In this document: positions 1 through 64,000 of the stretch, in pieces
How positions within the stretch are numbered: position 1 is the stretch's first letter
Layout of the letters: the number at the start of each line of letters is the position of its first letter
NCBI GenBank assembly: GCA_014860115.1
Contig: JACZKK010000206.1
Coordinates: 1-64,000, forward strand
Reading direction: 5' to 3'
Length of the DNA stretch: 64,000 nucleotides
Origin: Ignavibacteriaceae bacterium
GTDB taxonomy: Bacteria; Bacteroidota; Ignavibacteria; Ignavibacteriales; Ignavibacteriaceae
Program-made: the position numbers and the translations under genes
Notes under the pieces: model-generated
What the model saw: only the letters and a program-made list of their open reading frames with translations
What the model was told of the DNA's origin: nothing
The model's database searches: none

Positions 1-908
1 CCTGTTTCTTCGTCTTTTTTCATTTGAATGATCAGCTCATCAACTGAATTAAATTTCTCTTCGTCCCTGATTTTTTCCATCAGATTCACCTGCATTATTT
101 TATCATAAATATCTCTATCAAAATCAAAGATGTAAAATTCAGGAATAATATCACCATCTTTATGAAATGTTGGTCGGCTTCCAAGACTTAACAAACCAAA
201 ATGTTTTTCATTTTCAACTATACATTCAGCAGCATAAATTCCTTTTGCAGGAATAAGCTTATCTTCATTTTCAACAGAAAGGTTAGCAGTTGGAAAACCA
301 AGTTTCCTTCCTCTGCCATCACCCCGAACAATTTTTCCTTTGAATGAGTAGAGCCTGCCAAGCATTTTCCCAGCTTTAACAACATCACCTGCAAGAAGAG
401 CGTTCCTTATCTTTGTGCTGCTCACTGTTTCACCCTCAACGGAAAATTCCGGAATCAGAGTAACAGCAAAATTAAACTTACGTCCCAAATTCTGAAGCAG
501 CTCAAAGTTTCCGTCTCTTTCTTTTCCAAAATGATGATCGTGACCGATAACAATTTCTTTCAAACCGATGCCATCAACAAGAAATTTTTTTACAAACTCT
601 TCCGGACTCTGTTTGGAAAATTCTGTTGTAAAATTGATTACAAATAAATTCTCCAGTCCAAGTTTTTCTAAAATTACTTCTTTTTCATCAAGAGTACTTA
701 AAATCTTAACATCATTTCTACCGGGAATAACTTTCCTCGGATGTGGCTCAAAGGTCAGCAGGAAGCTTCTTCCTCCAGACTGTCGAGCTTTTTGAATAAC
801 AGTCTCCACAATCTGCTGGTGTCCGAGATGAAGACCATCAAATGTGCCGAGTGTAATTACGCTTTTTTCATCCCGTTGAATTTCCGCTAAATCCTTTATT
901 ATCTTCAT
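1..908 (-). CDS. ribF: Bifunctional riboflavin kinase / FAD synthetase, C-terminus cut by window edge
   Basis: Makes FMN from riboflavin and then FAD, in the cytoplasm. The reading frame on the minus strand starts at the ATG at 908 and runs off the left edge, so it is absent from the ORF track. It begins MKIIKDLAEIQRDEKSVITLG, followed by the FAD-synthetase nucleotidyltransferase signature FDGLHLGHQQIV, then FEPHPRKV and SSTKIRNALLAGDV. The flavokinase part begins at GKIVRGDGRGRKLGFPTANL, which holds the GxPTAN motif. It is the last visible gene of the rimP-nusA-infB-rbfA-truB-ribF series, 93 bases after truB, an order common in bacteria. About 300 residues are visible, close to the usual 310, so only the extreme C-terminus is missing. 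Confidence 0.95.
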   Translation of the reverse strand, partial: MKIIKDLAEIQRDEKSVITLGTFDGLHLGHQQIVETVIQKARQSGGRSFLLTFEPHPRKVIPGRNDVKILSTLDEKEVILEKLGLENLFVINFTTEFSKQSPEEFVKKFLVDGIGLKEIVIGHDHHFGKERDGNFELLQNLGRKFNFAVTLIPEFSVEGETVSSTKIRNALLAGDVVKAGKMLGRLYSFKGKIVRGDGRGRKLGFPTANLSVENEDKLIPAKGIYAAECIVENEKHFGLLSLGSRPTFHKDGDIIPEFYIFDFDRDIYDKIMQVNLMEKIRDEEKFNSVDELIIQMKKDEET

Positions 909-1001
909 CTTAAGTAGCTTTTTCAAAAGGATGTAAATTTATATTAATCAACCCCGAAATAAAAATTATGAAGCCATATCTGATTACTATACTATCCATG
1001 T

Positions 1002-1727
1002 TCAGGAAGCCGAACCACTAAAAATTTGCGAAGATAACTGATCAATTCTAATTGCTTCGTCAACGCGAAATTCACCTATCTCAGTCCTTCTTAATTCTAA
1101 TAAAATTCCGCCGCAGTTAAGTTTTTTTCCGAAGTCATCGGCAATGACTCTTATAAAAGTTCCTTTTGAGCAAGTGATTGTGAAATGAATATCCGGTAGA
1201 TCAATTTTTTCAATTTCAAATTTCTCTATAAAAATTTTCCTTGGTTGACGTTCAATTGTTTTCCCTTTTCTCGCAATATCATAAAGTTTTTTTCCATTAA
1301 TTTTAATGGCAGAATACATTGGGGGCACTTGTTCAATTTCACCTAAAAAGTTATCACGTGCCTCAAGAATTTTTTTCTCATCCAGATCTTTCGGCAAAGG
1401 AAATTCAGCACATTCGGTTTCAGTGTCCATCGAAGGAGATGTTAAGCCCAATCTTATAATTCCCTCATATGTTTTATTTAAATTTATAAAACGATCCATC
1501 TCTTTTGTTTTTTTTCCGGTACAAACAATCAACAAGCCGCTTGCTTTTGGATCCAGTGTTCCCGAATGACCGACCTTCTTTACACCTGTAATTTTTCTAA
1601 TCTTGCTTACAACCTGGAAAGAAGTAGGACCGGAAGGTTTGTCAATCAGTATTATTTCACCCTCAGAGAAATCTGCATCGGAAAGATTAAGTATTTGATT
1701 GGTTATTATTCTTTTTGTGAATTTCAT
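1002..1727 (-). CDS. truB: tRNA pseudouridine(55) synthase TruB
   Basis: Converts U55 of the tRNA T-loop to pseudouridine. The catalytic motif GHSGTLDPKASGLL holds the nucleophilic aspartate near residue 59, and the N-terminal IDKPSGPTSF and later PPMYSAIKINGKKLYDIAR are typical of the family. At 241 residues it is short, lacking most of a C-terminal PUA region, as is common in this phylum. The ATG at 1727 lies inside rbfA, giving a 41-base overlap; it is preceded by a good AAGGA ribosome site with 8-base spacing, which supports the start and suggests translational coupling. Confidence 0.95.
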   Translation of the reverse strand: MKFTKRIITNQILNLSDADFSEGEIILIDKPSGPTSFQVVSKIRKITGVKKVGHSGTLDPKASGLLIVCTGKKTKEMDRFINLNKTYEGIIRLGLTSPSMDTETECAEFPLPKDLDEKKILEARDNFLGEIEQVPPMYSAIKINGKKLYDIARKGKTIERQPRKIFIEKFEIEKIDLPDIHFTITCSKGTFIRVIADDFGKKLNCGGILLELRRTEIGEFRVDEAIRIDQLSSQIFSGSAS

Positions 1728-2049
1728 TAATCAATCCTTCGATCTTTTCAACGTAATCAAGTGTGTCATCAATAAAAAACTTCAGCTCGGGCACAAATTT
1801 AATTCTTATCCTGTGAGCAAGCTCGCTTCTGATATGCCCAAGCCTCTGGTTAATTTTGTTAAGAACAAACTCCCTTCTTTCTTTTTGAAGAACCGAGAGA
1901 TAAATTTTTGCAATTTTTAAATCGGCACTTACCTTCACATCTGTTACAGTTATAAAACCAAGATCTTCATCCTGCATTTTATGCAGAAGTATGTAACTAA
2001 TTTCTTCCTTAATTAACTGTTCAACTTTATCAACTCTGTGCGAAGACAT
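1687..2049 (-). CDS. rbfA: 30S ribosome-binding factor RbfA
   Basis: Small KH-like factor that binds the 30S subunit and helps 16S rRNA 5'-end maturation. The N-terminus (RVDKVEQLIKEEISYIL) and the central LGFITVTDVKVSADLKIAKIYLSV fit the family, as does the ending RIKFVPELKFFIDDTLDYVEKIEGLI. Length (120 residues) is normal. It sits 29 bases after infB and its 3' end overlaps the start of truB, the classical order of this operon. Confidence 0.95.
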   Translation of the reverse strand: MSSHRVDKVEQLIKEEISYILLHKMQDEDLGFITVTDVKVSADLKIAKIYLSVLQKERREFVLNKINQRLGHIRSELAHRIRIKFVPELKFFIDDTLDYVEKIEGLINEIHKKNNNQSNT

Positions 2050-2078
2050 AATTTTTACGCTGGTATAATTAAAATTTC

Positions 2079-4664
2079 TTAAGATAGTGTTTTCTTTGTT
2101 TCAATTAGCTTATACGCTTCTATTATATCGCTTACTTTAACATCATTATAATTTGCAATATTCAATCCGCACTCATAACCGGCATCCACCTCGCGAACAT
2201 CATCTTTAAATCGCTTTAGTGTTCCGATATCACCTTCGTAGATTACGATGCCTTCTCTGATCAAGCGTATTTTATTGCTTCGTGCGATTTTTCCTTCGAG
2301 TACATAGCAACCTGCAACTGTTCCAAATTTCGGCACCTTAAATATGTCTCTTACTTCAAGCGTGGCAGTCACTTCTTCAGAAATAATTGGAGATAACAAT
2401 CCTTCCAAAGCAGATCTGACTTCGTTAATTGCATTATAAATTACACTGTAAAGCCGAATATCAACAAGCTGTTTTTCAGCAAGCTTTCTTGCGTTAAGAT
2501 TTGGTCTTACATGAAAACCGATAATGATTGCTCTTGAAGCATCAGCAAGAAGAACATCACTTTCTGAAATTCCTCCAACTCCTTTATGTATTACATTAAT
2601 TTTAACTTCCTCAGTTGAAAGTTTAAGTAAAGAATCCGCCAAAGCTTCTACGGATCCGTCCACATCACCTTTTACAATAAGTGGAAGTTCTTTAACTCCA
2701 CCAATGCTGATCTGTTTAGCAACTTCATCAAGTGTAAGATGATGAATTTGTTTTTGATCCTGTTCGCGTTTCAACTGTTGTCTTTTTATACCGATATCTC
2801 TTGCAACTCTTTCAGATTCAACAACAACAAAAGAATCACCCGCTTGCGGCGGACCTTCAAATCCAAGAACTAATACAGGAGTTGCTGGTGGAGCTTCAAC
2901 TACTTTATTTCCTCTTTCATCAAACATTGCACGAACTTTTCCCTGATATATTCCAGCTATAAACGGATCGCCGATTTTTAAAGTGCCCTTCTGAACTAAG
3001 ATTGTTCCCGTAATTCCTTTTCCCTTATCCAATTCAGATTCGACTACAACGCCACGAGCTAGTCGTTCCGGATTTGCTTTTAAATCAAGGATTTCAGCTT
3101 CGAGAATAATTTTCTCTAATAAATGTTCAACTTTTGTTCCGAGCTTTGCTGATATTTCAACAGATTGATACTTACCGCCCCATTCTTCAACTAGAATATT
3201 TCTATCAGCGAGCTGCTGTTTTAATCTTTCAGGATTAGCACCTGGTTTATCTATTTTATTAATCGCAACAATAATTGGAACACCTGCAGCCTGTGCGTGG
3301 TTAATAGCCTCTATCGTCTGCGGCATAACTGCATCATCGGCAGCAACCACCAGCACAACAATATCTGTTAGCTGAGCACCGCGCGCACGCATTGCAGTAA
3401 AAGCTTCATGACCAGGTGTATCAAGAAAAGTTATAGAGCGTCCATTATCGAGGATGACTTTGTATGCACCAATATGTTGTGTAATTCCGCCGGACTCGCC
3501 TGCAACAACATTTGTTCTTCTTATATAATCAAGAAGAGAAGTTTTTCCGTGATCAACGTGACCCATTATTGTAACAACGGGTGAGCGGGACTGCAACTCT
3601 TCAACCTCGTCTTCGGAATCTTCAACGGCATCAGATGTATATTCTTCCTGAAGTTCTATATCAAATTCAAATTCATCTGCAACAAGCGTAATAGTTTCAA
3701 CATCAAGTCTTTGATTAATAGAAACCATTAATCCTAGCTCGATACACTTTGTAATAACATCGCTCACCGGAACATTCATAAGATTTGCCAGTTCGCTGAC
3801 TGATATATACTCATTCACCTTTAATAACTTGCCGGCAATAGATCTTTCCTCAAGCCTTTTCTCCTCAAGTGCTTCTCTTTCTTTTCTTTTTCTCTTTCTA
3901 GCACTAGCACGTCCAGGTGCAGAGGCATCATCCATGCTCATCAGCGTTTTTCTGATGGCTTCTTTTACCTCACGCTCATCAACTTCAAAGCGTCTTACTC
4001 GTTTCTTTTTCTTGGCTTCCGGTGTTTCTTCAACAGCACCTGTGGCTTTTTTCTTTCTTACTCTTGGTTTGCGTTTCTTTTTAGCAGCTTCTTCTTTTTC
4101 ACCCTCCGGTTTGGTTCCATCGGTTTTTGCCGGTTCTTCCTTCTTCTTTTCATCAAGATCCATCCTGCCGATTACTTTTAATCCTTTTGGCTTTGGAACT
4201 CTGCTTTCTTTTTCCTTTTCGTCTTTTGTTTCTTTGGGTGTCTCAACACTATCTGTCGTCTTCGTTTCCAGGGATGGCTGAACCTGTTTTTCAGATTCTA
4301 TTTGAGCAACTTCTTCAACTGCTTTTTCGGTCGCTTTTATAATGGATTCAGGCTCAACAGATTCTGATTCTGGAAGAGATTCCTGCACTTCAACTTCTTT
4401 GCCTTCTTCCTTAGCATCCTTTATTGCTCTTTCAGCTCTTTTCTTATGAAACTCAGCTAACTTTTTATAATGATGTTCTGCCTTTTCGATGTCTTTTTTA
4501 TAATGTGCATTTATAGCTGCAATCATATCATCTTCAAGCAGAGACATATGGTTCTTCACCTTAAAACCTTTACTGTTCAGAAACTCAACGAGAGAGTCAG
4601 CAGAAAGATTGTACTCGGTAGCTAGTTTATAAATTCTGGTCTTTTTTTCTTTAGTATCAGCCAT
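2079..4664 (-). CDS. infB: Translation initiation factor IF-2
   Basis: GTPase that brings initiator tRNA to the 30S subunit and promotes subunit joining. An N-terminal IF2N-type domain (residues 1-55) is followed by a long charged, Lys/Glu-rich linker (about 60-270), a second IF2N region ([20 protein letters not shown]), and the G domain. G motifs are clear: GHVDHGKT near residue 361, [18 protein letters not shown] and NKID. Domains II-IV fill the rest, with the C-terminal [18 protein letters not shown] typical of the tRNA-binding end. Length 861 is normal for this phylum. Eighteen bases separate it from nusA; ylxR and ylxQ, often found between them elsewhere, are absent. Confidence 0.97.
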
Positions 4665-4682
4665 AAATGTTGTTGGGTGTTA

Positions 4683-5930
4683 TTATTCTTCTTCCTCAAA
4701 TTCAGCTTTAAGAAGTTCAATTATTCCGTTAGCTTTTTCTTCATCAAAGCCTTCAATTTCCATTAATTTCTCAGCACCAGCGGTCAATACTTCCAGTGCA
4801 GTATCATAACGATTATTGATTAATATATTATAAACTTCCTCGCCAAGTTCTTCCTTCAAATCTATAAGTTCAATATCTTCATCGTACTCTTCAAATGCTT
4901 TTTCTTCGCGGAGGACATCAATTTCAAAACCGGTAAGTCTCATAGCAAGACGAATGTTAACACCGTTTCTTCCAACAATCAATGATACCTGATCAGAATC
5001 GGCACTGACGGTTGCTTTCTTAGCTTCTTCATCAACCTCTACCTGCTTAATTTTTGCCGGTGCCAATGATCTTTGGATGTATAAAGTCGGGTCATCTGTG
5101 AAATTCACTACATCTATATTTTCGTTACTCAACTCTCTAACTATTGCGTGAATTCTTACTCCCTTCATACCAACACAAGCGCCGACTGCATCAATACGTG
5201 AATCCTGCGATTCAACTGCTATTTTTGCTCTTTCACCGGGTTCACGCGCAATTCCTTTAATCTCAATAATTCCATCATAAATTTCAGGTATTTCAATTTC
5301 AAATAATCTTCTCAAGAACATATTATCGGCTCTTGAAACTATTATCTGCGGACCGCTCCCTGATTTCCTTACCTCCTTAACAATTGCTCTGATAGTTTCT
5401 CCCTTTTTATATTTTTCGTAAGGAATTTGCTCATCACGGGGAAGCATCAACTCATTTTTGTTATGATTAATAAGAACATCGTTCTTCCTGATTTGATAGA
5501 TATCGCCGACCACAATTTCGCCAACCAGTTCTTTGTACTCGTTATATATAATATCTTTTTCCAGCTCCCTGATTTTTTGATTAAGGAGTTGTTTTGCAAG
5601 CGTTATTAACCTTCTGCCAAGTGAAACAAGTTGAATCTTTTCAACGTAGTCTTCACCAACTTCAAGTTGGTCTTCGTTTCCTTTTCGATTAACTTCCTCG
5701 ATGCTTATCTGTGTACCTGGATCAGTTACTTCATCAACTATTTGTCTTTCCAGATACATTTCAATATCGCCGCGGTCCGTATTAAAAACAACATCGCATC
5801 GTGCTTCTTCGCCGTATTTCTTCCTTACTAAAAGAGTAAATACCTCTTCAAGAATGCCTGCAAGCACATCTTTATCAATGCCTTTCATTTTTACTATATC
5901 GGCGAAAGATTCAACTATTTCGCGATTCAT
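4683..5930 (-). CDS. nusA: Transcription termination/antitermination factor NusA
   Basis: RNA-polymerase-associated RNA-binding factor acting in pausing, termination and rRNA antitermination. An N-terminal RNAP-binding domain (about 1-125) is followed by an S1 domain (GEIVVGDIYQIRKNDVLIN onward) and two KH domains, with ISRAD/VSRADNMFL and the KH-type CVGMKGVRIHAIVREL and LIVGRNGVNIRLAMRLTG. A short acidic helical C-terminus ends LLKAEFEEEE, resembling a single helix-hairpin-helix unit (LMEIEGFDEEKANGI). It lies 15 bases after rimP and 18 before infB. Confidence 0.97.
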   Translation of the reverse strand: MNREIVESFADIVKMKGIDKDVLAGILEEVFTLLVRKKYGEEARCDVVFNTDRGDIEMYLERQIVDEVTDPGTQISIEEVNRKGNEDQLEVGEDYVEKIQLVSLGRRLITLAKQLLNQKIRELEKDIIYNEYKELVGEIVVGDIYQIRKNDVLINHNKNELMLPRDEQIPYEKYKKGETIRAIVKEVRKSGSGPQIIVSRADNMFLRRLFEIEIPEIYDGIIEIKGIAREPGERAKIAVESQDSRIDAVGACVGMKGVRIHAIVRELSNENIDVVNFTDDPTLYIQRSLAPAKIKQVEVDEEAKKATVSADSDQVSLIVGRNGVNIRLAMRLTGFEIDVLREEKAFEEYDEDIELIDLKEELGEEVYNILINNRYDTALEVLTAGAEKLMEIEGFDEEKANGIIELLKAEFEEEE

Positions 5931-5945
5931 TTAAGTAGATCTCCT

Positions 5946-6395
5946 TTAATTAAAACTTACTAATACTTTTGCTTTTACTATGTCCTGAAATATTATTTTT
6001 ATTTCTTTGTTTGATTGAAAAGTCAGAACTTCATCTTCAATTGATACCAGCTTACCTTTAAATATTGATGACGTGCCGGATGCATTAAATTCTATTTCAA
6101 ATAATCTATTCAAATGTTTTTGATACTGCTTCAAATAGATTAACGGTCTTTCCACTCCCGGTGATGATACATCCAAACGATAAGATTTCAGTAACTCCTT
6201 CTCATCAATCTGTTTACTAATTTCTCTGCTGACCAACGCACATTCTTCAGCAGTGATATTTATTTCACCGTCAATAAAAACTTCTATTACCCTGCTGGAT
6301 TCTGAACCACGAACAATCAAATCTATAAGAAAAAGATTATTCTGTTCGGCAACTTGCTGAGCAATTTCACGGATATTTTCAAAATTCTGATTCAT
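5946..6395 (-). CDS. rimP: Ribosome maturation factor RimP
   Basis: Needed for 30S maturation. The ORF track begins at a TTG at 6437, but the extra 14 residues (MSVFIRPFWAIFVS) read through a transcription terminator hairpin, so the ATG at 6395 (MNQNFENIREIAQQ, 149 residues) is preferred. Family features include the N-terminal helix, IEVFIDGE, the ECALVSREISKQID stretch and the SSPGVERPL motif. No strong Shine-Dalgarno site precedes the ATG. First gene of the nusA operon. Confidence 0.93.
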   Translation of the reverse strand: MNQNFENIREIAQQVAEQNNLFLIDLIVRGSESSRVIEVFIDGEINITAEECALVSREISKQIDEKELLKSYRLDVSSPGVERPLIYLKQYQKHLNRLFEIEFNASGTSSIFKGKLVSIEDEVLTFQSNKEIKIIFQDIVKAKVLVSFN

Positions 6396-6401
6396 AGAAA
6401 C

Positions 6402-6423
6402 AAAAATCGCCCAAAAAGGGCGA
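6402..6423 (-). terminator. Rho-independent terminator of the LapA-like gene
   Basis: On the minus strand a perfect six-base stem (TCGCCC / GGGCGA, loop of five) is followed directly by a T run. It ends transcription of the small membrane-protein gene just upstream and lies only about 7 bases before the rimP ATG, so rimP must have a very short leader, be read through, or have a promoter that overlaps the hairpin. Confidence 0.8.
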
Positions 6424-6482
6424 ATAAAGACACTCAAAGATAAGCTTATTTAAGCAATTAGCAAAGAAGCTTAATTTATACC

Positions 6483-6752
6483 TTATTTCATTGTAGACTT
6501 ATCGGAAGTGTTAGCTTTTTCTTCTGTTTTCTTCTGAATTCCCATTTCCTGCTGCTTTTTCTTTCTTTCATAATTGCTGCTAAAAATTAATCCAATGACC
6601 AAACCAAGGATGAAAATCACTACAATCATCACTATAAGAGGCGCTTGAACAGACCATAACAAAAACTTAAGTTCGGTCGTAATGGTGTTTTGAGAAGCAA
6701 TGATAGCAACTAATAAAAAGAGAACTGAAAGAACTATTATTTTAACACGCAT
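6483..6752 (-). CDS. LapA-like (DUF1049) two-helix membrane protein
   Basis: Small inner-membrane protein. The ATG at 6752 (MRVKIIVLSVLF) has a GAGG site seven bases upstream and is preferred over the upstream in-frame start at 6794. Two transmembrane helices are visible (VLSVLFLLVAIIASQN and VMIVVIFILGLVIGLIFS), joined by a short loop with the LapA-typical FLLWSVQAPL, then a basic cytoplasmic tail (YERKKKQQE). Proteins of this family (LapA/YciS) act in lipopolysaccharide control in Enterobacteria; the role here is not known. It ends in its own terminator and is not part of the rimP operon. Confidence 0.7.
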   Translation of the reverse strand: MRVKIIVLSVLFLLVAIIASQNTITTELKFLLWSVQAPLIVMIVVIFILGLVIGLIFSSNYERKKKQQEMGIQKKTEEKANTSDKSTMK

Positions 6753-6910
6753 TGTAACCTCATAAAATAAATTTGGCTGTATAAATATAGACAATTATAT
6801 TATGTGATAATCACAAGACTGGCTTCGACTGTAACGAAATGAACTACGGTGAAACAAAGAGATGATATTTTCCCGCGAAAGATTCATCAGTGTTAAAGAT
6901 ATCATCTCTA

Positions 6911-6942
6911 AAATAAAAAAGGCGACTCATCTGAATCGCCTT
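6911..6942 (-). terminator. Terminator downstream of the S8 peptidase gene
   Basis: Seven-base stem (AAGGCGA / TCGCCTT) with a T tract on the minus strand. Its sequence is almost identical to the terminator at 14383-14415 and related to that at 19331-19358. A palindromic repeat (6958-6984) sits between it and the peptidase stop codon. Confidence 0.8.
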
Positions 6943-6957
6943 CCAATAAAATTTATT

Positions 6958-6984
6958 GTAACACAGATTATTAATCTGTGCTAC
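6958..6984. repeat. Dispersed palindromic repeat, copy A
   Basis: Near-perfect palindrome with the core CACAGATTATTAATCTGTG and GTA/TAC-type ends. It matches copies at 34079, 37049 and 46228 in the window, each placed a few bases to tens of bases after a gene stop codon. With copy D it also shares the flank CGGAAAT. It resembles REP-type elements. Confidence 0.8.
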
Positions 6985-6996
6985 GGAAATTATTTT

Positions 6997-9216
6997 TTAT
7001 TTCATCAATAACATTTTCTTTGTATCAACAAAAGTTCCGTTTTGTCCGGTTGCTTTCAATTGATAAACATAAGTTCCTGAAGGGAGACTGCCTGCATCAA
7101 AATTAAAGCGATGATAGCCAGCTTCAAGAGTCTGGTTAACCAGACTTGCAACTAACTCGCCAATAACATTATATATTTCAATTGAAACATTGCTAGTCTG
7201 CGGAATTGAAAACTCAATTGTTGTTGATGGGTTGAATGGATTGGGGTAGTTCTGCATCAGTGCAAAATTCTTTGGTGCACCTACTTCTGCAAATACTTCA
7301 TTGCTGTATTCAATAGTACCGTCAAAATCAATTTGTTTTAACCGATAACTGTATGAACCTATTGAAAGATTTATATCCGCAAACGAGTAACTCATTCTTT
7401 CAGTTGTAGTTCCAAACCCGGGAACAAAGCCAACTTCAATCCATCTTTCATCAAGAGTAGTTTTTCTTTCAACAGAAAATCCGGAATTGTTTGTCTCGGT
7501 AGCTGTTGACCAGTTTAACGTCACTGAATTTTCATTTGCAGCTGCAGCAAAAGATTCAAGCTCAACAGGAATCATTGCTATAGCAAGCAGGTAAGCCTGA
7601 TAGGCATCTATTCTTCCTGCACCATACCTGTTGTCCTTACCCGGATCACCTTTCTCAACAGCAGTTGTTTGGAGAATCATACTAACTTCAGCAGGAGTTA
7701 AATTTGGATTTGCTGATAAAACAAGTGCAACTGTACCACAAGCATGTGGAGTTGCACCCGACGTACCACTGAATGATGCATAACCTCCGCCATTTGTAGT
7801 TGAAGTTGTTCCGTTGCCCGGTGCCGAAACATCTGGTTTTATTAAACCCATCGAACCAGGTACGGTTTCATAAGGGTAGTCCTGGTAATTCACCGGCATT
7901 GGAAACGGATAACTCGGATGCAAAATTTGTAAATCTTCCCATGTTGTAGGACCCCAGGGTGAGCTGCTGGCAATTATATCCGTTGACGCGGTAACATTAC
8001 CAACTCCAATAACTGAACTTAAACCACCGACTAAAGTTTGATCGGGATGAATCCAGGCTGTTGGAGTATTTCCTGGAGCTGATATATTAAAAGGAATACC
8101 TACAGTATTACCATCATTACTTGTTGAGTTTGTGTGAACGACTCCTGTAGCCAATTCAAAGTCATTCATTTGTCTGTGCATTGGATAGTTAGGCTGTGGA
8201 CTGAAGTACCATTTGTAACTGTGGGAACTTGTAATCACATCAACACCCTTATCAACTGAATATTGAATAGCCAGCCATGAAGTAGCTTCGCCGCCAAGCT
8301 CGCAGTTTATTAATTTTGCTTTTGGTGCCACACCAGTTTGGGTTCCATTTGTTCCGTCACCACAAACAATGCCCGCGGTAGCTGTTCCATGAGTTTGAGA
8401 TGAATTGGGATCGTTAGTGTTGGTATTAAAATCCCAGCCAATGAAATCATCGATATAACCATTACCATCGTTATCAATTCCATTTATATCACCAGGATCA
8501 AAAACCCATGCTGAACCATTCCAGATAACTGTTCTACCATTATTATTCGCATCTTCACCAAGGTTATTCCAAATATTATTAATTAAATCAGGATGGTCCC
8601 AGTCACAACCAGAATCATGATTAGCAGCGAGAACACCTTGTCCGCTGTCACCAGCAGCCCAAACCGCCGGTGCATTAATCAAAGTTAGTCCAATTTGAGG
8701 TGGAGGAGGATTATCAGTTGGATTGGGAGGATAATGAGTCTGCACATCTTCAGTTGGATCTGTAACAAGGCCTTCATCAAATTTTGCATCGTATCTGATT
8801 TCAGCAATTTCATCATAATTTTCCGCAAGATAGTAGATTACTTCCGGCACAGCAGAAAAAACAACTGTGTTTGCTGCCCAGAGAATGTCCATTTTACTAA
8901 CAAGATTTTGCTGTTTCATACTCTCAAGGTAATTGCGAACATCTTGCTGCTTAACATTGGCATATTCTCTTAATATTCTTACAACTTCTTTTTGCCTTTC
9001 TTTCTTTGGAAGAAAAGCTGTTTGCATTCTCAAATCATCAAAAGAATATTGATCACGCAGTGTTGCATAAACATCAATCATCTCAGTACTGGCAGCATCA
9101 AGCAAAACAATCTGCAGGTAAGGATTAATTGTTGAGTTACCAGACTGAGCTTTGCCTTCAGTTGTAAAGATAAGAACGACTGATAGAAGACAAAGTAATG
9201 TAAATACTTTCTTCAT
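6997..9216 (-). CDS. Secreted subtilisin-like serine peptidase (S8) with T9SS sorting domain
   Basis: Extracellular protease. Residues 1-23 form a signal peptide (MKKVFTLLCLLSVVLIFTTEGKAQ); about 30-150 resemble an I9-type propeptide. The catalytic triad is readable: D201 in ANHDSGCDWDHPDL, H276 in THGTATAGI and S486 in SFSGTSGATPHA (GTSGATP replaces the usual GTSMATP). The insert DNDGNGYIDD looks like a calcium-binding loop common in this subgroup. A fibronectin-like spacer leads into a C-terminal T9SS domain (QNYPNPFNPSTTIEF ... MLLMK). A GAGAGG ribosome site precedes the ATG. Stands alone, with its own terminator. Confidence 0.93.
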   Translation of the reverse strand: MKKVFTLLCLLSVVLIFTTEGKAQSGNSTINPYLQIVLLDAASTEMIDVYATLRDQYSFDDLRMQTAFLPKKERQKEVVRILREYANVKQQDVRNYLESMKQQNLVSKMDILWAANTVVFSAVPEVIYYLAENYDEIAEIRYDAKFDEGLVTDPTEDVQTHYPPNPTDNPPPPQIGLTLINAPAVWAAGDSGQGVLAANHDSGCDWDHPDLINNIWNNLGEDANNNGRTVIWNGSAWVFDPGDINGIDNDGNGYIDDFIGWDFNTNTNDPNSSQTHGTATAGIVCGDGTNGTQTGVAPKAKLINCELGGEATSWLAIQYSVDKGVDVITSSHSYKWYFSPQPNYPMHRQMNDFELATGVVHTNSTSNDGNTVGIPFNISAPGNTPTAWIHPDQTLVGGLSSVIGVGNVTASTDIIASSSPWGPTTWEDLQILHPSYPFPMPVNYQDYPYETVPGSMGLIKPDVSAPGNGTTSTTNGGGYASFSGTSGATPHACGTVALVLSANPNLTPAEVSMILQTTAVEKGDPGKDNRYGAGRIDAYQAYLLAIAMIPVELESFAAAANENSVTLNWSTATETNNSGFSVERKTTLDERWIEVGFVPGFGTTTERMSYSFADINLSIGSYSYRLKQIDFDGTIEYSNEVFAEVGAPKNFALMQNYPNPFNPSTTIEFSIPQTSNVSIEIYNVIGELVASLVNQTLEAGYHRFNFDAGSLPSGTYVYQLKATGQNGTFVDTKKMLLMK

Positions 9217-9339
9217 ATACGACCTCTCTTTTTTGAGTTAGGAATTATGTTTTCAAAAATAAAATTGCTCATTTTTTTTTGTAAAATCAACTCGGAGAGG
9301 AATTATTTTCTACTAATTAGCCAAATATTAACCTTTTTG

Positions 9340-9462
9340 TTTCGACAGAGGTGTCGGATTCACTTTTAGCGGTTAAACTATGGGGATGATAGCCCTATTA
9401 GAGCGCGGATGCAACTGGCTCAACTAGAAATGAATCTAATAAGGAGAGCCTGGTTTTAAGAA
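9340..9462. other. Structured intergenic stretch, no assigned RNA family
   Basis: Between the FecR-like gene and the S8 gene. It contains a small hairpin (CGACA / TGTCG at 9343-9356) and a longer imperfect one around 9410-9452 (CTGGCTC ... GAGCCTG, with an inner TAGA/TCTA stem). No T run marks it as a clean terminator, and no ORF is present. It is either the 3' untranslated end of the FecR-like operon or a leader region of the peptidase gene. Confidence 0.3.
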
Positions 9463-10143
9463 TCAATTATTAAGCAGTATTTTGTTTATGTTTTGAGTTT
9501 GCGACTCAACCTTAAATTTATCCTCTTTATTTAATTGAAGCTTTGCTATATCCAGATATTCCCCAAGCGCTTCTTCATATAGTCCTTTTTCATATAGAAT
9601 ATCTGCAAAGAAAATCCTATAAGAAGAGATTTGTTTTGTGTCAGGATATTTTCTGTAAGTCTCCTTGGCAAACACAACAGATGATTCCTTGAATCCATTT
9701 TTAGCAAGCTGCATTGCGCCGTTCAATCTCTTTATTCCAAAATTATCTGCTTTCATTTCCGGATTTTTGTTTTGTCCTTCTTTATTTCCATATACAGCTG
9801 TGTTACTGGAATTATTTTTTCCATTTGGTTTAGGTGCATTTATCATATCCTCCATCGCCAGTGCAAGAAGAAGTTCGTCAGTGCTCATTGCTTTGATGCT
9901 TGATATTGAAACGGCTGTGAGCTCTTGAAGATTGATAATATTTTTTGAACTTTTAATCCGAACAGAAGATTTTGCTTCTGTAGTAACAAAATCATCAGAA
10001 CGAAAAACGGTACCTTCTCTTACTTCAAGCCATTCTTCAGATGTGCCTGTACGATATTTTACATCACCATTAGCTTCTGTCACTGTAAAATCCTGTGCGA
10101 CAATTAAAGGAACAGCTAACAGCAAAATCAAAAAGGTTTTCAT
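9463..10143 (-). CDS. Exported FecR-domain-like protein with C-terminal helical repeats
   Basis: Signal peptide MKTFLILLLAVPLIVAQ, then a short FecR-like beta domain (about 20-75): GDVKYRTGTSEEWLEVREGT and FVTTEAKSSVRIK match the 'effect of charge and threshold' pattern of that fold. A polar Asn/Lys-rich linker follows, and the last 90 residues look like one or two TPR units (YRIFFADILYEKGLYEEALGEY). Last gene of a three-gene operon with the barrel-transglutaminase protein 15 bases upstream. Probably periplasmic. The specific role is unknown; FecR in the strict sense (sigma regulation) is unlikely because no sigma/anti-sigma gene is nearby. Confidence 0.6.
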   Translation of the reverse strand: MKTFLILLLAVPLIVAQDFTVTEANGDVKYRTGTSEEWLEVREGTVFRSDDFVTTEAKSSVRIKSSKNIINLQELTAVSISSIKAMSTDELLLALAMEDMINAPKPNGKNNSSNTAVYGNKEGQNKNPEMKADNFGIKRLNGAMQLAKNGFKESSVVFAKETYRKYPDTKQISSYRIFFADILYEKGLYEEALGEYLDIAKLQLNKEDKFKVESQTQNINKILLNN

Positions 10144-10158
10144 ATCAATTTCTCCTGA

Positions 10159-12132
10159 TTAATAAACATCAATAATTTCAACTTTCCCGGCAGCTAATCC
10201 TAAATTGTTAACTGCTTCCCGGTTAAACTTTTCAACACCAATATTCCACGCTTCATCAAAGTCAGTTAGTGAGGTTGTTTCAACTGGAATCCAGATTTCA
10301 TCATTTCCCTGCTCGCTTTTCCTGATGAAATATTTAGAATCATTAGCAGTGATATATTTTGCCTGAGTTGGGTCCAATTCCGTGTTGAATAAAACATTTA
10401 CGTGCCTGATTTCACCATCTTCTTTGTAATCAACTAAAGCAGTCTGAATTCCAACACTTTCAAGCAATGAAGAATATGCAACACTCAGATCATCACAGTC
10501 GCCACCTTTTAATTCAATTGTTTGTTTTGGGAACTGAACATATTCAGCACTAGCCCTTGGATCAGAAGTGTAAACCAGCATTTTAACAAAATCGTTAAAA
10601 ATAATTTTTGATTTGTAGAATGCAGATAATTCTGATGGAATTGTATCAAGGACTGATTTGTTACTGCTTATAACATTCTTTGAATAGTTCATTGAAAAAT
10701 CAACATCCCTTTTAATAAAATATCTGAGGTTGGCAACGTTTCCATCCCAACTGTTCATACCATTAATTAATGCTGCCTTTTGAAGTTGAGCATCTGGTTC
10801 AGTCGAGGATGCAGTAACATAGAAATCGGCATAGGATAAGGTTGCTTTATCAATCATATATTTATCCGGAATGATAAGATAAAAAGGAACTTTAGCCGTA
10901 TCTCCCGGCGCCAGCGTCTGAGGTGGTGATTGGATTTTATCAGCAGTAATTCCTTCTATTTTCACCGAGGGTATTACGCTAATAGTTTTATCAGAAATAT
11001 TCACGACCCTTCCATAAGCAAAAGGCTGCTCAATATATTTATCGTAAAATGTTGGATAGATGTCTCTAACAATCTCAACATCAATTAATTCAACTTGCTT
11101 CTCGGGAGTGCCGCTGATATTAAGCGCCATACTGATTACAATTTTATCAAAGCTGTACCTGTTATTAATTATGTTGTTAATTCCCTCTTCATAAAACCTT
11201 GAGAAGCTTGCATCAGTATTTCTCTCAGAGAAATATTTCACACCACTGAGCAGAATTTCAAACAGATCTGTCCTATATCCAACAGCAGGATTAACTCCTG
11301 CGATATAAGGTTCCTGATAATAATCATGAAAGGCAGTTAATCCATATGTGAATCCTTTTGAATAACCTGTGGCACTTACCTGGAATGAATTTGATGTTTC
11401 ATATAGCACGTGAAGATTTATAAATTCAGCAGGCATATAACTTGCTATCAGAAGGGCACCTCTCTTCTGATCCATTTCAAACCCCTGGAATTCTTCAATT
11501 GCTAAGTCATCCTTAATATTGATTAGATTAATTGACGAAATTCTGAATTGAAAATTTTTATTCAGGATATAATCAAATCCCAGATCAACATTCCACAGGT
11601 TAACTTTTTCACCTATTGTCTCGCGAACAAGGTAGAGCGTATCTCCAAAAACCGGCTTAACAATCTGCTGGTTAAAATCCTGGCTGAAAAAACGTACGGC
11701 TAAACCTGCATTAAACTGCTCATCAAATTTGTATGAATAGCCAAGTCCGAAAAGTTCTTTGTAATTATAATTAGCTTCGAGAGATTGTGTTGTCGTGTCA
11801 TTTATTATTATTGATTCACCTGTTGCAAATAAAAATTCTTTTTGATAACCCGGAGTAAATCTGGCTGACAGAGAATGATTGCCCAGCTTTTTAGCCATTG
11901 CAAGAAGATATAAACTAGAATTGACACTGCCTGAAAACTCAGCACCATATTGAAGCGATATTCCCCAGTCCTTTATGCCAAAATAGTTTGATAAATTACT
12001 TTCATAATTGTAAAACGCGATCGTAACTGATTCCTGCAGTCCCCAATATCCTGCTAACCCGAATGAACTCTGCGGTAATATTTTAAAGTTCAAAGCCATC
12101 ACTGATAATAAAATTAAAAATATTTTACTCAA
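10159..12132 (-). CDS. Outer-membrane beta-barrel fused to a transglutaminase-like domain
   Basis: Unrecognised fusion. After a signal peptide, residues 20-330 alternate aromatic strands typical of a PorV/FadL-like barrel (GLGYSYKFDEQFNAGLAVRFF). About 360-470 looks like an Ig-like or CARDB-like domain (LAPGDTAKVPFYLIIP). The C-terminus has a transglutaminase-like core: C546 in GGDCDDLSVAY, H577 in IRHVNVLF and WIPVETTSL, where Glu may replace the usual third-residue Asp. The start is a TTG whose TTGA overlaps the stop of the upstream lipoprotein gene, so translation is probably coupled. An alternative start is M12, which would shorten the signal sequence. Probably cell-surface or periplasmic processing of a peptide substrate; the target is unknown. 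Confidence 0.65.
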   Translation of the reverse strand: MSKIFLILLSVMALNFKILPQSSFGLAGYWGLQESVTIAFYNYESNLSNYFGIKDWGISLQYGAEFSGSVNSSLYLLAMAKKLGNHSLSARFTPGYQKEFLFATGESIIINDTTTQSLEANYNYKELFGLGYSYKFDEQFNAGLAVRFFSQDFNQQIVKPVFGDTLYLVRETIGEKVNLWNVDLGFDYILNKNFQFRISSINLINIKDDLAIEEFQGFEMDQKRGALLIASYMPAEFINLHVLYETSNSFQVSATGYSKGFTYGLTAFHDYYQEPYIAGVNPAVGYRTDLFEILLSGVKYFSERNTDASFSRFYEEGINNIINNRYSFDKIVISMALNISGTPEKQVELIDVEIVRDIYPTFYDKYIEQPFAYGRVVNISDKTISVIPSVKIEGITADKIQSPPQTLAPGDTAKVPFYLIIPDKYMIDKATLSYADFYVTASSTEPDAQLQKAALINGMNSWDGNVANLRYFIKRDVDFSMNYSKNVISSNKSVLDTIPSELSAFYKSKIIFNDFVKMLVYTSDPRASAEYVQFPKQTIELKGGDCDDLSVAYSSLLESVGIQTALVDYKEDGEIRHVNVLFNTELDPTQAKYITANDSKYFIRKSEQGNDEIWIPVETTSLTDFDEAWNIGVEKFNREAVNNLGLAAGKVEIIDVY

Positions 12133-13034
12133 GGAATATCTATAACTATACTGTGAATACTTTGAGATGAAACTAACAACTCATTTGCCCCGCTTCCGCG
12201 ATAGCCTTCATAGCTTCTGACAAAAGTAAAAACAATTTTTTCAAATCTATCCAGAGGTAGTTGGTTGAGATATCTGCCCGGAATTCTCAGCTCACCATCA
12301 TCAGGTGTTTTCATCCTATAAACGGGAATGGACTGCAGCTGACCTTGACGCATCAGACCAACAACAACTGAAATTTTTTTTTCTCCTTTTCCATTCCAGC
12401 TCAAAATTGCTTCAAGATTTTTGCTGATTTTATTTCCGCTTAAACTTACGATTCCGTTTATTTGATGCGGTGTTAGAATATTAAACGAAATATTTTCTCC
12501 CGGCAAAATGGGGTCAAATTCAAAACTGACATTAGAATTATAACTGAAGTAAAATGGATCGGGATAGCCGCCGAAAATGTTGTAGAGCAAATATTTGAAA
12601 CCGATAAGAGTATCCTTCGGCGTTCCTTCTTCTCTATATTTGATTCGATAGGGTACGATGTGTGCTTCCGTTCCATTGAATTTAATTGTTCCCGGAATAA
12701 TTGTCTTAAAAGCCAGTAATCTTCCATCTGAATATTTTATTGGTTTTGATTTATCAAAAAACATAGCCTGCGCAAGAGAGAATTCGTTGGTTCTGTTTTC
12801 AGTAGTGATTTTAATCCCGCTTACTGAAATGAGGTTGGTAACTCCTGTTAAGTCCTGTGTAATGCCTGATGTATCTGAACCACTGAAAGAAGGGTTATCA
12901 AGATCTTTATTAAGAAGTTCTACCTCCAGATCATTGTTTGTATCATCAACAAGCTGAGTTGGAGCTGGTTTATCACAGCTAAACAGGATGAATATGCTTG
13001 TCGAAATAATCAAATATGTTAAAATCTTTTTCAT
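12129..13034 (-). CDS. Putative lipoprotein, first gene of the barrel-transglutaminase operon
   Basis: Lipoprotein signal with cleavage before Cys in IFILFSCDKPAPTQ. The mature part is an all-beta protein of about 280 residues, with no recognised motif; the middle has two or three Ig-like strands (IVSLSGNKISKNLEAILSWNG). Its stop codon overlaps the TTG start of the barrel-transglutaminase gene. A role as a periplasmic or surface partner of that protein is inferred from the overlap only. Confidence 0.55.
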   Translation of the reverse strand: MKKILTYLIISTSIFILFSCDKPAPTQLVDDTNNDLEVELLNKDLDNPSFSGSDTSGITQDLTGVTNLISVSGIKITTENRTNEFSLAQAMFFDKSKPIKYSDGRLLAFKTIIPGTIKFNGTEAHIVPYRIKYREEGTPKDTLIGFKYLLYNIFGGYPDPFYFSYNSNVSFEFDPILPGENISFNILTPHQINGIVSLSGNKISKNLEAILSWNGKGEKKISVVVGLMRQGQLQSIPVYRMKTPDDGELRIPGRYLNQLPLDRFEKIVFTFVRSYEGYRGSGANELLVSSQSIHSIVIDIP

Positions 13035-13111
13035 TGCAGTTAAAATTTATGTTTGTAAATCTTCATTATCAATTCTATAATCACTAAAAATATCTTCCCT
13101 TCTTAAATAAA

Positions 13112-13146
13112 TCTCCCCCTCCCGCGTTAATAAGGAGGGGGATGTG
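13112..13146. terminator. GC-rich intergenic hairpin, probable terminator
   Basis: Eight-base stem (CCCCCTCC / GGAGGGGG) in an AT-rich setting, after the stop of the 13188-14138 lipoprotein gene on the minus strand and followed there by ATTTATTT. It resembles GC-rich hairpins at 46186 and 57836. Confidence 0.55.
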
Positions 13147-13187
13147 GAGAGGACGTGTGCAGGGAAGCTCAATTCCTCTTAATCAAA

Positions 13188-14138
13188 TTATGGATGAACA
13201 AAATATGGTATTCCCCAGGATTCTGATTCAACCGGTGTAGCATCATCTAATATTACCTGCTTTGGCATTGCATTTATTATTGCGTGATAAAATCCTGGCC
13301 ACTGATGTGTAACGAAAGTCTGTTCATAAACCTTATCCCATCCGTTACCGTTCGGTGTTGAAGAAACCAGATCGAATAATCTTTTAACTCTATGCTTAAT
13401 CCATCTGTTAGCGCCCCAGGTCAGAGAAACAAAATCTTCATCTTCAAATGCACTGTAAAGTTCAACTCTTATAGTTGCTGAGTCGCCGCGTGCGAGAATT
13501 GGAATATTGTGCCACCAGCCCCAACCTCTTCTTAGATAATAATTATTCGGAGAATCTATCGACAACGTATCACCATTTGGTAAAAATATTGTTGTTTTTG
13601 TAATGTCAATGTTCGGGCTTTGCGTTCCGCCTTCAGGAAGTGAAATTGCTGCGAGGATCCAATTTCTTCTTGGGTAAGGTGTATTGGCGATTTTTTTGAA
13701 TATCAGATTTCGTGTAACAATAGATGTGAAGGGCTTTTTAATAAGTGTATCCGGTTCAGTTGCATTTGAATCATACGAAGCAGCAATCAACAATAATCCT
13801 TCAAATGTTTTAGTGAGCGTTCCGTAAGCAATCGTATCCTGAAAATCTATGCTCAGAGTTCTGTTGATTAGTCGCATCTTTTGACCAACGCGGAAAGGAT
13901 AAATCTCTGCACTTACTTTGCCGAGAAAATCCATTACACCTTCTTCATCATAATTGTAATCGAAAGAAGTAAGTGATGAATCCTCATCAACAATTTTTTC
14001 TAATGCTGCTTTATCGGTGGTAGGTTCAGTATCGCCCGGATCAACTACCATTTCATCCTGGCAGCGGACAAATAGCGCAAACATTGCAAGAGCAAAGAAT
14101 GCCAGAAAGTAGCGGTGTAAGTTGCTTTGTTTTTTCAT
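13188..14138 (-). CDS. Exported protein, probable lipoprotein, function unknown
   Basis: An N-terminal hydrophobic segment ends in FALFVRCQDEMVVDPG; the Cys suggests a lipoprotein, although Arg at -1 is unusual for a lipobox. The remainder (about 290 residues) is polar with a Trp-rich stretch (YYLRRGWGWWHNIPIL) and no motif I recognise. A clear AAGGAG site precedes the ATG. It sits between the barrel-transglutaminase operon and a large T9SS protein and has its own hairpin terminator. Confidence 0.5.
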   Translation of the reverse strand: MKKQSNLHRYFLAFFALAMFALFVRCQDEMVVDPGDTEPTTDKAALEKIVDEDSSLTSFDYNYDEEGVMDFLGKVSAEIYPFRVGQKMRLINRTLSIDFQDTIAYGTLTKTFEGLLLIAASYDSNATEPDTLIKKPFTSIVTRNLIFKKIANTPYPRRNWILAAISLPEGGTQSPNIDITKTTIFLPNGDTLSIDSPNNYYLRRGWGWWHNIPILARGDSATIRVELYSAFEDEDFVSLTWGANRWIKHRVKRLFDLVSSTPNGNGWDKVYEQTFVTHQWPGFYHAIINAMPKQVILDDATPVESESWGIPYFVHP

Positions 14139-14382
14139 TTTAGAACTCCTTAAAAATGATTAGTAAATGATTATTTATTTTCCCTATTCCTCTCATAACT
14201 GGTTTTTTACTTCAAACAATTATGCCAATGATTTATCATTTATTAACTCATTGATTTTGAAGGAATTACCAAAACTTAGGGCTAAGCAGATACGCATGGA
14301 AAATGGTTAAGAATGCATGAAATCCTATCTTCATGCAGACGTGTGGGAGAATTAAAATTTAATTTTTTTGCGGAATGGATGA
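14139..14382. other. Intergenic region without recognised gene
   Basis: AT-rich spacer of about 240 bases upstream of the 13188-14138 lipoprotein gene. I see no ORF of significance and no tRNA. It should hold the promoter of that gene, but no convincing TTTG/TAnnTTTG pair was found. Confidence 0.4.
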
Positions 14383-14415
14383 AAATAAAAAAGGCGACTC
14401 ATTTGAATCGCCTTT
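14383..14415 (-). terminator. Terminator of the large T9SS protein gene
   Basis: Stem AAAGGCGA / TCGCCTTT with a T tract on the minus strand, 45 bases after the stop at 14461. It differs from the 6911-6942 terminator at a single base over the hairpin. A second small hairpin (AGTTCC / GGAACT) lies between it and the gene. Confidence 0.85.
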
Positions 14416-14460
14416 GACAAGCCAAGTTCCTCAATGGAACTGTGTTTGTTTTGTGCCAAC

Positions 14461-17400
14461 TTACTTTAAAAGTACCATCTTCCTCACTGATATAAAATCA
14501 TTCGCCTGCAGTCTATAAATATAAACACCACTCGCCAGCCTGCTTGCATCGAAGTTTACTTCATACCTGCCTGCAATCTTTTCTTCATTTACCAGAGTTG
14601 CTACTTCTGCACCGAGTATATCGTAAACCTTCAGTGTTACCATCCCATCGTTTGGCAGTTGATACCTGATGGTTGTTGTGGGATTAAACGGGTTCGGGTA
14701 GTTCTGCTCAAGTGAATATTCAACTGGTATGTTCTCGCCTTTGAAGTTTCTAATATTCAGATTTTCTTTACTAAGCAATACATTATCCATCATAATATCT
14801 GACAGCGATAACCCAACTTCCTCATTTACCTCTGCACTCAGTCTCAGATAATAATCTCCCGCTTCTATTCCCGAACAATCAACCAAATATCCCTGGTGAC
14901 CATATTCATCCAGATTTGTTTTGTTATAATTTACCTGCTCGAACAGTCCAATAACTTCACCTGTTGACAGCTTTACCAATTCACATTTGAAGCTGACATT
15001 AAACTCATCGCTCAACAAAGAATCTGCGCTCTCGCCATTAAACACATAATAATAATCTGAAAAGATAAGTTCACTCTGTGAGGTTAAATTTAATGTGTCT
15101 GTCCTTACTGATAGATTCAGCTCTTCTATACTTGGAACAGGTAATGTGTCAGCTCTCTCAATAAATTTTATGGTCTCACCGTTGAGCAGAACATCACCGA
15201 TGTTGAAGACAAAACCGATACCATTCTTTGTTACTATTCCCGATCTTCCATAGCTAATGTCTATTATCCCCGACTCGCTTATTTTACCAAATCCATCAGG
15301 AATATATGTGAAGTCACTTGTACATCTGTCAAGAAGATATGGTGCATTTGTAGATTTATTGAAAACCATCGCTTTCATATTTCCAAATTCACTACCGTTG
15401 CTTACTAAATTGTGTATACCATTTTGCGCTAACGGTGTTATTGGATCATAACCGGTTGCATTTCTTCTTCTTACATATTTTGAATATTGTCCATCAGATT
15501 CGCTCCAACTCATTATTGATCCATATGCCGTATTTAATGAACCGTTATTTGTAAAATCAACATTGTTACTGAAGTTACTCGACGTACCCCAGCTTGTTCC
15601 CCACCCTGTTTTTACTACTGCAGCTTCTCTATATAAGGGCTTTGTGCCGTCAGTTTTGGGTAAAGGATTTGTCGGTGTGCCATTATAAATCCCCCGCCAG
15701 CTTACCATTACATAATAGTTAGGACTGTTGAATGATAAGCTGATTACCGGGTAACTATTATAATTGAATCCGCAGTCTGAGGAAAGAGGTACTGTTTGTG
15801 AATTAAAATACCAGTCATCTCCTTCCCAGTAAGCGAATGTATAATAGATATTAGATGAATTTTCATAAGCAATATATATATAATCTGTTTGACCAACTCC
15901 GGACTTACCTGTTACAGATGGATTCATACAATAATTGTTTGTGCCGGGAATGTAGCCCTCATAACTCGAAAACGACCACAGGTTATTTACTATCCTCGTT
16001 GTATTATACTTAATATTTTCAGTAGAATTTTTTCTGTATGCAACAAATATTACACCATAGTCGTGATCAGTATTGAAAGTTATTGCCGGCTTTGCGTTAC
16101 CATAATAGGAATTAGGATATTCTGCAATCACTGCTGTATTCCATAGGTAGTAAAAACCGTTTCCTAAAGGACTGAAACCATACAAATGTATTTTGGCATC
16201 TCCGCCAACCTGCGGATCATATTCTTCAAAAGTAATTGCTACCATATTCTCATCATAATCTATTGCCGGATTTTTCCCGTTAAGGTGCAATTGCTCTTCA
16301 GCGCTCCAGGCACCATAAAAGTTGCTAGTTAAGCTGTAAGTGTACCATACAGTTCCCATTGATTCATATACACAGTGATACTGCCCGTTGTCTGTTCTTA
16401 CCATTTTTCTCTGGCTTGGGTTTTTTATTCCGTTCTGGTCGTTTGAGCGAAGATTACCTTTGTAAAATGCAGTAATAGTTGTTGGTGCTATTACCTGAAT
16501 GTTTGGTCTGACAGCATTTGTTGAACCGTTATCCCAGTGATGGAACCACCACATAGTACTTAATGCCTGAAATTGATCCGATGCTGTTGCTGAATATACA
16601 TCCTCAAAATCAAGATAGTTAAAAGCATTGTAAGGAATTCCATATTGCCAGGTCTGTGTTTGTGGAGGTGTTTGCCAGGTAATTTCATAATCATTATTTG
16701 AACTGCCTCCTTCAAGGTTGTTCGCAACAGTAAGTGGAATAGTTGAATAGTACATTGATCTGAATTCATTGGTTCCATCTAAAACTCTCAGTGTTGCAGA
16801 AGTTGTATAGGATTCATATTGACGCCAATTTCTGAAATTATGAATGACCCCATTCTTCGAATAACTAGAATGTGTCGTTGATATACCGTAATTTACACCT
16901 CGCCACAATCGTTTAAATATACCTGGATTATATTCTACACCGAGTTGAACATCATTATATGGAAAACCCATTCCTGCATTATAAAAAAATGTTTTTACGT
17001 CGTTTTCAGCAACACCATCAATGAGATTAGTTAATTCTATATTATTACAGTAAGCTTCAATATTTCTATCCTCCTGGAGGATCTCCCAACTATTTACATA
17101 GCCTTCGTTTTGAATTGGAATTTCAGGCATACCAAGTCCGTTTCCTCTTGCAAACAAACCGGTAGATGGTGAATAAAAAAAGTTAATATCCGGGGAAACA
17201 TTTGAGTGTACTAGATCAATTATAAATTCGAATCTCCACATTTCGTTCCGATAAATAGTAAATTTTAATTTTCCTTCCCCTATATTCGGCCAGCAAGGAT
17301 TATTTGGATCTGTATCTCTCAAATAATCAAATCCTAATAAGAAATCGTAAGGTGGGTCTAATAGGTAAACTTGCATCTCATCTGAGGTTACTTCATCATA

Positions 17401-17592
17401 AGAATGATTATCACCGAGTTCCATAAAATTTTCGCCGAAAAGAGGTTCAGCCAGAAATATTCTTTCTGCAACAATTTTATAAACTGTGTTTGGAACATTC
17501 TCATCAATAAAAAACCATAATTCACCGCATCTGCTATATATTTGATTACTTGCAAATGTCAGCAATAATATTGTTGATATAAAGTTTCTCAT
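14461..17592 (-). CDS. Large secreted protein with T9SS C-terminal sorting domain
   Basis: 1043 residues. Signal peptide MRNFISTILLLTFASNQIYS; a long all-beta middle with repeated patterns of the kind G/N-x-PA-I-x-[FY] (KNPAIDYDENMVAITF, GNAKPAITFNTDHDYGVIFVAY, MNPSVTGKSGVGQTDYIYIAYE) that look like blades of a beta-propeller, roughly residues 400-700; then a T9SS domain (EQNYPNPFNPTTTIRYQLP ... KMVLLK). A surface adhesin or binding role is possible; no catalytic motif was seen. An AAGGGAG site precedes the ATG. The leader region contains a short ORF, a hairpin and a terminator-like stem (see separate entries). Confidence 0.8.
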   Translation of the reverse strand: MRNFISTILLLTFASNQIYSRCGELWFFIDENVPNTVYKIVAERIFLAEPLFGENFMELGDNHSYDEVTSDEMQVYLLDPPYDFLLGFDYLRDTDPNNPCWPNIGEGKLKFTIYRNEMWRFEFIIDLVHSNVSPDINFFYSPSTGLFARGNGLGMPEIPIQNEGYVNSWEILQEDRNIEAYCNNIELTNLIDGVAENDVKTFFYNAGMGFPYNDVQLGVEYNPGIFKRLWRGVNYGISTTHSSYSKNGVIHNFRNWRQYESYTTSATLRVLDGTNEFRSMYYSTIPLTVANNLEGGSSNNDYEITWQTPPQTQTWQYGIPYNAFNYLDFEDVYSATASDQFQALSTMWWFHHWDNGSTNAVRPNIQVIAPTTITAFYKGNLRSNDQNGIKNPSQRKMVRTDNGQYHCVYESMGTVWYTYSLTSNFYGAWSAEEQLHLNGKNPAIDYDENMVAITFEEYDPQVGGDAKIHLYGFSPLGNGFYYLWNTAVIAEYPNSYYGNAKPAITFNTDHDYGVIFVAYRKNSTENIKYNTTRIVNNLWSFSSYEGYIPGTNNYCMNPSVTGKSGVGQTDYIYIAYENSSNIYYTFAYWEGDDWYFNSQTVPLSSDCGFNYNSYPVISLSFNSPNYYVMVSWRGIYNGTPTNPLPKTDGTKPLYREAAVVKTGWGTSWGTSSNFSNNVDFTNNGSLNTAYGSIMSWSESDGQYSKYVRRRNATGYDPITPLAQNGIHNLVSNGSEFGNMKAMVFNKSTNAPYLLDRCTSDFTYIPDGFGKISESGIIDISYGRSGIVTKNGIGFVFNIGDVLLNGETIKFIERADTLPVPSIEELNLSVRTDTLNLTSQSELIFSDYYYVFNGESADSLLSDEFNVSFKCELVKLSTGEVIGLFEQVNYNKTNLDEYGHQGYLVDCSGIEAGDYYLRLSAEVNEEVGLSLSDIMMDNVLLSKENLNIRNFKGENIPVEYSLEQNYPNPFNPTTTIRYQLPNDGMVTLKVYDILGAEVATLVNEEKIAGRYEVNFDASRLASGVYIYRLQANDFISVRKMVLLK

Positions 17593-17640
17593 TTTTTCTC
17601 CCTTATTTTTAATTGAAAAAATTTTTAGGTTTATTCTACA

Positions 17641-17683
17641 AACAAAAAGGCATAACTCACGACTGTGAGTAATCCTTATGCCT
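17641..17683 (-). terminator. Terminator between the lipoprotein and the T9SS protein genes
   Basis: A long two-part stem (AGGCATAA ... TTATGCCT with inner CTCAC/GTGAG) followed on the minus strand by TTTTTGTTTG. It is either the end of the 17794-19086 transcript or a conditional terminator in the leader of the 14461-17592 gene. Confidence 0.85.
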
Positions 17684-17705
17684 GTGTAACTTGTTTGTAT
17701 TACGG

Positions 17706-17729
17706 GTAACGGTGTTCCAGCACCGTTAC
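17706..17729. repeat. Perfect 9-bp-stem hairpin
   Basis: GTAACGGTG, six-base loop, CACCGTTAC. It lies between the eight-codon ORF and the terminator at 17641-17683. It may be a repeat element or part of an attenuator. Confidence 0.6.
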
Positions 17730-17733
17730 TCTT

Positions 17734-17760
17734 TTATTTAACTGATAGAGTTCTAATCAT
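17734..17760 (-). CDS. Eight-codon ORF with a consensus ribosome-binding site (possible leader peptide)
   Basis: ATG ATT AGA ... TAA encodes MIRTLSVK. The start is preceded by AAGGAGGTG at near-ideal spacing, the strongest Shine-Dalgarno match seen in this window. The ORF is followed by a perfect hairpin and then by a terminator, and lies between two minus-strand genes. It fits a leader peptide/attenuator for the downstream T9SS gene or a relict start; peptide synthesis is inferred only. Confidence 0.35.
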   Translation of the reverse strand: MIRTLSVK

Positions 17761-17793
17761 ATGCTTCACCTCCTTAAAAATATTTTACACCAA

Positions 17794-19086
17794 TCAGTTT
17801 TTCCCTATTATTATTTTGGCTTCACTGGTAGTACTGCCAACACAAAAAATTGTCTTATTAGCTATGAAGATTCCCGAGTAAGATGTATTATCTGATGTTA
17901 TCTGAGCTCGATAATTTCTCCATTCCAAACCATTATAAATGTATATACCATCAAATGCACCTGCTGCAACTGTAACACCGGTATCTCTGTTGTATTTTAC
18001 ATCCCAGATGTAGTAGCCAAAACTTTGTAAGTGTGAAAAAATATTTCCTTTCAGTTCAAATACACCATCTCCTCCAAAATATATATGGTTCCTCGTTGCT
18101 ATGCTTACTACATTTAATGACAGGGTACTACTTAGTGGTAACTCAATCCAGCTATCTCCATTATATTTAACAGCAAGTAATGGGGGCACCATACCAGTAC
18201 CAACTCCAATTATGAAATCAGATGCATATCCATCCAAATCTTTAACAAATACTTCATCAGGATTACTGTAAACAATTTGAGCTTTGTTCCCATTCCAGTG
18301 TATGATTTTTCCTCGCCCGCTACCCATATACAAATTAGTACTGCCAGTTCCCCATACACTATAATAAGTGATATTTCCAGTTATCACAGGATCAGAATAT
18401 GTATATTGCTCCCACAAAAAACCGTTATAATGCCATACCCCACCCCCAACCGCCCAAATGTCTGATGTGGAAAATCCATATATTGCTTGCAATCCTCCAA
18501 TTTTTTTCTCTGGTAGCCAATTATTTCCATTCCATTTAATAATCCCATAAACTGTATCATTTAACTCTACTCTTCCCACTGCATAAACATTATTCTCATC
18601 AGTTCCCCAAACATCATAAAGGTCACTTCCTGGCTCACCTAAAGCAAATTCCTGCCAGGTGTAATTAAAGTTTGTTGCCGCAAGTGTTTTTGCTGTTATA
18701 AAGTTGCTGCTGTCTTTTTTTTCTCCTGTTGTGTCTCTTCGTACTGCATAATACACATAACTTGTGTTAAGTTGTAAGCCACCGCCATTATCATCATCAA
18801 TAATGCTTGTATCCTTTGTTGTTATTACATACTCTGCTACAAGTGTATCAGCGTTATTAAATTGCCGGTAAAGTTCAATAGTAGAGTTTTGATTATTAGT
18901 TGTGGTTTTAGAATTTATTATAATGCTTCTGAGAGTAGCGTATTCAAAAGTTAGTGTTAAAGTATCCTTAACATTTGGCGGAGGTGGTGGCGGTGGAGGC
19001 GGCACAACAGGCGGTTCATCTTGACAACTGTATATAACTATCAGCAAAATAATTAAGTTTAATACAACTGCAGAAATTCTTTTCAT
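17794..19086 (-). CDS. Lipoprotein with Pro-rich linker and beta-propeller-like repeats
   Basis: Lipobox VIYSC at residue 21, followed by a run of nine prolines that would span the distance from membrane to domain. A fibronectin-type-like segment (about 45-140) leads to a WGT/WNGNxW repeat region: YDVWGTDENNVYAVGR, IYGFSTSDIWAVGGGVWHYNG, YYSVWGTGSTNLYMGSG, of the kind seen in propeller proteins with an 'x-V-W-G-x-x-x-x-[VI]-[YF]-A-V-G' pattern. Surface-anchored; ligand unknown. Followed by a short ORF and a strong terminator. Confidence 0.7.
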   Translation of the reverse strand: MKRISAVVLNLIILLIVIYSCQDEPPVVPPPPPPPPPNVKDTLTLTFEYATLRSIIINSKTTTNNQNSTIELYRQFNNADTLVAEYVITTKDTSIIDDDNGGGLQLNTSYVYYAVRRDTTGEKKDSSNFITAKTLAATNFNYTWQEFALGEPGSDLYDVWGTDENNVYAVGRVELNDTVYGIIKWNGNNWLPEKKIGGLQAIYGFSTSDIWAVGGGVWHYNGFLWEQYTYSDPVITGNITYYSVWGTGSTNLYMGSGRGKIIHWNGNKAQIVYSNPDEVFVKDLDGYASDFIIGVGTGMVPPLLAVKYNGDSWIELPLSSTLSLNVVSIATRNHIYFGGDGVFELKGNIFSHLQSFGYYIWDVKYNRDTGVTVAAGAFDGIYIYNGLEWRNYRAQITSDNTSYSGIFIANKTIFCVGSTTSEAKIIIGKN

Positions 19087-19212
19087 TTTCTTCTCCTAAA
19101 AAACTAATAGTTATTTAGTTTTAATTTAAGCTAACACAATCAGGGATGCTAATTATTAATAAGCAAAAATAGTGCTACTAACGTAACTGCGATTCCGCCC
19201 AAAAATCAACTC

Positions 19213-19229
19213 AAAAAAAAAAAAAAAAA
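19213..19229. repeat. Poly-A tract
   Basis: An uninterrupted run of about 15 A in the spacer between the propeller lipoprotein and the thioredoxin gene. The 280-base spacer also holds a palindrome and a terminator; no gene is visible. Confidence 0.7.
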
Positions 19230-19290
19230 TGAGGAAATTATTTCCAGAGCAAGAAGAATTTTTTACTGTTGTGTAAAAATTAAAAAGCTT

Positions 19291-19316
19291 CCAACAGGAC
19301 ATGAGTCCTGTTCTAC
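19291..19316. repeat. Palindromic repeat, divergent relative of the CACAGATT family
   Basis: AACAGGAC, four bases, GTCCTGTT with a flanking CTAC, i.e. GTAG + palindrome when read on the minus strand. The arrangement (GTAG-type end, eight-base arms, four-base loop) parallels the other copies, but the arm sequence differs. Confidence 0.5.
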
Positions 19317-19330
19317 GTAAAGCAACTTAA

Positions 19331-19358
19331 TTAAAAAGGCGACCTTTCGATCGCCTTT
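19331..19358 (-). terminator. Terminator of the thioredoxin lipoprotein gene
   Basis: AAAGGCGA / TCGCCTTT stem with a T run on the minus strand, immediately after the stop at 19366. The arms are identical to those of the terminator at 14383. Confidence 0.85.
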
Positions 19359-19365
19359 CCAATTT

Positions 19366-19863
19366 TTAAAGATAAGCTTTTAGATGTTCAACATATTTGG
19401 CAGCACCACCCGGTTGATAACCCGTCTGAGCTACAAGTTTTCCTTGACCATCAATTAATAAAATGGTTGGAAACCCTTGGATGCCATATTTTTGCGCTAG
19501 CATATTATTGTAAGCTTTTATTTCCTGTGATTGCTGAATGTCTTTTGGAAAATCAAGCATTACAAGAACTAAATTATCTTTTGCATAAGCTTCAAATTCT
19601 TTTTGCTGAAATACTTCTGCACTTAGTCTCTTACACCAAATACACCAGTCGCTGCCGGTGAAGTTAACAAGCACAGCTTTATTTTCTTTCTTTGCCTGCT
19701 CAATAGCTTTTTCCAAATTGCCATTCCAGTCTAGATTACCTGAAGATGACGCCTGACCGTTATTGCAAGATGTGAATAATAAAATAAACAACAATAAAAG
19801 CGCTGATATCTGTTTCAAATTAGGTCTCCTGTTTTTGGGTGATCTAAAAAATATTTTTTTCAA
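19366..19863 (-). CDS. Thioredoxin-fold lipoprotein
   Basis: Lipobox LLFTSCNNG with lipid-modified Cys near residue 33 and a basic N-terminus. The mature domain has the thioredoxin active site WCIWC (near residues 73-77), the cis-Pro region GFPTILLIDGQGK and the family pattern KAVLVNFTGSDWC, characteristic of DUF255/thioredoxin-like 'SoxW/DsbD-gamma' proteins. It probably reduces periplasmic disulfides or protects against oxidation. Single gene with its own terminator. Confidence 0.85.
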   Translation of the reverse strand: MKKIFFRSPKNRRPNLKQISALLLLFILLFTSCNNGQASSSGNLDWNGNLEKAIEQAKKENKAVLVNFTGSDWCIWCKRLSAEVFQQKEFEAYAKDNLVLVMLDFPKDIQQSQEIKAYNNMLAQKYGIQGFPTILLIDGQGKLVAQTGYQPGGAAKYVEHLKAYL

Positions 19864-19942
19864 CTATTTGATACAATAAGTTGAGGTAAGATTCAAACTT
19901 TTTTGTTACCAATCAACACTAATTTTCAAGAATAAATTGAAG

Positions 19943-21487
19943 CTATTCTTCCTCAACCTCAATTTTTTCAACTTCCTTTGGTTTCGGGGGACGTTCATAA
20001 AGTTGGGTAAGTCCGAAGTAATGTTTCGCCAGATTCTCATCGATTTGATCCCAGGTAAATCTCCATGCCCAATTTCCGCCTGTTGTGCTCGGAAAATTCA
20101 TACGTGCTTCAGTTCCAAGTTTCAAGACATCCTGCAGCGGAATAATAACAATATTCGCTACCGAGGCATAAGCAACCCGAATCATTTCAGATAAAATATC
20201 TTCTCCGAAAAAATTCAGATAAACCTGTGCGTGTTCATAAATATCATTCTTGCCTTTATTCAGTTTTTCTTTTTCGAAATATGCACGGGTTGTGTCGTTA
20301 TCGTGAGTGCCTGTGTAAACTACACAGTTGGGAATAAAATTATGCGGAAGGAATTTAGTCTCCATCTTTGTTCCGAATGCAAATTGTAAAACTTTCATCC
20401 CGGGAAATTCAAACTTATCCCGCAAAGCTTCGACTGGTGGAGTAATTACGCCAAGATCTTCTGCAAGAATTGGAAGTTCACCAAGATATTTATTTAAAGT
20501 GTTGAATAATTTTTCTCCCGGTGCTTTAGTCCACTTTCCTTTCTGGGCAGTTTTTTCGCCGCCGGTAATTTTCCAGTAAGCTTCAAACCCGCGGAAGTGA
20601 TCTATCCTGACAATATCAACCAGTTCAAACAAACTGGAAAATCTTTTTCGCCACCATAGAAAATCATCCTTTTCCATTTCATCCCATTTGTAAAGAGGAT
20701 TTCCCCAAAGCTGACCCGTTGCGCTGAAATAATCTGGCGGAACACCTGCGACAAAAGTTAGGTTGCCTTCTTCATCAACAGTGAATAGTTTTTTATTTGC
20801 CCAAAGATCGGAGCTATCATACGCTATAAAGATTGGCATATCACCGATAATCTTTATTCCTTTTTCATTTGCATATTCTTTCAGCGATTTCCATTGCTTG
20901 AAGAAACTAAACTGCACAAACTTTTGATATCTGATTTCGTCGCTAAGTTTTTTCTCCCAATCAGCTAAAACATTTTTATCCCTTTGCACAAGACCTTTTT
21001 CCCAGCTACTCCAGACAGAACCATTGTGGTGTTCTTTTAAAGCCATAAAAAGAGCAAAATCATCCAGCCATTCTTTCTGAACTTCACAGAACTTATGAAA
21101 ATCTTTGTCGAGCCCATTTGAATTATTTTTAAAGTTGATATAAGCTTTTTTAAGAATAGATTTTTTGTACTCAATTGCTTGTCCATAGTCTATTTTCTTT
21201 GGGTCGGAATGAGGCGGATTCTTTACATCATCTTCTGAAAGGAAACCATCTTCTTTTAATTTTTCAGGACTGATTAATAATGGATTCCCGGCAAACGCAG
21301 AAAAACATTGATACGGAGAATCACCATAACCAGTGGGACCAAGCGGAAATGTTTGCCATAAAGTTTGTCCAGCTTCTTTTAAGAAGTCAATGAACTTGTA
21401 AGCCTCGCTACCAAGATCGCCAATTCCGAATTTACCAGGAAGAGAAGTTGGATGAAGTAGAATACCAGCACTGCGTTGGAATTGCAT
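19943..21487 (-). CDS. malQ: 4-alpha-glucanotransferase (GH77)
   Basis: Transfers alpha-1,4-glucan segments between maltodextrins or glycogen chains, in the cytoplasm. Family motifs: GILLHPTSLPGKFGIGDLG at the start, YGDSPYQCFSAFAGNPLLI, the nucleophile region VRIDHFRGFEAYW (about residues 295-305), acid/base LAEDLG (near 341) and YTGTHDNDTTRAY (near 394). Length 514 is normal for the bacterial short form. It stands alone; the secreted GH13 enzyme of this window is 34 kb away. Confidence 0.96.
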   Translation of the reverse strand: MQFQRSAGILLHPTSLPGKFGIGDLGSEAYKFIDFLKEAGQTLWQTFPLGPTGYGDSPYQCFSAFAGNPLLISPEKLKEDGFLSEDDVKNPPHSDPKKIDYGQAIEYKKSILKKAYINFKNNSNGLDKDFHKFCEVQKEWLDDFALFMALKEHHNGSVWSSWEKGLVQRDKNVLADWEKKLSDEIRYQKFVQFSFFKQWKSLKEYANEKGIKIIGDMPIFIAYDSSDLWANKKLFTVDEEGNLTFVAGVPPDYFSATGQLWGNPLYKWDEMEKDDFLWWRKRFSSLFELVDIVRIDHFRGFEAYWKITGGEKTAQKGKWTKAPGEKLFNTLNKYLGELPILAEDLGVITPPVEALRDKFEFPGMKVLQFAFGTKMETKFLPHNFIPNCVVYTGTHDNDTTRAYFEKEKLNKGKNDIYEHAQVYLNFFGEDILSEMIRVAYASVANIVIIPLQDVLKLGTEARMNFPSTTGGNWAWRFTWDQIDENLAKHYFGLTQLYERPPKPKEVEKIEVEEE

Positions 21488-21555
21488 AAATTTTCCTTTG
21501 AATTTTTGAGAACAAAAATAATAATTGCAAGTAGTAAAGAGAAAAAGGAGGGTTT

Positions 21556-21592
21556 AAAACAAGAACTCCGCACCGAAGAATGGTGCGGAGTT
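21556..21592 (-). terminator. Terminator of the 21603-22235 barrel gene
   Basis: Eleven-base perfect stem AACTCCGCACC / GGTGCGGAGTT with TTCTTGTTTT following on the minus strand. It also separates this gene from malQ. Confidence 0.9.
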
Positions 21593-21602
21593 AATACTTC
21601 AT

Positions 21603-22235
21603 TTATTGAAGTGAAAATCCAAAATAAGCATTGACGTTTATAACATTGTTCTTTAAATCCCATGGATCTGACGAATCATCAAACGTGGATAATCCCAGAA
21701 TATATCTTACATCAACACCAAGTTCATTTTTACCAACCATAAAACCAAGGCCTCCACCGAATGCCAAAGAAAATTCGGTTGATGCAGTTTCATCTTTAAA
21801 ATCATTTTCTTGTGATTCACCTTCGTACTCCACTTTAGATTTTGCTGTCATATTAAAACCGACTGCTGGACCAGCAAAAATCGAGGGTCTAATATTTGAG
21901 CCCTCTACAGGTATGAGGAATTTTAAGAGAAGTGGAATTTCTATATAATCAAGTGATATGGTTAGGTCTGCACCACTTTCTGAATAGGTTGCACCTTTCA
22001 TTGTGTAATAGGCCTCAGGCTGAATGGCGAACATATTACTGAATTGATACATAAAGAATAGACCACCTGCGAAACCAGTCTTTGAATCTAAACTTTGACC
22101 TTCCAATAACTGGTCCGCATCATCACCACCTATACTTGCAATATTGAGTCCGGCCTTTGGACCTATCTGCATTTGAGGCAACGATATAGATGTGAATGCA
22201 ACAAAGACAAGCAGCACAGTAAATAACTTTTTCAT
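21603..22235 (-). CDS. Small outer-membrane beta-barrel (PorT-like), barrel paralogue 1
   Basis: The ATG at 22235 (MKKLFTVLLVFVAF) has a GGAGAG site and gives a standard signal peptide, so the extra 15 residues of the ORF track are not used. The mature protein has alternating strands: IGPKAGLNIASIGG at the start, IEIPLLLKFLIPV and FAGPAVGFN typical of PorT/OmpW-like barrels, ending VNAYFGFSLQ with a terminal aromatic-x-Leu-Gln. Preceded by a TTTG-N21-TAAGTTTC promoter (22282-22314). Probable role in the outer membrane; substrate unknown. Confidence 0.75.
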   Translation of the reverse strand: MKKLFTVLLVFVAFTSISLPQMQIGPKAGLNIASIGGDDADQLLEGQSLDSKTGFAGGLFFMYQFSNMFAIQPEAYYTMKGATYSESGADLTISLDYIEIPLLLKFLIPVEGSNIRPSIFAGPAVGFNMTAKSKVEYEGESQENDFKDETASTEFSLAFGGGLGFMVGKNELGVDVRYILGLSTFDDSSDPWDLKNNVINVNAYFGFSLQ

Positions 22236-22281
22236 TTCTCTCTCCAAAAATGTTAGAAATAAATTAATTAGAGTAACCAAC

Positions 22282-22314
22282 GAAACTTATAGAAAATAAG
22301 TTCTCAGGTGCAAA
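22282..22314 (-). promoter_or_regulatory. Bacteroidota-type promoter of barrel gene 1
   Basis: On the minus strand, TTTG and TAAGTTTC are separated by 21 bases, about 47 bases before the ATG. The same pair at the same spacing stands before the 24362-25105 gene. Confidence 0.6.
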
Positions 22315-22410
22315 TTTGACTCACGCTGTAAGTTTGTAATTATTAAATGAAATTTTAGATGTAAAATCACTGAAAAGTAATTAGAAAGAGTTTGATCAAA
22401 ACCGGAATAG

Positions 22411-22439
22411 ATAAAAAAAGCAGCGCCAGAGCGCTGCTT
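22411..22439 (-). terminator. Terminator of barrel gene 2
   Basis: Nine-base stem AAGCAGCGC / GCGCTGCTT, four-base loop, then a run of seven T on the minus strand. Confidence 0.9.
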
Positions 22440-22462
22440 GATTAAACATATATTTGTATCGC

Positions 22463-23005
22463 TTAGTTAAGTCCGAATAAAAGTCCAACCATTACGCTTA
22501 CGTAATCTGAGGCACTTCCTTCAGAAGATATACTATTATATCTTGCATTTACGTCGAGGTCCATATTGTTTCCTATTTGATATAAGAACCCGGCACCAGC
22601 GCCCCAACCGAAATAGCTATCGGAGGATGAGTAATCAACACCCATAAATTCATAATCAAAATTTGCAAAATGCATTCCTAATTCTGCACCAAGATAAGGA
22701 TGAAATTTTCCTTGTCCGAATAAATATCTTGCACCGACCATAACAGGAATACTGCTGAAGGTAGCGTCATCGAAAGTATCCTTACCGCTCCAGGTTAAAT
22801 AACCAACTGAAGCCGTAACATCAACATTTGGAGTTGCGTGATAAGCAAAAAGCGCATTACCACCAAAACCCATATCGTAACCATCGCCGAAATCACCCAT
22901 TGGTAAAGCTATACCTGCATTTAATCCAAGTGCCATTTTACCCTGAGCATTAGTAAATCCTGCAACTAAAAATACTACGAAAAGCACTGCAAGAAATTTT
23001 TTCAT
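22463..23005 (-). CDS. Small outer-membrane beta-barrel, paralogue 2
   Basis: Signal peptide MKKFLAVLFVVFLVAGFTNAQ; the mature part of 160 residues has eight or so amphipathic strands (MALGLNAGIALPMGDF, YFGWGAGAGFLYQIGN, YVSVMVGLLFGLN), matching the OmpW/OmpA-barrel-like group (outer membrane protein beta-barrel, PF13505-like). AAGGA site before the ATG. Own promoter and terminator. Function unknown. Confidence 0.75.
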   Translation of the reverse strand: MKKFLAVLFVVFLVAGFTNAQGKMALGLNAGIALPMGDFGDGYDMGFGGNALFAYHATPNVDVTASVGYLTWSGKDTFDDATFSSIPVMVGARYLFGQGKFHPYLGAELGMHFANFDYEFMGVDYSSSDSYFGWGAGAGFLYQIGNNMDLDVNARYNSISSEGSASDYVSVMVGLLFGLN

Positions 23006-23051
23006 TATTGTTCCTTTTTTGTTTGTGAATAATAGAGTTAAAAAAGTGTAG

Positions 23052-23083
23052 CAAATCTAAATGGACGAGTGACACATTGGCAA
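23052..23083 (-). promoter_or_regulatory. Bacteroidota-type promoter of barrel gene 2
   Basis: On the minus strand TTG, 21 bases, TAGATTTG, an exact match to the TAnnTTTG -7 consensus, about 45 bases before the ATG at 23005. Confidence 0.65.
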
Positions 23084-23150
23084 GTATTCATCATCACAAT
23101 ATTCTCAGAAGTTAACTACGTCACAATTTGAAATTATAGATTTGGAAAAG

Positions 23151-23187
23151 TAAAATCTTCCGAGCCAAACCCCGGAAGATTTTTTCT
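23151..23187. terminator. Terminator of barrel gene 3
   Basis: Eleven-base stem AAAATCTTCCG / CGGAAGATTTT with A/T tracts on both sides. On the minus strand it ends the 23196-23882 transcript. Confidence 0.85.
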
Positions 23188-23195
23188 GTTAGTTA

Positions 23196-23882
23196 TTAGA
23201 AATGAACATTCAAAATCACGCTGAATGTGCTAATGCCAAATAAAGTACTGCTTGGACCTTTTTCAGTTTCACCTTCAGAGGTAATCTCTGGTTCACCTAA
23301 ACTCCTGAAACCAAGAGCGTATTTACCACCGAGAGATAATCCTTCAGTAAAGAACCAATCAAATCCCAGCTGTGCAGCTACACCAAATCCATTTCCTGAG
23401 AACTCAGTTTCTTCAGTGACTCCCCCTTCAGGAGTAAATTCATCAGTTCCAGAAAGCGATCCAAAATTGACATTTAATCCAACGTATGGTGATATACCAT
23501 AGAGCGCCATTAGATGGTAATTAGCATCAACACCAACTCCAAACAATGTTGCTGAAGATTCCGATTTTCCCGCTTCAGTCTCGAGAGAACTAGAAGAAGT
23601 GCCAAAACTCAAACCCAAACCAATTGCAATTTGATTTGTAACAAAATATCTGAAACCTGCACCGACAAGATCGATACTGGATATAGTGCCGTCAGGAACA
23701 CTTACTGTTCCAACATAGACTGGTTCCAAATTACTCTGAAATGGTGTATACTGAAAAACAAAAGATTTTGCACCGGCTCTGACTTCCGGTTTTGGTCCAT
23801 CATAGTTAGAATTCACTTGTGAGAAAAGTGTGGTGCATCCTAAAACAAGGATTATGAAAAAAGAATAAATTGATGTTTTCAT
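23196..23882 (-). CDS. Outer-membrane beta-barrel, paralogue 3
   Basis: Signal peptide MKTSIYSFFIILVLGCTTLFSQ, then about 205 residues of alternating strands: GAGFRYFVTNQIAIGLGLSFG, FGVGVDANYHLMALYGISPYVGLNVNFG, FGVAAQLGFDWFFTEGLSLGGKYALGF, ending SVILNVHF with a terminal Phe, all typical of small barrels. The signal contains Cys in VLGCTT, so lipoprotein processing cannot be excluded. A GGAGAG site precedes the ATG. Third of four barrel genes in a row. Confidence 0.75.
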   Translation of the reverse strand: MKTSIYSFFIILVLGCTTLFSQVNSNYDGPKPEVRAGAKSFVFQYTPFQSNLEPVYVGTVSVPDGTISSIDLVGAGFRYFVTNQIAIGLGLSFGTSSSSLETEAGKSESSATLFGVGVDANYHLMALYGISPYVGLNVNFGSLSGTDEFTPEGGVTEETEFSGNGFGVAAQLGFDWFFTEGLSLGGKYALGFRSLGEPEITSEGETEKGPSSTLFGISTFSVILNVHF

Positions 23883-23997
23883 CAGAACTCTCCTAATTGG
23901 TTAATGGTTTTTAATATAATATCAGCCAAAATATTAATTCTGCCTTTTGGCGTCATATTAGTCAACCTCGTAAAGTCAACAATTAAGCCAGAAATTT

Positions 23998-24215
23998 TAT
24001 TATGAAAGCACTGATTTTTTCAGTTTTACTAAATTTTCACTGGGAATTAAAGAAAATTTCAATGAAATCTTTACAACTATCTAATTTACCAATCTGGAAC
24101 CCAAGGCCGTCTAATACCACTTTTAATTTTCATTTTCACAGGATTTTCATTCTTATCCTATTCCAGCAAACGCTTTACTGATTGCATTTGTTTGTGGTTC
24201 AACTTAGAAGATAGT
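23998..24215 (+). pseudogene. Decayed copy of the 5' part of the YqaA-like gene
   Basis: Read in plus frame, 24150-24212 gives FHSYPIPANALLIAFVCGST followed by a stop, matching SSFFPIPPDALLIALVLGST of the intact protein at 25341. The DNA is shared almost unbroken over GCTTTACTGATTGC and GGTTCAACT, and upstream over GAAATCTTTAC and neighbouring bases; similarity reaches back to about 23998, including the start region. Stops and frame changes make it non-coding. The barrel gene 24362-25105 now lies between relic and intact gene. Confidence 0.7.
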
Positions 24216-24312
24216 TAAAATTAAAACATTATTTAATTTGATTGACTAGTATGAAATTTTATGATATGCAATTGGCAGATAAAAGGCAATCTATAATAAA
24301 TAATTTTATATA

Positions 24313-24338
24313 GATGGCCATCCTATGGGACGGCCTTC
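24313..24338 (-). terminator. Terminator of barrel gene 4
   Basis: GGCCATCC / GGACGGCC stem with one G-U pair; moderate T content follows on the minus strand. Close to the stop of the 24362 gene. Confidence 0.55.
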
Positions 24339-24361
24339 TAATTAAAAGTAATTGAGAAAAA

Positions 24362-25105
24362 TTAGAAACCTAATTGGATACCAGCGCTAAAACCCAAATT
24401 ACTAAATGGAATGAATGAAGGTCCAGCTCTATTTCCATCATTTGATGTCCATTCATGTTCAAGCTTGATTACTTCTTTAGTTCCGTCTATGTCAGTTACT
24501 TCCACTTCGTCAGGTTTCCAGGTGAAGCTGACAAAATCAATTTCTGCGTTAATAGATATTTGAGTACTAATTGGAACAAGAATTCCTGCAGCGCCAGTTA
24601 AACCAAAATCAACACTGCCACCAAAAACACCCTTCGTTGTATTACCCTCGCTATCGTTTAGTTCATATTCTGTGGCTGGGAGCGCAACCAATAAACCTAA
24701 TTTAATGAAAGGTTTTACATTATCAAGTGGAGCACTTATAACTATACTAGGTGAAAAGCCAAAAAAAGATCCAGTAATGGTATTCTTTGCAGTATAGCTG
24801 GAAACAGCTTGCAAAGTTTCTTCAAACTCTACTGGTAATTTATAAATTAGGCCCAATTCACCAGCCAGGTAAGAAGAAAAATTGTAGCCCAAAGTTCCCA
24901 AGATACTTGGCCCCTTGCCAAAGGAACCGGTAACTGCTTCGTAGTTATAAACTCCAGAATTAGAAATTATGATATTAGTACCAATGTTCATAGAATTAAA
25001 ATCCACATTGTAACCCCCACCAAGCTTAACATAAATTTGAGAAAAAGATACGCCGGTTGATAGGAACAGAATTATGATAATGAGGAATAAAGTAGCCTTT
25101 TTCAT
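24362..25105 (-). CDS. Outer-membrane beta-barrel, paralogue 4
   Basis: Signal peptide MKKATLFLIIIILFLSTGVSFSQ. The mature 225 residues show strand patterns (IYVKLGGGYNVDF, LGYNFSSYLAGELGLIYKLP, FFGFSPSIVISAPLDNVKPFIKLGLLVALP, GAAGILVPISTQISINAEIDFVSF) and end LGFSAGIQLGF, the terminal Phe favoured by BAM. AGGAGG site. Promoter at 25153-25185. Function unknown. Confidence 0.75.
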   Translation of the reverse strand: MKKATLFLIIIILFLSTGVSFSQIYVKLGGGYNVDFNSMNIGTNIIISNSGVYNYEAVTGSFGKGPSILGTLGYNFSSYLAGELGLIYKLPVEFEETLQAVSSYTAKNTITGSFFGFSPSIVISAPLDNVKPFIKLGLLVALPATEYELNDSEGNTTKGVFGGSVDFGLTGAAGILVPISTQISINAEIDFVSFTWKPDEVEVTDIDGTKEVIKLEHEWTSNDGNRAGPSFIPFSNLGFSAGIQLGF

Positions 25106-25152
25106 ATTTGCCTCCTATTTAGTGAGTAAAAAAATTAATTAGAATACCTATT

Positions 25153-25185
25153 GAAACTTAAATAAATAAATTATTCGATCGCAAA
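25153..25185 (-). promoter_or_regulatory. Bacteroidota-type promoter of barrel gene 4
   Basis: Minus strand TTTG, 21 bases, TAAGTTTC, identical in both boxes and spacing to the promoter at 22282-22314; both -33 boxes lie in an AAATTTGC context. Confidence 0.6.
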
Positions 25186-25311
25186 TTTGTGTTGAGCAGA
25201 TGGACATTTGTTCAAAGTACTAATTGAATTGGACATAATTTTCATTTTATTTCGCCCATATACAAAATTCATTTACACAATTAAAAATTTTTCTGAAAAG
25301 CTTGATTTACC

Positions 25312-25319
25312 TAACTTTG
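25312..25319 (+). promoter_or_regulatory. Probable -7 box of the YqaA-like gene
   Basis: TAACTTTG fits TAnnTTTG, 22 bases before the TTG start. The -33 region is T-rich but lacks a clear TTG, so the call is tentative. Confidence 0.4.
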
Positions 25320-25340
25320 CGCCTCATTGAAAGGAATTAA

Positions 25341-25955
25341 TTGAAACTACTTAGAAATCTTTACGACTGGGTACTCCACTGGTCTCAAACCAAGTACGGA
25401 ACTTTAGCATTATTTTTACTTGCTTTTGCTGAATCTTCTTTCTTTCCCATTCCACCCGATGCTTTACTGATTGCCTTAGTTCTTGGTTCAACTAAAAAGG
25501 CATTTAAATTTGCTACAGTTTGCCTAATAGGTTCGGTAAGTGGTGCCTTGCTTGGTTATGCTATTGGACATTATCTCTGGTGGACGCCATCTAACCAGTT
25601 TACTGGAATCGCAAATTTTTTCTTTAATAATATACCAAGCTTTACACCACAAGCATTTTATGATATTCAAAAATTATATGTTGATTACGATTTTTGGATT
25701 ATTTTCACCGCAGGATTTACACCACTACCATATAAAGTAATAACTATTTCTTCAGGTGCTTTCAATATTAATCTCGTGATGTTCATTGTGGCTTCAATTA
25801 TTAGCCGAGGAGCCCGTTTCTTTTTGGTAGCAGCATTGATATGGAAGTTTGGACCTCAGATAAAATTATTTATTGATAAATATTTTAACTGGCTTGCTAT
25901 AGCATTTACTGTTCTGCTGATCGGTGGTTTTGTTGCAATTAAATATCTTTTATGA
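25341..25955 (+). CDS. YqaA-like VTT-domain membrane protein (DedA superfamily)
   Basis: Inner-membrane protein of 204 residues with about five hydrophobic segments. The VTT/SNARE-associated pattern is seen in LAFAESSFFPIPPDALLIALVLG, GSVSGALLGYAIGHYLW and FTAGFTPLPYKVITISSGAFNI (the F/YxPxPxKxxT-like re-entrant motif). Related proteins are thought to act in lipid scrambling or undecaprenyl-phosphate recycling. The start is TTG, supported by AAGGA with ideal spacing; no in-frame ATG exists near. A decayed duplicate of its 5' region lies at 23998-24215. Confidence 0.85.
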   Translation: MKLLRNLYDWVLHWSQTKYGTLALFLLAFAESSFFPIPPDALLIALVLGSTKKAFKFATVCLIGSVSGALLGYAIGHYLWWTPSNQFTGIANFFFNNIPSFTPQAFYDIQKLYVDYDFWIIFTAGFTPLPYKVITISSGAFNINLVMFIVASIISRGARFFLVAALIWKFGPQIKLFIDKYFNWLAIAFTVLLIGGFVAIKYLL

Positions 25956-26135
25956 AAAATCTCAAAGTTTCCGTTCAATATCATTTGCCAATTGCCAATT
26001 GAATTAATATTCAAGCCTTTGACAATTATCTTTTCACTTATTACATTTCAATAAGAATTAAAGCTTAAACTGTAAAGTTTAATCACCTGGCTTAATTTAA
26101 ATCGAAATCAAAAACAACTCGGAAAGGATTAAGCA

Positions 26136-26435
26136 ATGAAAACATATGTAATGCTCACAAAACTCTCCCCTGAATCTTCAAAGCAGATGAAAGATCGTGC
26201 AAAACTCGGCAGGCAATGGCTTGACCATGTAAAGAACAAATGCCCGGAAGTTAAATTTATTGCACACTATGCTTTGCTGGGTCATTATGATTTCCTGGAT
26301 ATTTATGAAGCTCCTGATGAGGAAACTGCTGCAAAAGTTTCAATGATAAGTTTATCGAACGGTGCTTTTCAGGCGGAAAGTTTATCTGCAATTCCTTACA
26401 AAAGATTTTTGGAATTAGCTGACGAAATTTCATAG
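26136..26435 (+). CDS. GYD-domain protein
   Basis: Small cytoplasmic ferredoxin-like-fold protein of 99 residues. MKTYVMLTKLSPESSKQMKDR at the start and AHYALLGHYDFLDIYEAPDEETA in the middle match the GYD family, where GxYD gave the name (here GHYD). Biochemical role is unknown in general. An AAGGA site precedes the ATG. Single gene. Confidence 0.8.
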   Translation: MKTYVMLTKLSPESSKQMKDRAKLGRQWLDHVKNKCPEVKFIAHYALLGHYDFLDIYEAPDEETAAKVSMISLSNGAFQAESLSAIPYKRFLELADEIS

Positions 26436-26484
26436 TTTTAAATTTTTTACTTAATCCCGGTCTTACTTTAAATCATATATTCAG

Positions 26485-26516
26485 AGTAGGAGTAGGAGTA
26501 AGAGTTCGAGTAAGAA
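26485..26516 (+). repeat. Short GAGTAG/GAGTAA simple repeat
   Basis: AGAGTAGGAGTAGGAGTAAG followed by a similar unit, a purine-rich hexamer repeat in the leader of the YbaK-like gene. Could vary in number between strains. Confidence 0.6.
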
Positions 26517-26557
26517 GGAACGAATAGAAATAAAAAATAATTTTTATGGAGGAAGTT

Positions 26558-27031
26558 ATGCCATTAAAAAAACTAAAATCATTTCTGGATGAGAATAAGG
26601 TTAAGTATATCTCTATCCAGCACTCATCTGCTTATACAGCGCAGGAGATTGCAGCAATTGCACACATTCCGGGAAAAGATCTTGCCAAAACAGTCATAAT
26701 AAAAATTGATGGAAAGATGGCTATGGCTGTCTTGCCTGCATCATACAAGGTTAGCTTTGATAGTTTAAAGGATATTCTTGGGGCAAAAGAGGTTAGATTG
26801 GCTTATGAGCAGGAATTCATGGACAAATTTCCTGATTGTGAAGTTGGTGCAATGCCGCCGTTTGGAAATATATATGGTATGGATGTTTTTGTTGCTGAAA
26901 GCTTAGCTGAAGAAGATGAAATTGCATTCAATGCCTGCAGCCACACCGAACTTATAAAAATGAATTTCAATGATTTTGAAAAACTTGTAAAACCAAAAAG
27001 AATTAAGTTTTCTGTTCCAAGCAAGATTTGA
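26558..27031 (+). CDS. YbaK/EbsC-type aminoacyl-tRNA deacylase
   Basis: Hydrolyses mischarged tRNA (for example Cys- or Ala-tRNAPro). The ORF track opens at 26546, but the ATG at 26558 ([13 protein letters not shown]) has GGAGG at ideal spacing. Typical motifs: [29 protein letters not shown] with the substrate lysine region, [31 protein letters not shown] and [10 protein letters not shown]. Length 157 is normal. Stand-alone editing factor. Confidence 0.88.
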
Positions 27032-27060
27032 GTTCAACAATTCTTTTATGAACTGAAAAT

Positions 27061-27600
27061 TCAGGAAGGAGTATTTATAAGACTCCCTTTCAGGTATTCT
27101 ACAATCTCTTCTATTGTATCAAATGATTTAACCATATCGGCGCTTCTTCCTTCCAACTTCATTTGCTCATTCATTTCAGATACAATCGTCTTCCAGATTG
27201 ATGAGTGACAGGCAACCGGCTTTATTCTCATCAAATCTTTGTTTGCGTACTCCCATACAGCGGCAAGTTCAAGCAAAGTTCCAGTTCCGCCTTGCAGCAC
27301 AACAAAACCGTCACCAAGTCCGATCAGTTTATCAATCCTTTCAAAGAGTGTAATACATTTAATTTCTTTTGTGATGTATTTGTTAGTGTATCTTCCCCAC
27401 AAATCAACAGTAACACCAATGGCTTCACCGCCGCCTTCAACTGCACCTTTGGATGCAGCCTCCATTATTCCATTGAAACCACCCGTGCAAATATCAAAGC
27501 CATTTAAAGCAAGATTTTTTCCGAGGGTATATGCGGTGAGGTACTGCTCTTCATTATTAATTGGTTTAGAACTGCCGAATATCGTTATGATCTTTTTCAT
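27061..27600 (-). CDS. LOG-family / TIGR00725-like nucleotide-binding protein
   Basis: Rossmann-type protein of 179 residues. It carries the family motifs CTGGFNGIMEAASKGAVEGGG and VVLQGGTGTLLELAAVWEY (PGGxGTxxE variant with Q in place of P). Some relatives are cytokinin riboside 5'-monophosphate phosphoribohydrolases; others have no known substrate. It is transcribed convergently with the YbaK gene with only 29 bases between stops and no obvious terminator. Confidence 0.8.
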   Translation of the reverse strand: MKKIITIFGSSKPINNEEQYLTAYTLGKNLALNGFDICTGGFNGIMEAASKGAVEGGGEAIGVTVDLWGRYTNKYITKEIKCITLFERIDKLIGLGDGFVVLQGGTGTLLELAAVWEYANKDLMRIKPVACHSSIWKTIVSEMNEQMKLEGRSADMVKSFDTIEEIVEYLKGSLINTPS

Positions 27601-27635
27601 ACTAAAAAAAAATTATTTTCTTACGAAAGATAAGC

Positions 27636-27672
27636 AATAAAAAATCCGTAGCTTTTTTCAGACTACGGATTT
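27636..27672 (-). terminator. Terminator of the YceI gene
   Basis: AAATCCGTAG / CTACGGATTT stem with a TTTTTTATT tract on the minus strand, 25 bases after the YceI stop. Confidence 0.9.
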
Positions 27673-27697
27673 ATAAAGTAAAGTATTTTTGAATGAA

Positions 27698-28327
27698 CTA
27701 CTTAGCGTTTGATCCACGAAGAGTTGCGGTAATCTCTATTTCGTCTGCAACCTTTTGTCCGACAACCATATTTTCGATATCAAATTCAGAAAGTGCAATG
27801 TTGAATTTCGCTTGAACTCCCAACAGGTCGCCTGGCGCATACTGTTTTGTCTGTTCACTCGCGTCCAGATAAGTTAATGTTACATCTGCAATCGTTTCTT
27901 TTGTTACACCGTGAACTGTAAAGTCCCCGGTTATCTTTGTCTCGATTCTGCTATCTTCAAGAGTTTTAATATCTCCTACTTTCTTTAATACAAAAGTAAT
28001 TTCAGGATAATTATCTGCATCTAACCAGTTATCGCTTCTCAGATGTTCATCTCTAAGATCAATCGCTGTTTTGATCGAAGCAACAGAAATTGTGATAGAA
28101 CCTTTCATTGATTTAATGTCAGCTACATTTAAAGTTACTTTGCCTTTTACATCATTCGAAATTCCGGTAATATCTTCCAGCGGAGTTGTGCTGAAAAATT
28201 TCACCTGATTTCGCTTGTCTTCAAAATTGAATGTCTGTTCGCCTGTGGCTTTCACTTTAAAACCTTGAGCGAAGGACATTGATACTGCAACAAGCAGTAA
28301 GATGAGTGTTTTGATTATTTTCTTCAT
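27698..28327 (-). CDS. YceI-family periplasmic lipid-binding-type protein
   Basis: Signal peptide MKKIIKTLILLLVAVSMSFAQ. The mature beta-barrel has the YceI hallmarks: VKGKVTLNVADIKSMKGSITISVASIKTAID, DEHLRSDNWLDADNYPEITFVLK and GDFTVHGVTKETIADVTLTY. Relatives bind polyisoprenoids. Start overlaps the stop of the upstream membrane-protein gene by four bases (ATGA), so the two are co-translated. Confidence 0.92.
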   Translation of the reverse strand: MKKIIKTLILLLVAVSMSFAQGFKVKATGEQTFNFEDKRNQVKFFSTTPLEDITGISNDVKGKVTLNVADIKSMKGSITISVASIKTAIDLRDEHLRSDNWLDADNYPEITFVLKKVGDIKTLEDSRIETKITGDFTVHGVTKETIADVTLTYLDASEQTKQYAPGDLLGVQAKFNIALSEFDIENMVVGQKVADEIEITATLRGSNAK

Positions 28328-28614
28328 TTTTTCTCCTTTGTCTTTTTTGATTTGAATATAAAAAATAAAATCGCTGATACAACTACTATTATACCGGAAA
28401 TAACTGTAGTGTGCGGAAGAAGTCCCAAAATAAACTTTTCCTGATAAATTTTTTGAGGCTCTAATCCTAATGCCTTATCAAGTTCTGAAATTTCCTGCTC
28501 GAGCCAAATTCCATCTTTAGATAAAATTTCTCCTCCACTTGCAAGCCACCAGAATAAAACTGCTGCTAAAAGGATCAATGCAACAATTATGATGAATTTT
28601 TGTTTGCTGTTCAT
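28324..28614 (-). CDS. Small two-helix membrane protein co-transcribed with YceI
   Basis: 96 residues with two transmembrane helices (FIIIVALILLAAVLFWWLA and VISGIIVVVSAILFFIF) and a periplasmic loop of about 40 residues between them. No family recognised. ATGA overlap with the YceI gene. Confidence 0.6.
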   Translation of the reverse strand: MNSKQKFIIIVALILLAAVLFWWLASGGEILSKDGIWLEQEISELDKALGLEPQKIYQEKFILGLLPHTTVISGIIVVVSAILFFIFKSKKTKEKK

Positions 28615-28799
28615 AATGAACTCAAATTGTTATAAGTATTAAATTATCTAAATTTTCACTAATGATTTTAATAAAATCTGTCTACATTAAAAATCGAGTC
28701 GAATAGTTGTGGTGATGACTTTACCAAATTACAAATCTATGTTACGACATATATTATTAAAGTTCAAGATAAATCGTTTAATAAAAGCATGAACAAATA

Positions 28800-30023
28800 A
28801 TGGCTGAAAAAAGTTTCGACATATTAGTAATAGGTGGAGGAATAATAGGGACAGCTACTGCACTTTCCCTACAAAACAGCTCAAAATTAAACATTTTATT
28901 GATTGAAGCTGAAAAAAAGCTTGCATTCCATCAAACAGGAAATAACAGCGGGGTCATTCATTCCGGACTTTATTATAAACCTGGCTCGTTAAAAGCTAAG
29001 AACTGCACTGATGGAAGAGAATTGCTTTATAACTTTTGTGCAGAGCAAAATATTCCTCACCAGAAATGTGGAAAAATTGTAGTTGCGACCAACGAATCCG
29101 AACTAAATGCCCTTGATGAATTATATAAAAGAGGAATTGCAAATGGTTTGAATGGAATTAAAAAACTAAGTGCAAATGAGATTAAAAATTATGAGCCTCA
29201 CACAACAGGAATTGCCGGTATATTTGTTCCTCAGACAGGTATAGTTGACTACTCAAAAGTTACCGATGCTTATGCAAAATTATTTTTAGAAGCAGGGGGT
29301 TATCTTGAAACATGTTGCAAGTTTTTATCTTTAAATAATGCTAATGGTGAGCTTATCGCAATTACAACAAAAGGTGAATTTAAAACAAAGTTTCTGGTAA
29401 ATTGTGGCGGGTTATATTGCGACAGGATTGCAAAACTTTGTGGAGTCAATCCCGGGTTGCAGGTTGTTCCTTTTAGAGGAGAGTATTATAAACTGAAAAA
29501 AGAAAAAGAGTATTTGGTTAAAAACTTAATTTATCCCGTTCCCGATCCACGCTTTCCATTTTTAGGAGTTCACTTTACGCGAATGATTAAAGGCGGTGTC
29601 GAAGCCGGACCAAATGCAGTGCTTGCATTCAAAAGAGAGGGATATACTAAAAAAGATTTTTCTGTTTCCGATCTATCACAAATGTTTTTTTATGCCGGTT
29701 TCTGGAAGATGGCTTCAAAATACTATAAGATGGGCTTTGGAGAATTCTATCGTTCATTCAGTAAGAAAGCTTTTGTAAGTGCATTACAGAAATTAATTCC
29801 TGAAATTCAGGAAGAAGATATTGAGGTTGGTGGTGCTGGTGTCAGAGCTCAAGCTCTTGAACCTGACGGAAAACTTGTAGATGATTTTAGAATTGTGGAA
29901 TCAAATAAAATGGTTCACGTTTTGAACGCACCTTCGCCGGCAGCAACAGCTTCGTTAAGCATTGGAAGAACCATAGCTGAAATTGTAAAAAAGAATTTTG
30001 ATACTAGGTCAACAAGGGTGTAG
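28800..30023 (+). CDS. lhgO: L-2-hydroxyglutarate oxidase
   Basis: FAD-dependent oxidation of L-2-hydroxyglutarate to 2-oxoglutarate, membrane-associated in E. coli. The dinucleotide motif GGGIIGTATALSL is at residues 11-23; family features follow: HQTGNNSGVIHSGLYYKPGSLKA, PQTGIVDYSKVTDAY, VPFRGEYYKL, and the C-terminal VGGAGVRAQALEPDGKLVDDF and HVLNAPSPAATASLSIGR. Length 407 is right. It starts 185 bases from the divergent YceI operon; no Shine-Dalgarno site. Confidence 0.93.
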   Translation: MAEKSFDILVIGGGIIGTATALSLQNSSKLNILLIEAEKKLAFHQTGNNSGVIHSGLYYKPGSLKAKNCTDGRELLYNFCAEQNIPHQKCGKIVVATNESELNALDELYKRGIANGLNGIKKLSANEIKNYEPHTTGIAGIFVPQTGIVDYSKVTDAYAKLFLEAGGYLETCCKFLSLNNANGELIAITTKGEFKTKFLVNCGGLYCDRIAKLCGVNPGLQVVPFRGEYYKLKKEKEYLVKNLIYPVPDPRFPFLGVHFTRMIKGGVEAGPNAVLAFKREGYTKKDFSVSDLSQMFFYAGFWKMASKYYKMGFGEFYRSFSKKAFVSALQKLIPEIQEEDIEVGGAGVRAQALEPDGKLVDDFRIVESNKMVHVLNAPSPAATASLSIGRTIAEIVKKNFDTRSTRV

Positions 30024-30212
30024 AAATTTTATAAAGTAATTCTCCCCTTGTGATTGATTAAAAGCATTTAAGATTTTATATTCTGGATATATTATTATCA
30101 CTTTTTAATCCAGGGATTATCATTCCTGTGATTATAAATGAAGGCTAATTGCGATTTGCTGAAAAGAATTAACCCTGGTGTAAGTATATTCAAATTAAAA
30201 AGGATTTGAAAA

Positions 30213-30662
30213 ATGAAAACAGTAAATGAGATTCTTGAAAAAAAAGGAAACCAGATCTGGTCTGTTACACCGGAAATAACAGTCTTTGATGCATTAAAAT
30301 TAATGGCTGAAAAAGAAATAGGTGCTGTTCTGGTTATTTTAGATGGTAGAGTTGTTGGAATATTGTCTGAAAGAGACTATGCAAGGAAAGTGGCGCTGTA
30401 TGGTAAATCCTCTCTCCAGATGACAGTTAAAGAAATAATGTCAGCCAATGTTATCTATGTAGAAATTTCGCAAAGTGTTGAAGAGTGTATGGCTTTGATG
30501 ATACATAAACGAATAAGACATCTGCCGGTATATAAAGAAGGCAAGTTAGCTGGATTCATATCAATTGGCGATGTGGTAAAAGCACTGATTGATGAAAAGG
30601 AGTTTGTAATCGATCAATTGGTACATTATATAAAAGATACACCTCCAATAAAAAATAATTAG
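30213..30662 (+). CDS. Tandem CBS-domain protein
   Basis: 149 residues forming one CBS pair. CBS1: WSVTPEITVFDALKLMAEKEIGAVLVIL with GILSERDYARKV; CBS2: VKEIMSANVIYVEISQSVEECMALMIHKRIRHLPVYKEGKLAGFISIGDVV. Such stand-alone pairs bind adenine nucleotides and regulate partners in trans; here no partner is evident. AAGGA before the ATG. Ends 68 bases before the methyltransferase gene but is probably separate. Confidence 0.9.
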   Translation: MKTVNEILEKKGNQIWSVTPEITVFDALKLMAEKEIGAVLVILDGRVVGILSERDYARKVALYGKSSLQMTVKEIMSANVIYVEISQSVEECMALMIHKRIRHLPVYKEGKLAGFISIGDVVKALIDEKEFVIDQLVHYIKDTPPIKNN

Positions 30663-30730
30663 CTGGACCAAATCTTGAAATGAATTCTCTTCATAAATAT
30701 TAAAATTATATTATTACTCGCTTTTATAAA

Positions 30731-31804
30731 ATGAACTCTCCTGAATTAAAGCGTGATGATTTTTTTCTGATCATTAGTTCCTGCATGGACAAAACAAATC
30801 TGGATGAAATTAAACGGATCATTACTTCGCTAAAAAACATAGCCACAGAACTCATTAGTGAGGATGGAAATAACATATTAATTAAAACAGATAATGCTAT
30901 AATTGAGTACTCGTACAAACTCATTCAAAAGGAATTTGAACAGATCCTAAATACACGTACTATTGAAAGAACCAAGTATTATCTTAACCGATTGCTCAAA
31001 AGTTTATCAGTTCAAAAGGAAGGAAAAATTAATGATTTAAATTTGAATAGATGGAAAGAGTATGATGATATAATCACAGACAGTCTGTGGATATTTGATA
31101 AGAGGGACACTTCCGGTATGCACAAAGCAGGATACTGGGGAAATTTCATTCCGCAAATTCCAAATCAACTACTAAGGAGATTTACAAAAAAAGGAGAATG
31201 GGTTCTTGATCCTTTTCTCGGCAGCGGGACAACTTTAATTGAATGCAAAAGACTTGGAAGAAATGGAGTTGGTGTTGAACTAATCAAGCAGGTTGCAAAT
31301 ACAACCGAATCAAATGTTATGAGGGAAAAAAATCCTTTTAAAGTTAACACAAAAGTGGTTAGTGGAAATAGTGCTGCTATTGATTACAAGCCCTTATTAA
31401 AAAAATTGAAAATGAATTCATTTCAGTTTGTAATTATGCATCCTCCCTATTGGGACATAATCAAATTCAGCGATAATAAAGATGATCTCTCAAATGCAAA
31501 ATCAACACAGGATTTTTTGGGAATGTTCAAAAAAGTTGCTGATAACATTTATCCACTCCTTGATAAAGGAAGATATTGTGCAGTAGTCATTGGCGATAAA
31601 TATTCAGCGGGAGAATGGATTCCACTTGGATTTTACGTTATGCAGGAAATGATGAATAAGGGTTTTAAGTTGAAATCAACTATTATAAAAAATTTTGATC
31701 AGACAACAGCAAAGAGAAACCAGAAAGAATTATGGCGCTACAGAGCCTTAGCCGGCGGGTTTTACATTTTTAAGCACGAGTACATATTCTTATTTCAAAA
31801 ATAA
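30731..31804 (+). CDS. DNA methyltransferase-like protein (N4/N6 amino type), candidate R-M modification subunit
   Basis: 357 residues. SAM-binding motif I is WVLDPFLGSGTTLIE (D160-P-F-L-G-S-G), preceded by KAGYWGNFIPQIPNQLLRRF as in N4-cytosine/N6-adenine methylases. Motif IV is VIMHPPYWD (237-242): HPPYW in place of the usual [DNST]PPYW. Motif I precedes motif IV. The first 110 residues are an unrecognised, largely helical extension. It is followed after 12 and 10 bases by a META lipoprotein and a PD-(D/E)XK-like protein. No Shine-Dalgarno site. A structural-RNA methylase is the main alternative. Confidence 0.72.
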   Translation: MNSPELKRDDFFLIISSCMDKTNLDEIKRIITSLKNIATELISEDGNNILIKTDNAIIEYSYKLIQKEFEQILNTRTIERTKYYLNRLLKSLSVQKEGKINDLNLNRWKEYDDIITDSLWIFDKRDTSGMHKAGYWGNFIPQIPNQLLRRFTKKGEWVLDPFLGSGTTLIECKRLGRNGVGVELIKQVANTTESNVMREKNPFKVNTKVVSGNSAAIDYKPLLKKLKMNSFQFVIMHPPYWDIIKFSDNKDDLSNAKSTQDFLGMFKKVADNIYPLLDKGRYCAVVIGDKYSAGEWIPLGFYVMQEMMNKGFKLKSTIIKNFDQTTAKRNQKELWRYRALAGGFYIFKHEYIFLFQK

Positions 31805-31816
31805 TCCGAGATTTAT

Positions 31817-32233
31817 ATGAAAAAAAAGGATGTCCTCCTTCTGTTATTAATAACTGTCATAATTCCTAACTGTTCGTCGAGCAAAGAAGAAGCTGATATT
31901 CGTCTGCACGATATATGGGCGATTGAGTCAATTGAGAGTTACGCAGTTCTTATTGATGAGAGCATAAAAAATCTTCCTGTTCTCGAGATTTATGTTGCTG
32001 AAAAGAGAGTTCACGGAAACACAGGGTGTAATACTATTAACGGCGAAGTTAACATTGATGGGAACAATATCACTTTTCAGAACATAGTTACAACAGAAAT
32101 GGCTTGTCCCGGTAATCTTGAACAGAGATTCTTAACTAACCTGATTAAAGTGAACAGATATAAAATTGAAAAATTGAGATTGCATTTGTTTGAAGATGAC
32201 AAAGAATTAATGGTCTTCAAGAAAATTGATTGA
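31817..32233 (+). CDS. META-domain (HslJ-like) lipoprotein
   Basis: Export signal MKKKDVLLLLLITVIIPNC, with a Cys at residue 19 in a weak lipobox. The META domain is evident from VHGNTGCNTINGEVNIDGNNITF and TTEMACPGNLEQRFLTNL, ending ELMVFKKI. Such domains occur in HslJ (novobiocin tolerance in E. coli) and in secreted inhibitors. It lies between the methyltransferase and nuclease-like genes with 12- and 10-base gaps, so it is co-transcribed with them, although no link to DNA modification is known. Confidence 0.8.
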   Translation: MKKKDVLLLLLITVIIPNCSSSKEEADIRLHDIWAIESIESYAVLIDESIKNLPVLEIYVAEKRVHGNTGCNTINGEVNIDGNNITFQNIVTTEMACPGNLEQRFLTNLIKVNRYKIEKLRLHLFEDDKELMVFKKID

Positions 32234-32243
32234 TCCAATATAA

Positions 32244-32882
32244 ATGGACGCTGAACTAATCAGTATTGAAAAAGAATTAAAAAAAAGATTGTCATACCCA
32301 TATAAGTGGGGAAGAAAACAAAACGATGAATTTGACAAGCTGACAAATTTTGTTTACAGAATTCCTTCCTTTGATGAAGTCTTAAAAGAAACCGAGAACA
32401 GGTTCAGCGAAGACAAAGAACATCAAAACATTGCCAACTATGCCTTGAACCGCTGGTACAACTTCTGGTCAGCCCAGTCAGTTGAAAAAATATTCTGTTC
32501 ACTTCCGAATGTTAAACCAGCATTAGATGAAAAAGACAGGCTCGTTGATTTCACGATTGATGGTGTTACATTTGATCATAAAACTTCAGTCTTCCCAAAA
32601 AATTTTCCGCTTTCTATTGAAGAAGCAATCAAGAAAACTGATGAGCTAATTCGATGGTTATACAAGCATCAATCGCAGCAGCAAAGAAAACATTTAAAGA
32701 ACAGACTATTCATCGTTCTCTATTCTGCAGATGGCGAGCACTGGAAACTAAAGGCAGAAATTTCCTGGCTCAAAGATAGAATTGAAAAATACATGCAAGG
32801 TTTCAATCCACATTTCTTGATGAAATTCCAATTTGAAAAGAATCAGGAAACTTTCTCTGATGTAATCTGGGCAATTCGTTAA
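32244..32882 (+). CDS. PD-(D/E)XK nuclease-like protein, candidate restriction endonuclease
   Basis: 212 residues, no signal or membrane segment. I see a core pattern of the PD-(D/E)XK fold: E81 in a helix (QSVEKIF), then D102 in RLVDFTIDG, then D111-x-K113 in VTFDHKTSVFP, with correct spacing and beta-strand context, followed by a helix (SIEEAIKKTDELIRWLYK) and the strand NRLFIVLYSA. No family name is recognised. Position after a DNA methyltransferase supports a restriction role; that is inference. Confidence 0.55.
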   Translation: MDAELISIEKELKKRLSYPYKWGRKQNDEFDKLTNFVYRIPSFDEVLKETENRFSEDKEHQNIANYALNRWYNFWSAQSVEKIFCSLPNVKPALDEKDRLVDFTIDGVTFDHKTSVFPKNFPLSIEEAIKKTDELIRWLYKHQSQQQRKHLKNRLFIVLYSADGEHWKLKAEISWLKDRIEKYMQGFNPHFLMKFQFEKNQETFSDVIWAIR

Positions 32883-33016
32883 ATTAAATCTTTATTAAAA
32901 CCCCTGCCTAAACTCAATTATTGATTGTTAATAACACTTGTTTTTTATTAATTGAATTTATTAAGTTCATTCGGGCTATTAATAAATAACTTTTAAATAA
33001 AAACTAAGGAGGTTAA

Positions 33017-34054
33017 ATGAAAACGTTATTCCTTTTTGCTCTTTTTCTTACCAGTTCTGCATTTGCACAAATTACAATAACCAGCACTGACGTTAGTAAT
33101 GTTTTTGCGGTTGGTAATTCGGCAACAATCCATTCTACTGACATTACAAGCTTCGATATCGGATCGGCTGGTGGTGGGAATAACTGGGACTTTTCGGGAT
33201 TACAAAGTACTGAAACCTTTTCTCTTTTGAGCGTTGATGTAGCAACGACTCCATATGCTAGTGAATTCCCAGGAGCTAATCTTGCAACTTACAGTCAAGG
33301 TGAATATGGCGGATATCCTGCAGAAATTTGGTCATACTTAAGTATAAACGGTAGCTTAAGTAATCTGGGCCAGGCAGTTACTTCAGATTCTTTACCCGGT
33401 GTGTTGGTTGCCATTAAAGATGTCCCATCAAGTATTGAATTACAATTACCAATGTCGTTAAATACTTCATGGTCTCAATCTTATACAGAAACAGTTTATT
33501 TCGGTGGGGTTCCAATCAGTCAGACAAGCATTTCAATTAATGTAGTTGTTGATGCCTGGGGCACAATGACAATGCCAGGTGGTGCCGGCTTCGACGCTTT
33601 AAGAATAAGAGAGACTTCTATGGAAAGTGGAAATACAAGTGTTCAATATTCTTTTCTGGCAAAGAATGGTGCAAATGTAACTGTCTCTGCAACAGATCCT
33701 AATCCTCCATCCAGTGGAGTTATTAATGCAGATTGGTATGACTGGAATTTATCTTTCACAACTGATGTTAAACAAATCAGCGGATTGCCGCAGGATTTTA
33801 ACATTAGCCAAAACTATCCAAATCCATTCAACCCAACTACAAATATTGAATACAGTATTCCTGAAGCATCATTTGTTCAGTTGAAAGTTTTTGATATTCT
33901 TGGGAATGAGGTTGTAACACTCGTGAATGAAGAGCAATCAGCTGGAAGTTACAGAGTAGATTTTTCAGGCGTTGATTTTGCAAGCGGTTTGTATATTGCA
34001 AAACTTCAGGCGGAAAATTACACTAAGACTATTAAGATGTCTTTGTTAAAATAA
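33017..34054 (+). CDS. Secreted protein with T9SS C-terminal sorting domain
   Basis: 345 residues: signal peptide MKTLFLFALFLTSSAFAQ, about 230 residues of beta-rich sequence without recognised motif (a GGGNNWDFSG start resembles other T9SS cargo of unknown role), then the T9SS domain from ISQNYPNPFNPTTNIEYSIP to IKMSLLK. AAGGAGG site seven bases before the ATG. Followed by palindromic repeat copy B. Cargo of the T9SS; function unknown. Confidence 0.8.
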   Translation: MKTLFLFALFLTSSAFAQITITSTDVSNVFAVGNSATIHSTDITSFDIGSAGGGNNWDFSGLQSTETFSLLSVDVATTPYASEFPGANLATYSQGEYGGYPAEIWSYLSINGSLSNLGQAVTSDSLPGVLVAIKDVPSSIELQLPMSLNTSWSQSYTETVYFGGVPISQTSISINVVVDAWGTMTMPGGAGFDALRIRETSMESGNTSVQYSFLAKNGANVTVSATDPNPPSSGVINADWYDWNLSFTTDVKQISGLPQDFNISQNYPNPFNPTTNIEYSIPEASFVQLKVFDILGNEVVTLVNEEQSAGSYRVDFSGVDFASGLYIAKLQAENYTKTIKMSLLK

Positions 34055-34078
34055 TTCTCTCTCTTGTTCCTAATACTT

Positions 34079-34105
34079 GCAGCACAGATTATTAATCTGT
34101 GCTGC
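34079..34105. repeat. Dispersed palindromic repeat, copy B
   Basis: Perfect palindrome around CACAGATTATTAATCTGTG with GCAG/CTGC ends, followed by a T-rich stretch. Lies 25 bases after the T9SS gene and may act as a terminator for it. Confidence 0.85.
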
Positions 34106-34164
34106 TGTAATATTCTTTTTATTCTTTTCTTTAGATTTACTCACAATAATTTTAAACTAAATTA

Positions 34165-35523
34165 ATGATTGAATTTCTTCCACTCGGAGGTGCCGGTGAA
34201 ATTGGTGCTAACTGTTACTACCTCAATATTAATGAAGTAGGTATTATTCTCGACTGCGGAATGCACCCGCAACTAACAGGACTGAATTCTCTGCCTAAGT
34301 TTGAGCTGCTTGAAGATAAACCAACTGACTATGTTTTAATTTCACACGCACACCAAGATCATTTGAATGCGCTGCCTTTTCTGATAAAAAAATTTCCTCA
34401 TATAAAAATTATTACTACGCCTCAAACAAGGGCTGTGGCTGAGTTAACACTTCATAATGCTATATCAATATTAAAAAGACAGATTGATGAAAGTGAGTTT
34501 GAAATCTATTCGCGGGATGAAGTTGATCTTCTTATAAAGTCAATTAACTATAAATCTTGTAATGAAAAATTTGTACTTAGCTCGCTAAATAGTGATCAGG
34601 AAATAGAAGCTGAGTTTTTTGATGCAGGACATATTATTGGTTCGGCTGGGATACTGTTACGCATTAATGGACAGAAAATATTTTTCACAGGAGATATTAA
34701 TCTATTTTCTCAAACGATATTATCTGGTGCTGATCTGCCTGAAGAAAAAATTGACATACTAATAACTGAAACAACTTACGGGGCAACTGATTCCTCAGTA
34801 ATCAACAATTGGGAGAAAGAAGTTGATAGATTTTCATCAGCAATTAATAAAGTAATTAATAATGGCGGTTCTGTTCTCATTCCGGTTTTTGCGCTTGGTA
34901 AACTTCAGGAGATGCTTGCTACAATCTGGCTGCAAATGCAAAGAAATAAAATTACAAACGTTGATATTTATACCGGCGGAATTGGAAACAAAATAAACAG
35001 AATATATGATTACAATCGTTACGTTGTTAACAGAAATGAGAAGGAGCTTGTGATTTCTGACATCCCGCAAAAAAGCTTGAATGAGTTGAAAGACTTCGAT
35101 GAGCTCTTTAAATTTCCTAGCATTGTTCTTGCCTCAAGCGGAATGATGGTCGAATCCACTAACTCATTTATGCTGGCGAAAAGGTGGTTTCATAAAAAAG
35201 ATTCTGCGATTTTTACTGTCGGTTATATGGATCCGTCAACTCCCGGAAGTATAATTTCAAAAGCAGGAAGAGGAGATAAAATTCAGCTAACAGAAAGAGA
35301 TAGGAAAGTTGAAATTAGGTGCGAAATAAAAAACTTTCGGTTCTCAGCTCACTCAAAACGTGAGGAAATAATATCTCTTGTCAATAAACTAAACCCCGAG
35401 ATTATTATCCTTGTTCACGGAGATAAAGAAGCAATTGATTGGGTTGGAGCTTCTGTTATCAAACAATTCCCGGATAAAAAAGTATTCGCGGCAGTTAACT
35501 ATAAGTCGATTTTATTTGATTAA
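34165..35523 (+). CDS. Beta-CASP metallo-beta-lactamase-fold RNase-like protein
   Basis: 452 residues. Metal site HAHQDH (residues 61-66) after LGGAGEIGANCYYL; further motifs DAGHIIGSAGILL and FTGDIN, then the beta-CASP region with PVFALGKLQEMLATIW, LASSGMMVESTNSF, a late FSAHSKREEI and IILVHGDKEA. Relatives include RNase J, CPSF-73-like mRNA nucleases and the YsxC-type exonucleases. It probably processes RNA in the cytoplasm; the short C-terminus argues against RNase J. Gene stands alone. Confidence 0.85.
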   Translation: MIEFLPLGGAGEIGANCYYLNINEVGIILDCGMHPQLTGLNSLPKFELLEDKPTDYVLISHAHQDHLNALPFLIKKFPHIKIITTPQTRAVAELTLHNAISILKRQIDESEFEIYSRDEVDLLIKSINYKSCNEKFVLSSLNSDQEIEAEFFDAGHIIGSAGILLRINGQKIFFTGDINLFSQTILSGADLPEEKIDILITETTYGATDSSVINNWEKEVDRFSSAINKVINNGGSVLIPVFALGKLQEMLATIWLQMQRNKITNVDIYTGGIGNKINRIYDYNRYVVNRNEKELVISDIPQKSLNELKDFDELFKFPSIVLASSGMMVESTNSFMLAKRWFHKKDSAIFTVGYMDPSTPGSIISKAGRGDKIQLTERDRKVEIRCEIKNFRFSAHSKREEIISLVNKLNPEIIILVHGDKEAIDWVGASVIKQFPDKKVFAAVNYKSILFD

Positions 35524-35724
35524 TAGCAAGAACTATTGATATATTGAACTAAGTAATTTTTCATTTTTTCAAACGAGGGGTACTCTTGAAACCTCTTTCA
35601 AAACAATCTCGCTTCTCATCAAATCTGAAGCTCATCGATAGAGAATTTATATCGATAAGAATGTTTGCAACAGTCAGGTCAATCCATTATTCATTGAATT
35701 ATAACTAAAATCAAAGGAGTAAAA

Positions 35725-37035
35725 ATGTCTGGATTAAAAGAAAAACTCGGAAAGAAAATTGAGGAATGGCGTCCTCGGACAACACGGCTTATTAAAGAAT
35801 TCGGCAATGTAAAAGTTGACGAAGTAGATATTGGACAAATTATTGGCGGGGCAAGAGATATTAAAAGTTTGGTTACTGATATTTCTTATCTCGATCCGTT
35901 TGAAGGAATTCGTTTCAGAGGATTAACAATTCCCGAAGTAATGGAAAAACTACCGAAGGTACCCGGCGGAGAAATGCCTTATGTGGAAGGTTTCTTCCAT
36001 TTTCTGTTGACAGGAGATATTCCTTCTGAAGCCGATGTAAAAGAGGTTGCAGAGGAATTCAAAAAAAGAAGTGCTATTCCGAAATATGTATTTGATATTC
36101 TGAAAACTATGCCAACGGACTCTCATCCGATGGTAATGTTTTCAACAGCGATTCTTGCTATGCAGCGGGAGTCAGAATTTGTTAAACAATATAATTCGGG
36201 TAAACTCAAGAAGAACGATTACTGGGTTCCAACGCTTGAGGATGGATTACAGCTTCTTGCAAAGATACCAGGCATCGCGGCTTTCATCTACAGATTAAAA
36301 TACAAGAACGGACAGATAATTGAGTCCGATCCAAAGATGGATCTTGGCGGAAACTTTGCTCATATGATGGGTATCGCTAAACCTTATGATGATGTTGCAA
36401 GAATGTACTTCATTTTACACAGCGACCACGAAAGTGGAAACGTAAGTGCACACACAGGACATCTTGTAGCAAGCGCATTATCTGATATGTACTACTCAAT
36501 TTCTGCAATGACAAACGGACTTGCCGGTCCATTGCACGGACTCGCTAACCAGGAAGTTTTAAGCTGGCTGCAGGGAGTCTATGATAAGATGGGCGGAAAA
36601 ATTCCAACCGAAGAAGAGATGAAACAATTTGTTTGGGATACACTAAAAGGTGGTCAGGTTATTCCAGGTTTTGGACACGCTGTCTTAAGAAAAACCGATC
36701 CACGTTATATGGCTCAACGTGAATTCTGTCTTAAGCATTTACCAAAAGATCCATTATTTATTTACGTTGATCTTTTGTTCAAAGTAGTTCCACCAATATT
36801 GCTTGAACAGGGTAAAGCAAAGAATCCGTGGCCGAATGTTGATGCACAATCCGGTGTTATCCAATGGTACTATGGATTGAAGGAATATGACTTCTACACA
36901 GTTCTGTTTGCTGTTGGAAGAGCACTCGGTGTTGTTGCTAACATAATTTGGGATCGTGGACTTGGTTATCCGATTGAAAGACCGAAGTCAGTGACAACTG
37001 CAATGCTTGAAGAAGCTGCAGGGATAAAGAAATAA
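35725..37035 (+). CDS. gltA: Citrate synthase, mitochondrial-type
   Basis: Condenses acetyl-CoA and oxaloacetate to citrate. Catalytic residues are visible as His in GPLHGLANQE (near 271), His in GFGHAVLRKTDPRY (near 318) and Asp in NVDAQSGV (near 372). The N-terminal DISYLDPFEGIRFRGLTIPE and GFFHFLLTGDIPS are of the eukaryotic-type branch found in Bacteroidota, Chlorobi and mitochondria rather than the E. coli type. Length 436. AAAGGAG site. Ends at repeat copy C and a bidirectional terminator. Confidence 0.95.
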   Translation: MSGLKEKLGKKIEEWRPRTTRLIKEFGNVKVDEVDIGQIIGGARDIKSLVTDISYLDPFEGIRFRGLTIPEVMEKLPKVPGGEMPYVEGFFHFLLTGDIPSEADVKEVAEEFKKRSAIPKYVFDILKTMPTDSHPMVMFSTAILAMQRESEFVKQYNSGKLKKNDYWVPTLEDGLQLLAKIPGIAAFIYRLKYKNGQIIESDPKMDLGGNFAHMMGIAKPYDDVARMYFILHSDHESGNVSAHTGHLVASALSDMYYSISAMTNGLAGPLHGLANQEVLSWLQGVYDKMGGKIPTEEEMKQFVWDTLKGGQVIPGFGHAVLRKTDPRYMAQREFCLKHLPKDPLFIYVDLLFKVVPPILLEQGKAKNPWPNVDAQSGVIQWYYGLKEYDFYTVLFAVGRALGVVANIIWDRGLGYPIERPKSVTTAMLEEAAGIKK

Positions 37036-37048
37036 AATTTCATTCTTT

Positions 37049-37075
37049 GTAGCACAGATTAATAATCTGTGCTAC
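37049..37075. repeat. Dispersed palindromic repeat, copy C
   Basis: Perfect palindrome GTAGCACAGATT/AATCTGTGCTAC with central AAT variant, 13 bases after the citrate synthase stop and 13 before the terminator. Confidence 0.85.
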
Positions 37076-37087
37076 AGTTTAAAATAT

Positions 37088-37117
37088 AAATGCCATCCTG
37101 GTTGGATGGCATTTTTT
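37088..37117. terminator. Bidirectional terminator between gltA and the DUF1501 gene
   Basis: Ten-base perfect stem AATGCCATCC / GGATGGCATT, five-base loop, seven T on the plus strand and an A/T-rich side for the minus strand. Serves the convergent genes gltA (+) and DUF1501 (-). Confidence 0.92.
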
Positions 37118-37136
37118 TCAATCAACTTAAATTCGA

Positions 37137-38663
37137 TTACTTTATCAACATCATCTTAATCGTCTTGCTGGAAACACCTACATCAAGCCGTGCAAAATAA
37201 ACTCCGCTCGAATAACTCCTGCCATCAAACTGAACATCATAGCTGCCAATGTCCTGGTAACCATTTACAAGTGTTGCAATTTGATCCCCTGCAGCTGAAA
37301 ATACTTCAAGCTTAACTGACTGTGGAACTCTCAGATAATAGCTGATTGTTGTTGAGGGATTAAAGGGATTCGGATAATTCTGCTCAAGTTGAAAAGCTGA
37401 AGGTCCTGTTAGTGAACCAGCCTTTTCCGAGATTAGTGGTAATGTTTCAAAATCTTTCATAAGTACATCAGGCATTCTTTCAACTGGCATTCCCAATTGC
37501 TGAGTCAATAAAGTAGCGTATAGCTGTCTGAAATCATATTTGTACTTTATATCTCCACTGTTATCAAGATCAGTAAGATCCGGATTGTTTCCGTAGACTC
37601 CTCCGTAAACATTTCTGCCAATAATAAAAAGTGGTGCTGCAGTTCCGTGATCTGTTCCTGCACTTCCATTTTGATTAAGGCGTCTTCCGAATTCTGAGAA
37701 TGTCATCAGCACAACCCTGTCAGCAATTCCCAATAATTTAAGATCAGTCTGAAAAGCTTCGATAGCCTGTGCAACGGTTGTAAGCAAGTTAGAGTGACTG
37801 TTTGCCTGGTTTGCATGAGTATCAAAACCTCCGATAGATGTCAGATACACCGGTGTTTCAAGTCCGCCGGCCACCAATTCAGCAACTATAGCAAGCTGCC
37901 TTGCCAACCGTGTGTTCGGATAAGTTGCTTTATTTTCTACCAGGTCTGCTTTTTCTTTTATTACTTGTGCATACCGGATTGAAAGAGCAGCCACTTCCTT
38001 AATATATTTTAATTGATTGCCTGCAACTGTATCCGGAGGAGGATCGTTATCTGCCGTGCTGCCATTTATCAACTGGTAAAACTGATTCGGACTTTCAAAT
38101 GAAATTCCCATCGAGCCCTGGCAGGTACATTCTAGCAAAGCAGATTGTGTTGATCCTATCTGAATTGCCATTGGATGTTCAGTGTTGATCGGATTATGAT
38201 CAGGTAAAACTTTTGCGAGATACCTTCCAACCCATCCGTCGTCAATGACAACATTTGAATCAGATGCACTCAGCCAGATATCAGTCGATCTGAAATGCGA
38301 TCTGTTTGGACTTTCATATCCAACATTCTGAACAACGGCCATCATCCCATCATCATACAATGATTTTAATGGCTGCAATGATGGGTGCATACCGGTAAGA
38401 TAATTTAGCTTAACAGCATCTTCCTTTTTTATTCCAAGAGATGGACGCTTATTATAATATATACTATCTTCAAATGGTATAATTGTATTAAGTCCGTCAT
38501 TACCTCCGCTTAGCTGTAGTAATACTATTACTTTTCCATTGATTGCCTGGATATTCAGGAATGATCTTGAGAATGCTCTTATTGGAATATTACCTAAAGC
38601 CATTGAAACCGTGCCAGCGCCGGCTACTAATCCTAAATTTCGTAAAAATGATCTTCTGTCCAT
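37137..38663 (-). CDS. DUF1501 protein with Tat signal and T9SS sorting domain
   Basis: 508 residues. The N-terminus MDRRSFLRNLGLVAGAGTVS carries RRSFL, a twin-arginine-type signal. The body has family signatures: VVLLQLSGGNDGLNTIIPF, GFDTHANQANSHSNLL, FSEFGRRLNQNGSAGTDHGTAAPLFIIG, the alkaline-phosphatase-like DUF1501 fold. The end is a T9SS domain (EQNYPNPFNPSTTISYY ... KMMLIK). This suggests export folded by Tat and then release through T9SS. Gene follows the DUF1800 gene by 15 bases, in one operon. Confidence 0.9.
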   Translation of the reverse strand: MDRRSFLRNLGLVAGAGTVSMALGNIPIRAFSRSFLNIQAINGKVIVLLQLSGGNDGLNTIIPFEDSIYYNKRPSLGIKKEDAVKLNYLTGMHPSLQPLKSLYDDGMMAVVQNVGYESPNRSHFRSTDIWLSASDSNVVIDDGWVGRYLAKVLPDHNPINTEHPMAIQIGSTQSALLECTCQGSMGISFESPNQFYQLINGSTADNDPPPDTVAGNQLKYIKEVAALSIRYAQVIKEKADLVENKATYPNTRLARQLAIVAELVAGGLETPVYLTSIGGFDTHANQANSHSNLLTTVAQAIEAFQTDLKLLGIADRVVLMTFSEFGRRLNQNGSAGTDHGTAAPLFIIGRNVYGGVYGNNPDLTDLDNSGDIKYKYDFRQLYATLLTQQLGMPVERMPDVLMKDFETLPLISEKAGSLTGPSAFQLEQNYPNPFNPSTTISYYLRVPQSVKLEVFSAAGDQIATLVNGYQDIGSYDVQFDGRSYSSGVYFARLDVGVSSKTIKMMLIK

Positions 38664-38678
38664 AATTTCTCTTTCTGA

Positions 38679-40055
38679 TTATGAAAGTTGATATTCTGAT
38701 AATCTCATTAATGCTTTAAAGAACATCTTTAACCTGTTCTCAGCCTGAGGATCAGCAGTTGACCAATCATAGACTTCAGCACCATCGAGTAAAGTATTTA
38801 GTAAATATTCCTTCCTGTTTTCACTTAACGGATACTGAAGGAATATTTTTGAAATGTCATTAATCAGTTGAACTGCATCTTCGGCACTGGGAAAAGTTCG
38901 TGCATATTCAACAAGATTCAATTGAAATGTTAAATCTCCTCCACCGGGCTTTTTGCCATTTATTACGGCATCGGTAAAAATATTTCTTGAGGGAAGTGTT
39001 GTTGTGTTAATCCAGATTTTATCTCCGTCCCAGCCGCTAACATTCGGCGGTGCAAATAGTTCCTGCTTTAATTGAGTTGCAACTGTGCGCATATAAACAT
39101 AATCCGGTGTCGCTACATTGAATTGTCTCATCGTTCCAATCATTAACTCAACGGGACTCTTTATTTTAGCTCCTCTTACTTCATTTGTATGGAACATAAC
39201 CGATTTCAATAAAGTGGATAAGACGGGTTTAATCTCATAGTTATTCTCTCTTAATATTTGAGCCATAGTTTCAATACTTGGTTCGTCGTGAGCAACATGC
39301 ATAAATTCATTATATAACTCCCTGCAGAAAAATGTAGCCGTGGCGGGTTGAGTAAAAATTATATCAACAATATCATTGTAAATGAAATTACCAGTCTGCC
39401 CTAAAAATGTTTTAGTTCCGTCATCAAAACGACCTGCGTTAAAGTAAGAGGTAATCCCATCTACCTGCCAGCCTGTTAAAGCTCTCGCTCCTTCCTGAAT
39501 ATCCTGCTCAGTATAGTTTCCAATACCAAGCGTGAATAATTCCATAAGTTCTCTCGCATAATTTTCATTTGGGTCACCTTTCCTGTTCCTTGTTCCGTCT
39601 AGATAAATAAGCATTGCTGGATCAATCGTAATAGCTTTTGTTAGATTGATAAGATTTCCCATTGCATAGTCACGGAATAATTTATTCTGCCAGTACATCC
39701 TTTGTGCCAGACCAACTTTTGAAACTTCACTTACGTAGTGATTATGCCAAAACAAAACCATCTTTTCACGAAGAGAATAACCTTGTGTAACCATTAGATT
39801 ATACCACCAGTAAATCATTTCTCTGGTTCGTTCAGTATTGTTTTCGTTAGTTGGATCGTTTACCCAAAAACCGGGCTGTGGCGGTTCAGGTTGATCGGCA
39901 AGAAGGAAGTTATCTACAAAATTATCCAGCGAATGAGATAACGCAAATTCAACATCCTGTTTGTTGTATCCAAAAAGTGTTCTTGCCAGAATGTGCCGTG
40001 CGGCTTCTTCATCCCAAACATTTATCTTGTTAAAATTGTTCGCGTTTTCTATCAT
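38679..40055 (-). CDS. DUF1800 protein, partner of DUF1501
   Basis: 458 residues of mostly helical sequence. Family hallmarks: EEAARHILARTLFGYNKQDVEFAL, WYNLMVTQGYSLREKMVLFWHNHYVS, DGTRNRKGDPNENYARELMELFTLG and ARALTGWQVDG, then APPNVSGWDGDKIW. No signal peptide is evident in this start, unlike most relatives, so export may rely on partner or another mechanism. Always found together with DUF1501; the function of the pair is unknown. Confidence 0.9.
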   Translation of the reverse strand: MIENANNFNKINVWDEEAARHILARTLFGYNKQDVEFALSHSLDNFVDNFLLADQPEPPQPGFWVNDPTNENNTERTREMIYWWYNLMVTQGYSLREKMVLFWHNHYVSEVSKVGLAQRMYWQNKLFRDYAMGNLINLTKAITIDPAMLIYLDGTRNRKGDPNENYARELMELFTLGIGNYTEQDIQEGARALTGWQVDGITSYFNAGRFDDGTKTFLGQTGNFIYNDIVDIIFTQPATATFFCRELYNEFMHVAHDEPSIETMAQILRENNYEIKPVLSTLLKSVMFHTNEVRGAKIKSPVELMIGTMRQFNVATPDYVYMRTVATQLKQELFAPPNVSGWDGDKIWINTTTLPSRNIFTDAVINGKKPGGGDLTFQLNLVEYARTFPSAEDAVQLINDISKIFLQYPLSENRKEYLLNTLLDGAEVYDWSTADPQAENRLKMFFKALMRLSEYQLS

Positions 40056-40583
40056 AGTGCCTCGCTTAGTTTGATTAGAAATTTCTTTGGTAGCGCTAAG
40101 ATATCTTTAAATAGTATGCCAAAAACTAACATTTGATATTTCGCAACTATCCAATTTCCAGTAATTATTATAAGCTATTTGCTTGTAAATATTTAGCCAT
40201 TAATGAACAAATTACCGGGTCTAATATAGCGTCAATAATTGTGTCGCTCCTGAATAAAATGTCGCTTAAAATGACGCAGTTTGGTTAGAAGGTAATTAGA
40301 ATTTATCAGAGAAGACAGTGAGTCAGGAGGACTAAGTTCTTTTTATAAAATTTTGTCGTGAAATAGTAGGATCGTGTGATACTTATCAAAAAGAAACAAT
40401 TGCTCATCTTGTAATATTACAGGCACATTATAAAAAATTAAATAGAGTATAGAGAAGTTTTTCACTCCTATATTACATGCGAATTGATTAATTTTATACT
40501 TAATGTTTTTCATAAAAATTATGAACAAAATCTACTTCCCATTACCAATCTGTCCATGCAAACAAATCAAATGTGAGTTACTG
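40056..40583. other. Divergent intergenic region before the efflux operon
   Basis: About 530 bases between divergent genes without convincing ORF (ORFs of 61 aa and the N-terminal extension at 40503 are unsupported). It holds TGTAATATTACA, a perfect 12-base palindrome, at 40410-40421, and a cluster of TGTCGC / GCGTCA-type half-sites at 40228-40277. Both look like operator sequences and are listed as findings. Confidence 0.4.
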
Positions 40584-42002
40584 ATGAAAAAGTGTTTATC
40601 ATTTATATCCATAATTATTTTTTTGCTTCCGGGAATTATATCTGCTCAGTCACAAACTTTAACTCTTGATGAGGCAATCCAGATAGCCTTAGAAAACAAT
40701 ACTGATATAAAAGTTGCCAAAATGAGCACAGATAAATCCCGTGCGGCAGTCAGAGAAGCCTTTGGTTATGCAATGCCAAGCCTCGATCTTTCGGCTGACT
40801 TCTCTCATTTTCTAAAAAAACCAAAAATGGCTTTCCCTGATTTTGGCGCTCTACTTACCAACGCAACTTACAGCATATTGTTTGATGAGAATGTAATACC
40901 AAGAGATGAGAGTAAATATGTACCTGTAGAAAACACGCTTCAATCCTTCGCCCTTAATAATGCTTATACAGCTTCTTTAACGTTAACCCAGGTGCTTTTT
41001 AACTCGGCTGTATTCAGAGGTATTGGTGCCTCACAGATTTATTACGATTTATCACTAGCTGAATTGCGTAATACCATCAGCAAAACAAAGCTTAATGTTG
41101 AAAGAGCTTTTTACGGAACGCTGCTCACAAAAGAATTGCTATCGATAACACAAGCCAGCTATGAGAACGCAAAAGAAAATTTCAGAAATGTAAATGCATT
41201 ATTTGAGCAGGGGTTCGTTTCGGATTTTGACAGACTTCAGGCAGAAGTACGTGTTGAAAACATTCGTCCGGTTTTGCTGCAGATGGAAAATATGCTCACC
41301 ACAACACTTAATGATTTGAAGCTCGTACTTGGTGTTGACCAGTTTCTTGAAATTGATGTGAAAGGCGAGATAGTTTATAATCCTGAAATCTTACCGAGTG
41401 AAGACGATATCATTGATTATGCCCTAACCAATAACTTTGGTCTTCAAAGTATGAAATTAAAAATGAATCTCGATGAAGAATTTATTCAACTTGATGTATC
41501 TGAATACTGGCCCTCGTTAGCTGCATTCGGAAACTTCAGTTATGCGGGTACTTCAGACGATTGGAATTTTCAGAATTACAATGCTACTACGGTCGGGCTT
41601 AGTTTATCTATGAATTTATGGCAGGGCAACAGAACAAAAAACCGTGTTGAACAATCAACAATATCATATAAACAAACAGAAGAGCAGTACACACTTTTAA
41701 AAGAATATGTAGTCAACCAGGTCAAAGCAAAATATCTGGAGCTGAAACGCGTTCAAAGTCTCGTTGAAGCCCAGCAGAAAAATGTAAGCCTTGCAGAGCG
41801 TGCTTATGAACTTTCAACGGTAAGATATAAAGAAGGAACAGGCAATCAGCTTGAAGTACAAAATCAAGATGTTGCTCTCAGGCAGGCAAGGATAAACAAG
41901 CTTCAGTCTGTGCATAGTTATATAGTAACTAAATACGAACTTGAACAGCTAATGGGTAAAATAAATCAGGAATATATCGACCCATATATGCCGAAAGAAT
42001 AA
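40584..42002 (+). CDS. TolC-family outer-membrane efflux channel
   Basis: The track begins at 40503, but the ATG at 40584 (MKKCLSFISIIIFLLPGIISAQ) gives a proper signal peptide, so the first 27 residues are dropped. The protein has two coiled-coil repeats of the OEP family: LDEAIQIALENNTDIKVAKM and LKEYVVNQVKAKYLELKRV, YELSTVRYKEGTGNQLEVQNQDV. First gene of a three-gene RND operon; probable outer-membrane exit duct of the pump. Confidence 0.9.
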   Translation: MKKCLSFISIIIFLLPGIISAQSQTLTLDEAIQIALENNTDIKVAKMSTDKSRAAVREAFGYAMPSLDLSADFSHFLKKPKMAFPDFGALLTNATYSILFDENVIPRDESKYVPVENTLQSFALNNAYTASLTLTQVLFNSAVFRGIGASQIYYDLSLAELRNTISKTKLNVERAFYGTLLTKELLSITQASYENAKENFRNVNALFEQGFVSDFDRLQAEVRVENIRPVLLQMENMLTTTLNDLKLVLGVDQFLEIDVKGEIVYNPEILPSEDDIIDYALTNNFGLQSMKLKMNLDEEFIQLDVSEYWPSLAAFGNFSYAGTSDDWNFQNYNATTVGLSLSMNLWQGNRTKNRVEQSTISYKQTEEQYTLLKEYVVNQVKAKYLELKRVQSLVEAQQKNVSLAERAYELSTVRYKEGTGNQLEVQNQDVALRQARINKLQSVHSYIVTKYELEQLMGKINQEYIDPYMPKE

Positions 42003-42035
42003 AATTAAACGAACTCATCAGGAGTATTAACTAAA

Positions 42036-43079
42036 ATGAAGTTACAAATGAAAAACTTAAAGTCTCTGGTAATTCTTCCAATATTATTTTTTGCATTGCT
42101 TAATGGATGCGGTGGTGATGAAGAACAAGCAAAGAGCATGGATCAAATCCAGCAGGAAGAAGGAGTGCCGGTTCAAGTGAAAACGGTAGAATACAAACCA
42201 TTTGAAAAATATATGAACTACTTCGCAAAACTTGCCGGAGTAAAAGAGGCAACCAAAGGGGCTGCATTCGGTGGAAAGATTGAAAAGATAAATTATAGTG
42301 TGGGTGATTATGTTGAAGAAGGACAGGTCGTAGTGGAATTTCCTTACGATGATCCCGGTTCACTTTATGAAACTGCAGCCGCAACTTATGAAAACTCAAA
42401 GAGAACTTACGAAAGATCAAAAGTACTTTTAGATGCCGGGGAAATAGCACAGGCAAACTTCGATGGTGTTGAAGCACAGTACCTGGTTCACAAAAGAAAC
42501 TACGAACTTGCGCGCAAGCTTATTTTTATAGAAGCTCCTTTCAGCGGAACGCTGGTGGATGTAAAAGTTAATGTTGGTGATAACGTAAATAAAGATGCTC
42601 CATTATTTACCATTGCCCAGCTTCACAAAATGAGAGCAAAAATATGGGTTACAGAAAAAGAAATTGGTGAGATAAAGCAAGGAATGGAAGCAGAGATGGA
42701 GTTCGGCGGAAAAGTTTTTAAGGGAAAAATCGCTGAAGTCTCTATGGCAGTCGATCCTTACAAGCAGGCAATCTTCGCAGAAGTAGAATTTGATAACTCA
42801 AAAAAGGAATTAAAAAGTGGTGCAACAGTTGAGATAAAAGTTCTTATCTACAAGAACCCAAAAGCGATCACCATTCCCCGCAATATTGTAATGTCAGATG
42901 AAAACGGTCAGTATGTTTTTGTTGAAAAAGATAGCAAAGCTGAAAAAAGATACATCTCGAATGGTCAGGATAGCGGAATATTATATGAAATCTCAAATGG
43001 CTTGCAGGTTGGAGATAAATTAGTAACTCACGGTGCCTCTCAGTTAACAGATGGTGCAAAAGTAAAAGTGATTCAATAA
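42036..43079 (+). CDS. RND efflux periplasmic adaptor (membrane-fusion) lipoprotein
   Basis: Lipobox LLNGC anchors it in the membrane. The lipoyl/hairpin region is seen in GKIEKINYSVGDYVEEGQVVVEFPYDD and IEAPFSGTLVDVKVNVGDNVNKDAPLFTIAQ, with a short coiled-coil between (YENSKRTYERSKVLLDAGEIAQANFDG), followed by beta-barrel and membrane-proximal parts ending VTHGASQLTDGAKVKVIQ. 34 bases after the TolC gene and 10 before the RND pump. Confidence 0.92.
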   Translation: MKLQMKNLKSLVILPILFFALLNGCGGDEEQAKSMDQIQQEEGVPVQVKTVEYKPFEKYMNYFAKLAGVKEATKGAAFGGKIEKINYSVGDYVEEGQVVVEFPYDDPGSLYETAAATYENSKRTYERSKVLLDAGEIAQANFDGVEAQYLVHKRNYELARKLIFIEAPFSGTLVDVKVNVGDNVNKDAPLFTIAQLHKMRAKIWVTEKEIGEIKQGMEAEMEFGGKVFKGKIAEVSMAVDPYKQAIFAEVEFDNSKKELKSGATVEIKVLIYKNPKAITIPRNIVMSDENGQYVFVEKDSKAEKRYISNGQDSGILYEISNGLQVGDKLVTHGASQLTDGAKVKVIQ

Positions 43080-43089
43080 GGAATACAAA

Positions 43090-46000
43090 ATGTTTCTCGC
43101 TAAAGTATCCATTAACCGCCCCGTTCTTACAACAGTGGGCATAGTAATATTTCTTATCTTCGGATTGATTGCATATTTCAGATTAAACCTGAACCTTCAG
43201 CCCGATGTTGAAATTCCATACGTAACCGTACAAACTATTTATCCTGGCGCCGGTCCGAAAGAAATTGAAACTCTGATTACAAAAAGAATAGAAGATGCTG
43301 TATCTACAATAAGCCAGATTGAAAGAATTGAATCATACTCACTGGACGGCGTTTCAATAATTATAATTGAGTTCCAGCTCGGCAAAGATGTGAATGTCGC
43401 CAACCAGGAAACAAAAGATAAAGTTGATGAGATCCTGAACGACATTCCACCTGACGCTGAAAAACCTATCGTACAGAAAATTGATATACGACTCTTCCCT
43501 GTTGTTGATGTTGTATTGAGCGGTAACTTAAGTCCAAGACAACTTTTTGAAATTGCAGATAAAACTTTAAAAGACAGATTTTCACAGATAGACGGTGTTG
43601 CGAAAGTTCAGATCACAGGCGGACAGGAAAGAGAAATACGGGTTGTTCTCGATAACAAGATCGTTTATGAAAATATTATTTCACTTCCGCAGCTAACACA
43701 GATTCTCCAGGCAAATAATATGGATATTCCCGGAGGATATTTTCAGATTGGCAACCAGGAATATACTGTAAGACTTGTTGGGCAGTTTCAGGATGTAGAT
43801 CAAATAAGAGAGCTGGAAATTCCGACTGCATTTGGGCCGAAAAAGATCAGGCAGATTGCAGATGTTATTGACTCAGGGAAAGATATAAGACAAAGAGCTA
43901 CATTCTATAATGTTAAAGAAGATTTTAGAAATGAAAACGTTGTTCGTCTTGGTATAATTAAAAGCAGCGAGGGTAACGTTGTAAAAGTTGCAGAAGCTAT
44001 TCGTAGTTCACTTCCTGAAATACAGAGCATTCTGCCCGAAGGGTCAAAACTGGAAATAGTAAATGACTTTTCAGAATTTACACAGAGCAGTTTTGATGAC
44101 ACGATGAGCAACATTTATCTCGGAGTTCTTTTCACAGCAATTGTTCTGTTTTTATTTCTGCACGACTGGCGCTCCACTCTTGTTGTTGCAATGTCAATGC
44201 CCACTTCAATTATTTCTACATTTCTTTTGCTTCAAGCATTTGGTCTCACGCTGAATATGATGACGTTGATGGGACTATCAGTCTCGGTGGGCGTGCTTGT
44301 TGCGAACTCTGTTGTTGTGCTCGAAAATATTTTCAGGTATAAGAAGCAGGGCGAGACTATAAGACAGGCAGCATACAAAGGGACTTCAGAAGTTGGAGTT
44401 GCTGTGCTGGCTTCAACATTAACTAACATAGTTGTGTTTCTGCCAGTTGCAAATATGTCATCAATGGTGGGATTATGGTTAAAAGAACTTGCACTCGCGG
44501 CAGTGTTTGCTACTATTTTTTCTTTGATGATGTCATTTACATTAACTCCTCTTCTATCTTCTATTATTCTCTCAAAAGAACATGCTACCGGTAAGCTTGC
44601 TTCCTGGTTTAACAAGTTTGAAACAAAGCAAACGGAATTATATAAAAGGATGCTGGGTGTTGTTCTCCGCAGCAAGAGAAACAGTTTGTTAACTTTCGTT
44701 GGTGCAATAGTACTTTTCATTTTTGTTATGATGGTATTCGGACCGAAGCTTGGCTTTGAGTTTATTCCGCAAACAGATGACGGAAAAATTAATATTACAG
44801 TTGAACTTCCTTCCGGCTACAACCTTGACGAGACAGCCGGAACAGTCAGACAGATTGAAGAAAGAGTGAAGAAGCACGATGAGGTAAAACATATTCTCAC
44901 CAACCTCGGAAAGCTGAGCGATCTTGATGTGGGAACAAATATGGCAAGTATTGACGTTCAGCTTACAGATGCGAAGGACAGAGATATAAAGTTATCGGAT
45001 GTGATCTCTATTTTTACTGCGGATCTTGCAGACATACCAAATGCAAAAATTAAAGTTGATGTTGGTTCACGTATGGGTGGAGAGGAAGCACCAATTCAGT
45101 TTTTCCTTCTCGGTCAGGATCTTGATGAGCTTGAGAAACTTAAAGATGTGGCTATTGAAAAATTCAAAGATGTACCGGGTTTGATAAATTTTGATAACAG
45201 CTCACGCGCAGGTAAACCTGAAATTACAGTTTATCCAAAAAGAGAAAAGTTAACAGAGGTTGGACTAACAATAACTGATCTTGCTTTTACACTTCGTGCA
45301 GGAATTGAGGGAATACAATCGGCAAAGTACCGTGAGTTTGGAGATGAGTACGATCTCACCGTAACTCTTGACGATGAATCAGTGAACACACCAGAGAAGG
45401 CTGGTAATATAACTGTTGCATCACGGAATGGTTCTTTCCGTCTGGCCCAACTTGCCGATGTTAAATTCACAACAGGATTCACTAAAATTTTACACAGAGA
45501 TAAATTCACCTCAATTATGTTTACGGGTGCTGCTGCACCGGGTTTTCCTCTGGGTAATGTTACGGGCGAAATAGAAAAAAGATTTGATGAGTTAGAACTG
45601 CCGACAGGTTATTATTTCAGATGGGGCGGCAACGTAAAGATGATGAACGATATGATCCAGGATATGATCTTCGCATTTTTCCTTGCTGTGCTTTTAACTT
45701 ATATGCTGCTCTCAGCAATACTCGAAAGTTTCTGGCAGCCGATAATAATAATGACTACTGTAGTTTTGGGATTGCTCGGAGTTATTCTGGCATTGTTCCT
45801 AACTAACACCGCTTTCAGCATTACATCATTGATGTCTATCATTATGCTGATTGGTATTGTGGTTAACAACGCTATTCTTATTCTTGATTATACAAACCAG
45901 TTGAGAAGAGAGCAGGGATATACGCCGAAGGACGCCTTGATGGAAGCCTGTCCGATTAAACTGAAGCCACAGTTGATGACATCAATAGCAATTATACTTG

Positions 46001-46173
46001 GTATGCTTCCGCTTGCACTTGGTATTGGCGACGCAGGTAAAGAAATGAGAATGCCGCTTGGTATAGTTGCAATCGGCGGATTGATTGCTTCTACTATATT
46101 AACATTATTTGTAATTCCGGCAATCTATTACCTGACTTCAAAAGCAAAGTCGGTTGTAAGAGAAATAGTTTAG
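43090..46173 (+). CDS. RND efflux permease with atypical TM4/TM10 residues
   Basis: 1027 residues with the AcrB-type plan: TM1 TTVGIVIFLIFGLIAYF, a large periplasmic loop, TM2-6, TM7, a second loop, TM8-12. Family motifs such as PDVEIPYVTVQTIYPGAGPKEIE and NVANQETKDKVDE are normal. The proton-relay positions are not: in GVLVANSVVVLENI residues 405-406 are A-N where AcrB has D407-D408, and in GIVVNNAILILDY residue 926 is N where AcrB has K940; T964 in LMTS is kept. Third gene of the operon, followed by a GC-rich hairpin terminator. Confidence 0.93.
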   Translation: MFLAKVSINRPVLTTVGIVIFLIFGLIAYFRLNLNLQPDVEIPYVTVQTIYPGAGPKEIETLITKRIEDAVSTISQIERIESYSLDGVSIIIIEFQLGKDVNVANQETKDKVDEILNDIPPDAEKPIVQKIDIRLFPVVDVVLSGNLSPRQLFEIADKTLKDRFSQIDGVAKVQITGGQEREIRVVLDNKIVYENIISLPQLTQILQANNMDIPGGYFQIGNQEYTVRLVGQFQDVDQIRELEIPTAFGPKKIRQIADVIDSGKDIRQRATFYNVKEDFRNENVVRLGIIKSSEGNVVKVAEAIRSSLPEIQSILPEGSKLEIVNDFSEFTQSSFDDTMSNIYLGVLFTAIVLFLFLHDWRSTLVVAMSMPTSIISTFLLLQAFGLTLNMMTLMGLSVSVGVLVANSVVVLENIFRYKKQGETIRQAAYKGTSEVGVAVLASTLTNIVVFLPVANMSSMVGLWLKELALAAVFATIFSLMMSFTLTPLLSSIILSKEHATGKLASWFNKFETKQTELYKRMLGVVLRSKRNSLLTFVGAIVLFIFVMMVFGPKLGFEFIPQTDDGKINITVELPSGYNLDETAGTVRQIEERVKKHDEVKHILTNLGKLSDLDVGTNMASIDVQLTDAKDRDIKLSDVISIFTADLADIPNAKIKVDVGSRMGGEEAPIQFFLLGQDLDELEKLKDVAIEKFKDVPGLINFDNSSRAGKPEITVYPKREKLTEVGLTITDLAFTLRAGIEGIQSAKYREFGDEYDLTVTLDDESVNTPEKAGNITVASRNGSFRLAQLADVKFTTGFTKILHRDKFTSIMFTGAAAPGFPLGNVTGEIEKRFDELELPTGYYFRWGGNVKMMNDMIQDMIFAFFLAVLLTYMLLSAILESFWQPIIIMTTVVLGLLGVILALFLTNTAFSITSLMSIIMLIGIVVNNAILILDYTNQLRREQGYTPKDALMEACPIKLKPQLMTSIAIILGMLPLALGIGDAGKEMRMPLGIVAIGGLIASTILTLFVIPAIYYLTSKAKSVVREIV

Positions 46174-46185
46174 GCGTCTCCCCAA

Positions 46186-46212
46186 CCCCTCTCCAAAGGA
46201 GAAGGGCTTTTA
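46186..46212 (+). terminator. GC-rich hairpin terminator of the RND operon
   Basis: CCCCTCTCC, three-base loop, GGAGAAGGG followed by CTTTTAAAATT on the plus strand, directly after the permease stop codon. Confidence 0.75.
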
Positions 46213-46227
46213 AAATTAATCCGAATA

Positions 46228-46254
46228 GTAGCACAGATTATAAATCTGTGTTGC
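46228..46254. repeat. Dispersed palindromic repeat, copy D
   Basis: GTAGCACAGATT, ATAA centre, ATCTGTGTTGC with two departures from the palindrome, followed by CGGAAAT as in copy A. In the 150-base spacer before the giant ligase gene. Confidence 0.75.
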
Positions 46255-46322
46255 GGAAATTTATTCCCCTCTCTTTTATATTTTAACAGTATCATTTCAT
46301 TAAAATAAAACCAACGAACACT

Positions 46323-49300
46323 ATGGAAGATAAACGAACACCGCTGACTATTGCTGAAGGAATATTAGATAACATCATTTCAATCGCTGATAAGTTTATA
46401 ACAGGACTAACTTCCTTCGGAAAGAAAGATATCAGCGAACAGCTTGAAAGTTTTGCCGAAACTCTAAAGCAAATTCCGCTTGAGAAAAGGAGCTTGTCAA
46501 AAGAAGAAGGAGAAGCTCTGCTGAAAATTTTCATTGCCGCTGCACAACCTGAATTTGCAAAACGATTTATGGGTGAAGTTGATGCACAGGTTTATTTTGC
46601 TTTCGGAACTTTCCTCAACGAGCAGCTTACTAAAGGTCAAAAGATTGAAAGACTCACTCACGAATATTTGAACTTATTCCGATTTCCTTCCCTGCTTAGA
46701 AGAATCTATGAGGAGAAAAGTTGGGAGCCACTAATTCACGAATTGGTAGTAAAGAGTAATTTCAATTTAAATATTCTTTTCAGCCAGCGATTGAGAGATT
46801 ACGGAAAGATACCGCTATTCAAAGTCATCAATGGAAATACGGTCACTGAGTATAGCTGGGAGAAATCTGCATCGATTATAAAAAGCTACCGCCGCGCTCT
46901 TTACTCATTTACTACTAAAGAGTCCAAGGTTGCTTTCCTGCTGGAGAATTGTGTTGAGATGGCTCTGCTCGATCTTGCCTGCCTCACTGGTGGAATTGTA
47001 AATGTGATGATACCGGGGAATTCTGTTACCGAACATATTCGTTTCATTCTTAAGCAAAGTAAAGCTTCAATTCTAATTGCTCATAACGAAAAGCAACTTT
47101 CAAAAATTAAATCATTAAAGAATGAGCTGCCAGAGCTTAAGACTGTAGTTCTTCTTGAAGGAAATTCAAGCGAGAATTGGGTTATCAGCTTCGACGAGTT
47201 TTTAAAGTCTGGTAAAGAACCTGAAAGTGAATTTGAAATCGGGATGAATGAACTTGCTACAATTATGTACACTTCAGGAACAACCGGTGAACCCAAAGGG
47301 ATAATGTTCTCACAGATGAATATTGTTTACAAAAGATTTTGCCGTGCTATGGCAATTCCAGAAATTGGTGAGGAAGATCGATTCATTGCCTTCCTTCCGC
47401 TTTATCATACTTTCGGCAGATATCTTGAAATGACGGGCTGTGTTTTCTGGGCTGCAGAATATTGTTTCCTCGAGAACCCTTCTGTTGAAGCGATGATTTC
47501 AAATATGCAGCTTGTAAAGCCGACAGTGTTCATCAGCATTCCCAAAAAATGGATGCAGCTTTATGAATACATCACCAGCAAGGTTGACATTGAAGTTGAC
47601 GATCATCAGAAAATAAAAAGTGAACTCGACAAAGCAACTGGCGGTGAATTGAAGTGGGGACTTTCTGCTGCTGGTTATTTACCTCCCGATATTTTTATGT
47701 TCTTCCAGAAATATGGTGTTGAATTGATGAGTGGATTTGGCATGACCGAAGCAACCGGCGGAATAACAATGACTCCGTGGAAAAGATACAAACCCAATTC
47801 TCTCGGCAAACCTTTACCGGGGATAGAAATAAAACTTGGGGATGATGGTGAAATTCTTGTTAAAGGTCCTTATGTGATGCTCGGTTACTACGATACACCA
47901 AACAGCGAAACATTCACTGAAGATGGCTGGCTTCCGACCGGCGATGTTATGAAAATGGATGAGGATGGTTTCATTCAAATCATCGACAGGAAAAAAGAGA
48001 TATATAAAAATATAAAGGGAGAAACCATCGCTCCACAGAAGATTGAAAACCTTTTCCGTGACTTTGAAAATATTAAACAGGTTTTTTTAGTCGGTGATCA
48101 CCGTCAGTTCAATACAGTTCTTATTCATCCGAACTATGAAGACAAAAGTTCACCTTTGCACGATATGGATGAAAAGCAGAAGCAGGAATATTTTTCTTCG
48201 CTTATTGTAACCGTCAACAAATTCCTCGCACCTTTTGAACGCATTCTTGATTTTAGATTTATTGATAGACCATTTGATGACCAGCACGGTGAACTAACTC
48301 CGAAAGGAACATACAAGCGAAAAGTTATTGAGAAAAATTTCTCTGAACTGATTGAGTCGATGTATGTTAAAAATGATACGAGCGTTTATGCCGGCACAAC
48401 TGAAGTTAAAATTCCAAATTGGTTTTTAAGAGAGAAAGGCTGCCTTGGCAGAGACATAGTCGCAAATGAAAAAGGTATCGCAATACCAAAACTCAAGCTA
48501 TCATTAACACTTTATAAGACTGACGACAAAAATATTTTCCGCATCGGCAGCTTTAATTATTTCATAAGCTCACACCACATAGATTTTCAGGTGCTTCTGA
48601 TTGATCCGCTGTTATGGGTTGGCAACAATGAGTTGACTGCATTCACAGGAAGTTCAATCATTCAATGGCACAGACAAATAAGAGAGTCTGTTCAAATCAG
48701 GTTTAATTCAATTGCCGATAAAACTAAGTTAAAAGAGAACGAACTGAAGCAATTTGAAAAAATTTCATCCTCATCAGAATATTCTCTTCAGGGAATTCAT
48801 TTAGCTTATGCGATGTTCTTATCGGATGATATAAGCACATCGCTTGATTATTTTAATAAGATACTGGATGATCCCAAAAACACACACTATCGCCTGGTGT
48901 TCAATCTTCTTTCAAGACCTGCAACAACATCGAGCATTGAATTAAAACGAAAACAATTTGCCTCAATAATAAAAGGCGCTGATGAAAGAAAATTCGGTGA
49001 GCTGTTTAATTCATTTATTGGAGAAGATAAGCACCTTCTCAACTCCGAACTCGCGCATTACATCGCTGTCAATTCAAAAGGTGAAAAAAGATTAGATGCC
49101 ATCGAGCTATTCATTTCAAATGAAGTTAAGCAGTTAAGCGTAGATGATCCGCTGGATCAAACAAACTTCGTCCATTTTTTTGAACTGATCACAGCTTACG
49201 GAATTACACATCCTCAACTGTTCAGAAGGATTAGAAGATATCTTATGAGATTTGCTGCACTTGAAGAAAATGCCGGAATTAAAAAACTCGCCGATGCAAG

Positions 49301-51140
49301 TCTTGATGCTCTGGTTGTTGGATTCAGAGAATGGCTTGGCATTAATCAGAAAATAGCGGTTGATCTCGAAACCAGTGAGGAGTACACGTGGGAAGATGTT
49401 ATTGCCTTCGAAGAAGGTATTGATCCTGAGGACAGACAGAGAACGAAAAATGCAATTTCGAAAACGGCCGTTTTAAGAGAAGCTGTGTTTATGTTTTCAA
49501 AAGGATTGCTGATCAGGCTTGATGACATATTGCCGGGAGGAATCTGGATTAGTCAACTCGAATCACGAAATAATAAATCTGTTTATAGGATAACTGTTCA
49601 AACAAGATTCCAGGGAGCATTTGATTTTTCACTGCATCTGAACAGAAATCTTCCGCCTGCAAAAGTCAAAGAAGAAATTAAATGGCTCATCCTCGGAGGG
49701 ATGAACAAAAAAGGCGAACGACTTCTTCCCCACTTTGGCGGATACTGGGAAGAATATGAATTGTGGACAGAAGCTTTTGTACCAAGAGACAGCGTTGCAC
49801 GGTTCATCGAAAAAGAAAATAAGAAAAATGATGAAGAGGCCAGACAGCGTCTGCGCGAGCTTTGGCCGCACTTTGTATGGAATACTACTTCGGCATATAT
49901 GAATTTCTGGACAGTTACCAATTACAAAACTCAGCTTACTAACCCACACCCCGAAAATATTACAGTCCCAACACACGATTATCAGACAGGCACATTACTT
50001 TATTCAGTATCAAAGCGTATTAGTTCAGATTCACCAAAAGATTTCTTCGTGAACTTTCATAATCTTTTCATAAAAGATACTCTTGAGAAATATTCCTTCC
50101 TAGATAAGAAATCAATATGGAATTATATCTTTTCAGGGGTAACTGAGTGTGAGGGAGAATCAAAATCAATCGAACTAATAAAAAAATTCACAGAAGAGAT
50201 AAGAGCTGACAACAAGATAGATAATAAGGACGAAATTCTTTATAGAGCAGCAGAGTATATTAAAAGTGTTTCAAATGACGGATTTATTCCTAAAAATTTA
50301 TTCTTCGCAATAAAAAGATTCCACCGATGGAGAGCATTAAACCAGGATGCGGACATCAATGCACAAGCTCAGATGCTTTATGAACTTTACGAAACATATC
50401 AGCTATTTGACTTTGAGAAAGAATACATCACGGCGCGACCTAAGTTTTTCCTCAATACTGCTTTCGCTGAATCTTCTGATACAATTAAATCTGCTTTGAG
50501 TGATATAATCAAAAAGCAGCGTTCCGGTGAAGTAAATGCTGAAAAATCGCAGCAGCTTTATTCAGAATTACTTTCATTACCGAATCTCAGTGAAGATGAA
50601 AAATTCTTTTTGACCAGGTTGAATTATCCCTATTTAAAGCCGAAGGATACAGCTGCATTAATACGCTCGGAAAGTTTTGGTGCGGATGCATCCAATCTTG
50701 TAGTTCAGCTTGCTGATGAAGAGGGAAATCCATTTTTAATCCGCAGCCCGATTTCTCCAAAGGAAATATCCAGGCTGCACTCTTTATTTTTGGATTCCAA
50801 TCTTATAGTTAATTTCAGACCCGAACACCGATTCCTTGTCGCACTTTCTGAAAGGGGATTTATTATCGGCGGTTTGTTTTATGAAATGACTGATGAGCAG
50901 ACTGTGCATATGGAAAAGATAGTAATATCCACCCGTTACAGAAGAACGGGCATAAGCGAAAATTTAATGAATGAATTTCTTAAAAGATTGAAGAGCGAAC
51001 ACATCAGATATGTTACAACCGGTTTCTTCAGACCGGAATACTTTTACAAGTTCGGATTTAAGGTTGAAAAGAAATATTCGGGGCTGTTCTTGGATTTGCA
51101 AAATTTTAGTGAAAAAGTTAAAACTGATATTCCTAAATGA
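46323..51140 (+). CDS. Giant acyl-CoA-ligase / unknown / GNAT fusion protein
   Basis: 1605 residues, no signal. About 1-170: helical region of unknown type. About 180-690: AMP-binding acyl-CoA ligase with TIMYTSGTTGEPKG (near 312), GFGMTEATGG (near 472), TGDVMKMDEDGFIQIIDRKKE (near 538) and the C-terminal Lys motif TPKGTYKRKVI (near 659). About 700-1440: no recognised domain, largely helical. About 1440-1595: GNAT acetyltransferase with VISTRYRRTGISENLM, where RRTGIS aligns with the acetyl-CoA-binding R/QxxGxG/A site. No Shine-Dalgarno site. Starts a four-gene operon. The substrate is not known; a lipid or amine acylation is plausible. Confidence 0.75.
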   Translation: MEDKRTPLTIAEGILDNIISIADKFITGLTSFGKKDISEQLESFAETLKQIPLEKRSLSKEEGEALLKIFIAAAQPEFAKRFMGEVDAQVYFAFGTFLNEQLTKGQKIERLTHEYLNLFRFPSLLRRIYEEKSWEPLIHELVVKSNFNLNILFSQRLRDYGKIPLFKVINGNTVTEYSWEKSASIIKSYRRALYSFTTKESKVAFLLENCVEMALLDLACLTGGIVNVMIPGNSVTEHIRFILKQSKASILIAHNEKQLSKIKSLKNELPELKTVVLLEGNSSENWVISFDEFLKSGKEPESEFEIGMNELATIMYTSGTTGEPKGIMFSQMNIVYKRFCRAMAIPEIGEEDRFIAFLPLYHTFGRYLEMTGCVFWAAEYCFLENPSVEAMISNMQLVKPTVFISIPKKWMQLYEYITSKVDIEVDDHQKIKSELDKATGGELKWGLSAAGYLPPDIFMFFQKYGVELMSGFGMTEATGGITMTPWKRYKPNSLGKPLPGIEIKLGDDGEILVKGPYVMLGYYDTPNSETFTEDGWLPTGDVMKMDEDGFIQIIDRKKEIYKNIKGETIAPQKIENLFRDFENIKQVFLVGDHRQFNTVLIHPNYEDKSSPLHDMDEKQKQEYFSSLIVTVNKFLAPFERILDFRFIDRPFDDQHGELTPKGTYKRKVIEKNFSELIESMYVKNDTSVYAGTTEVKIPNWFLREKGCLGRDIVANEKGIAIPKLKLSLTLYKTDDKNIFRIGSFNYFISSHHIDFQVLLIDPLLWVGNNELTAFTGSSIIQWHRQIRESVQIRFNSIADKTKLKENELKQFEKISSSSEYSLQGIHLAYAMFLSDDISTSLDYFNKILDDPKNTHYRLVFNLLSRPATTSSIELKRKQFASIIKGADERKFGELFNSFIGEDKHLLNSELAHYIAVNSKGEKRLDAIELFISNEVKQLSVDDPLDQTNFVHFFELITAYGITHPQLFRRIRRYLMRFAALEENAGIKKLADASLDALVVGFREWLGINQKIAVDLETSEEYTWEDVIAFEEGIDPEDRQRTKNAISKTAVLREAVFMFSKGLLIRLDDILPGGIWISQLESRNNKSVYRITVQTRFQGAFDFSLHLNRNLPPAKVKEEIKWLILGGMNKKGERLLPHFGGYWEEYELWTEAFVPRDSVARFIEKENKKNDEEARQRLRELWPHFVWNTTSAYMNFWTVTNYKTQLTNPHPENITVPTHDYQTGTLLYSVSKRISSDSPKDFFVNFHNLFIKDTLEKYSFLDKKSIWNYIFSGVTECEGESKSIELIKKFTEEIRADNKIDNKDEILYRAAEYIKSVSNDGFIPKNLFFAIKRFHRWRALNQDADINAQAQMLYELYETYQLFDFEKEYITARPKFFLNTAFAESSDTIKSALSDIIKKQRSGEVNAEKSQQLYSELLSLPNLSEDEKFFLTRLNYPYLKPKDTAALIRSESFGADASNLVVQLADEEGNPFLIRSPISPKEISRLHSLFLDSNLIVNFRPEHRFLVALSERGFIIGGLFYEMTDEQTVHMEKIVISTRYRRTGISENLMNEFLKRLKSEHIRYVTTGFFRPEYFYKFGFKVEKKYSGLFLDLQNFSEKVKTDIPK

Positions 51141-51204
51141 ATTCAAATTAATTACTTTTCTATTAAACATTAAAAATTCTTTTTAACAAAAACCGGAGAG
51201 CCTT

Positions 51205-51933
51205 TTGAGCAGAGAAATACACCGCTGGTTTAGTCCAAACCTAAATAAAGATATGGATCTTGTCGTATACGGACATTACGGTTTTGCATTGTTAATGTTC
51301 CCAACAGCAGCAGCAGATTTTTTGGAATATGAGCGCTTCCAGCTGATTGACACCATCGGTTGGTTCCTTGGTGAAGGCAAGTTAAAAGCTTTTTCAATAA
51401 ACAGCATTAACAATGAAAGCTGGCTTAACAACAATATGCATCCGGCAGATAAAGCAATTCGTCATCAGCAATACAACCGGTACGTGGTTGAAGAAGTAGT
51501 CCCTTTTATCCACAATCATAGTAAAGGACTTGTACCAATTATTACAACCGGTGCTTCTCTTGGTGCATTGCATGCAATTAACAATTTTCTCAGAAGACCT
51601 GATATTTTTTCAGGTACGATAGCAATGAGCGGAAGTTACGATTTGAAGTATTACAGCAAGGGTTACTTTGACGAGAATGTTCACTTTAACTCCCCCGTTC
51701 ACTATTTACCAGGCTGGGGTGATGAATCTATGCTGGAGAAAATGCGTAAAGGAAAAATTATTATTGCATCAGGCCAGGGAGACTACGAAGATCCAAATGC
51801 ATCGAGAAGATTATCTGATATTTTACATTCAAAGGGAGTTAACCACTGGCTGGATTTATGGGGACACGATGTGAAACATGAATGGCCAACCTGGAGGAAG
51901 ATGCTTCCATATTTTTTGAGTAAGTTTAATTAA
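51205..51933 (+). CDS. Esterase-D-like alpha/beta hydrolase
   Basis: 242 residues. Nucleophile S118 in TTGASLGALHA (GxSxG); acid region SGQGDYEDP and base in WGHDVKHEW. The family (esterase/antigen-85-like fold, PF00756-type) hydrolyses acyl esters, including S-formylglutathione and siderophore esters. No signal peptide, so cytoplasmic. The start is TTG with a GGAGAG site; no near ATG. 64 bases after the ligase gene. Confidence 0.8.
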   Translation: MSREIHRWFSPNLNKDMDLVVYGHYGFALLMFPTAAADFLEYERFQLIDTIGWFLGEGKLKAFSINSINNESWLNNNMHPADKAIRHQQYNRYVVEEVVPFIHNHSKGLVPIITTGASLGALHAINNFLRRPDIFSGTIAMSGSYDLKYYSKGYFDENVHFNSPVHYLPGWGDESMLEKMRKGKIIIASGQGDYEDPNASRRLSDILHSKGVNHWLDLWGHDVKHEWPTWRKMLPYFLSKFN

Positions 51934-51961
51934 ACTTCTTCACCAAAACACTGATTACTAA

Positions 51962-52588
51962 ATGATTACCTGGAAGTCCTTTCTAAAAGATAAAAAAAAC
52001 TTAACTGAATTTGTTATTACGGCAGTAGTTGTAACTGGGGTAATAATAGCTTTCTCACATTTTCTTCATTTTGTTGAGCAGAGAGAAGGAGTAGTATTAA
52101 ACGATCCATTTCTGAACACTTTTAATCCAATTGACCTGACCTGGTTAACTTTTGTATTAATCTATCTCTCATTAATTATTTTTGTTGTCACAACGTTTAA
52201 TAAGCCGGATAAGCTTTTAATAGCATTTCAAGCTTATGGTTTGATGCTAATCTTCAGAACAATTGCAATGTACCTTACCCCCTTTGAAGCCCCCGAAACA
52301 ATACTCCTGCTTAACGATCCTTTTGTTCAGTTTTTTGCAAAAGGAGATATTCTCACTAAAGATTTATTCTTCTCCGGTCACACCGGAACGTTATTCCTGG
52401 TATTTCTTCTCGCAGAAAATAAAACACTGAAAACTATTTTTTTAATATTAACACTACTGGTTGGATCTGCGGTTTTACTGCAGCATGTTCACTATTCAAT
52501 AGATGTTTTTGTGGCGCCGTTCGTTGCTTATGGTGCATATAGAATCATAAAAAAATTACACATTAAGATTTCTAAAGAAACTAAATAA
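51962..52588 (+). CDS. Membrane PAP2_C-type protein resembling sphingomyelin synthases
   Basis: 208 residues with about six transmembrane helices and a short N-terminal segment. The active-site motifs of the sphingomyelin-synthase/PAP2_C group are present: DLFFSGHTGTL (H140) and HVHYSIDVFVAPFVAYGAY (H177 and D181), matching the H-H-D triad and the known forms CGD-x3-SGHT and HYTxDVxxAY. SMS enzymes transfer phosphocholine or phosphoethanolamine to ceramide or diacylglycerol; the bacterial substrate is unknown. 28 bases after the esterase gene. Confidence 0.75.
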   Translation: MITWKSFLKDKKNLTEFVITAVVVTGVIIAFSHFLHFVEQREGVVLNDPFLNTFNPIDLTWLTFVLIYLSLIIFVVTTFNKPDKLLIAFQAYGLMLIFRTIAMYLTPFEAPETILLLNDPFVQFFAKGDILTKDLFFSGHTGTLFLVFLLAENKTLKTIFLILTLLVGSAVLLQHVHYSIDVFVAPFVAYGAYRIIKKLHIKISKETK

Positions 52589-52607
52589 TAAAACACACAG
52601 AACAAGT

Positions 52608-52943
52608 ATGGAAGAAGAAAAAAAACAAGTTGCAGAGATTGTTAAATTTGTTGAAAAAGATTTCTTAATAAGCGATAACAACTCTCTGATACCTTCCACT
52701 GATCTTGCTTCACTCGAAGAGTTCAGAAAATATCTTACCGAAAAGCTTAAATTTTTGCTCGATGAAAAGTTTGATACGCTGGTCAACATCCTTTACAGAA
52801 TAGATATCAGTGAAAAGAAGTTAAGTCAATTATTTTCTGGTAATAACAGAGATTCAATTCCAGCCTCACTTGCAGATATGATTATTGACCGTCAGCTGGA
52901 AAAACTTAGATTGAGAAAGCTTTATAAAGAGGGAAAACTTTAA
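52608..52943 (+). CDS. Small conserved-type cytoplasmic protein, function unknown
   Basis: 111 residues, acidic N-terminus, then EEFRKYLTEKLKFLLDEKFDTLVNILYRIDISEKKL and LADMIIDRQLEKLRLRKLY, an all-helical pattern I have seen as short proteins of unknown role in Bacteroidota. Last gene of the 46323-52943 operon, 19 bases after the PAP2_C gene. Could be a small regulator or an assembly factor. Confidence 0.55.
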   Translation: MEEEKKQVAEIVKFVEKDFLISDNNSLIPSTDLASLEEFRKYLTEKLKFLLDEKFDTLVNILYRIDISEKKLSQLFSGNNRDSIPASLADMIIDRQLEKLRLRKLYKEGKL

Positions 52944-53209
52944 TTATCTCAGTCGATAAATTAATTATTCAGACTCAAGATTATTTGACAAAATTAATTC
53001 TGGACAATTATTCTCCAAACTTTTTCCTATGCATTCCGGCATACCATCATATTGATTCTTGCTAAACTAATGTTTAACTTAAACTAATGACATTAACTTA
53101 TTTGTTTATATGTTAATCACACCCGAGGAAAATCTTAAAATTTATACTCAGTATTCGATAAACTCAGAAGAATTAAACTCCTTTAAACCTAAAAAAGGAA
53201 GAGATTTCC

Positions 53210-55492
53210 ATGGCATTTCTAAATTCTAAAAAGCTTAAAGATCTCCAATCAGAAAATGAAGAGCTCAAAGCATTCATCCAAAGTATAACTGATAAAGAAT
53301 CCCACTTCCGTCAGCTCGATGAACTGCTAAGAAAAGCCAGAGTTGAGTACGCCAACATCACGATAAAAAAAGACCAGACAGTATTAACACTCGAACACCT
53401 CGAAAAAGAGAAAATCAAGCTCAATAACCAAACACAAAAACTTTCCAGTGAAATTGAACAGCTTCGGGAGATGAAGGTCTATGAGCAAAGCCAGATTCAT
53501 AAACTAAGCAGCAATTCAGCAAATCAGCCTAATAAAAATGAAATGGGAATAAAATTTCCTGTATATAAAGAAATTGAGCTGGCTGAAAAACGAAAAAAGG
53601 AACTTGAAAATGAAACCATTGAAATGGAAAAAAGATTTCGAGAGGTTTATCAGAGAGTGCTGCATGTGGAAGGAATGGAGAAGAGTTTAGATCTGAAAAT
53701 TAAAAAGAGAAAAGAAGAAATAAATTCTCTTAATGAAAGAAAGAATGAATTTGGTAAAGAGCAATTGAAAAATTTTACCAGTAGAATAACATCCCTGAAG
53801 GACAATGAGAAGCGAAATCTTCTTGAAATAAAGCAAAAGATACAACAGCTCTCTGACCGTGAGACCGAGTTAAACAATAAATTGCAAATTCGTAACAGAG
53901 AATTACAGGAAATAGAAAATAAAATTAGGCAAAAAAGATCGATCAGCGGAGAAGAAGCCGGTAGTAAATTACTTTCTTTAATAGCTGAAGAGCAGAATCT
54001 CCTTGATTCAATTGAATTAAAAAAGAAATCTCTTTCTGAGCTGGAGGGATCAATTCTTTCACTTAAGGCAGAACGAAATAAAATTACAGACGAAATTAAT
54101 CGAGTTGATAATGCATCAAAGAGTGATAAGTTAAAATTTGAAGATGAGACTGCCGGATCAAAATTAGCACCTGCGGAAATACTACATTTTGAAAAAGAAG
54201 CTAATACAATACAGGGAGTAATTAAGGCGTTAAAAGAAGAAGAGCAAAAGATCAGGACATCAATTGAACAACTTAGTCAATCAGAGGGACTTAAGAGGAG
54301 ACATATCTCGCAGTTAAATGATGAGCTTTCTTCAAAAGAAATTCAGTTTGCTTCTCTTGAAAAGGATTATGGAACAAAGTCCAGCAGATTAAATGAGATA
54401 TCGTTCAAGAATAAACTCATACTTGAGGAGTTAGCTACCAAGACGAATGAACTTTCATTGGCAGAAAATACTCTGAAATCAAAAACCAGTAGGCTGAACG
54501 AACTCACTGGTGAACTAAACCACGTAGAAAAAAAACTAATCAATGTTAAAAGCGAATTGTCAGAAAAGGATTATGAAAAATCCGAGATTGAGGAAAAGAT
54601 TAAAAGCGCCAGTGATAAATGGATAAAGCTTGATGATTACTATAAAAAAATAAAAGATGTTGTCCCTTTGCTGGAAAAAAGAAAGGACGAAATTCAGCTA
54701 AGCAATAGTATGTTCGAGAAACGCTTTTCCGATATGTTCAAGCATTACAGTACGCAAATGGGCGAGATGTATAAAAAGAAAAACCTTTTGGAACAGATGC
54801 TCATCAAAAAAGAGCATGACGTAAACGAAAAAGATCAAGCGCTGCTGGATAAGTTAACGGCTCTTGATGAAGCTGAAAAAGTTCTTTCTATCCGACAAAC
54901 CGAAGCCGAATCAATTGAAAACTTATTGAAAACAATTAATGAACAAAAGGAATTGCTTGCAAGTGAAATCACATTATTAGAGAACAGGAGTGTTGAAAAG
55001 AAAATTCAGAACAAAGAACTAACTATTGAAAGCGAACTTTACCATAAAAAATTAGTTGAGTTTGAAAATGGACTAAAAGAACTTTTCCATAAGTCAGAGG
55101 AGCGTTTTAGCAAAAACACCGAGCAAAAGACCAGGCTGGAAAGTGAAATAAGGGAGTACGAGCACAGGCTTAACGAATTGAACAGGGGCATCAAGGATTC
55201 AATAGAGGAGCATTTAAAACTCCGAAGTACTATTAGCAAAATAAAAATTGAACACGAGGAACACCGGTTAGCAATAAATAAATTAGCTTCGGTTAAGAAG
55301 AAACTCGAAGATGAAATTAACAAGCACCAGGTGGTAATAGATAAATACACAAAGATAAAAGAAAAGATAAGGCAGGAACAGAACCTGATTAAGATGAAAA
55401 GAGAACTTTTTGTGTCAAATAAGTCCTCCAACCAAAGCGACGAAGAGCAAAAAACTTTTAATCCTTATAGCCCAAATTGGATTAAGCTCTGA
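53210..55492 (+). CDS. Long coiled-coil protein, no nucleotide-binding motif
   Basis: 760 residues almost completely coiled coil: charged heptads from residue 8 to about 735 with only a few breaks (for example SNSANQPNKNEMGIKFP near 110 and ASKSDKLKFEDETAGSKLAP near 310). No signal peptide, no transmembrane segment, no Walker A or B motif, so it is not an SMC or Rad50 ATPase. The last residues SPNWIKL form a short non-coiled tail. AAGGAAG site before the ATG. A structural or cytoskeleton-like role is possible; nothing in the sequence proves it. Confidence 0.75.
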   Translation: MAFLNSKKLKDLQSENEELKAFIQSITDKESHFRQLDELLRKARVEYANITIKKDQTVLTLEHLEKEKIKLNNQTQKLSSEIEQLREMKVYEQSQIHKLSSNSANQPNKNEMGIKFPVYKEIELAEKRKKELENETIEMEKRFREVYQRVLHVEGMEKSLDLKIKKRKEEINSLNERKNEFGKEQLKNFTSRITSLKDNEKRNLLEIKQKIQQLSDRETELNNKLQIRNRELQEIENKIRQKRSISGEEAGSKLLSLIAEEQNLLDSIELKKKSLSELEGSILSLKAERNKITDEINRVDNASKSDKLKFEDETAGSKLAPAEILHFEKEANTIQGVIKALKEEEQKIRTSIEQLSQSEGLKRRHISQLNDELSSKEIQFASLEKDYGTKSSRLNEISFKNKLILEELATKTNELSLAENTLKSKTSRLNELTGELNHVEKKLINVKSELSEKDYEKSEIEEKIKSASDKWIKLDDYYKKIKDVVPLLEKRKDEIQLSNSMFEKRFSDMFKHYSTQMGEMYKKKNLLEQMLIKKEHDVNEKDQALLDKLTALDEAEKVLSIRQTEAESIENLLKTINEQKELLASEITLLENRSVEKKIQNKELTIESELYHKKLVEFENGLKELFHKSEERFSKNTEQKTRLESEIREYEHRLNELNRGIKDSIEEHLKLRSTISKIKIEHEEHRLAINKLASVKKKLEDEINKHQVVIDKYTKIKEKIRQEQNLIKMKRELFVSNKSSNQSDEEQKTFNPYSPNWIKL

Positions 55493-55594
55493 TATAATTT
55501 CAGTTCAATTTATTCAATTGCCCTTGTGAGTTTGATCCACTCTGTAATTTATACAATGTATTAACCCAATATTGAATAACACCAGAGAAATTTT

Positions 55595-56935
55595 ATGTTG
55601 AAAAAATATATCCTCGTTTTAGTTTATTTACTTCTCATTTCCTTATTTCCACTAACCGCCACTGCTCAAGAATTTACACCACCTGACTGGAGTTATAACA
55701 ATGCAATCTATGAAGTAAACATCAGGCAATACACCGAAGAAGGAACAATTAAAGCATTTGAAAAACATTTGCCCAGATTAAAAGAACTGGGTGCTGATAT
55801 ATTGTGGTTGATGCCAATTCATCCAATCGGAGAAAAGAATAGAAAAGGAACACTCGGCAGCTATTATTCAGTTAAAGATTATAAAGCTGTAAATCCGGAA
55901 TTCGGCACTCTGGAGGAATTTAAGTCTTTAGTGAAGATGATTCATAAGATGGGGATGTATGTTATTATTGATTGGGTTGCTAATCATACTGCATGGGATC
56001 ATCAATGGATTGAAGAGCATCCGGAGTTTTATACACAGGACTCACTCGGAAACATTATCTCTCCAAACCATGATTGGACCGATGTTGCTGATTTGAACTT
56101 TGATAATAGAGAGCTCTGGTCTGAAATGATTGATGCGTTAAAGTCCTGGGTTGAAAAGTGTGATATTGACGGATACCGATGCGATGTTGCGGGCATGGTC
56201 CCAACTGAATTCTGGATTGAAGCAAGAACTGAATTGGAAAAAGTTAAACATGTTTTTATGCTTGCTGAGTGGGATACACCAGAAGTTCATCTTGCATTTG
56301 ACATGACTTACGATTGGGATCTTCATCACATTCTGAATGGAATTGCTAAAGAGGAAAAGACAGTAATAGATTTAATTGAGCATCTTAATAATGATGTTGA
56401 AGAATTTCCTGCTAATGCCTTTAGAATGCAGTTCACATCAAATCACGATGAGAATAGCTGGAACGGAACTGAGTTCGAAAGATTGGGTGATGGAGTTGAA
56501 GCATTTGCCGTTTTAACGTGTCTTATTCCAGATATGCCCCTTGTATACTCAGGACAGGAAGCTGGAAATAATAAACGTCTTTCCTTTTTCGAAAAGGATT
56601 TGGTTGATTGGAAGGACGATAAATTATTTGATATCTACTCCAGGCTCTTTCAATTAAAAAAGAACAATAAAGCACTTCAGAACGGTACGCTTGGCGGAGA
56701 GATGACCTACATAAAAAGTTCTGATGAGAAAAATATATTTGCATTCTCCAGAAGTGTAGAGAAGGATAAAGTGCTAGCTTTATTTAATCTTTCAAATAAA
56801 CCTGTTGAAGTTGAATTAACCGGGGAATCCCTTCTGGGTAATTTTAAAAACTATTTCACTGGAAAGCTTGAGACATTTTCAGGCAAGGAATCATTTGAAT
56901 TAAATCCCTGGGAATACCGGGTTTATACTAAATAA
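55595..56935 (+). CDS. Secreted GH13 alpha-amylase-family enzyme
   Basis: 446 residues with signal peptide MLKKYILVLVYLLLISLFPLTATAQ. The four GH13 regions are present: I DWVANHT (near 127), II GYRCDVAG (nucleophile Asp near 197), III LAEWD (Glu near 224) and IV SNHDENS (near 282-287). A short C-terminal beta domain (VLALFNLSNKPVEVELTG) ends NPWEYRVYTK. Probably degrades starch-like glucans in the periplasm or outside. Single gene. Confidence 0.93.
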   Translation: MLKKYILVLVYLLLISLFPLTATAQEFTPPDWSYNNAIYEVNIRQYTEEGTIKAFEKHLPRLKELGADILWLMPIHPIGEKNRKGTLGSYYSVKDYKAVNPEFGTLEEFKSLVKMIHKMGMYVIIDWVANHTAWDHQWIEEHPEFYTQDSLGNIISPNHDWTDVADLNFDNRELWSEMIDALKSWVEKCDIDGYRCDVAGMVPTEFWIEARTELEKVKHVFMLAEWDTPEVHLAFDMTYDWDLHHILNGIAKEEKTVIDLIEHLNNDVEEFPANAFRMQFTSNHDENSWNGTEFERLGDGVEAFAVLTCLIPDMPLVYSGQEAGNNKRLSFFEKDLVDWKDDKLFDIYSRLFQLKKNNKALQNGTLGGEMTYIKSSDEKNIFAFSRSVEKDKVLALFNLSNKPVEVELTGESLLGNFKNYFTGKLETFSGKESFELNPWEYRVYTK

Positions 56936-57075
56936 GATTCGTAACCTTTGATTCGGCTAGTGTTGCTTTCTGTTTCCATCAATGAATAATTCTTTAGACA
57001 CTAAATATGCGTGTGATTAATATCATCATATAACGCCCTCATTTTTATCTATTAAATTAACTTTCCTGATAAGAA

Positions 57076-57142
57076 ATCATCCTTAATTCATTTGTCGTCC
57101 CGGCAAGGATTTTGACCGTCCGGTACCATAACGAAGGATGAT
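57076..57142 (+). promoter_or_regulatory. Leader hairpin that covers the ribosome-binding site of the 57149 gene
   Basis: ATCATCCTT at 57076-57084 is an exact inverted match of AAGGATGAT at 57134-57142, which holds the Shine-Dalgarno AAGG. The intervening 49 bases contain a GC-rich stem (CCGG / CCGG). If formed, the ribosome site would be occluded. Confidence 0.45.
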
Positions 57143-57148
57143 CCAAAA

Positions 57149-57823
57149 ATGAAAACGAATATTACAATATTAACAACAGCAATCTTCTTACTAACAGCCA
57201 GCTATTTAGTAGCGCAGCCCTCATTCAGTTTCTATTTCACCACAGCATTTCCGGTTAATGACTACCGGTTATTAGATAGTGAGGAAGGTTATGGTGGTAA
57301 TCTTGAAATGTTTTTTATCTCTCCTTCCAAACAGAAACCACTTGGAGTAGGAATCAGTCTTTCTTACTTTGGACAGGGGCTTTTCTTTTATGAAGATTAC
57401 TGTGATTGTGAAACTTACCTGAGTAATAATCGTGCAAATAATTTTACTAATGCTCACCTTGTCTTTCAATTAGCACCAACAGGTGGAACAGTCAGACCAT
57501 ATTTAGAAACACTCTTCGGTGGGAGTTATATTTTTTCGAACTCACAAATTTTTACTCCTGATTACATTCCCGTTTCATTATATATTGATGATTGGGCATG
57601 GAGCTACGGGATTGGAGGGGGATTTAAAATTTTGCTTGGAGCAGACGACGACAGTGGCTCATTATATCTTGATTTAAAGGGAAGATATCTGATGAGTTCC
57701 GATGTAAGTATTTTGGATCGTAACTCAATCCGCTATGCCAATAATGGTTTCTACTATACCGTAAATGAAACTCAATTAAATTTTGTGGCTGTCCAGATTG
57801 GAGTGATCTTCTATTTCAGGTAA
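57149..57823 (+). CDS. Small outer-membrane beta-barrel protein
   Basis: 224 residues, signal peptide MKTNITILTTAIFLLTASYLVAQ, then strands FSFYFTTAFPVNDY, FFISPSKQKPLGVGISLSYFGQG, VRPYLETLFGGSYIF, AWSYGIGGGFKILLG, and the ending VQIGVIFYFR with aromatic terminus, typical of a small barrel. Not clearly paralogous to the four barrels at 21-25 kb. Its ribosome site lies in a predicted hairpin. Confidence 0.7.
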   Translation: MKTNITILTTAIFLLTASYLVAQPSFSFYFTTAFPVNDYRLLDSEEGYGGNLEMFFISPSKQKPLGVGISLSYFGQGLFFYEDYCDCETYLSNNRANNFTNAHLVFQLAPTGGTVRPYLETLFGGSYIFSNSQIFTPDYIPVSLYIDDWAWSYGIGGGFKILLGADDDSGSLYLDLKGRYLMSSDVSILDRNSIRYANNGFYYTVNETQLNFVAVQIGVIFYFR

Positions 57824-57835
57824 AAGCTTCCCAAA

Positions 57836-57862
57836 GCCCTCCCCTTCGGGGAGGGCCGGGAG
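57836..57862. terminator. Very GC-rich bidirectional hairpin
   Basis: GCCCTCCCC, three-base loop, GGGGAGGGC, then GGGAGGGG, between the convergent stops at 57823 (+) and 57869 (-). The stem is much stronger than any other in the window and is similar to the CCCCTC-type hairpins at 13112 and 46186. Confidence 0.75.
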
Positions 57863-57868
57863 GGGCCT

Positions 57869-59293
57869 TTAATAACTATCCTCCTCAATACTCTTCTCAA
57901 TAACCTTTCCATACTTTGCAACTATATCTTTTATCTCATCAGCTTTACCGATTAACACAAACTGTAAATTTTCCTTTGGAAAATAATTTTTTATCAGCTC
58001 GTTTGCTCTTTCAACAGTCAATCCGTTCACTTCATTTTCAAAATCATTAATGATAGAATCGTCAAGTCCATAAATAAATTTCTGCGCCAAGAATCCGGAT
58101 AGAGATGCAGCCGTTTCATAATCTGGAGGAAACTGTCCCTTCACATAATTCTTCGCTGAAAGTAATGTTTCTTCATCGATGCCTTTTTCAAATAACCTGT
58201 TGTATGTTTTAAGAGCAAGGTCAATTGCGGCTTCCGTGTTTTTTGTTTGTGTGAATGTGCTGATATAGAAAGTGCCTGTGAGTTTATATTGAGCAAATCT
58301 GCTTCTGGCCCCGTACGTGAGCCCGGCATTTACCCTTAGCTCGTCGTTAAGCCAGGAAGTAAATCTTCCGCCGAGAATTGTGTTAATGACATCTAGCTGA
58401 GTCTGGTCTTCATTATTCATTGTTGTACCATAGCTGCCAATCAGAAAAGTTGTTTCGGTTGCATTTTCCTTGTTGATAAGATAAGCCGAAGCTGATTCAA
58501 AAGGTGTGTTATCAGCTTTCAAATCTGAAATTAATTTCTGTCTTTGATTCTTCCATCCGCCAAAGTATTCTGCAATCAGTTTTTTCATATCAGTAGAATT
58601 GAAATCTCCCACCAAAGCAATCGCAGTACTTTCGGGTCTGTAATTAGTTTGATAAAACTCTTGTACTTTTTCGACCGAGATACTTCCAATTCCAGTTTTC
58701 GTTCCGTTCACCGGATTTCCATAAGGTGAATCACCGAAAATGTGTTTGTTAAAATAGCTGCCAATGACAGAACGTGGACTTTCCTTTGCCTGGTCAAGTT
58801 CTGCAATCCATCTTTGTTTTCTTTTTTCTATTTCAGATTCAGGGAAGGATGGATTTAAGATAATCTCCTTAATTACAGGAAAAAGTTTTTCTGTGTTATC
58901 CTTAATAAATTGCGTATACAAACCTGAGAAATCAGCATTTGCATATGTGCTGATATTACTCCCATAAAAATTGAAGAGTGAATCAATCTGTGATTTTGAA
59001 TAGTTGGTGGTTCCAAATCGCAAAGCCTCTGCCGTGAATGATGCAACGCCTGAGGTTGAGCCATCTTTAATAACTCCTCCATCAAATACTGCGGAGAATG
59101 AAATCAAAGGAACATCCTTCTTCTCCATTAAATAAACAGTCAAACCGTTATCTAAAGTGACAGTTTCATATTCCGGTAATTTGAACTGAGCCAAAGAAAT
59201 TGAACTCAGAATGATTAAGAACGTAAACCAGAAAAGAATTAACCGGCCTCCTCCTCTTCCATCAACTATTATCCATCTTTCATTTGCTTTCAT
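57869..59293 (-). CDS. M16 peptidase-like subunit without the zinc motif
   Basis: 474 residues of insulinase-fold sequence but no HxxEH: the matching place reads GVASFTAEALRFG. The other conserved part, GLTYGARSRF (the R/Y substrate-binding loop), is present. It forms an overlapping pair (ATGA) with the active 59290-60597 gene, as in two-subunit M16 peptidases where one partner is inactive. An N-terminal hydrophobic segment after a basic stretch (RLILFWFTFLIILSSISLAQ) should target it to the periplasm. Confidence 0.9.
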   Translation of the reverse strand: MKANERWIIVDGRGGGRLILFWFTFLIILSSISLAQFKLPEYETVTLDNGLTVYLMEKKDVPLISFSAVFDGGVIKDGSTSGVASFTAEALRFGTTNYSKSQIDSLFNFYGSNISTYANADFSGLYTQFIKDNTEKLFPVIKEIILNPSFPESEIEKRKQRWIAELDQAKESPRSVIGSYFNKHIFGDSPYGNPVNGTKTGIGSISVEKVQEFYQTNYRPESTAIALVGDFNSTDMKKLIAEYFGGWKNQRQKLISDLKADNTPFESASAYLINKENATETTFLIGSYGTTMNNEDQTQLDVINTILGGRFTSWLNDELRVNAGLTYGARSRFAQYKLTGTFYISTFTQTKNTEAAIDLALKTYNRLFEKGIDEETLLSAKNYVKGQFPPDYETAASLSGFLAQKFIYGLDDSIINDFENEVNGLTVERANELIKNYFPKENLQFVLIGKADEIKDIVAKYGKVIEKSIEEDSY

Positions 59294-60597
59294 TGTTCTT
59301 CCTCCGTATTCAGTATTCCTACTGTTCTGTTTTGCTCTGTGAAATATTCTCCGGCAACTCTCTTGATATCATCCACTGTTACTTTTTTATAATCATCAGG
59401 TGCGGTAAAAAGCTTTTTGTAATCACCAAAGAATAATTCATACGTGCCAATTGTATTTGATAAACCGCTTATAGTTTCCATAGTTCTGTAAAATTCCATC
59501 AACTTTTGGTTTTTTACTTTCTGCAATTCATTTTCATTTATTCCTTCGTCAATGAGCTTTGCTACTTCATCAAGTATAGCTTTTTCAAGTTCAGAAGCCT
59601 TAACAGCATCATTACAAACTCCATAAAAATAAAATAGTGTCGGGTCGAAAGCATCACCATAATATGTGCCGACTTCAAGCGCAAGCTGATTCTCTTCAAC
59701 GAGCGAGCTGTATAGTCTGGATGATCGTCCCTGTGATAAAATTGAACTCAGCAAATCAAGCGTGTAATAATCATCACTTCCAGTTTGAGGAACGTGGTAA
59801 GTTATTAACAAGTACGGTGATGGAACTTCTCGCTGAACGAATACTCTTCTTTCTCCGGTTTGAGGTGGTTCGACTGTGTGAACTTTCCGGGGCTTTGGTC
59901 CGGCAGGAATTGGTTCAAAATATTTTTGCGCCAGACTTTTTACTTCATCTAATTTCACATCACCGGAAATTACAACCAGACAGTTATTCGGTGCGTAGTA
60001 AGTGTGAAAATAATTTTCAAGATCCTGCTTCGTCCAGTTTTTTATATCTGACTCCCATCCAATCACCGGCCACATATACGGATGAGCAACGAAAGCTGTT
60101 GCCTGAATCTCCTGCCATAGCTGTTCCAGAGGATTATTCTCCAGTCCGGTTGATCGTTCAGAAAGAATTACACCGCGTTCACTTTCAATCATCACGGTAT
60201 CAAAATTTAGATGTGCAATTCTATCAGCTTCAAGATCAAATATTACTTCAAGCGCAGATTTTGGAAACCAATTTGTGTAAGCGGTGATGTTTTCGGAAGT
60301 GTACGCGTTATTTGCTCCGCCGTTTGCTTCCATCACGCGGTCGAATTGTTTCGGTCCGTACTTCTTTGCACCGTTGAACATCATATGCTCAAAGAAGTGT
60401 GAGATGCCGGTTATGCCGATATATTCATTGCGCGAACCGACTTTATAAAACAAATACATATTTGCATTTGGGATTGCACTATTCTCAAGAACTAAAATTT
60501 TCATCCTGTTCTTAAGAGTAAAAGTATGAACATCATCTGCAGAAATCTGTGCAAAGAGTGATGTTGCAGAGATGAGAAGAATTACGATAAGTTTCAT
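59290..60597 (-). CDS. M16 zinc peptidase, active subunit
   Basis: 435 residues, signal peptide MKLIVILLISATSLFAQ. The inverted zinc motif ISHFFEHMMF gives H67, E70 and H71, with the distal Glu in MIESERGVILSE (about 140-147). Typical GxxHxxEH neighbourhood FYKVGSRNEYIGITG is seen. Acts on peptides in the periplasm. Upstream gene of the two-gene operon; its TGA overlaps the partner's ATG. Confidence 0.93.
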   Translation of the reverse strand: MKLIVILLISATSLFAQISADDVHTFTLKNRMKILVLENSAIPNANMYLFYKVGSRNEYIGITGISHFFEHMMFNGAKKYGPKQFDRVMEANGGANNAYTSENITAYTNWFPKSALEVIFDLEADRIAHLNFDTVMIESERGVILSERSTGLENNPLEQLWQEIQATAFVAHPYMWPVIGWESDIKNWTKQDLENYFHTYYAPNNCLVVISGDVKLDEVKSLAQKYFEPIPAGPKPRKVHTVEPPQTGERRVFVQREVPSPYLLITYHVPQTGSDDYYTLDLLSSILSQGRSSRLYSSLVEENQLALEVGTYYGDAFDPTLFYFYGVCNDAVKASELEKAILDEVAKLIDEGINENELQKVKNQKLMEFYRTMETISGLSNTIGTYELFFGDYKKLFTAPDDYKKVTVDDIKRVAGEYFTEQNRTVGILNTEEEQ

Positions 60598-60633
60598 ATA
60601 ATTTATCCGGAATTTTGTTGAATTTGTATTTCA

Positions 60634-60725
60634 CCGTCATCCTGAATCTTGTCCTGAACTTGCCGCCCTTGGCGAGCCTCGCTCAGAAAATGAGCCGGTT
60701 TCAGGATCTGCATTTATTTCAGGAT
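60634..60725. repeat. Composite GC-rich intergenic repeat
   Basis: Contains GTCATCCTGAA and TTTCAGGAT as imperfect inverted arms, and CGAGCCTCGCTCA. The last motif reappears nearly unchanged (CGAGGCTCGCTCA) at 62065-62077. Much richer in G+C than its surroundings. Confidence 0.55.
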
Positions 60726-60935
60726 TTAAAATGCTACTACAAAAATAATGATTGTCTGGTTATCTTGTAGTAGAAAGTGATGGGTGGTGTTGCCATGAAT
60801 ATTACGAATTAACAATAATATTTTCCCACATAAAGTTCGTGACAATTAGTGCAATTGGTGGCAATTTTTCAGTTAATAAAAGAAGTGATAAGCATCTCCA
60901 AATTATTTACTCAATCAATTGTATTTTTACTTTGG

Positions 60936-60959
60936 TTGTCACTGACGATTCTGTGACAA
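60936..60959. promoter_or_regulatory. Perfect operator-like inverted repeat
   Basis: TTGTCAC, ten-base spacer, GTGACAA; a further GTGACAA copy lies at 60839-60845. Half-site length and spacing (one helical turn per half) suit a dimeric regulator. Upstream of the 61116 gene. Confidence 0.4.
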
Positions 60960-61115
60960 AAAACTTAAAATCTTTATATCTTAAAACTGCAAACACTTAA
61001 AAAAATATTCTTCTACAAACTAACTGGACTGAACTTTCTGCTCGTTCTGATTTTTATAGTTTTATCTTTTTATACTCCTTTTGCAGTTCCGTTCCTATTT
61101 CTGCTTACGAGCAAT

Positions 61116-61478
61116 TTGTTTGATATTCTCGGTTATCATTTTACTTTAATACGCAGAACCACCACAATGCCCGAACAAGAAATAATTAAAGCTTACAGGA
61201 TAATCCAACTTATGTTTGATGTTATGCTGCTGATAATTTTAGGTTTGTTGTTTGGATGGGTGTCGGCTTTTTGCTGCGCAATATTAAAATTCTTTGGCGT
61301 GCAAGATGTTACTTATTACATTTTTCTGCGGAAGTCTTTACCGCAAGAATGGCATTGGCTAAATTGGACACCGCTAGGCTCAGTAAAAAAAATATTAACA
61401 AAGAATGAAGTTGTCGCACAAGCAATTACTGGAGTGATTATTTCTTATGGAATACTTTTACTTTATTTAAAGTTCTAA
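61116..61478 (+). CDS. Small membrane protein, start uncertain
   Basis: ORF track start at a TTG (61116). The same frame is open upstream to 60969 and would encode a further membrane helix (GLNFLLVLIFIVLSFYTPF) that seems part of the real protein, but no ATG, GTG or TTG precedes it; CTG at 60987 is the only plausible start. The listed part has two helices (VMLLIILGLLFGWVSAFC and VVAQAITGVIISYGILLLYL) around a conserved-looking loop (LRKSLPQEWHWLNWTPLG). No family recognised. 25 bases before the SRPBCC gene. Confidence 0.5.
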   Translation: MFDILGYHFTLIRRTTTMPEQEIIKAYRIIQLMFDVMLLIILGLLFGWVSAFCCAILKFFGVQDVTYYIFLRKSLPQEWHWLNWTPLGSVKKILTKNEVVAQAITGVIISYGILLLYLKF

Positions 61479-61503
61479 AAACATATAATCAAAAGGAGCG
61501 CTG

Positions 61504-61950
61504 ATGACTGAAGACAGAATAAGTGCTAAAGTACAAATGGGGATACTGAAACCAGCGGGAGAAATATTTGAAGCAATGGTTGAACCTGAAATAATGAACA
61601 AATATTTCATATCAACAAGCACAGGAAGAATGGAAAGCGGAAAATCACTTATCTGGATGTGGGAAGATTTCGAAGGTGAGCACGAAGTCAAAGTTGGAAA
61701 AATTGAAAAAGATAAAGTTGTTTCTTTTGAATGGAGCGGAAGCGGTGCAAATTGTGTGGTCGTTATCACTCTTGAAGCAAAAAGTGAAAACCAAACCCTC
61801 GTTAAAGTAACTGAATCCGAATGGCCGGCGGATTACAAAGGCGCAAACCAATGTATGGGACAAGTTGAAGGCTGGACTCACTTCCTTTGCTGTTTAAAAG
61901 CTTACCTTGAGTATGGAATTAATTTGAGAGTTGGTGGAGTGATAAAATAA
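61504..61950 (+). CDS. SRPBCC / AHSA1-type ligand-binding protein
   Basis: 148 residues. The START-like fold is indicated by AGEIFEAMVEPEIMNKYF, the strand pattern SLIWMWEDFEGEHEVKVGKIEKDKVVSFEW, TLVKVTESEWP and the C-terminal helix WTHFLCCLKAYLEYG. The group (activator of Hsp90 homologue 1-like) binds hydrophobic ligands; function here unknown. AAAGGAG site. Follows the small membrane-protein gene by 25 bases. Confidence 0.85.
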   Translation: MTEDRISAKVQMGILKPAGEIFEAMVEPEIMNKYFISTSTGRMESGKSLIWMWEDFEGEHEVKVGKIEKDKVVSFEWSGSGANCVVVITLEAKSENQTLVKVTESEWPADYKGANQCMGQVEGWTHFLCCLKAYLEYGINLRVGGVIK

Positions 61951-61953
61951 CTT

Positions 61954-62110
61954 CAACTGTCATTCTTACGAACTTGCCTTCGGTAGGTAGGAGTGGGAAT
62001 CCATTTTGTTTACAAAAAGTTTGGAGGGTTCTTCCACCCACGGGTTGTGCCCGCCCGACGATGTCGAGGCTCGCTCACCTCGTCGGCGAAGCCCGACGGG
62101 TCAAAGACGG
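61954..62110. repeat. Composite GC-rich repeat block
   Basis: Consists of a GTCATTC ... GTGGGAATCC-like segment followed by a GC-rich stem-loop (CCGACGA at 62055-62061 / TCGTCGG at 62080-62086, with an alternative CGAGG/CCTCG stem) and then a second CCGACGGG. CGAGGCTCGCTCA is shared with the block at 60634-60725. It is followed by GACGGCTTTTTTC, which may end the SRPBCC transcript. No ORF of note (the 75-aa ORF in the track runs through the repeat). Confidence 0.55.
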
Positions 62111-62314
62111 CTTTTTTCAATCATAACAAACTCTGCTCTATCCTCCGTCCCCGCAGGATTATTATAAACTATGCTACTTTTTTTGGCATTCTCTCATCTC
62201 ATTTTGAAAGATTGCAGTAAGTATTTTACAGCAATTTTACATCTTCCTGACATTCACAAACCCTCGCCGTTGTATTATCATATTAGAAAAGCCAGAAAAT
62301 CAAGGAGGAATGAA
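62111..62314. other. Leader region of the DUF3108 gene
   Basis: About 200 AT-rich bases; the in-frame extension at 62171 in the ORF track is rejected because the start at 62315 has a far better ribosome site and signal peptide. No other gene visible. Confidence 0.4.
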
Positions 62315-63133
62315 ATGAAAAGTCAAATTGTTTTACTATCACTTATAATATTGCTGAGTAATCTGTCTGCTCAGACCTTAAAACTCGAGGAAGCCGAAAC
62401 AAAGCTAGAAGAAAAATTTGTGTACAATGTAGGCTGGACGTTTCTTCACATCGGAACAATCACCCTCAGTACCGAGCGGCTAATTTCCTATCCCGAATTA
62501 GTGAAAATCACTATGGACATTAAAACTGCTCCGCTTCTTCCATTTATAAATATTGACGAACACAATATTGCAATTATAAGAGAGTCTGATGGAATGACCT
62601 TCTACTATTATGGGAAAGAAAAAAATGATAGACAAATTGTTGAGGTAATCAACAGGTTTTATGAATCTGAAAACTTAACCGTACATCAAGTAAAAGACTG
62701 CAGTACGGGGGAACTTATTTGCATCGATACCATCAGATATAACGAGCCATATCTTATTGGAACTTCTTTAGTAAACTACACCAGGAATATTGCGGCAGCT
62801 GGACTAATTAAAACAGCACCAACATTACTGGGAACAAAATTCTATCCCACAACCTTAGACTTTTGCGGTCCGGTTGAATTTGTAGAAACAGAAATCTGTG
62901 AAGAACCAGTAAGAAGTTTTAAATACACCGGTTCTGCAGAATGGGAAGGCAACGCTACTGCAGGTCTTTCCGGTGATTTTACAGGCTGGTTTTCTGATGA
63001 TAGTGAGAAAGTAGTGATCTATGCTGAAATGGAAATATTACTTGGCTCAATTGATATAGAGCTAAGTGAATTTTATAAACCCGGCTGGATACCGCCAACC
63101 AGCAAAAGCTTATTGGTTCAGACAAAAAAGTGA
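62315..63133 (+). CDS. DUF3108-type periplasmic protein
   Basis: Start at ATG 62315 with AAGGAGG seven bases upstream, giving the signal peptide MKSQIVLLSLIILLSNLSAQ and a 272-residue protein. The mature part is beta-rich: KFVYNVGWTFLHIGTITLSTERL, IAIIRESDGMTFYYYGKE and the ending DDSEKVVIYAEMEILLGSIDIELSEFYKPGW, which fit the DUF3108 pattern (G-x-hydrophobic starts and a final 'lG.i..eL..y....W'). Function unknown. The next gene starts 12 bases later. Confidence 0.7.
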   Translation: MKSQIVLLSLIILLSNLSAQTLKLEEAETKLEEKFVYNVGWTFLHIGTITLSTERLISYPELVKITMDIKTAPLLPFINIDEHNIAIIRESDGMTFYYYGKEKNDRQIVEVINRFYESENLTVHQVKDCSTGELICIDTIRYNEPYLIGTSLVNYTRNIAAAGLIKTAPTLLGTKFYPTTLDFCGPVEFVETEICEEPVRSFKYTGSAEWEGNATAGLSGDFTGWFSDDSEKVVIYAEMEILLGSIDIELSEFYKPGWIPPTSKSLLVQTKK

Positions 63134-63144
63134 CTTAAGCAACA

Positions 63145-64000
63145 ATGTCTAATTCAGCAAGAAATAATGTATTAAAAGTATCGGTTGCCTTTCTGGCTGT
63201 TCCGATGTTCTACTTTGTTTTTAATCAATACCGTGATTTATTTAACTGTGAGTTAATCTTATCGAAGCTTAACATAGTTGGATTATCAGCGCTCTTAACA
63301 TTAATACCATACTTCTGTATTATTCTTAGCGATAGCTTTGGATGGAAACACAGCTTTGGCAAAATTAAAAACCAAATTTCTTTCGTTAAATTATTCTTGT
63401 TAAGACTTGCCACCGAAGCTTTACAAACTTCCTTGCCAGGAGGAGCTTTTTACGCTGAAATTGTTAGACCATTTCTATTAAAAAAATATTTCAAGCTGGA
63501 GTACAGTGATAGTATATCTGCCAATATTATAGCGAAGGTTAATATTTTGTTTGCACAAACTCTATTCTTCATTCTCGGAGTTGGAATGTTTACCATTTCC
63601 TTAAGAGATAGATCATTCGTTCTATCACTGCCAGAATATTTACTGTATCCGGCTTTAGTGATTGCTGCTTTCTTTCCGATTCTTGTCACTTACATGCTTT
63701 ACAGAAAAAATTTATTAATAATAATTCTTGATATTTTCAATAAGGTCAACTTTCGGCCCTTGAAAAATTTTATTAGTAAGATAAATCCATCTGTAGTCAG
63801 GATTGATGAAACTATTTCTATCTTTTCAAGATTAAATAAAAGAGATCTTGGCCTAACAATAATTTTCTTCTTTTCAACCTGGATTCTGATGGCAATCGAA
63901 TCGCTTATAATCTTAAGAATGATAGGAGCCAGTGCCGATATTTTTCAGGTAATACTAATTGAATCATTAATTTCATTTGTAAGAATGATATTCTTCTTTA
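63145..64000 (+). CDS. Flippase-like (LPG_synthase_TM / YbhN-type) membrane protein, C-terminus cut by window edge
   Basis: Starts at ATG 63145 and is open to the right edge; not in the ORF track because no stop is seen. The frame reads MSNSARNNVLKVSVAFLAVP, then TM helices, with the conserved LATEALQTSLPGGAFYAEIVRP (a PGG-x-x-E/G motif of the family) near residues 94-115 and further helices (ILFAQTLFFILGVGMFTIS, IIFFFSTWILMAIESLIIL). Relatives include the membrane part of lysylphosphatidylglycerol synthases and glycan flippases. Role cannot be told without the rest. Confidence 0.8.
   Translation, partial: MSNSARNNVLKVSVAFLAVPMFYFVFNQYRDLFNCELILSKLNIVGLSALLTLIPYFCIILSDSFGWKHSFGKIKNQISFVKLFLLRLATEALQTSLPGGAFYAEIVRPFLLKKYFKLEYSDSISANIIAKVNILFAQTLFFILGVGMFTISLRDRSFVLSLPEYLLYPALVIAAFFPILVTYMLYRKNLLIIILDIFNKVNFRPLKNFISKINPSVVRIDETISIFSRLNKRDLGLTIIFFFSTWILMAIESLIILRMIGASADIFQVILIESLISFVRMIFFF

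Follow-up and report, generated by a model that had tools for sequence, protein, structure and literature searches.

A candidate CATG-directed Type II restriction–modification cassette in Ignavibacteriaceae, and a nuclease-like protein family that changes its methyltransferase partner

NlaIII, an HNH-type enzyme, and IceA1 (HpyI) represent the ICEA family (PF05315), the target of which is CATG. The same tetranucleotide is served in the chlorovirus PBCV-1 by CviAII (A251R/A252R), a pair of an m6A methyltransferase and an endonuclease (PMC7248222), and in Ureaplasma parvum by UpaP162 (UPV_229/UPV_230), the R protein of which cuts CATG and was reported to have neither homologues nor a recognised nuclease domain (PMC6191088). 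A different arrangement is found for PacI, an orphan restriction enzyme in a genome that lacks its sites (PMC3488263). MhoVII (PMC12898733) was also taken up as a lead and was dropped, as it methylates GATG/CATC.

Here we describe a cassette on contig JACZKK010000206.1 of an Ignavibacteriaceae bacterium (the window is the whole stretch analysed, positions 1 to 64,000 of the forward strand, 64,000 nucleotides), in which a DNA methyltransferase (M), a META-domain lipoprotein-like protein and a predicted nuclease (R) are encoded in a row. Its predicted target, CATG, an assignment that is new in this analysis, would be shared with NlaIII and IceA1; unlike those systems, however, neither R nor the members of its family match PF05315, and M is of a type with an HPPY motif IV rather than a D12 enzyme. 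The predicted system resembles CviAII in joining a methyltransferase and an endonuclease for CATG, and resembles UpaP162, which is from a different phylum, in its putative M–R operon, with the nucleases of CviAII, FatI and UpaP162 compared here by description only.

Cassette layout, methyltransferase and partner replacement

The positions of the three open reading frames, their common forward strand and the short intergenic gaps of 12 and 10 bases, all of which had been read from the sequence in an earlier note, are borne out (Table 1), and from the spacing a single transcript is plausible. When one genome was scanned for each species, the nearest relatives also bore the label Ignavibacteriaceae. 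Directly upstream of the cassette lies a CBS-domain gene (30213-30662), which is preceded by an FAD-oxidoreductase-like gene (28800-30023). Upstream of several other M–R pairs (loci L004, L008 and L012) stand genes of one cluster encoding 404-405 residues, a possible sign that these pairs occupy a common chromosomal site.

Table 1. Features of the cassette, in window coordinates
Feature	Position	Strand	Basis
M: 357-aa DNA methyltransferase with motif I before motif IV (HPPY)	30731..31804	+	Pfam, PADLOC and 2zie matches
M motif I codons, DPFLGSG, residues 160-166	31208..31228	+	sequence; D, F, G, S and G kept across the M family
M motif IV codons, HPPYW, residues 237-241	31439..31453	+	sequence; HPPY in 38/38 relatives
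Gene for a META-domain, lipoprotein-like protein of 138 aa; likely passenger between M and R	31817..32233	+	Pfam META; gene context
R: predicted PD-(D/E)XK endonuclease, 212 aa	32244..32882	+	invariant residues, AF2 model; no library match
R codon E81, possible extra metal ligand, helix 1	32484..32486	+	at least 90% conserved
R codons D102 to K113, D-x8-D-x-K, putative active site	32547..32582	+	D102, D111 and K113 invariant

M matches the Pfam family N6_N4_Mtase (PF01555; E = 8.3e-24, 85.2 bits against a cut-off of 26.7) and, over nearly its full length, the PADLOC MTase_II profile PDLC03351 (E = 2.5e-140). Both of the motifs that had been picked out earlier are present and are conserved among relatives of M: the SAM-binding motif I, which extends as DPFLGSGTT over residues 160-168, and motif IV, in which His departs from the first residue of the (D/N/S)PP(Y/F/W) pattern of N6_N4_Mtase. 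The latter departure is itself a fixed trait of the aligned relatives, and other features place M among the amino DNA methyltransferases despite it; a literature search returned no paper linking HPPY to a DNA methyltransferase motif. Alignment to 2zie, a putative modification methylase, is obtained in two blocks of swapped order (M residues 218-291 on chain residues 28-101, and M residues 139-205 on chain residues 220-286), which is direct evidence of a circular permutation in M. The proposal that these traits set the methylase apart is not borne out: the I-before-IV order and the His are real, but both are fixed in a family that PADLOC MTase_II already covers. The M of the window is a full-length match to PDLC03351 with no difference from it, while its partner nuclease lies outside that library; the novelty is in the nuclease and not in the methylase.

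Relatives of M also occur alone or with other neighbours. At L085, L088, L090 and L092 the gene after M encodes a protein of ~350-390 residues that is distinct from R (cluster 29), one member of which has a sub-threshold match to NucS_C (E = 0.005); cluster 29 probably represents a second nuclease that pairs with this type of M. A Fusobacterium relative of M (L117) adjoins further nuclease-like genes and was uninformative about the target. Viral sequences scanned with M returned no match, and neither the plasmid nor the phage collection held a close M.

The neighbourhood survey suggested for M and R bears out a conserved pairing. The scan with a single genome per species recovered 55 loci that encode R relatives, to which whole-genome searches added more, and among the 67 loci with an R of about 44% identity or more (a few of them the same place fetched twice) a methyltransferase is adjacent in 59, being of HPPY type and upstream of R in 23 and of the D12 class in 36. 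The gap between D12 and R is often 0-6 bp. Of the remaining eight loci, two lie at contig edges. At L018, L044, L051, L052, L054 and L055, six R homologues in all, no methyltransferase gene stands close by; at L015 the last 21 residues of M are still present. The partner follows lineage, with the HPPY type in Ignavibacteria, a D12 adenine methylase in Flavobacteria and, in one viral contig, a methylase fused to ParB. The D12 partner represents a different class of methyltransferase (Pfam MethyltransfD12, E = 3.1e-53; PADLOC MTase_II, E = 1.9e-139), and in the viral contig (L256) R overlaps a gene in which ParB-like and methyltransferase parts were recognised by eye from the sequence. In viral contigs R also stands just before D12 (L259 and L261). 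Viral sequences scanned with the R profile yielded a single contig, not identified as a chlorovirus, and R homologues numbered one in the plasmid collection and none in the phage collection. Pairing of R with unrelated methyltransferases is as expected of a nuclease with a fixed site.

A trace of an IceA-type (NlaIII-type) enzyme is found next to one such D12 gene. A search for the ICEA family over 396 genomes of the phylum yielded a single remnant, and no match in the genome of the window. The remnant (L248, G104:C54:22337-22429) comprises 31 residues of the ICEA C-terminus and ends just upstream of an intact D12 gene of the family that partners R in Flavobacteria. It represents a decayed NlaIII-like system, and its position implies that the D12 partner family probably once served a CATG enzyme.

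CATG avoidance in carrier genomes and on a Priestia replicon

When expected counts are derived from 3-mer frequencies, no 4-mer palindrome of the window is depleted more strongly than CATG (46 observed, 170 expected). CATG is likewise the most depleted in three relatives that carry the system (479/1051, 344/940 and 244/986, observed/expected) and is far less depleted in two relatives without it (1130/1262 and 771/1054), and it ranks first in depletion in the pooled loci of Aequorivita, Mesonia and Dokdonia, where the partner is D12. As CATG was already suspected from the look of the D12 partner, a scan of all motifs, for which the carrier and control groups had been chosen beforehand, provides the fairer test. 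Among 136 4-mers, only CATG shows clear depletion in all carrier groups and in none of the controls, and it remains the only clear separator of carriers and controls when 512 5-mers and 2080 6-mers are included.

Beyond these few genomes, avoidance was measured as the count of CATGWWWW against that of the reversed pattern. In the family of the window this ratio is 0.37-0.74 in 6 carriers versus 0.90-1.75 in 6 non-carriers (exact p = 0.0011), and at the level of the order 8 carriers are separated from 24 non-carriers with p = 4e-6, both p values treating related genomes as independent. The ratios of G173 and G195 are only mildly low. The orphan R homologue on a Candidatus Gracilibacteria contig (L051, 48% identity) is not accompanied by avoidance (41 CATG, 39 expected). 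Genomes that combine M with a different R are mixed, with 29 CATGWWWW against 721 controls in G182 (which holds L088) and no shortage in G021 and G099. In a further genome, G186, where the searches recovered relatives of neither M nor R, 57 CATGWWWW stand against 841 controls, and some other CATG system may be acting there.

An independent case is provided by the sole R homologue of the plasmid collection, an orphan of 32% identity on pFDU301A of Priestia megaterium FDU301 (NZ_CP045273.1), which is entered as a circular plasmid of 1.08 Mb (L249, L250 and L251). Three 50-kb samples contain no CATG at all against 127, 116 and 122 expected (365 per 150 kb), and the entire record contains 0 CATGWWWW against 962 reversed controls. 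The sister plasmids pFDU301B and pFDU301C are normal (168/172 and 165/187 CATG in 50 kb each). Other methyltransferases are encoded on pFDU301A, so that orphan here means that none lies beside R. The case resembles solitary enzymes of the PacI type in that an orphan R homologue is found where CATG is not; the differences are that the site would be of 4 bp and is absent from a 1.08-Mb replicon while the sister plasmids keep it, and that the R of the window itself has an adjacent M. pFDU301A further encodes a Bacillota-like RNA polymerase beta subunit, and other RNA polymerase subunits and FtsZ, SMC and RNase J-like proteins were recognised by eye. No SSU rRNA was found on it, and no tRNA in the sampled parts. 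The replicon may be a megaplasmid or a giant phage-like element.

Site avoidance is correlative evidence for the target, and the strongest alternative is that the cassette is a Type II system for some other sequence, with the CATG depletion reflecting lineage bias or another system. In its favour, many of these genomes, carriers and controls alike, are also poor in GATC, GGCC and CTAG, and mild avoidance of CATG is seen in some genomes that lack R, such as the non-carrier G009 (CATGWWWW ratio 0.58). We nevertheless regard it as improbable, because CATG is the only clear separator at 4-6 bp and the association spans Ignavibacteria, Flavobacteria and a Bacillota replicon with different methyltransferase partners. 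A D12 relative of family PDLC03257 was not found in the genome of the window, which would also speak against a second system; the control genomes were equally unmatched, however, so that this search says little. CATG is accordingly retained as the predicted target with high, although not full, confidence.

The R family and the META gene

R itself has no match in Pfam (E up to 1), NCBIfam, PADLOC or the PDB sequences, and the profile of its family retrieved only chance PLK4 rows from the latter. An alignment of 52 R sequences shows no variation at D102, D111, K113, Q143, R148, R154 and K170 and at least 90% conservation at E81; the E81, D102, D111 and K113 pattern remarked on in the earlier note is thus present in R and typical of the family. 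The AlphaFold (AF2) model built from the alignment has a mean pLDDT of 91.5 and a pTM of 0.89, and consists of a helix at 60-85 that carries E81, strands at 90-92, 103-105 and 108-116, helices within 125-141 and a strand at 154-160. This alpha-beta-beta-beta-alpha-beta order is that of the PD-(D/E)XK core. In the model D102 falls just before strand 103-105 and D111 and K113 fall within strand 108-116, so that D and D-x-K are placed on adjacent core strands as in a PD-(D/E)XK active site. The fold search that had been proposed for R did not return a significant nuclease template, as Foldseek matched the model to no entry of PDB or BFVD at E up to 0.001; the assignment of a nuclease fold is therefore based on the AlphaFold topology and the invariant residues, from which we infer that R is a PD-(D/E)XK nuclease.

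The absence of a sequence or fold match to a known nuclease, together with the ability of M relatives to stand alone or beside other genes, would also be compatible with R being another kind of methyltransferase partner, such as a regulator or a DNA-binding accessory protein. This is highly improbable in view of the invariant D, D and K and the near-invariant E at PD-(D/E)XK positions, the association of the family with unrelated methyltransferases and the loss of CATG from the replicon that holds an orphan homologue. R is thus preferred as a nuclease. REBASE may already list members of its family as putative R genes.

More distant R-like proteins were also encountered. Those at L066-L068, L089 and L104 have 277-304 residues and follow an HPPY methyltransferase. 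At L104 (G083:C9) an HPPY methylase, an R-like protein of 304 residues and a D12 methylase stand in a row, where one nuclease may have two unrelated protectors. At L070 (G156:C38) a protein of 727 residues fuses a D12 methyltransferase to an R-like region and is possibly a single-chain restriction–modification enzyme. At L069, L071 and L073 an R-like protein of 367 residues follows a protein of 391-409 residues that matches profiles of Type II methyltransferases, such as PDLC03319 at L069, and constitutes a further type of partner.

The middle gene of the cassette is a real one, as the earlier note held, with a match to Pfam META (E = 2.1e-20) and an N-terminus with a conserved Cys-Ser-Ser that fits a lipoprotein. 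On gene context it is rejected as a working part of the system. Only the window and its near relatives L002, L003, L005 and L057 have META interposed between M and R, and elsewhere the slot spans just a few bases (L011, L013 and L062) or is filled by a Y1 transposase (L004 and L014) or a HEPN gene (L017), so that META is best read as a passenger. That it is a working part, and the three genes a new defence unit linking the envelope to restriction, is scarcely credible even though META is kept with short gaps in the window and those four relatives (44-67% identity), as it is absent from most M–R pairs and a lipoprotein would not meet cytoplasmic DNA.

Proposed mechanism and implications

The earlier proposal of a restriction–modification cassette is supported by the conserved pairing of M and R, the replacement of the partner, the nuclease-type residues and the avoidance of CATG. 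On sequence grounds we consider it very probable that the locus is a Type II system in which M methylates and R cuts CATG, with META as cargo that has no role in restriction. M would methylate CATG in host DNA, most likely at the adenine, and R, as a small PD-(D/E)XK endonuclease, would cut unmethylated CATG in incoming DNA, using D102, D111, K113 and probably E81, and probably as a dimer.

A wider reading is offered more tentatively, namely that R belongs to a PD-(D/E)XK lineage with a fixed CATG target that has taken at least three unrelated methyltransferase partners, and that once, without a methyltransferase of its own on a CATG-purged replicon, could be used against CATG-bearing DNA in the same cell.

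As neither Pfam nor NCBIfam nor PADLOC contains a model of the R family, scans for defence systems would flag the methylase only. The family now gains a concrete and cheaply testable predicted target, CATG, and a residue map. The swapping of R among unrelated methyltransferases is a good case of a target being kept while the protector changes, and the CATG-poor Priestia replicon offers a natural setting in which to test whether losing a 4-bp site serves as self-protection.

Follow-up and report, generated by a model that had tools for sequence, protein, structure and literature searches.

A gene in the window (the whole 64,000-nucleotide stretch of DNA that we analyzed) encodes a three-part protein in which an AMP-forming acyl-CoA ligase and a Gcn5-like GNAT domain are joined by a middle region of some 750 residues. 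The protein is conserved as one unit in several phyla, and its gene is linked to genes for citrate synthase or homocitrate synthase. The best explanation, to which we assign a rough probability of 0.35, is that it is a PatZ-like protein lysine acyltransferase that would act at the (homo)citrate synthase node, with its ligase and a pseudokinase-like part of the middle region in regulatory roles.

46323..51140, plus strand: whole open reading frame, ligase, middle and GNAT, 1605 residues (ATG start, no internal stop, full-length relatives)
46323..46817, plus strand: N-terminal extension, residues 1-165 (no Pfam family, poorly conserved)

The original prediction of a single 1605-residue chain running from ligase to GNAT is borne out: the open reading frame is uninterrupted, the strand opposite 46323-51140 is rich in stops, Pfam domains are present at both ends, and there are dozens of full-length relatives. 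A library search with the entire protein assigned no Pfam or NCBIfam family to residues 690-1490 or thereabouts. Because the full-length three-part protein occurs in dozens of independent genomes, a fusion created by chance or by assembly is excluded. Pairwise identities among relatives co-vary between ligase and GNAT (r = 0.97) and between the kinase-like part of the middle and GNAT (r = 0.92), the helical region being the least conserved part. The full-length architecture of the relatives and the co-varying identities of the parts thus indicate, at the level of sequence comparison, that the fusion is old and stable.

Searches for homologs of the middle, which had been proposed as a means of tracing its taxonomic spread, recovered it from multiple phyla and, in every complete homolog, within the full three-part protein. 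With the middle alone as query, 21 of 41 close relatives proved to have the gene, as did 17 of 297 genomes drawn from the whole phylum. Scanning GTDB contigs for a pattern yielded 71 loci, mostly from Ignavibacteria-type metagenome-assembled genomes (MAGs) but also from Calditrichota, KSB1, Anaeromyxobacter and Sandaracinus (Myxococcota), Krumholzibacteria, Zixibacteria, Gemmatimonadetes (Gemmatimonadota), Bacteroidales, and one Acidobacteria MAG (MAG taxon labels are those deposited). Profile searches added 25 of 195 genomes of the phylum of Anaeromyxobacter and 22 of 40 genomes of the Calditrichota phylum, all with full-length proteins. Complete copies are almost all 1,500-1,690 residues long and are co-linear, the middle occupying a constant position; a few frames are shorter, owing to the end of a contig or an apparent frameshift. 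A Krumholzibacteria copy (L122) has 16 stops in the matched frame and is a degenerate gene, a frameshifted one, or the product of poor assembly. No stand-alone middle domain was found among the roughly 580 genomes searched. A weak match in genome G178 (E = 4e-4, 27% identity over 145 residues) was set aside as chance, since it overlies an unrelated MBL-like open reading frame on the opposite strand and was not found again alongside the gene family. We found no description of a ligase-middle-GNAT fusion in the open-licence literature searched.

The acyl-activating and acyl-transferring ends

46911..47891, plus strand: AMP-binding (ANL adenylation) domain, residues 197-523 (Pfam PF00501, E = 2e-58)
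48012..48371, plus strand: AMP-binding C-terminal domain, AMP-binding_C_3 (PF23562), residues 564-683 (Pfam E = 1e-12)
48288..48320, plus strand: A10 region GELTPKGTYKR, residues 656-666 (alignments to a stand-alone ligase and a carboxylic acid reductase; residue counts)
50700..51092, plus strand: GNAT domain, Gcn5-like, residues 1460-1590 (Pfam; family profile against the PDB)

Ligase motifs had been placed at residues 312-670 and a GNAT signature near residue 1538, in agreement with our assignment of A3 through A10 to residues 317-666 and of RxxG to residues 1540-1543. Motifs A3 (TSGTTGEPKG, 317-326), A5 (470-477), A7 (TGD, 539-541), and A8 (555-563) are nearly invariant in the relatives, as befits an ANL enzyme. 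The nearest NCBIfam models were those for long-chain-fatty-acid--CoA ligase, FadD11, and carboxylic acid reductase, but none of the NCBIfam models listed, these three included, scored above its own cut-off; sequence matches in the PDB (luciferases, carboxylic acid reductase, and acyl-CoA ligases) cover the ligase part only. Stand-alone ligases are also encoded in the genome that carries the fusion gene, and one of these, a long-chain ligase, is 31% identical overall to the ligase of the fusion.

The A10 region departs from the ANL pattern. In an ungapped alignment of the stand-alone ligase from the same genome with the fusion (GEITPSLKIKRK against GELTPKGTYKRK), and as judged by residue counts, the canonical A10 lysine column corresponds to T663; all 58 aligned relatives have Thr or Ser here, so that the lysine characteristic of ANL ligases is missing from that position. 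Two residues upstream, K661 is invariant (58 of 58), and the same T663/K661 pattern was seen in 37 of 40 loci from a separate search. From the sequence it would appear that either K661 substitutes for the A10 lysine or adenylation is impaired. With its ATP-binding motifs and K661 invariant, the ligase may have remained active, and the channeled activation and N-acylation within one chain that was originally envisaged is possible. In type I and type II Pat proteins, however, the synthetase domain is inactive and works as a sensor, of acetyl-CoA in the case of type I (PMC8556138), and the A10 change is suggestive, by analogy, of just such an inactive sensor.

At the other end of the protein, Pfam Acetyltransf_1 matched residues 1497-1579 (E = 4e-6). 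G1543 is present in all 58 relatives and R or Q occupies position 1540 in most, in keeping with the CoA-binding R/QxxGxG/A motif of the type I Pat/PatZ GNAT domain; F1579 is likewise found in all 58. When the family GNAT profile was compared with the PDB, the best match was Tetrahymena Gcn5 (E = 1.3e-10), the next match other than Gcn5 being at 4.6e-6. Position 1531 is Glu or Asp in 57 of 58 relatives, two residues past the column aligned with what we take to be the catalytic Glu of Gcn5. The sequence of the domain favors a protein lysine as the putative acceptor, although Gcn5 as best match is weak evidence for a protein acceptor. The host genome also encodes a sirtuin (PF02146), as do 10 of 14 control genomes, sirtuins being common.

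Might the acceptor lie within the protein itself? The GNAT domain could acetylate K661 reversibly in cis, the middle positioning the two ends, so as to yield a self-regulating acyl-CoA ligase. Acetylation of a C-terminal lysine by a GNAT enzyme is a standard means of controlling AMP-forming ligases, such as Acs (PMC8556138), and the invariance of K661, the co-variation of ligase and GNAT, and the sirtuin are all consistent with such an arrangement. But K661 is off the canonical catalytic position, and cis-regulation leaves the linkage to (homo)citrate synthase genes unexplained. We consider it unlikely.

Gene neighborhood

35725..37035, plus strand: citrate (Si)-synthase gene, separated from the fusion gene downstream by 9.3 kb and other genes
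51205..51933, plus strand: putative esterase (PF00756), next gene after the fusion gene (order conserved in close relatives)
51962..52588, plus strand: PAP2_C-type membrane protein, further downstream (order likewise conserved in close relatives)

That linkage is the strongest functional lead: two non-homologous condensing enzymes are linked to the fusion gene across phyla. At 19 Ignavibacteria-type loci, a same-strand citrate synthase gene precedes the fusion gene by less than 1 kb, and at four others a citrate synthase gene is 2-7 kb upstream. At 23 of 24 Myxococcota loci, the first gene to follow on the strand of the fusion gene, at a spacing of -9 to +33 bp, encodes homocitrate synthase (TIGR02146, with a score above the cut-off). 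Three of these 23 loci additionally have a citrate synthase gene 115-191 bp upstream on the same strand, and at the remaining locus (L195) a citrate synthase gene is downstream. KSB1 has a citrate synthase of a different family, encoded convergently at 75 bp and followed by an isocitrate-dehydrogenase-like gene, and in one Bacteroidales MAG a citrate synthase gene is convergent at 128 bp. No citrate synthase neighbor was seen in the Calditrichota loci or in most loci of the Bacteroidales/Zixibacteria/Krumholzibacteria branch, where many contigs are short, and the genome of the window has no homocitrate synthase above the cut-off. Much of the citrate synthase signal in Ignavibacteria is inherited synteny, but we rejected Ignavibacteria synteny as the whole explanation, the linkage recurring across phyla.

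In the window, an opposite-strand gene pair (37137-40055), DUF1501/DUF1800-like by eye, lies between the citrate synthase and fusion genes, and the interval 35725-46173 also contains a TolC/HlyD/RND-type efflux set. Relatives such as L057 lack both at the corresponding position, their citrate synthase gene adjoining the fusion gene, and the extra genes of the window are an apparent insertion or rearrangement. Downstream, a 760-residue coiled-coil-like protein with no Pfam family (53210-55492) keeps its position in close relatives. Melioribacteraceae have a conserved housekeeping neighborhood at loci such as L062, L069, and L070: an HpnE-like oxidoreductase gene and two squalene-synthase-like genes (HpnC/D/E-type by eye) precede the citrate synthase and fusion genes, and CTP synthase, PurN, PurH, and MreB follow. 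Upstream of the Calditrichota copies L198, L200, L208, and L214 is a recurring secreted repeat protein of 1,260-1,400 residues, beta-propeller-like by eye.

The gene context bears on two further explanations. The protein could be biosynthetic, activating a fatty acid and transferring it to the nitrogen of an amine to give an amino-acid lipid, a ceramide-like lipid, or a small molecule, with the intermediate kept bound. Its adenylation motifs are intact, its ligase is related to stand-alone long-chain ligases, and esterase and PAP2_C genes follow it in the lineage of the window. All members lack the canonical A10 lysine, however, and a middle of helical repeats and a pseudokinase-like fold would be unusual in a biosynthetic fusion. 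Moreover, the lipid-gene neighbors are confined to the window's close relatives (a sphingolipid or ceramide link based on PAP2_C was dropped for this reason), whereas the (homo)citrate synthase linkage spans phyla. The context thus favors a connection with citrate or homocitrate synthase over one with the biosynthesis of lipids or acylated amines, and N-acylation of an amine seems to us as improbable as regulation in cis. Less probable again is a long-chain acyl-CoA ligase feeding beta-oxidation, with GNAT and kinase-like parts as accessories and the proximity to citrate synthase reflecting the flow of acetyl-CoA into the TCA cycle. Such a role would suit the homology of the ligase, and the product of beta-oxidation is consumed by citrate synthase; but the tightest neighbor, homocitrate synthase, lies outside the TCA cycle, the genome already has stand-alone ligases, and the A10 lysine is changed.

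The middle region

48378..48647, plus strand: small beta domain, residues 686-775 (AlphaFold2 model; IPxWxxRxxG ... IGxxxY ... PxxWxGN)
48735..49397, plus strand: helical-repeat region, residues 805-1025 (about), HEAT-like by secondary structure of the model
49470..50357, plus strand: protein-kinase-like fold, residues about 1050-1345 (AlphaFold2 model, Foldseek, residue counts)
50358..50672, plus strand: C-terminal helices of the middle, residues 1346-1450 (AlphaFold2 model)

The long stretch between ligase and GNAT had been singled out as having no recognized domain and as a good place to look for a new one. Indeed, searches of the middle against the PDB (with a single sequence and three profiles) and against Pfam gave no significant sequence match, and it was structure prediction, as originally suggested, that revealed its organization. 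The AlphaFold2 model of residues 686-1450, built from an alignment of 58 sequences, has a pLDDT of 90.6 and shows a small beta domain, in which P, W, R, G, W, and N positions are invariant, followed by helical repeats and then a fold resembling that of kinases. In the last of these, three strands, a helix, two strands, helices, a short strand and loop, and further helices follow one another in what is, in the model, the order of a protein kinase, and the predicted fold is bilobal. Foldseek matched the whole middle best to PI3K and Vps34 and then to tyrosine kinases. The isolated module of residues 1032-1400 (pLDDT 92.1) had 578 PDB matches at E ≤ 0.001, and the best 50 listed all have the kinase fold; its top match is PsiK, a small-molecule kinase, and the highest TM score given is that to PRPK (0.61, normalized to the target). 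Because sequence identity to these matches is about 10%, the kinase label for the modeled module denotes a fold and not a family.

The residues of kinase catalysis are largely missing. With motif positions assigned by reading the strand order of the model, the equivalent of the catalytic-loop Asn (N1212) is kept in 53 of 58 relatives; only 19, by contrast, have Asp where the HRD motif would have it (position 1207), 53 have Ser in place of the DFG Asp (S1228), and among the 58 there is neither a conserved VAIK-type Lys on the third strand nor a glycine-rich loop. The VAIK Lys, HRD Asp, and DFG Asp that mark an active protein kinase are therefore not retained across the family. Of the 58 relatives, 57 retain R1089, and the same count applies to T1094, G1139, and D1219. 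We infer from the model that the kinase-like part is a catalytically degenerate pseudokinase with a conserved pocket. That the middle is instead an active atypical kinase or nucleotidyl-transferring enzyme is the least probable of the explanations considered, the retention of N1212, D1219, R1089, and T1094 (which may denote a functional pocket) and the match to PsiK being outweighed by the catalytic residues and glycine-rich loop that are missing.

A proposed PatZ-like regulator and its relation to known systems

We return to the PatZ-like acyltransferase, which is supported by evolution as one unit, the (homo)citrate synthase linkage, the Gcn5 match, a Pat-like domain order, loss of the A10 lysine, and the presence of a sirtuin. 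In this proposal the N-terminal acyl-CoA-synthetase-type module would sense or supply acyl groups, and the C-terminal Gcn5-like domain would acylate lysines of a partner protein. The helical repeats of the middle are a probable protein-binding surface, and the degenerate kinase-like fold probably binds a ligand or serves for docking. The likeliest target of the acyltransferase would be the product of the neighboring gene: citrate synthase in Ignavibacteriota, KSB1, and some members of Myxococcota, homocitrate synthase in Myxococcota. Both are condensing enzymes that consume acetyl-CoA; gene adjacency is evidence of linkage and not of target identity. Taken further, the protein may represent a class of GNAT protein acyltransferases beyond the five types described. 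A pseudokinase and an AMP-forming ligase whose catalytic lysine has moved would there govern a Gcn5-like domain, and this domain, by modifying citrate or homocitrate synthase, would set the entry of acetyl-CoA into central metabolism in several phyla; this we offer as a tentative possibility. A family spread over several phyla, with a kinase-like module that had gone unrecognized and a conserved link to (homo)citrate synthase genes, would open a testable route to how bacteria control the acetyl-CoA/(homo)citrate node post-translationally. It also extends the acyl-CoA-synthetase-plus-GNAT design of PatZ to the AMP-forming ligase superfamily.

With ANL long-chain ligases (FadD-type enzymes and the adenylation domain of carboxylic acid reductase) the fusion shares its AMP-binding and C-terminal domains and motifs A3, A5, A7, and A8, but it has Thr or Ser for the A10 lysine, a shifted invariant lysine, and the attached middle and GNAT domain. 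With Gcn5 and other GNAT lysine acetyltransferases it shares the GNAT fold signature, the similarity being moderate only. Residues 1032-1400 match the kinase fold (Bud32/PRPK, PsiK, and tyrosine kinases) in predicted structure but have no detectable sequence similarity to known kinases and lack the catalytic residues; the predicted succession of helical and kinase-like domains is that of PI3K/Vps34. The family, in multiple phyla, thus places a degenerate kinase fold between acyl-activating and acyl-transferring domains, an arrangement found in no family library or literature searched.

The closest counterpart of the whole is type I Pat/PatZ. The original prediction held that known fused systems have a different order and a shorter middle; the second part stands, as type I Pat/PatZ has no equivalent of the approximately 750-residue middle with its helical repeats and kinase-like fold, but the first does not, as type I proteins have an N-terminal acyl-CoA synthetase domain and a C-terminal GNAT domain and it is type II in which the order is reversed (PMC8556138). 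Like the fusion, type I Pat/PatZ is a large protein with an acyl-CoA-synthetase-type N terminus and a GNAT C terminus. Type I is defined by an NDP-forming synthetase domain, however, and the fusion, having an AMP-forming ANL ligase, is therefore not classed with it. By analogy, the fusion may nonetheless work like a type I Pat despite the different class of its synthetase.
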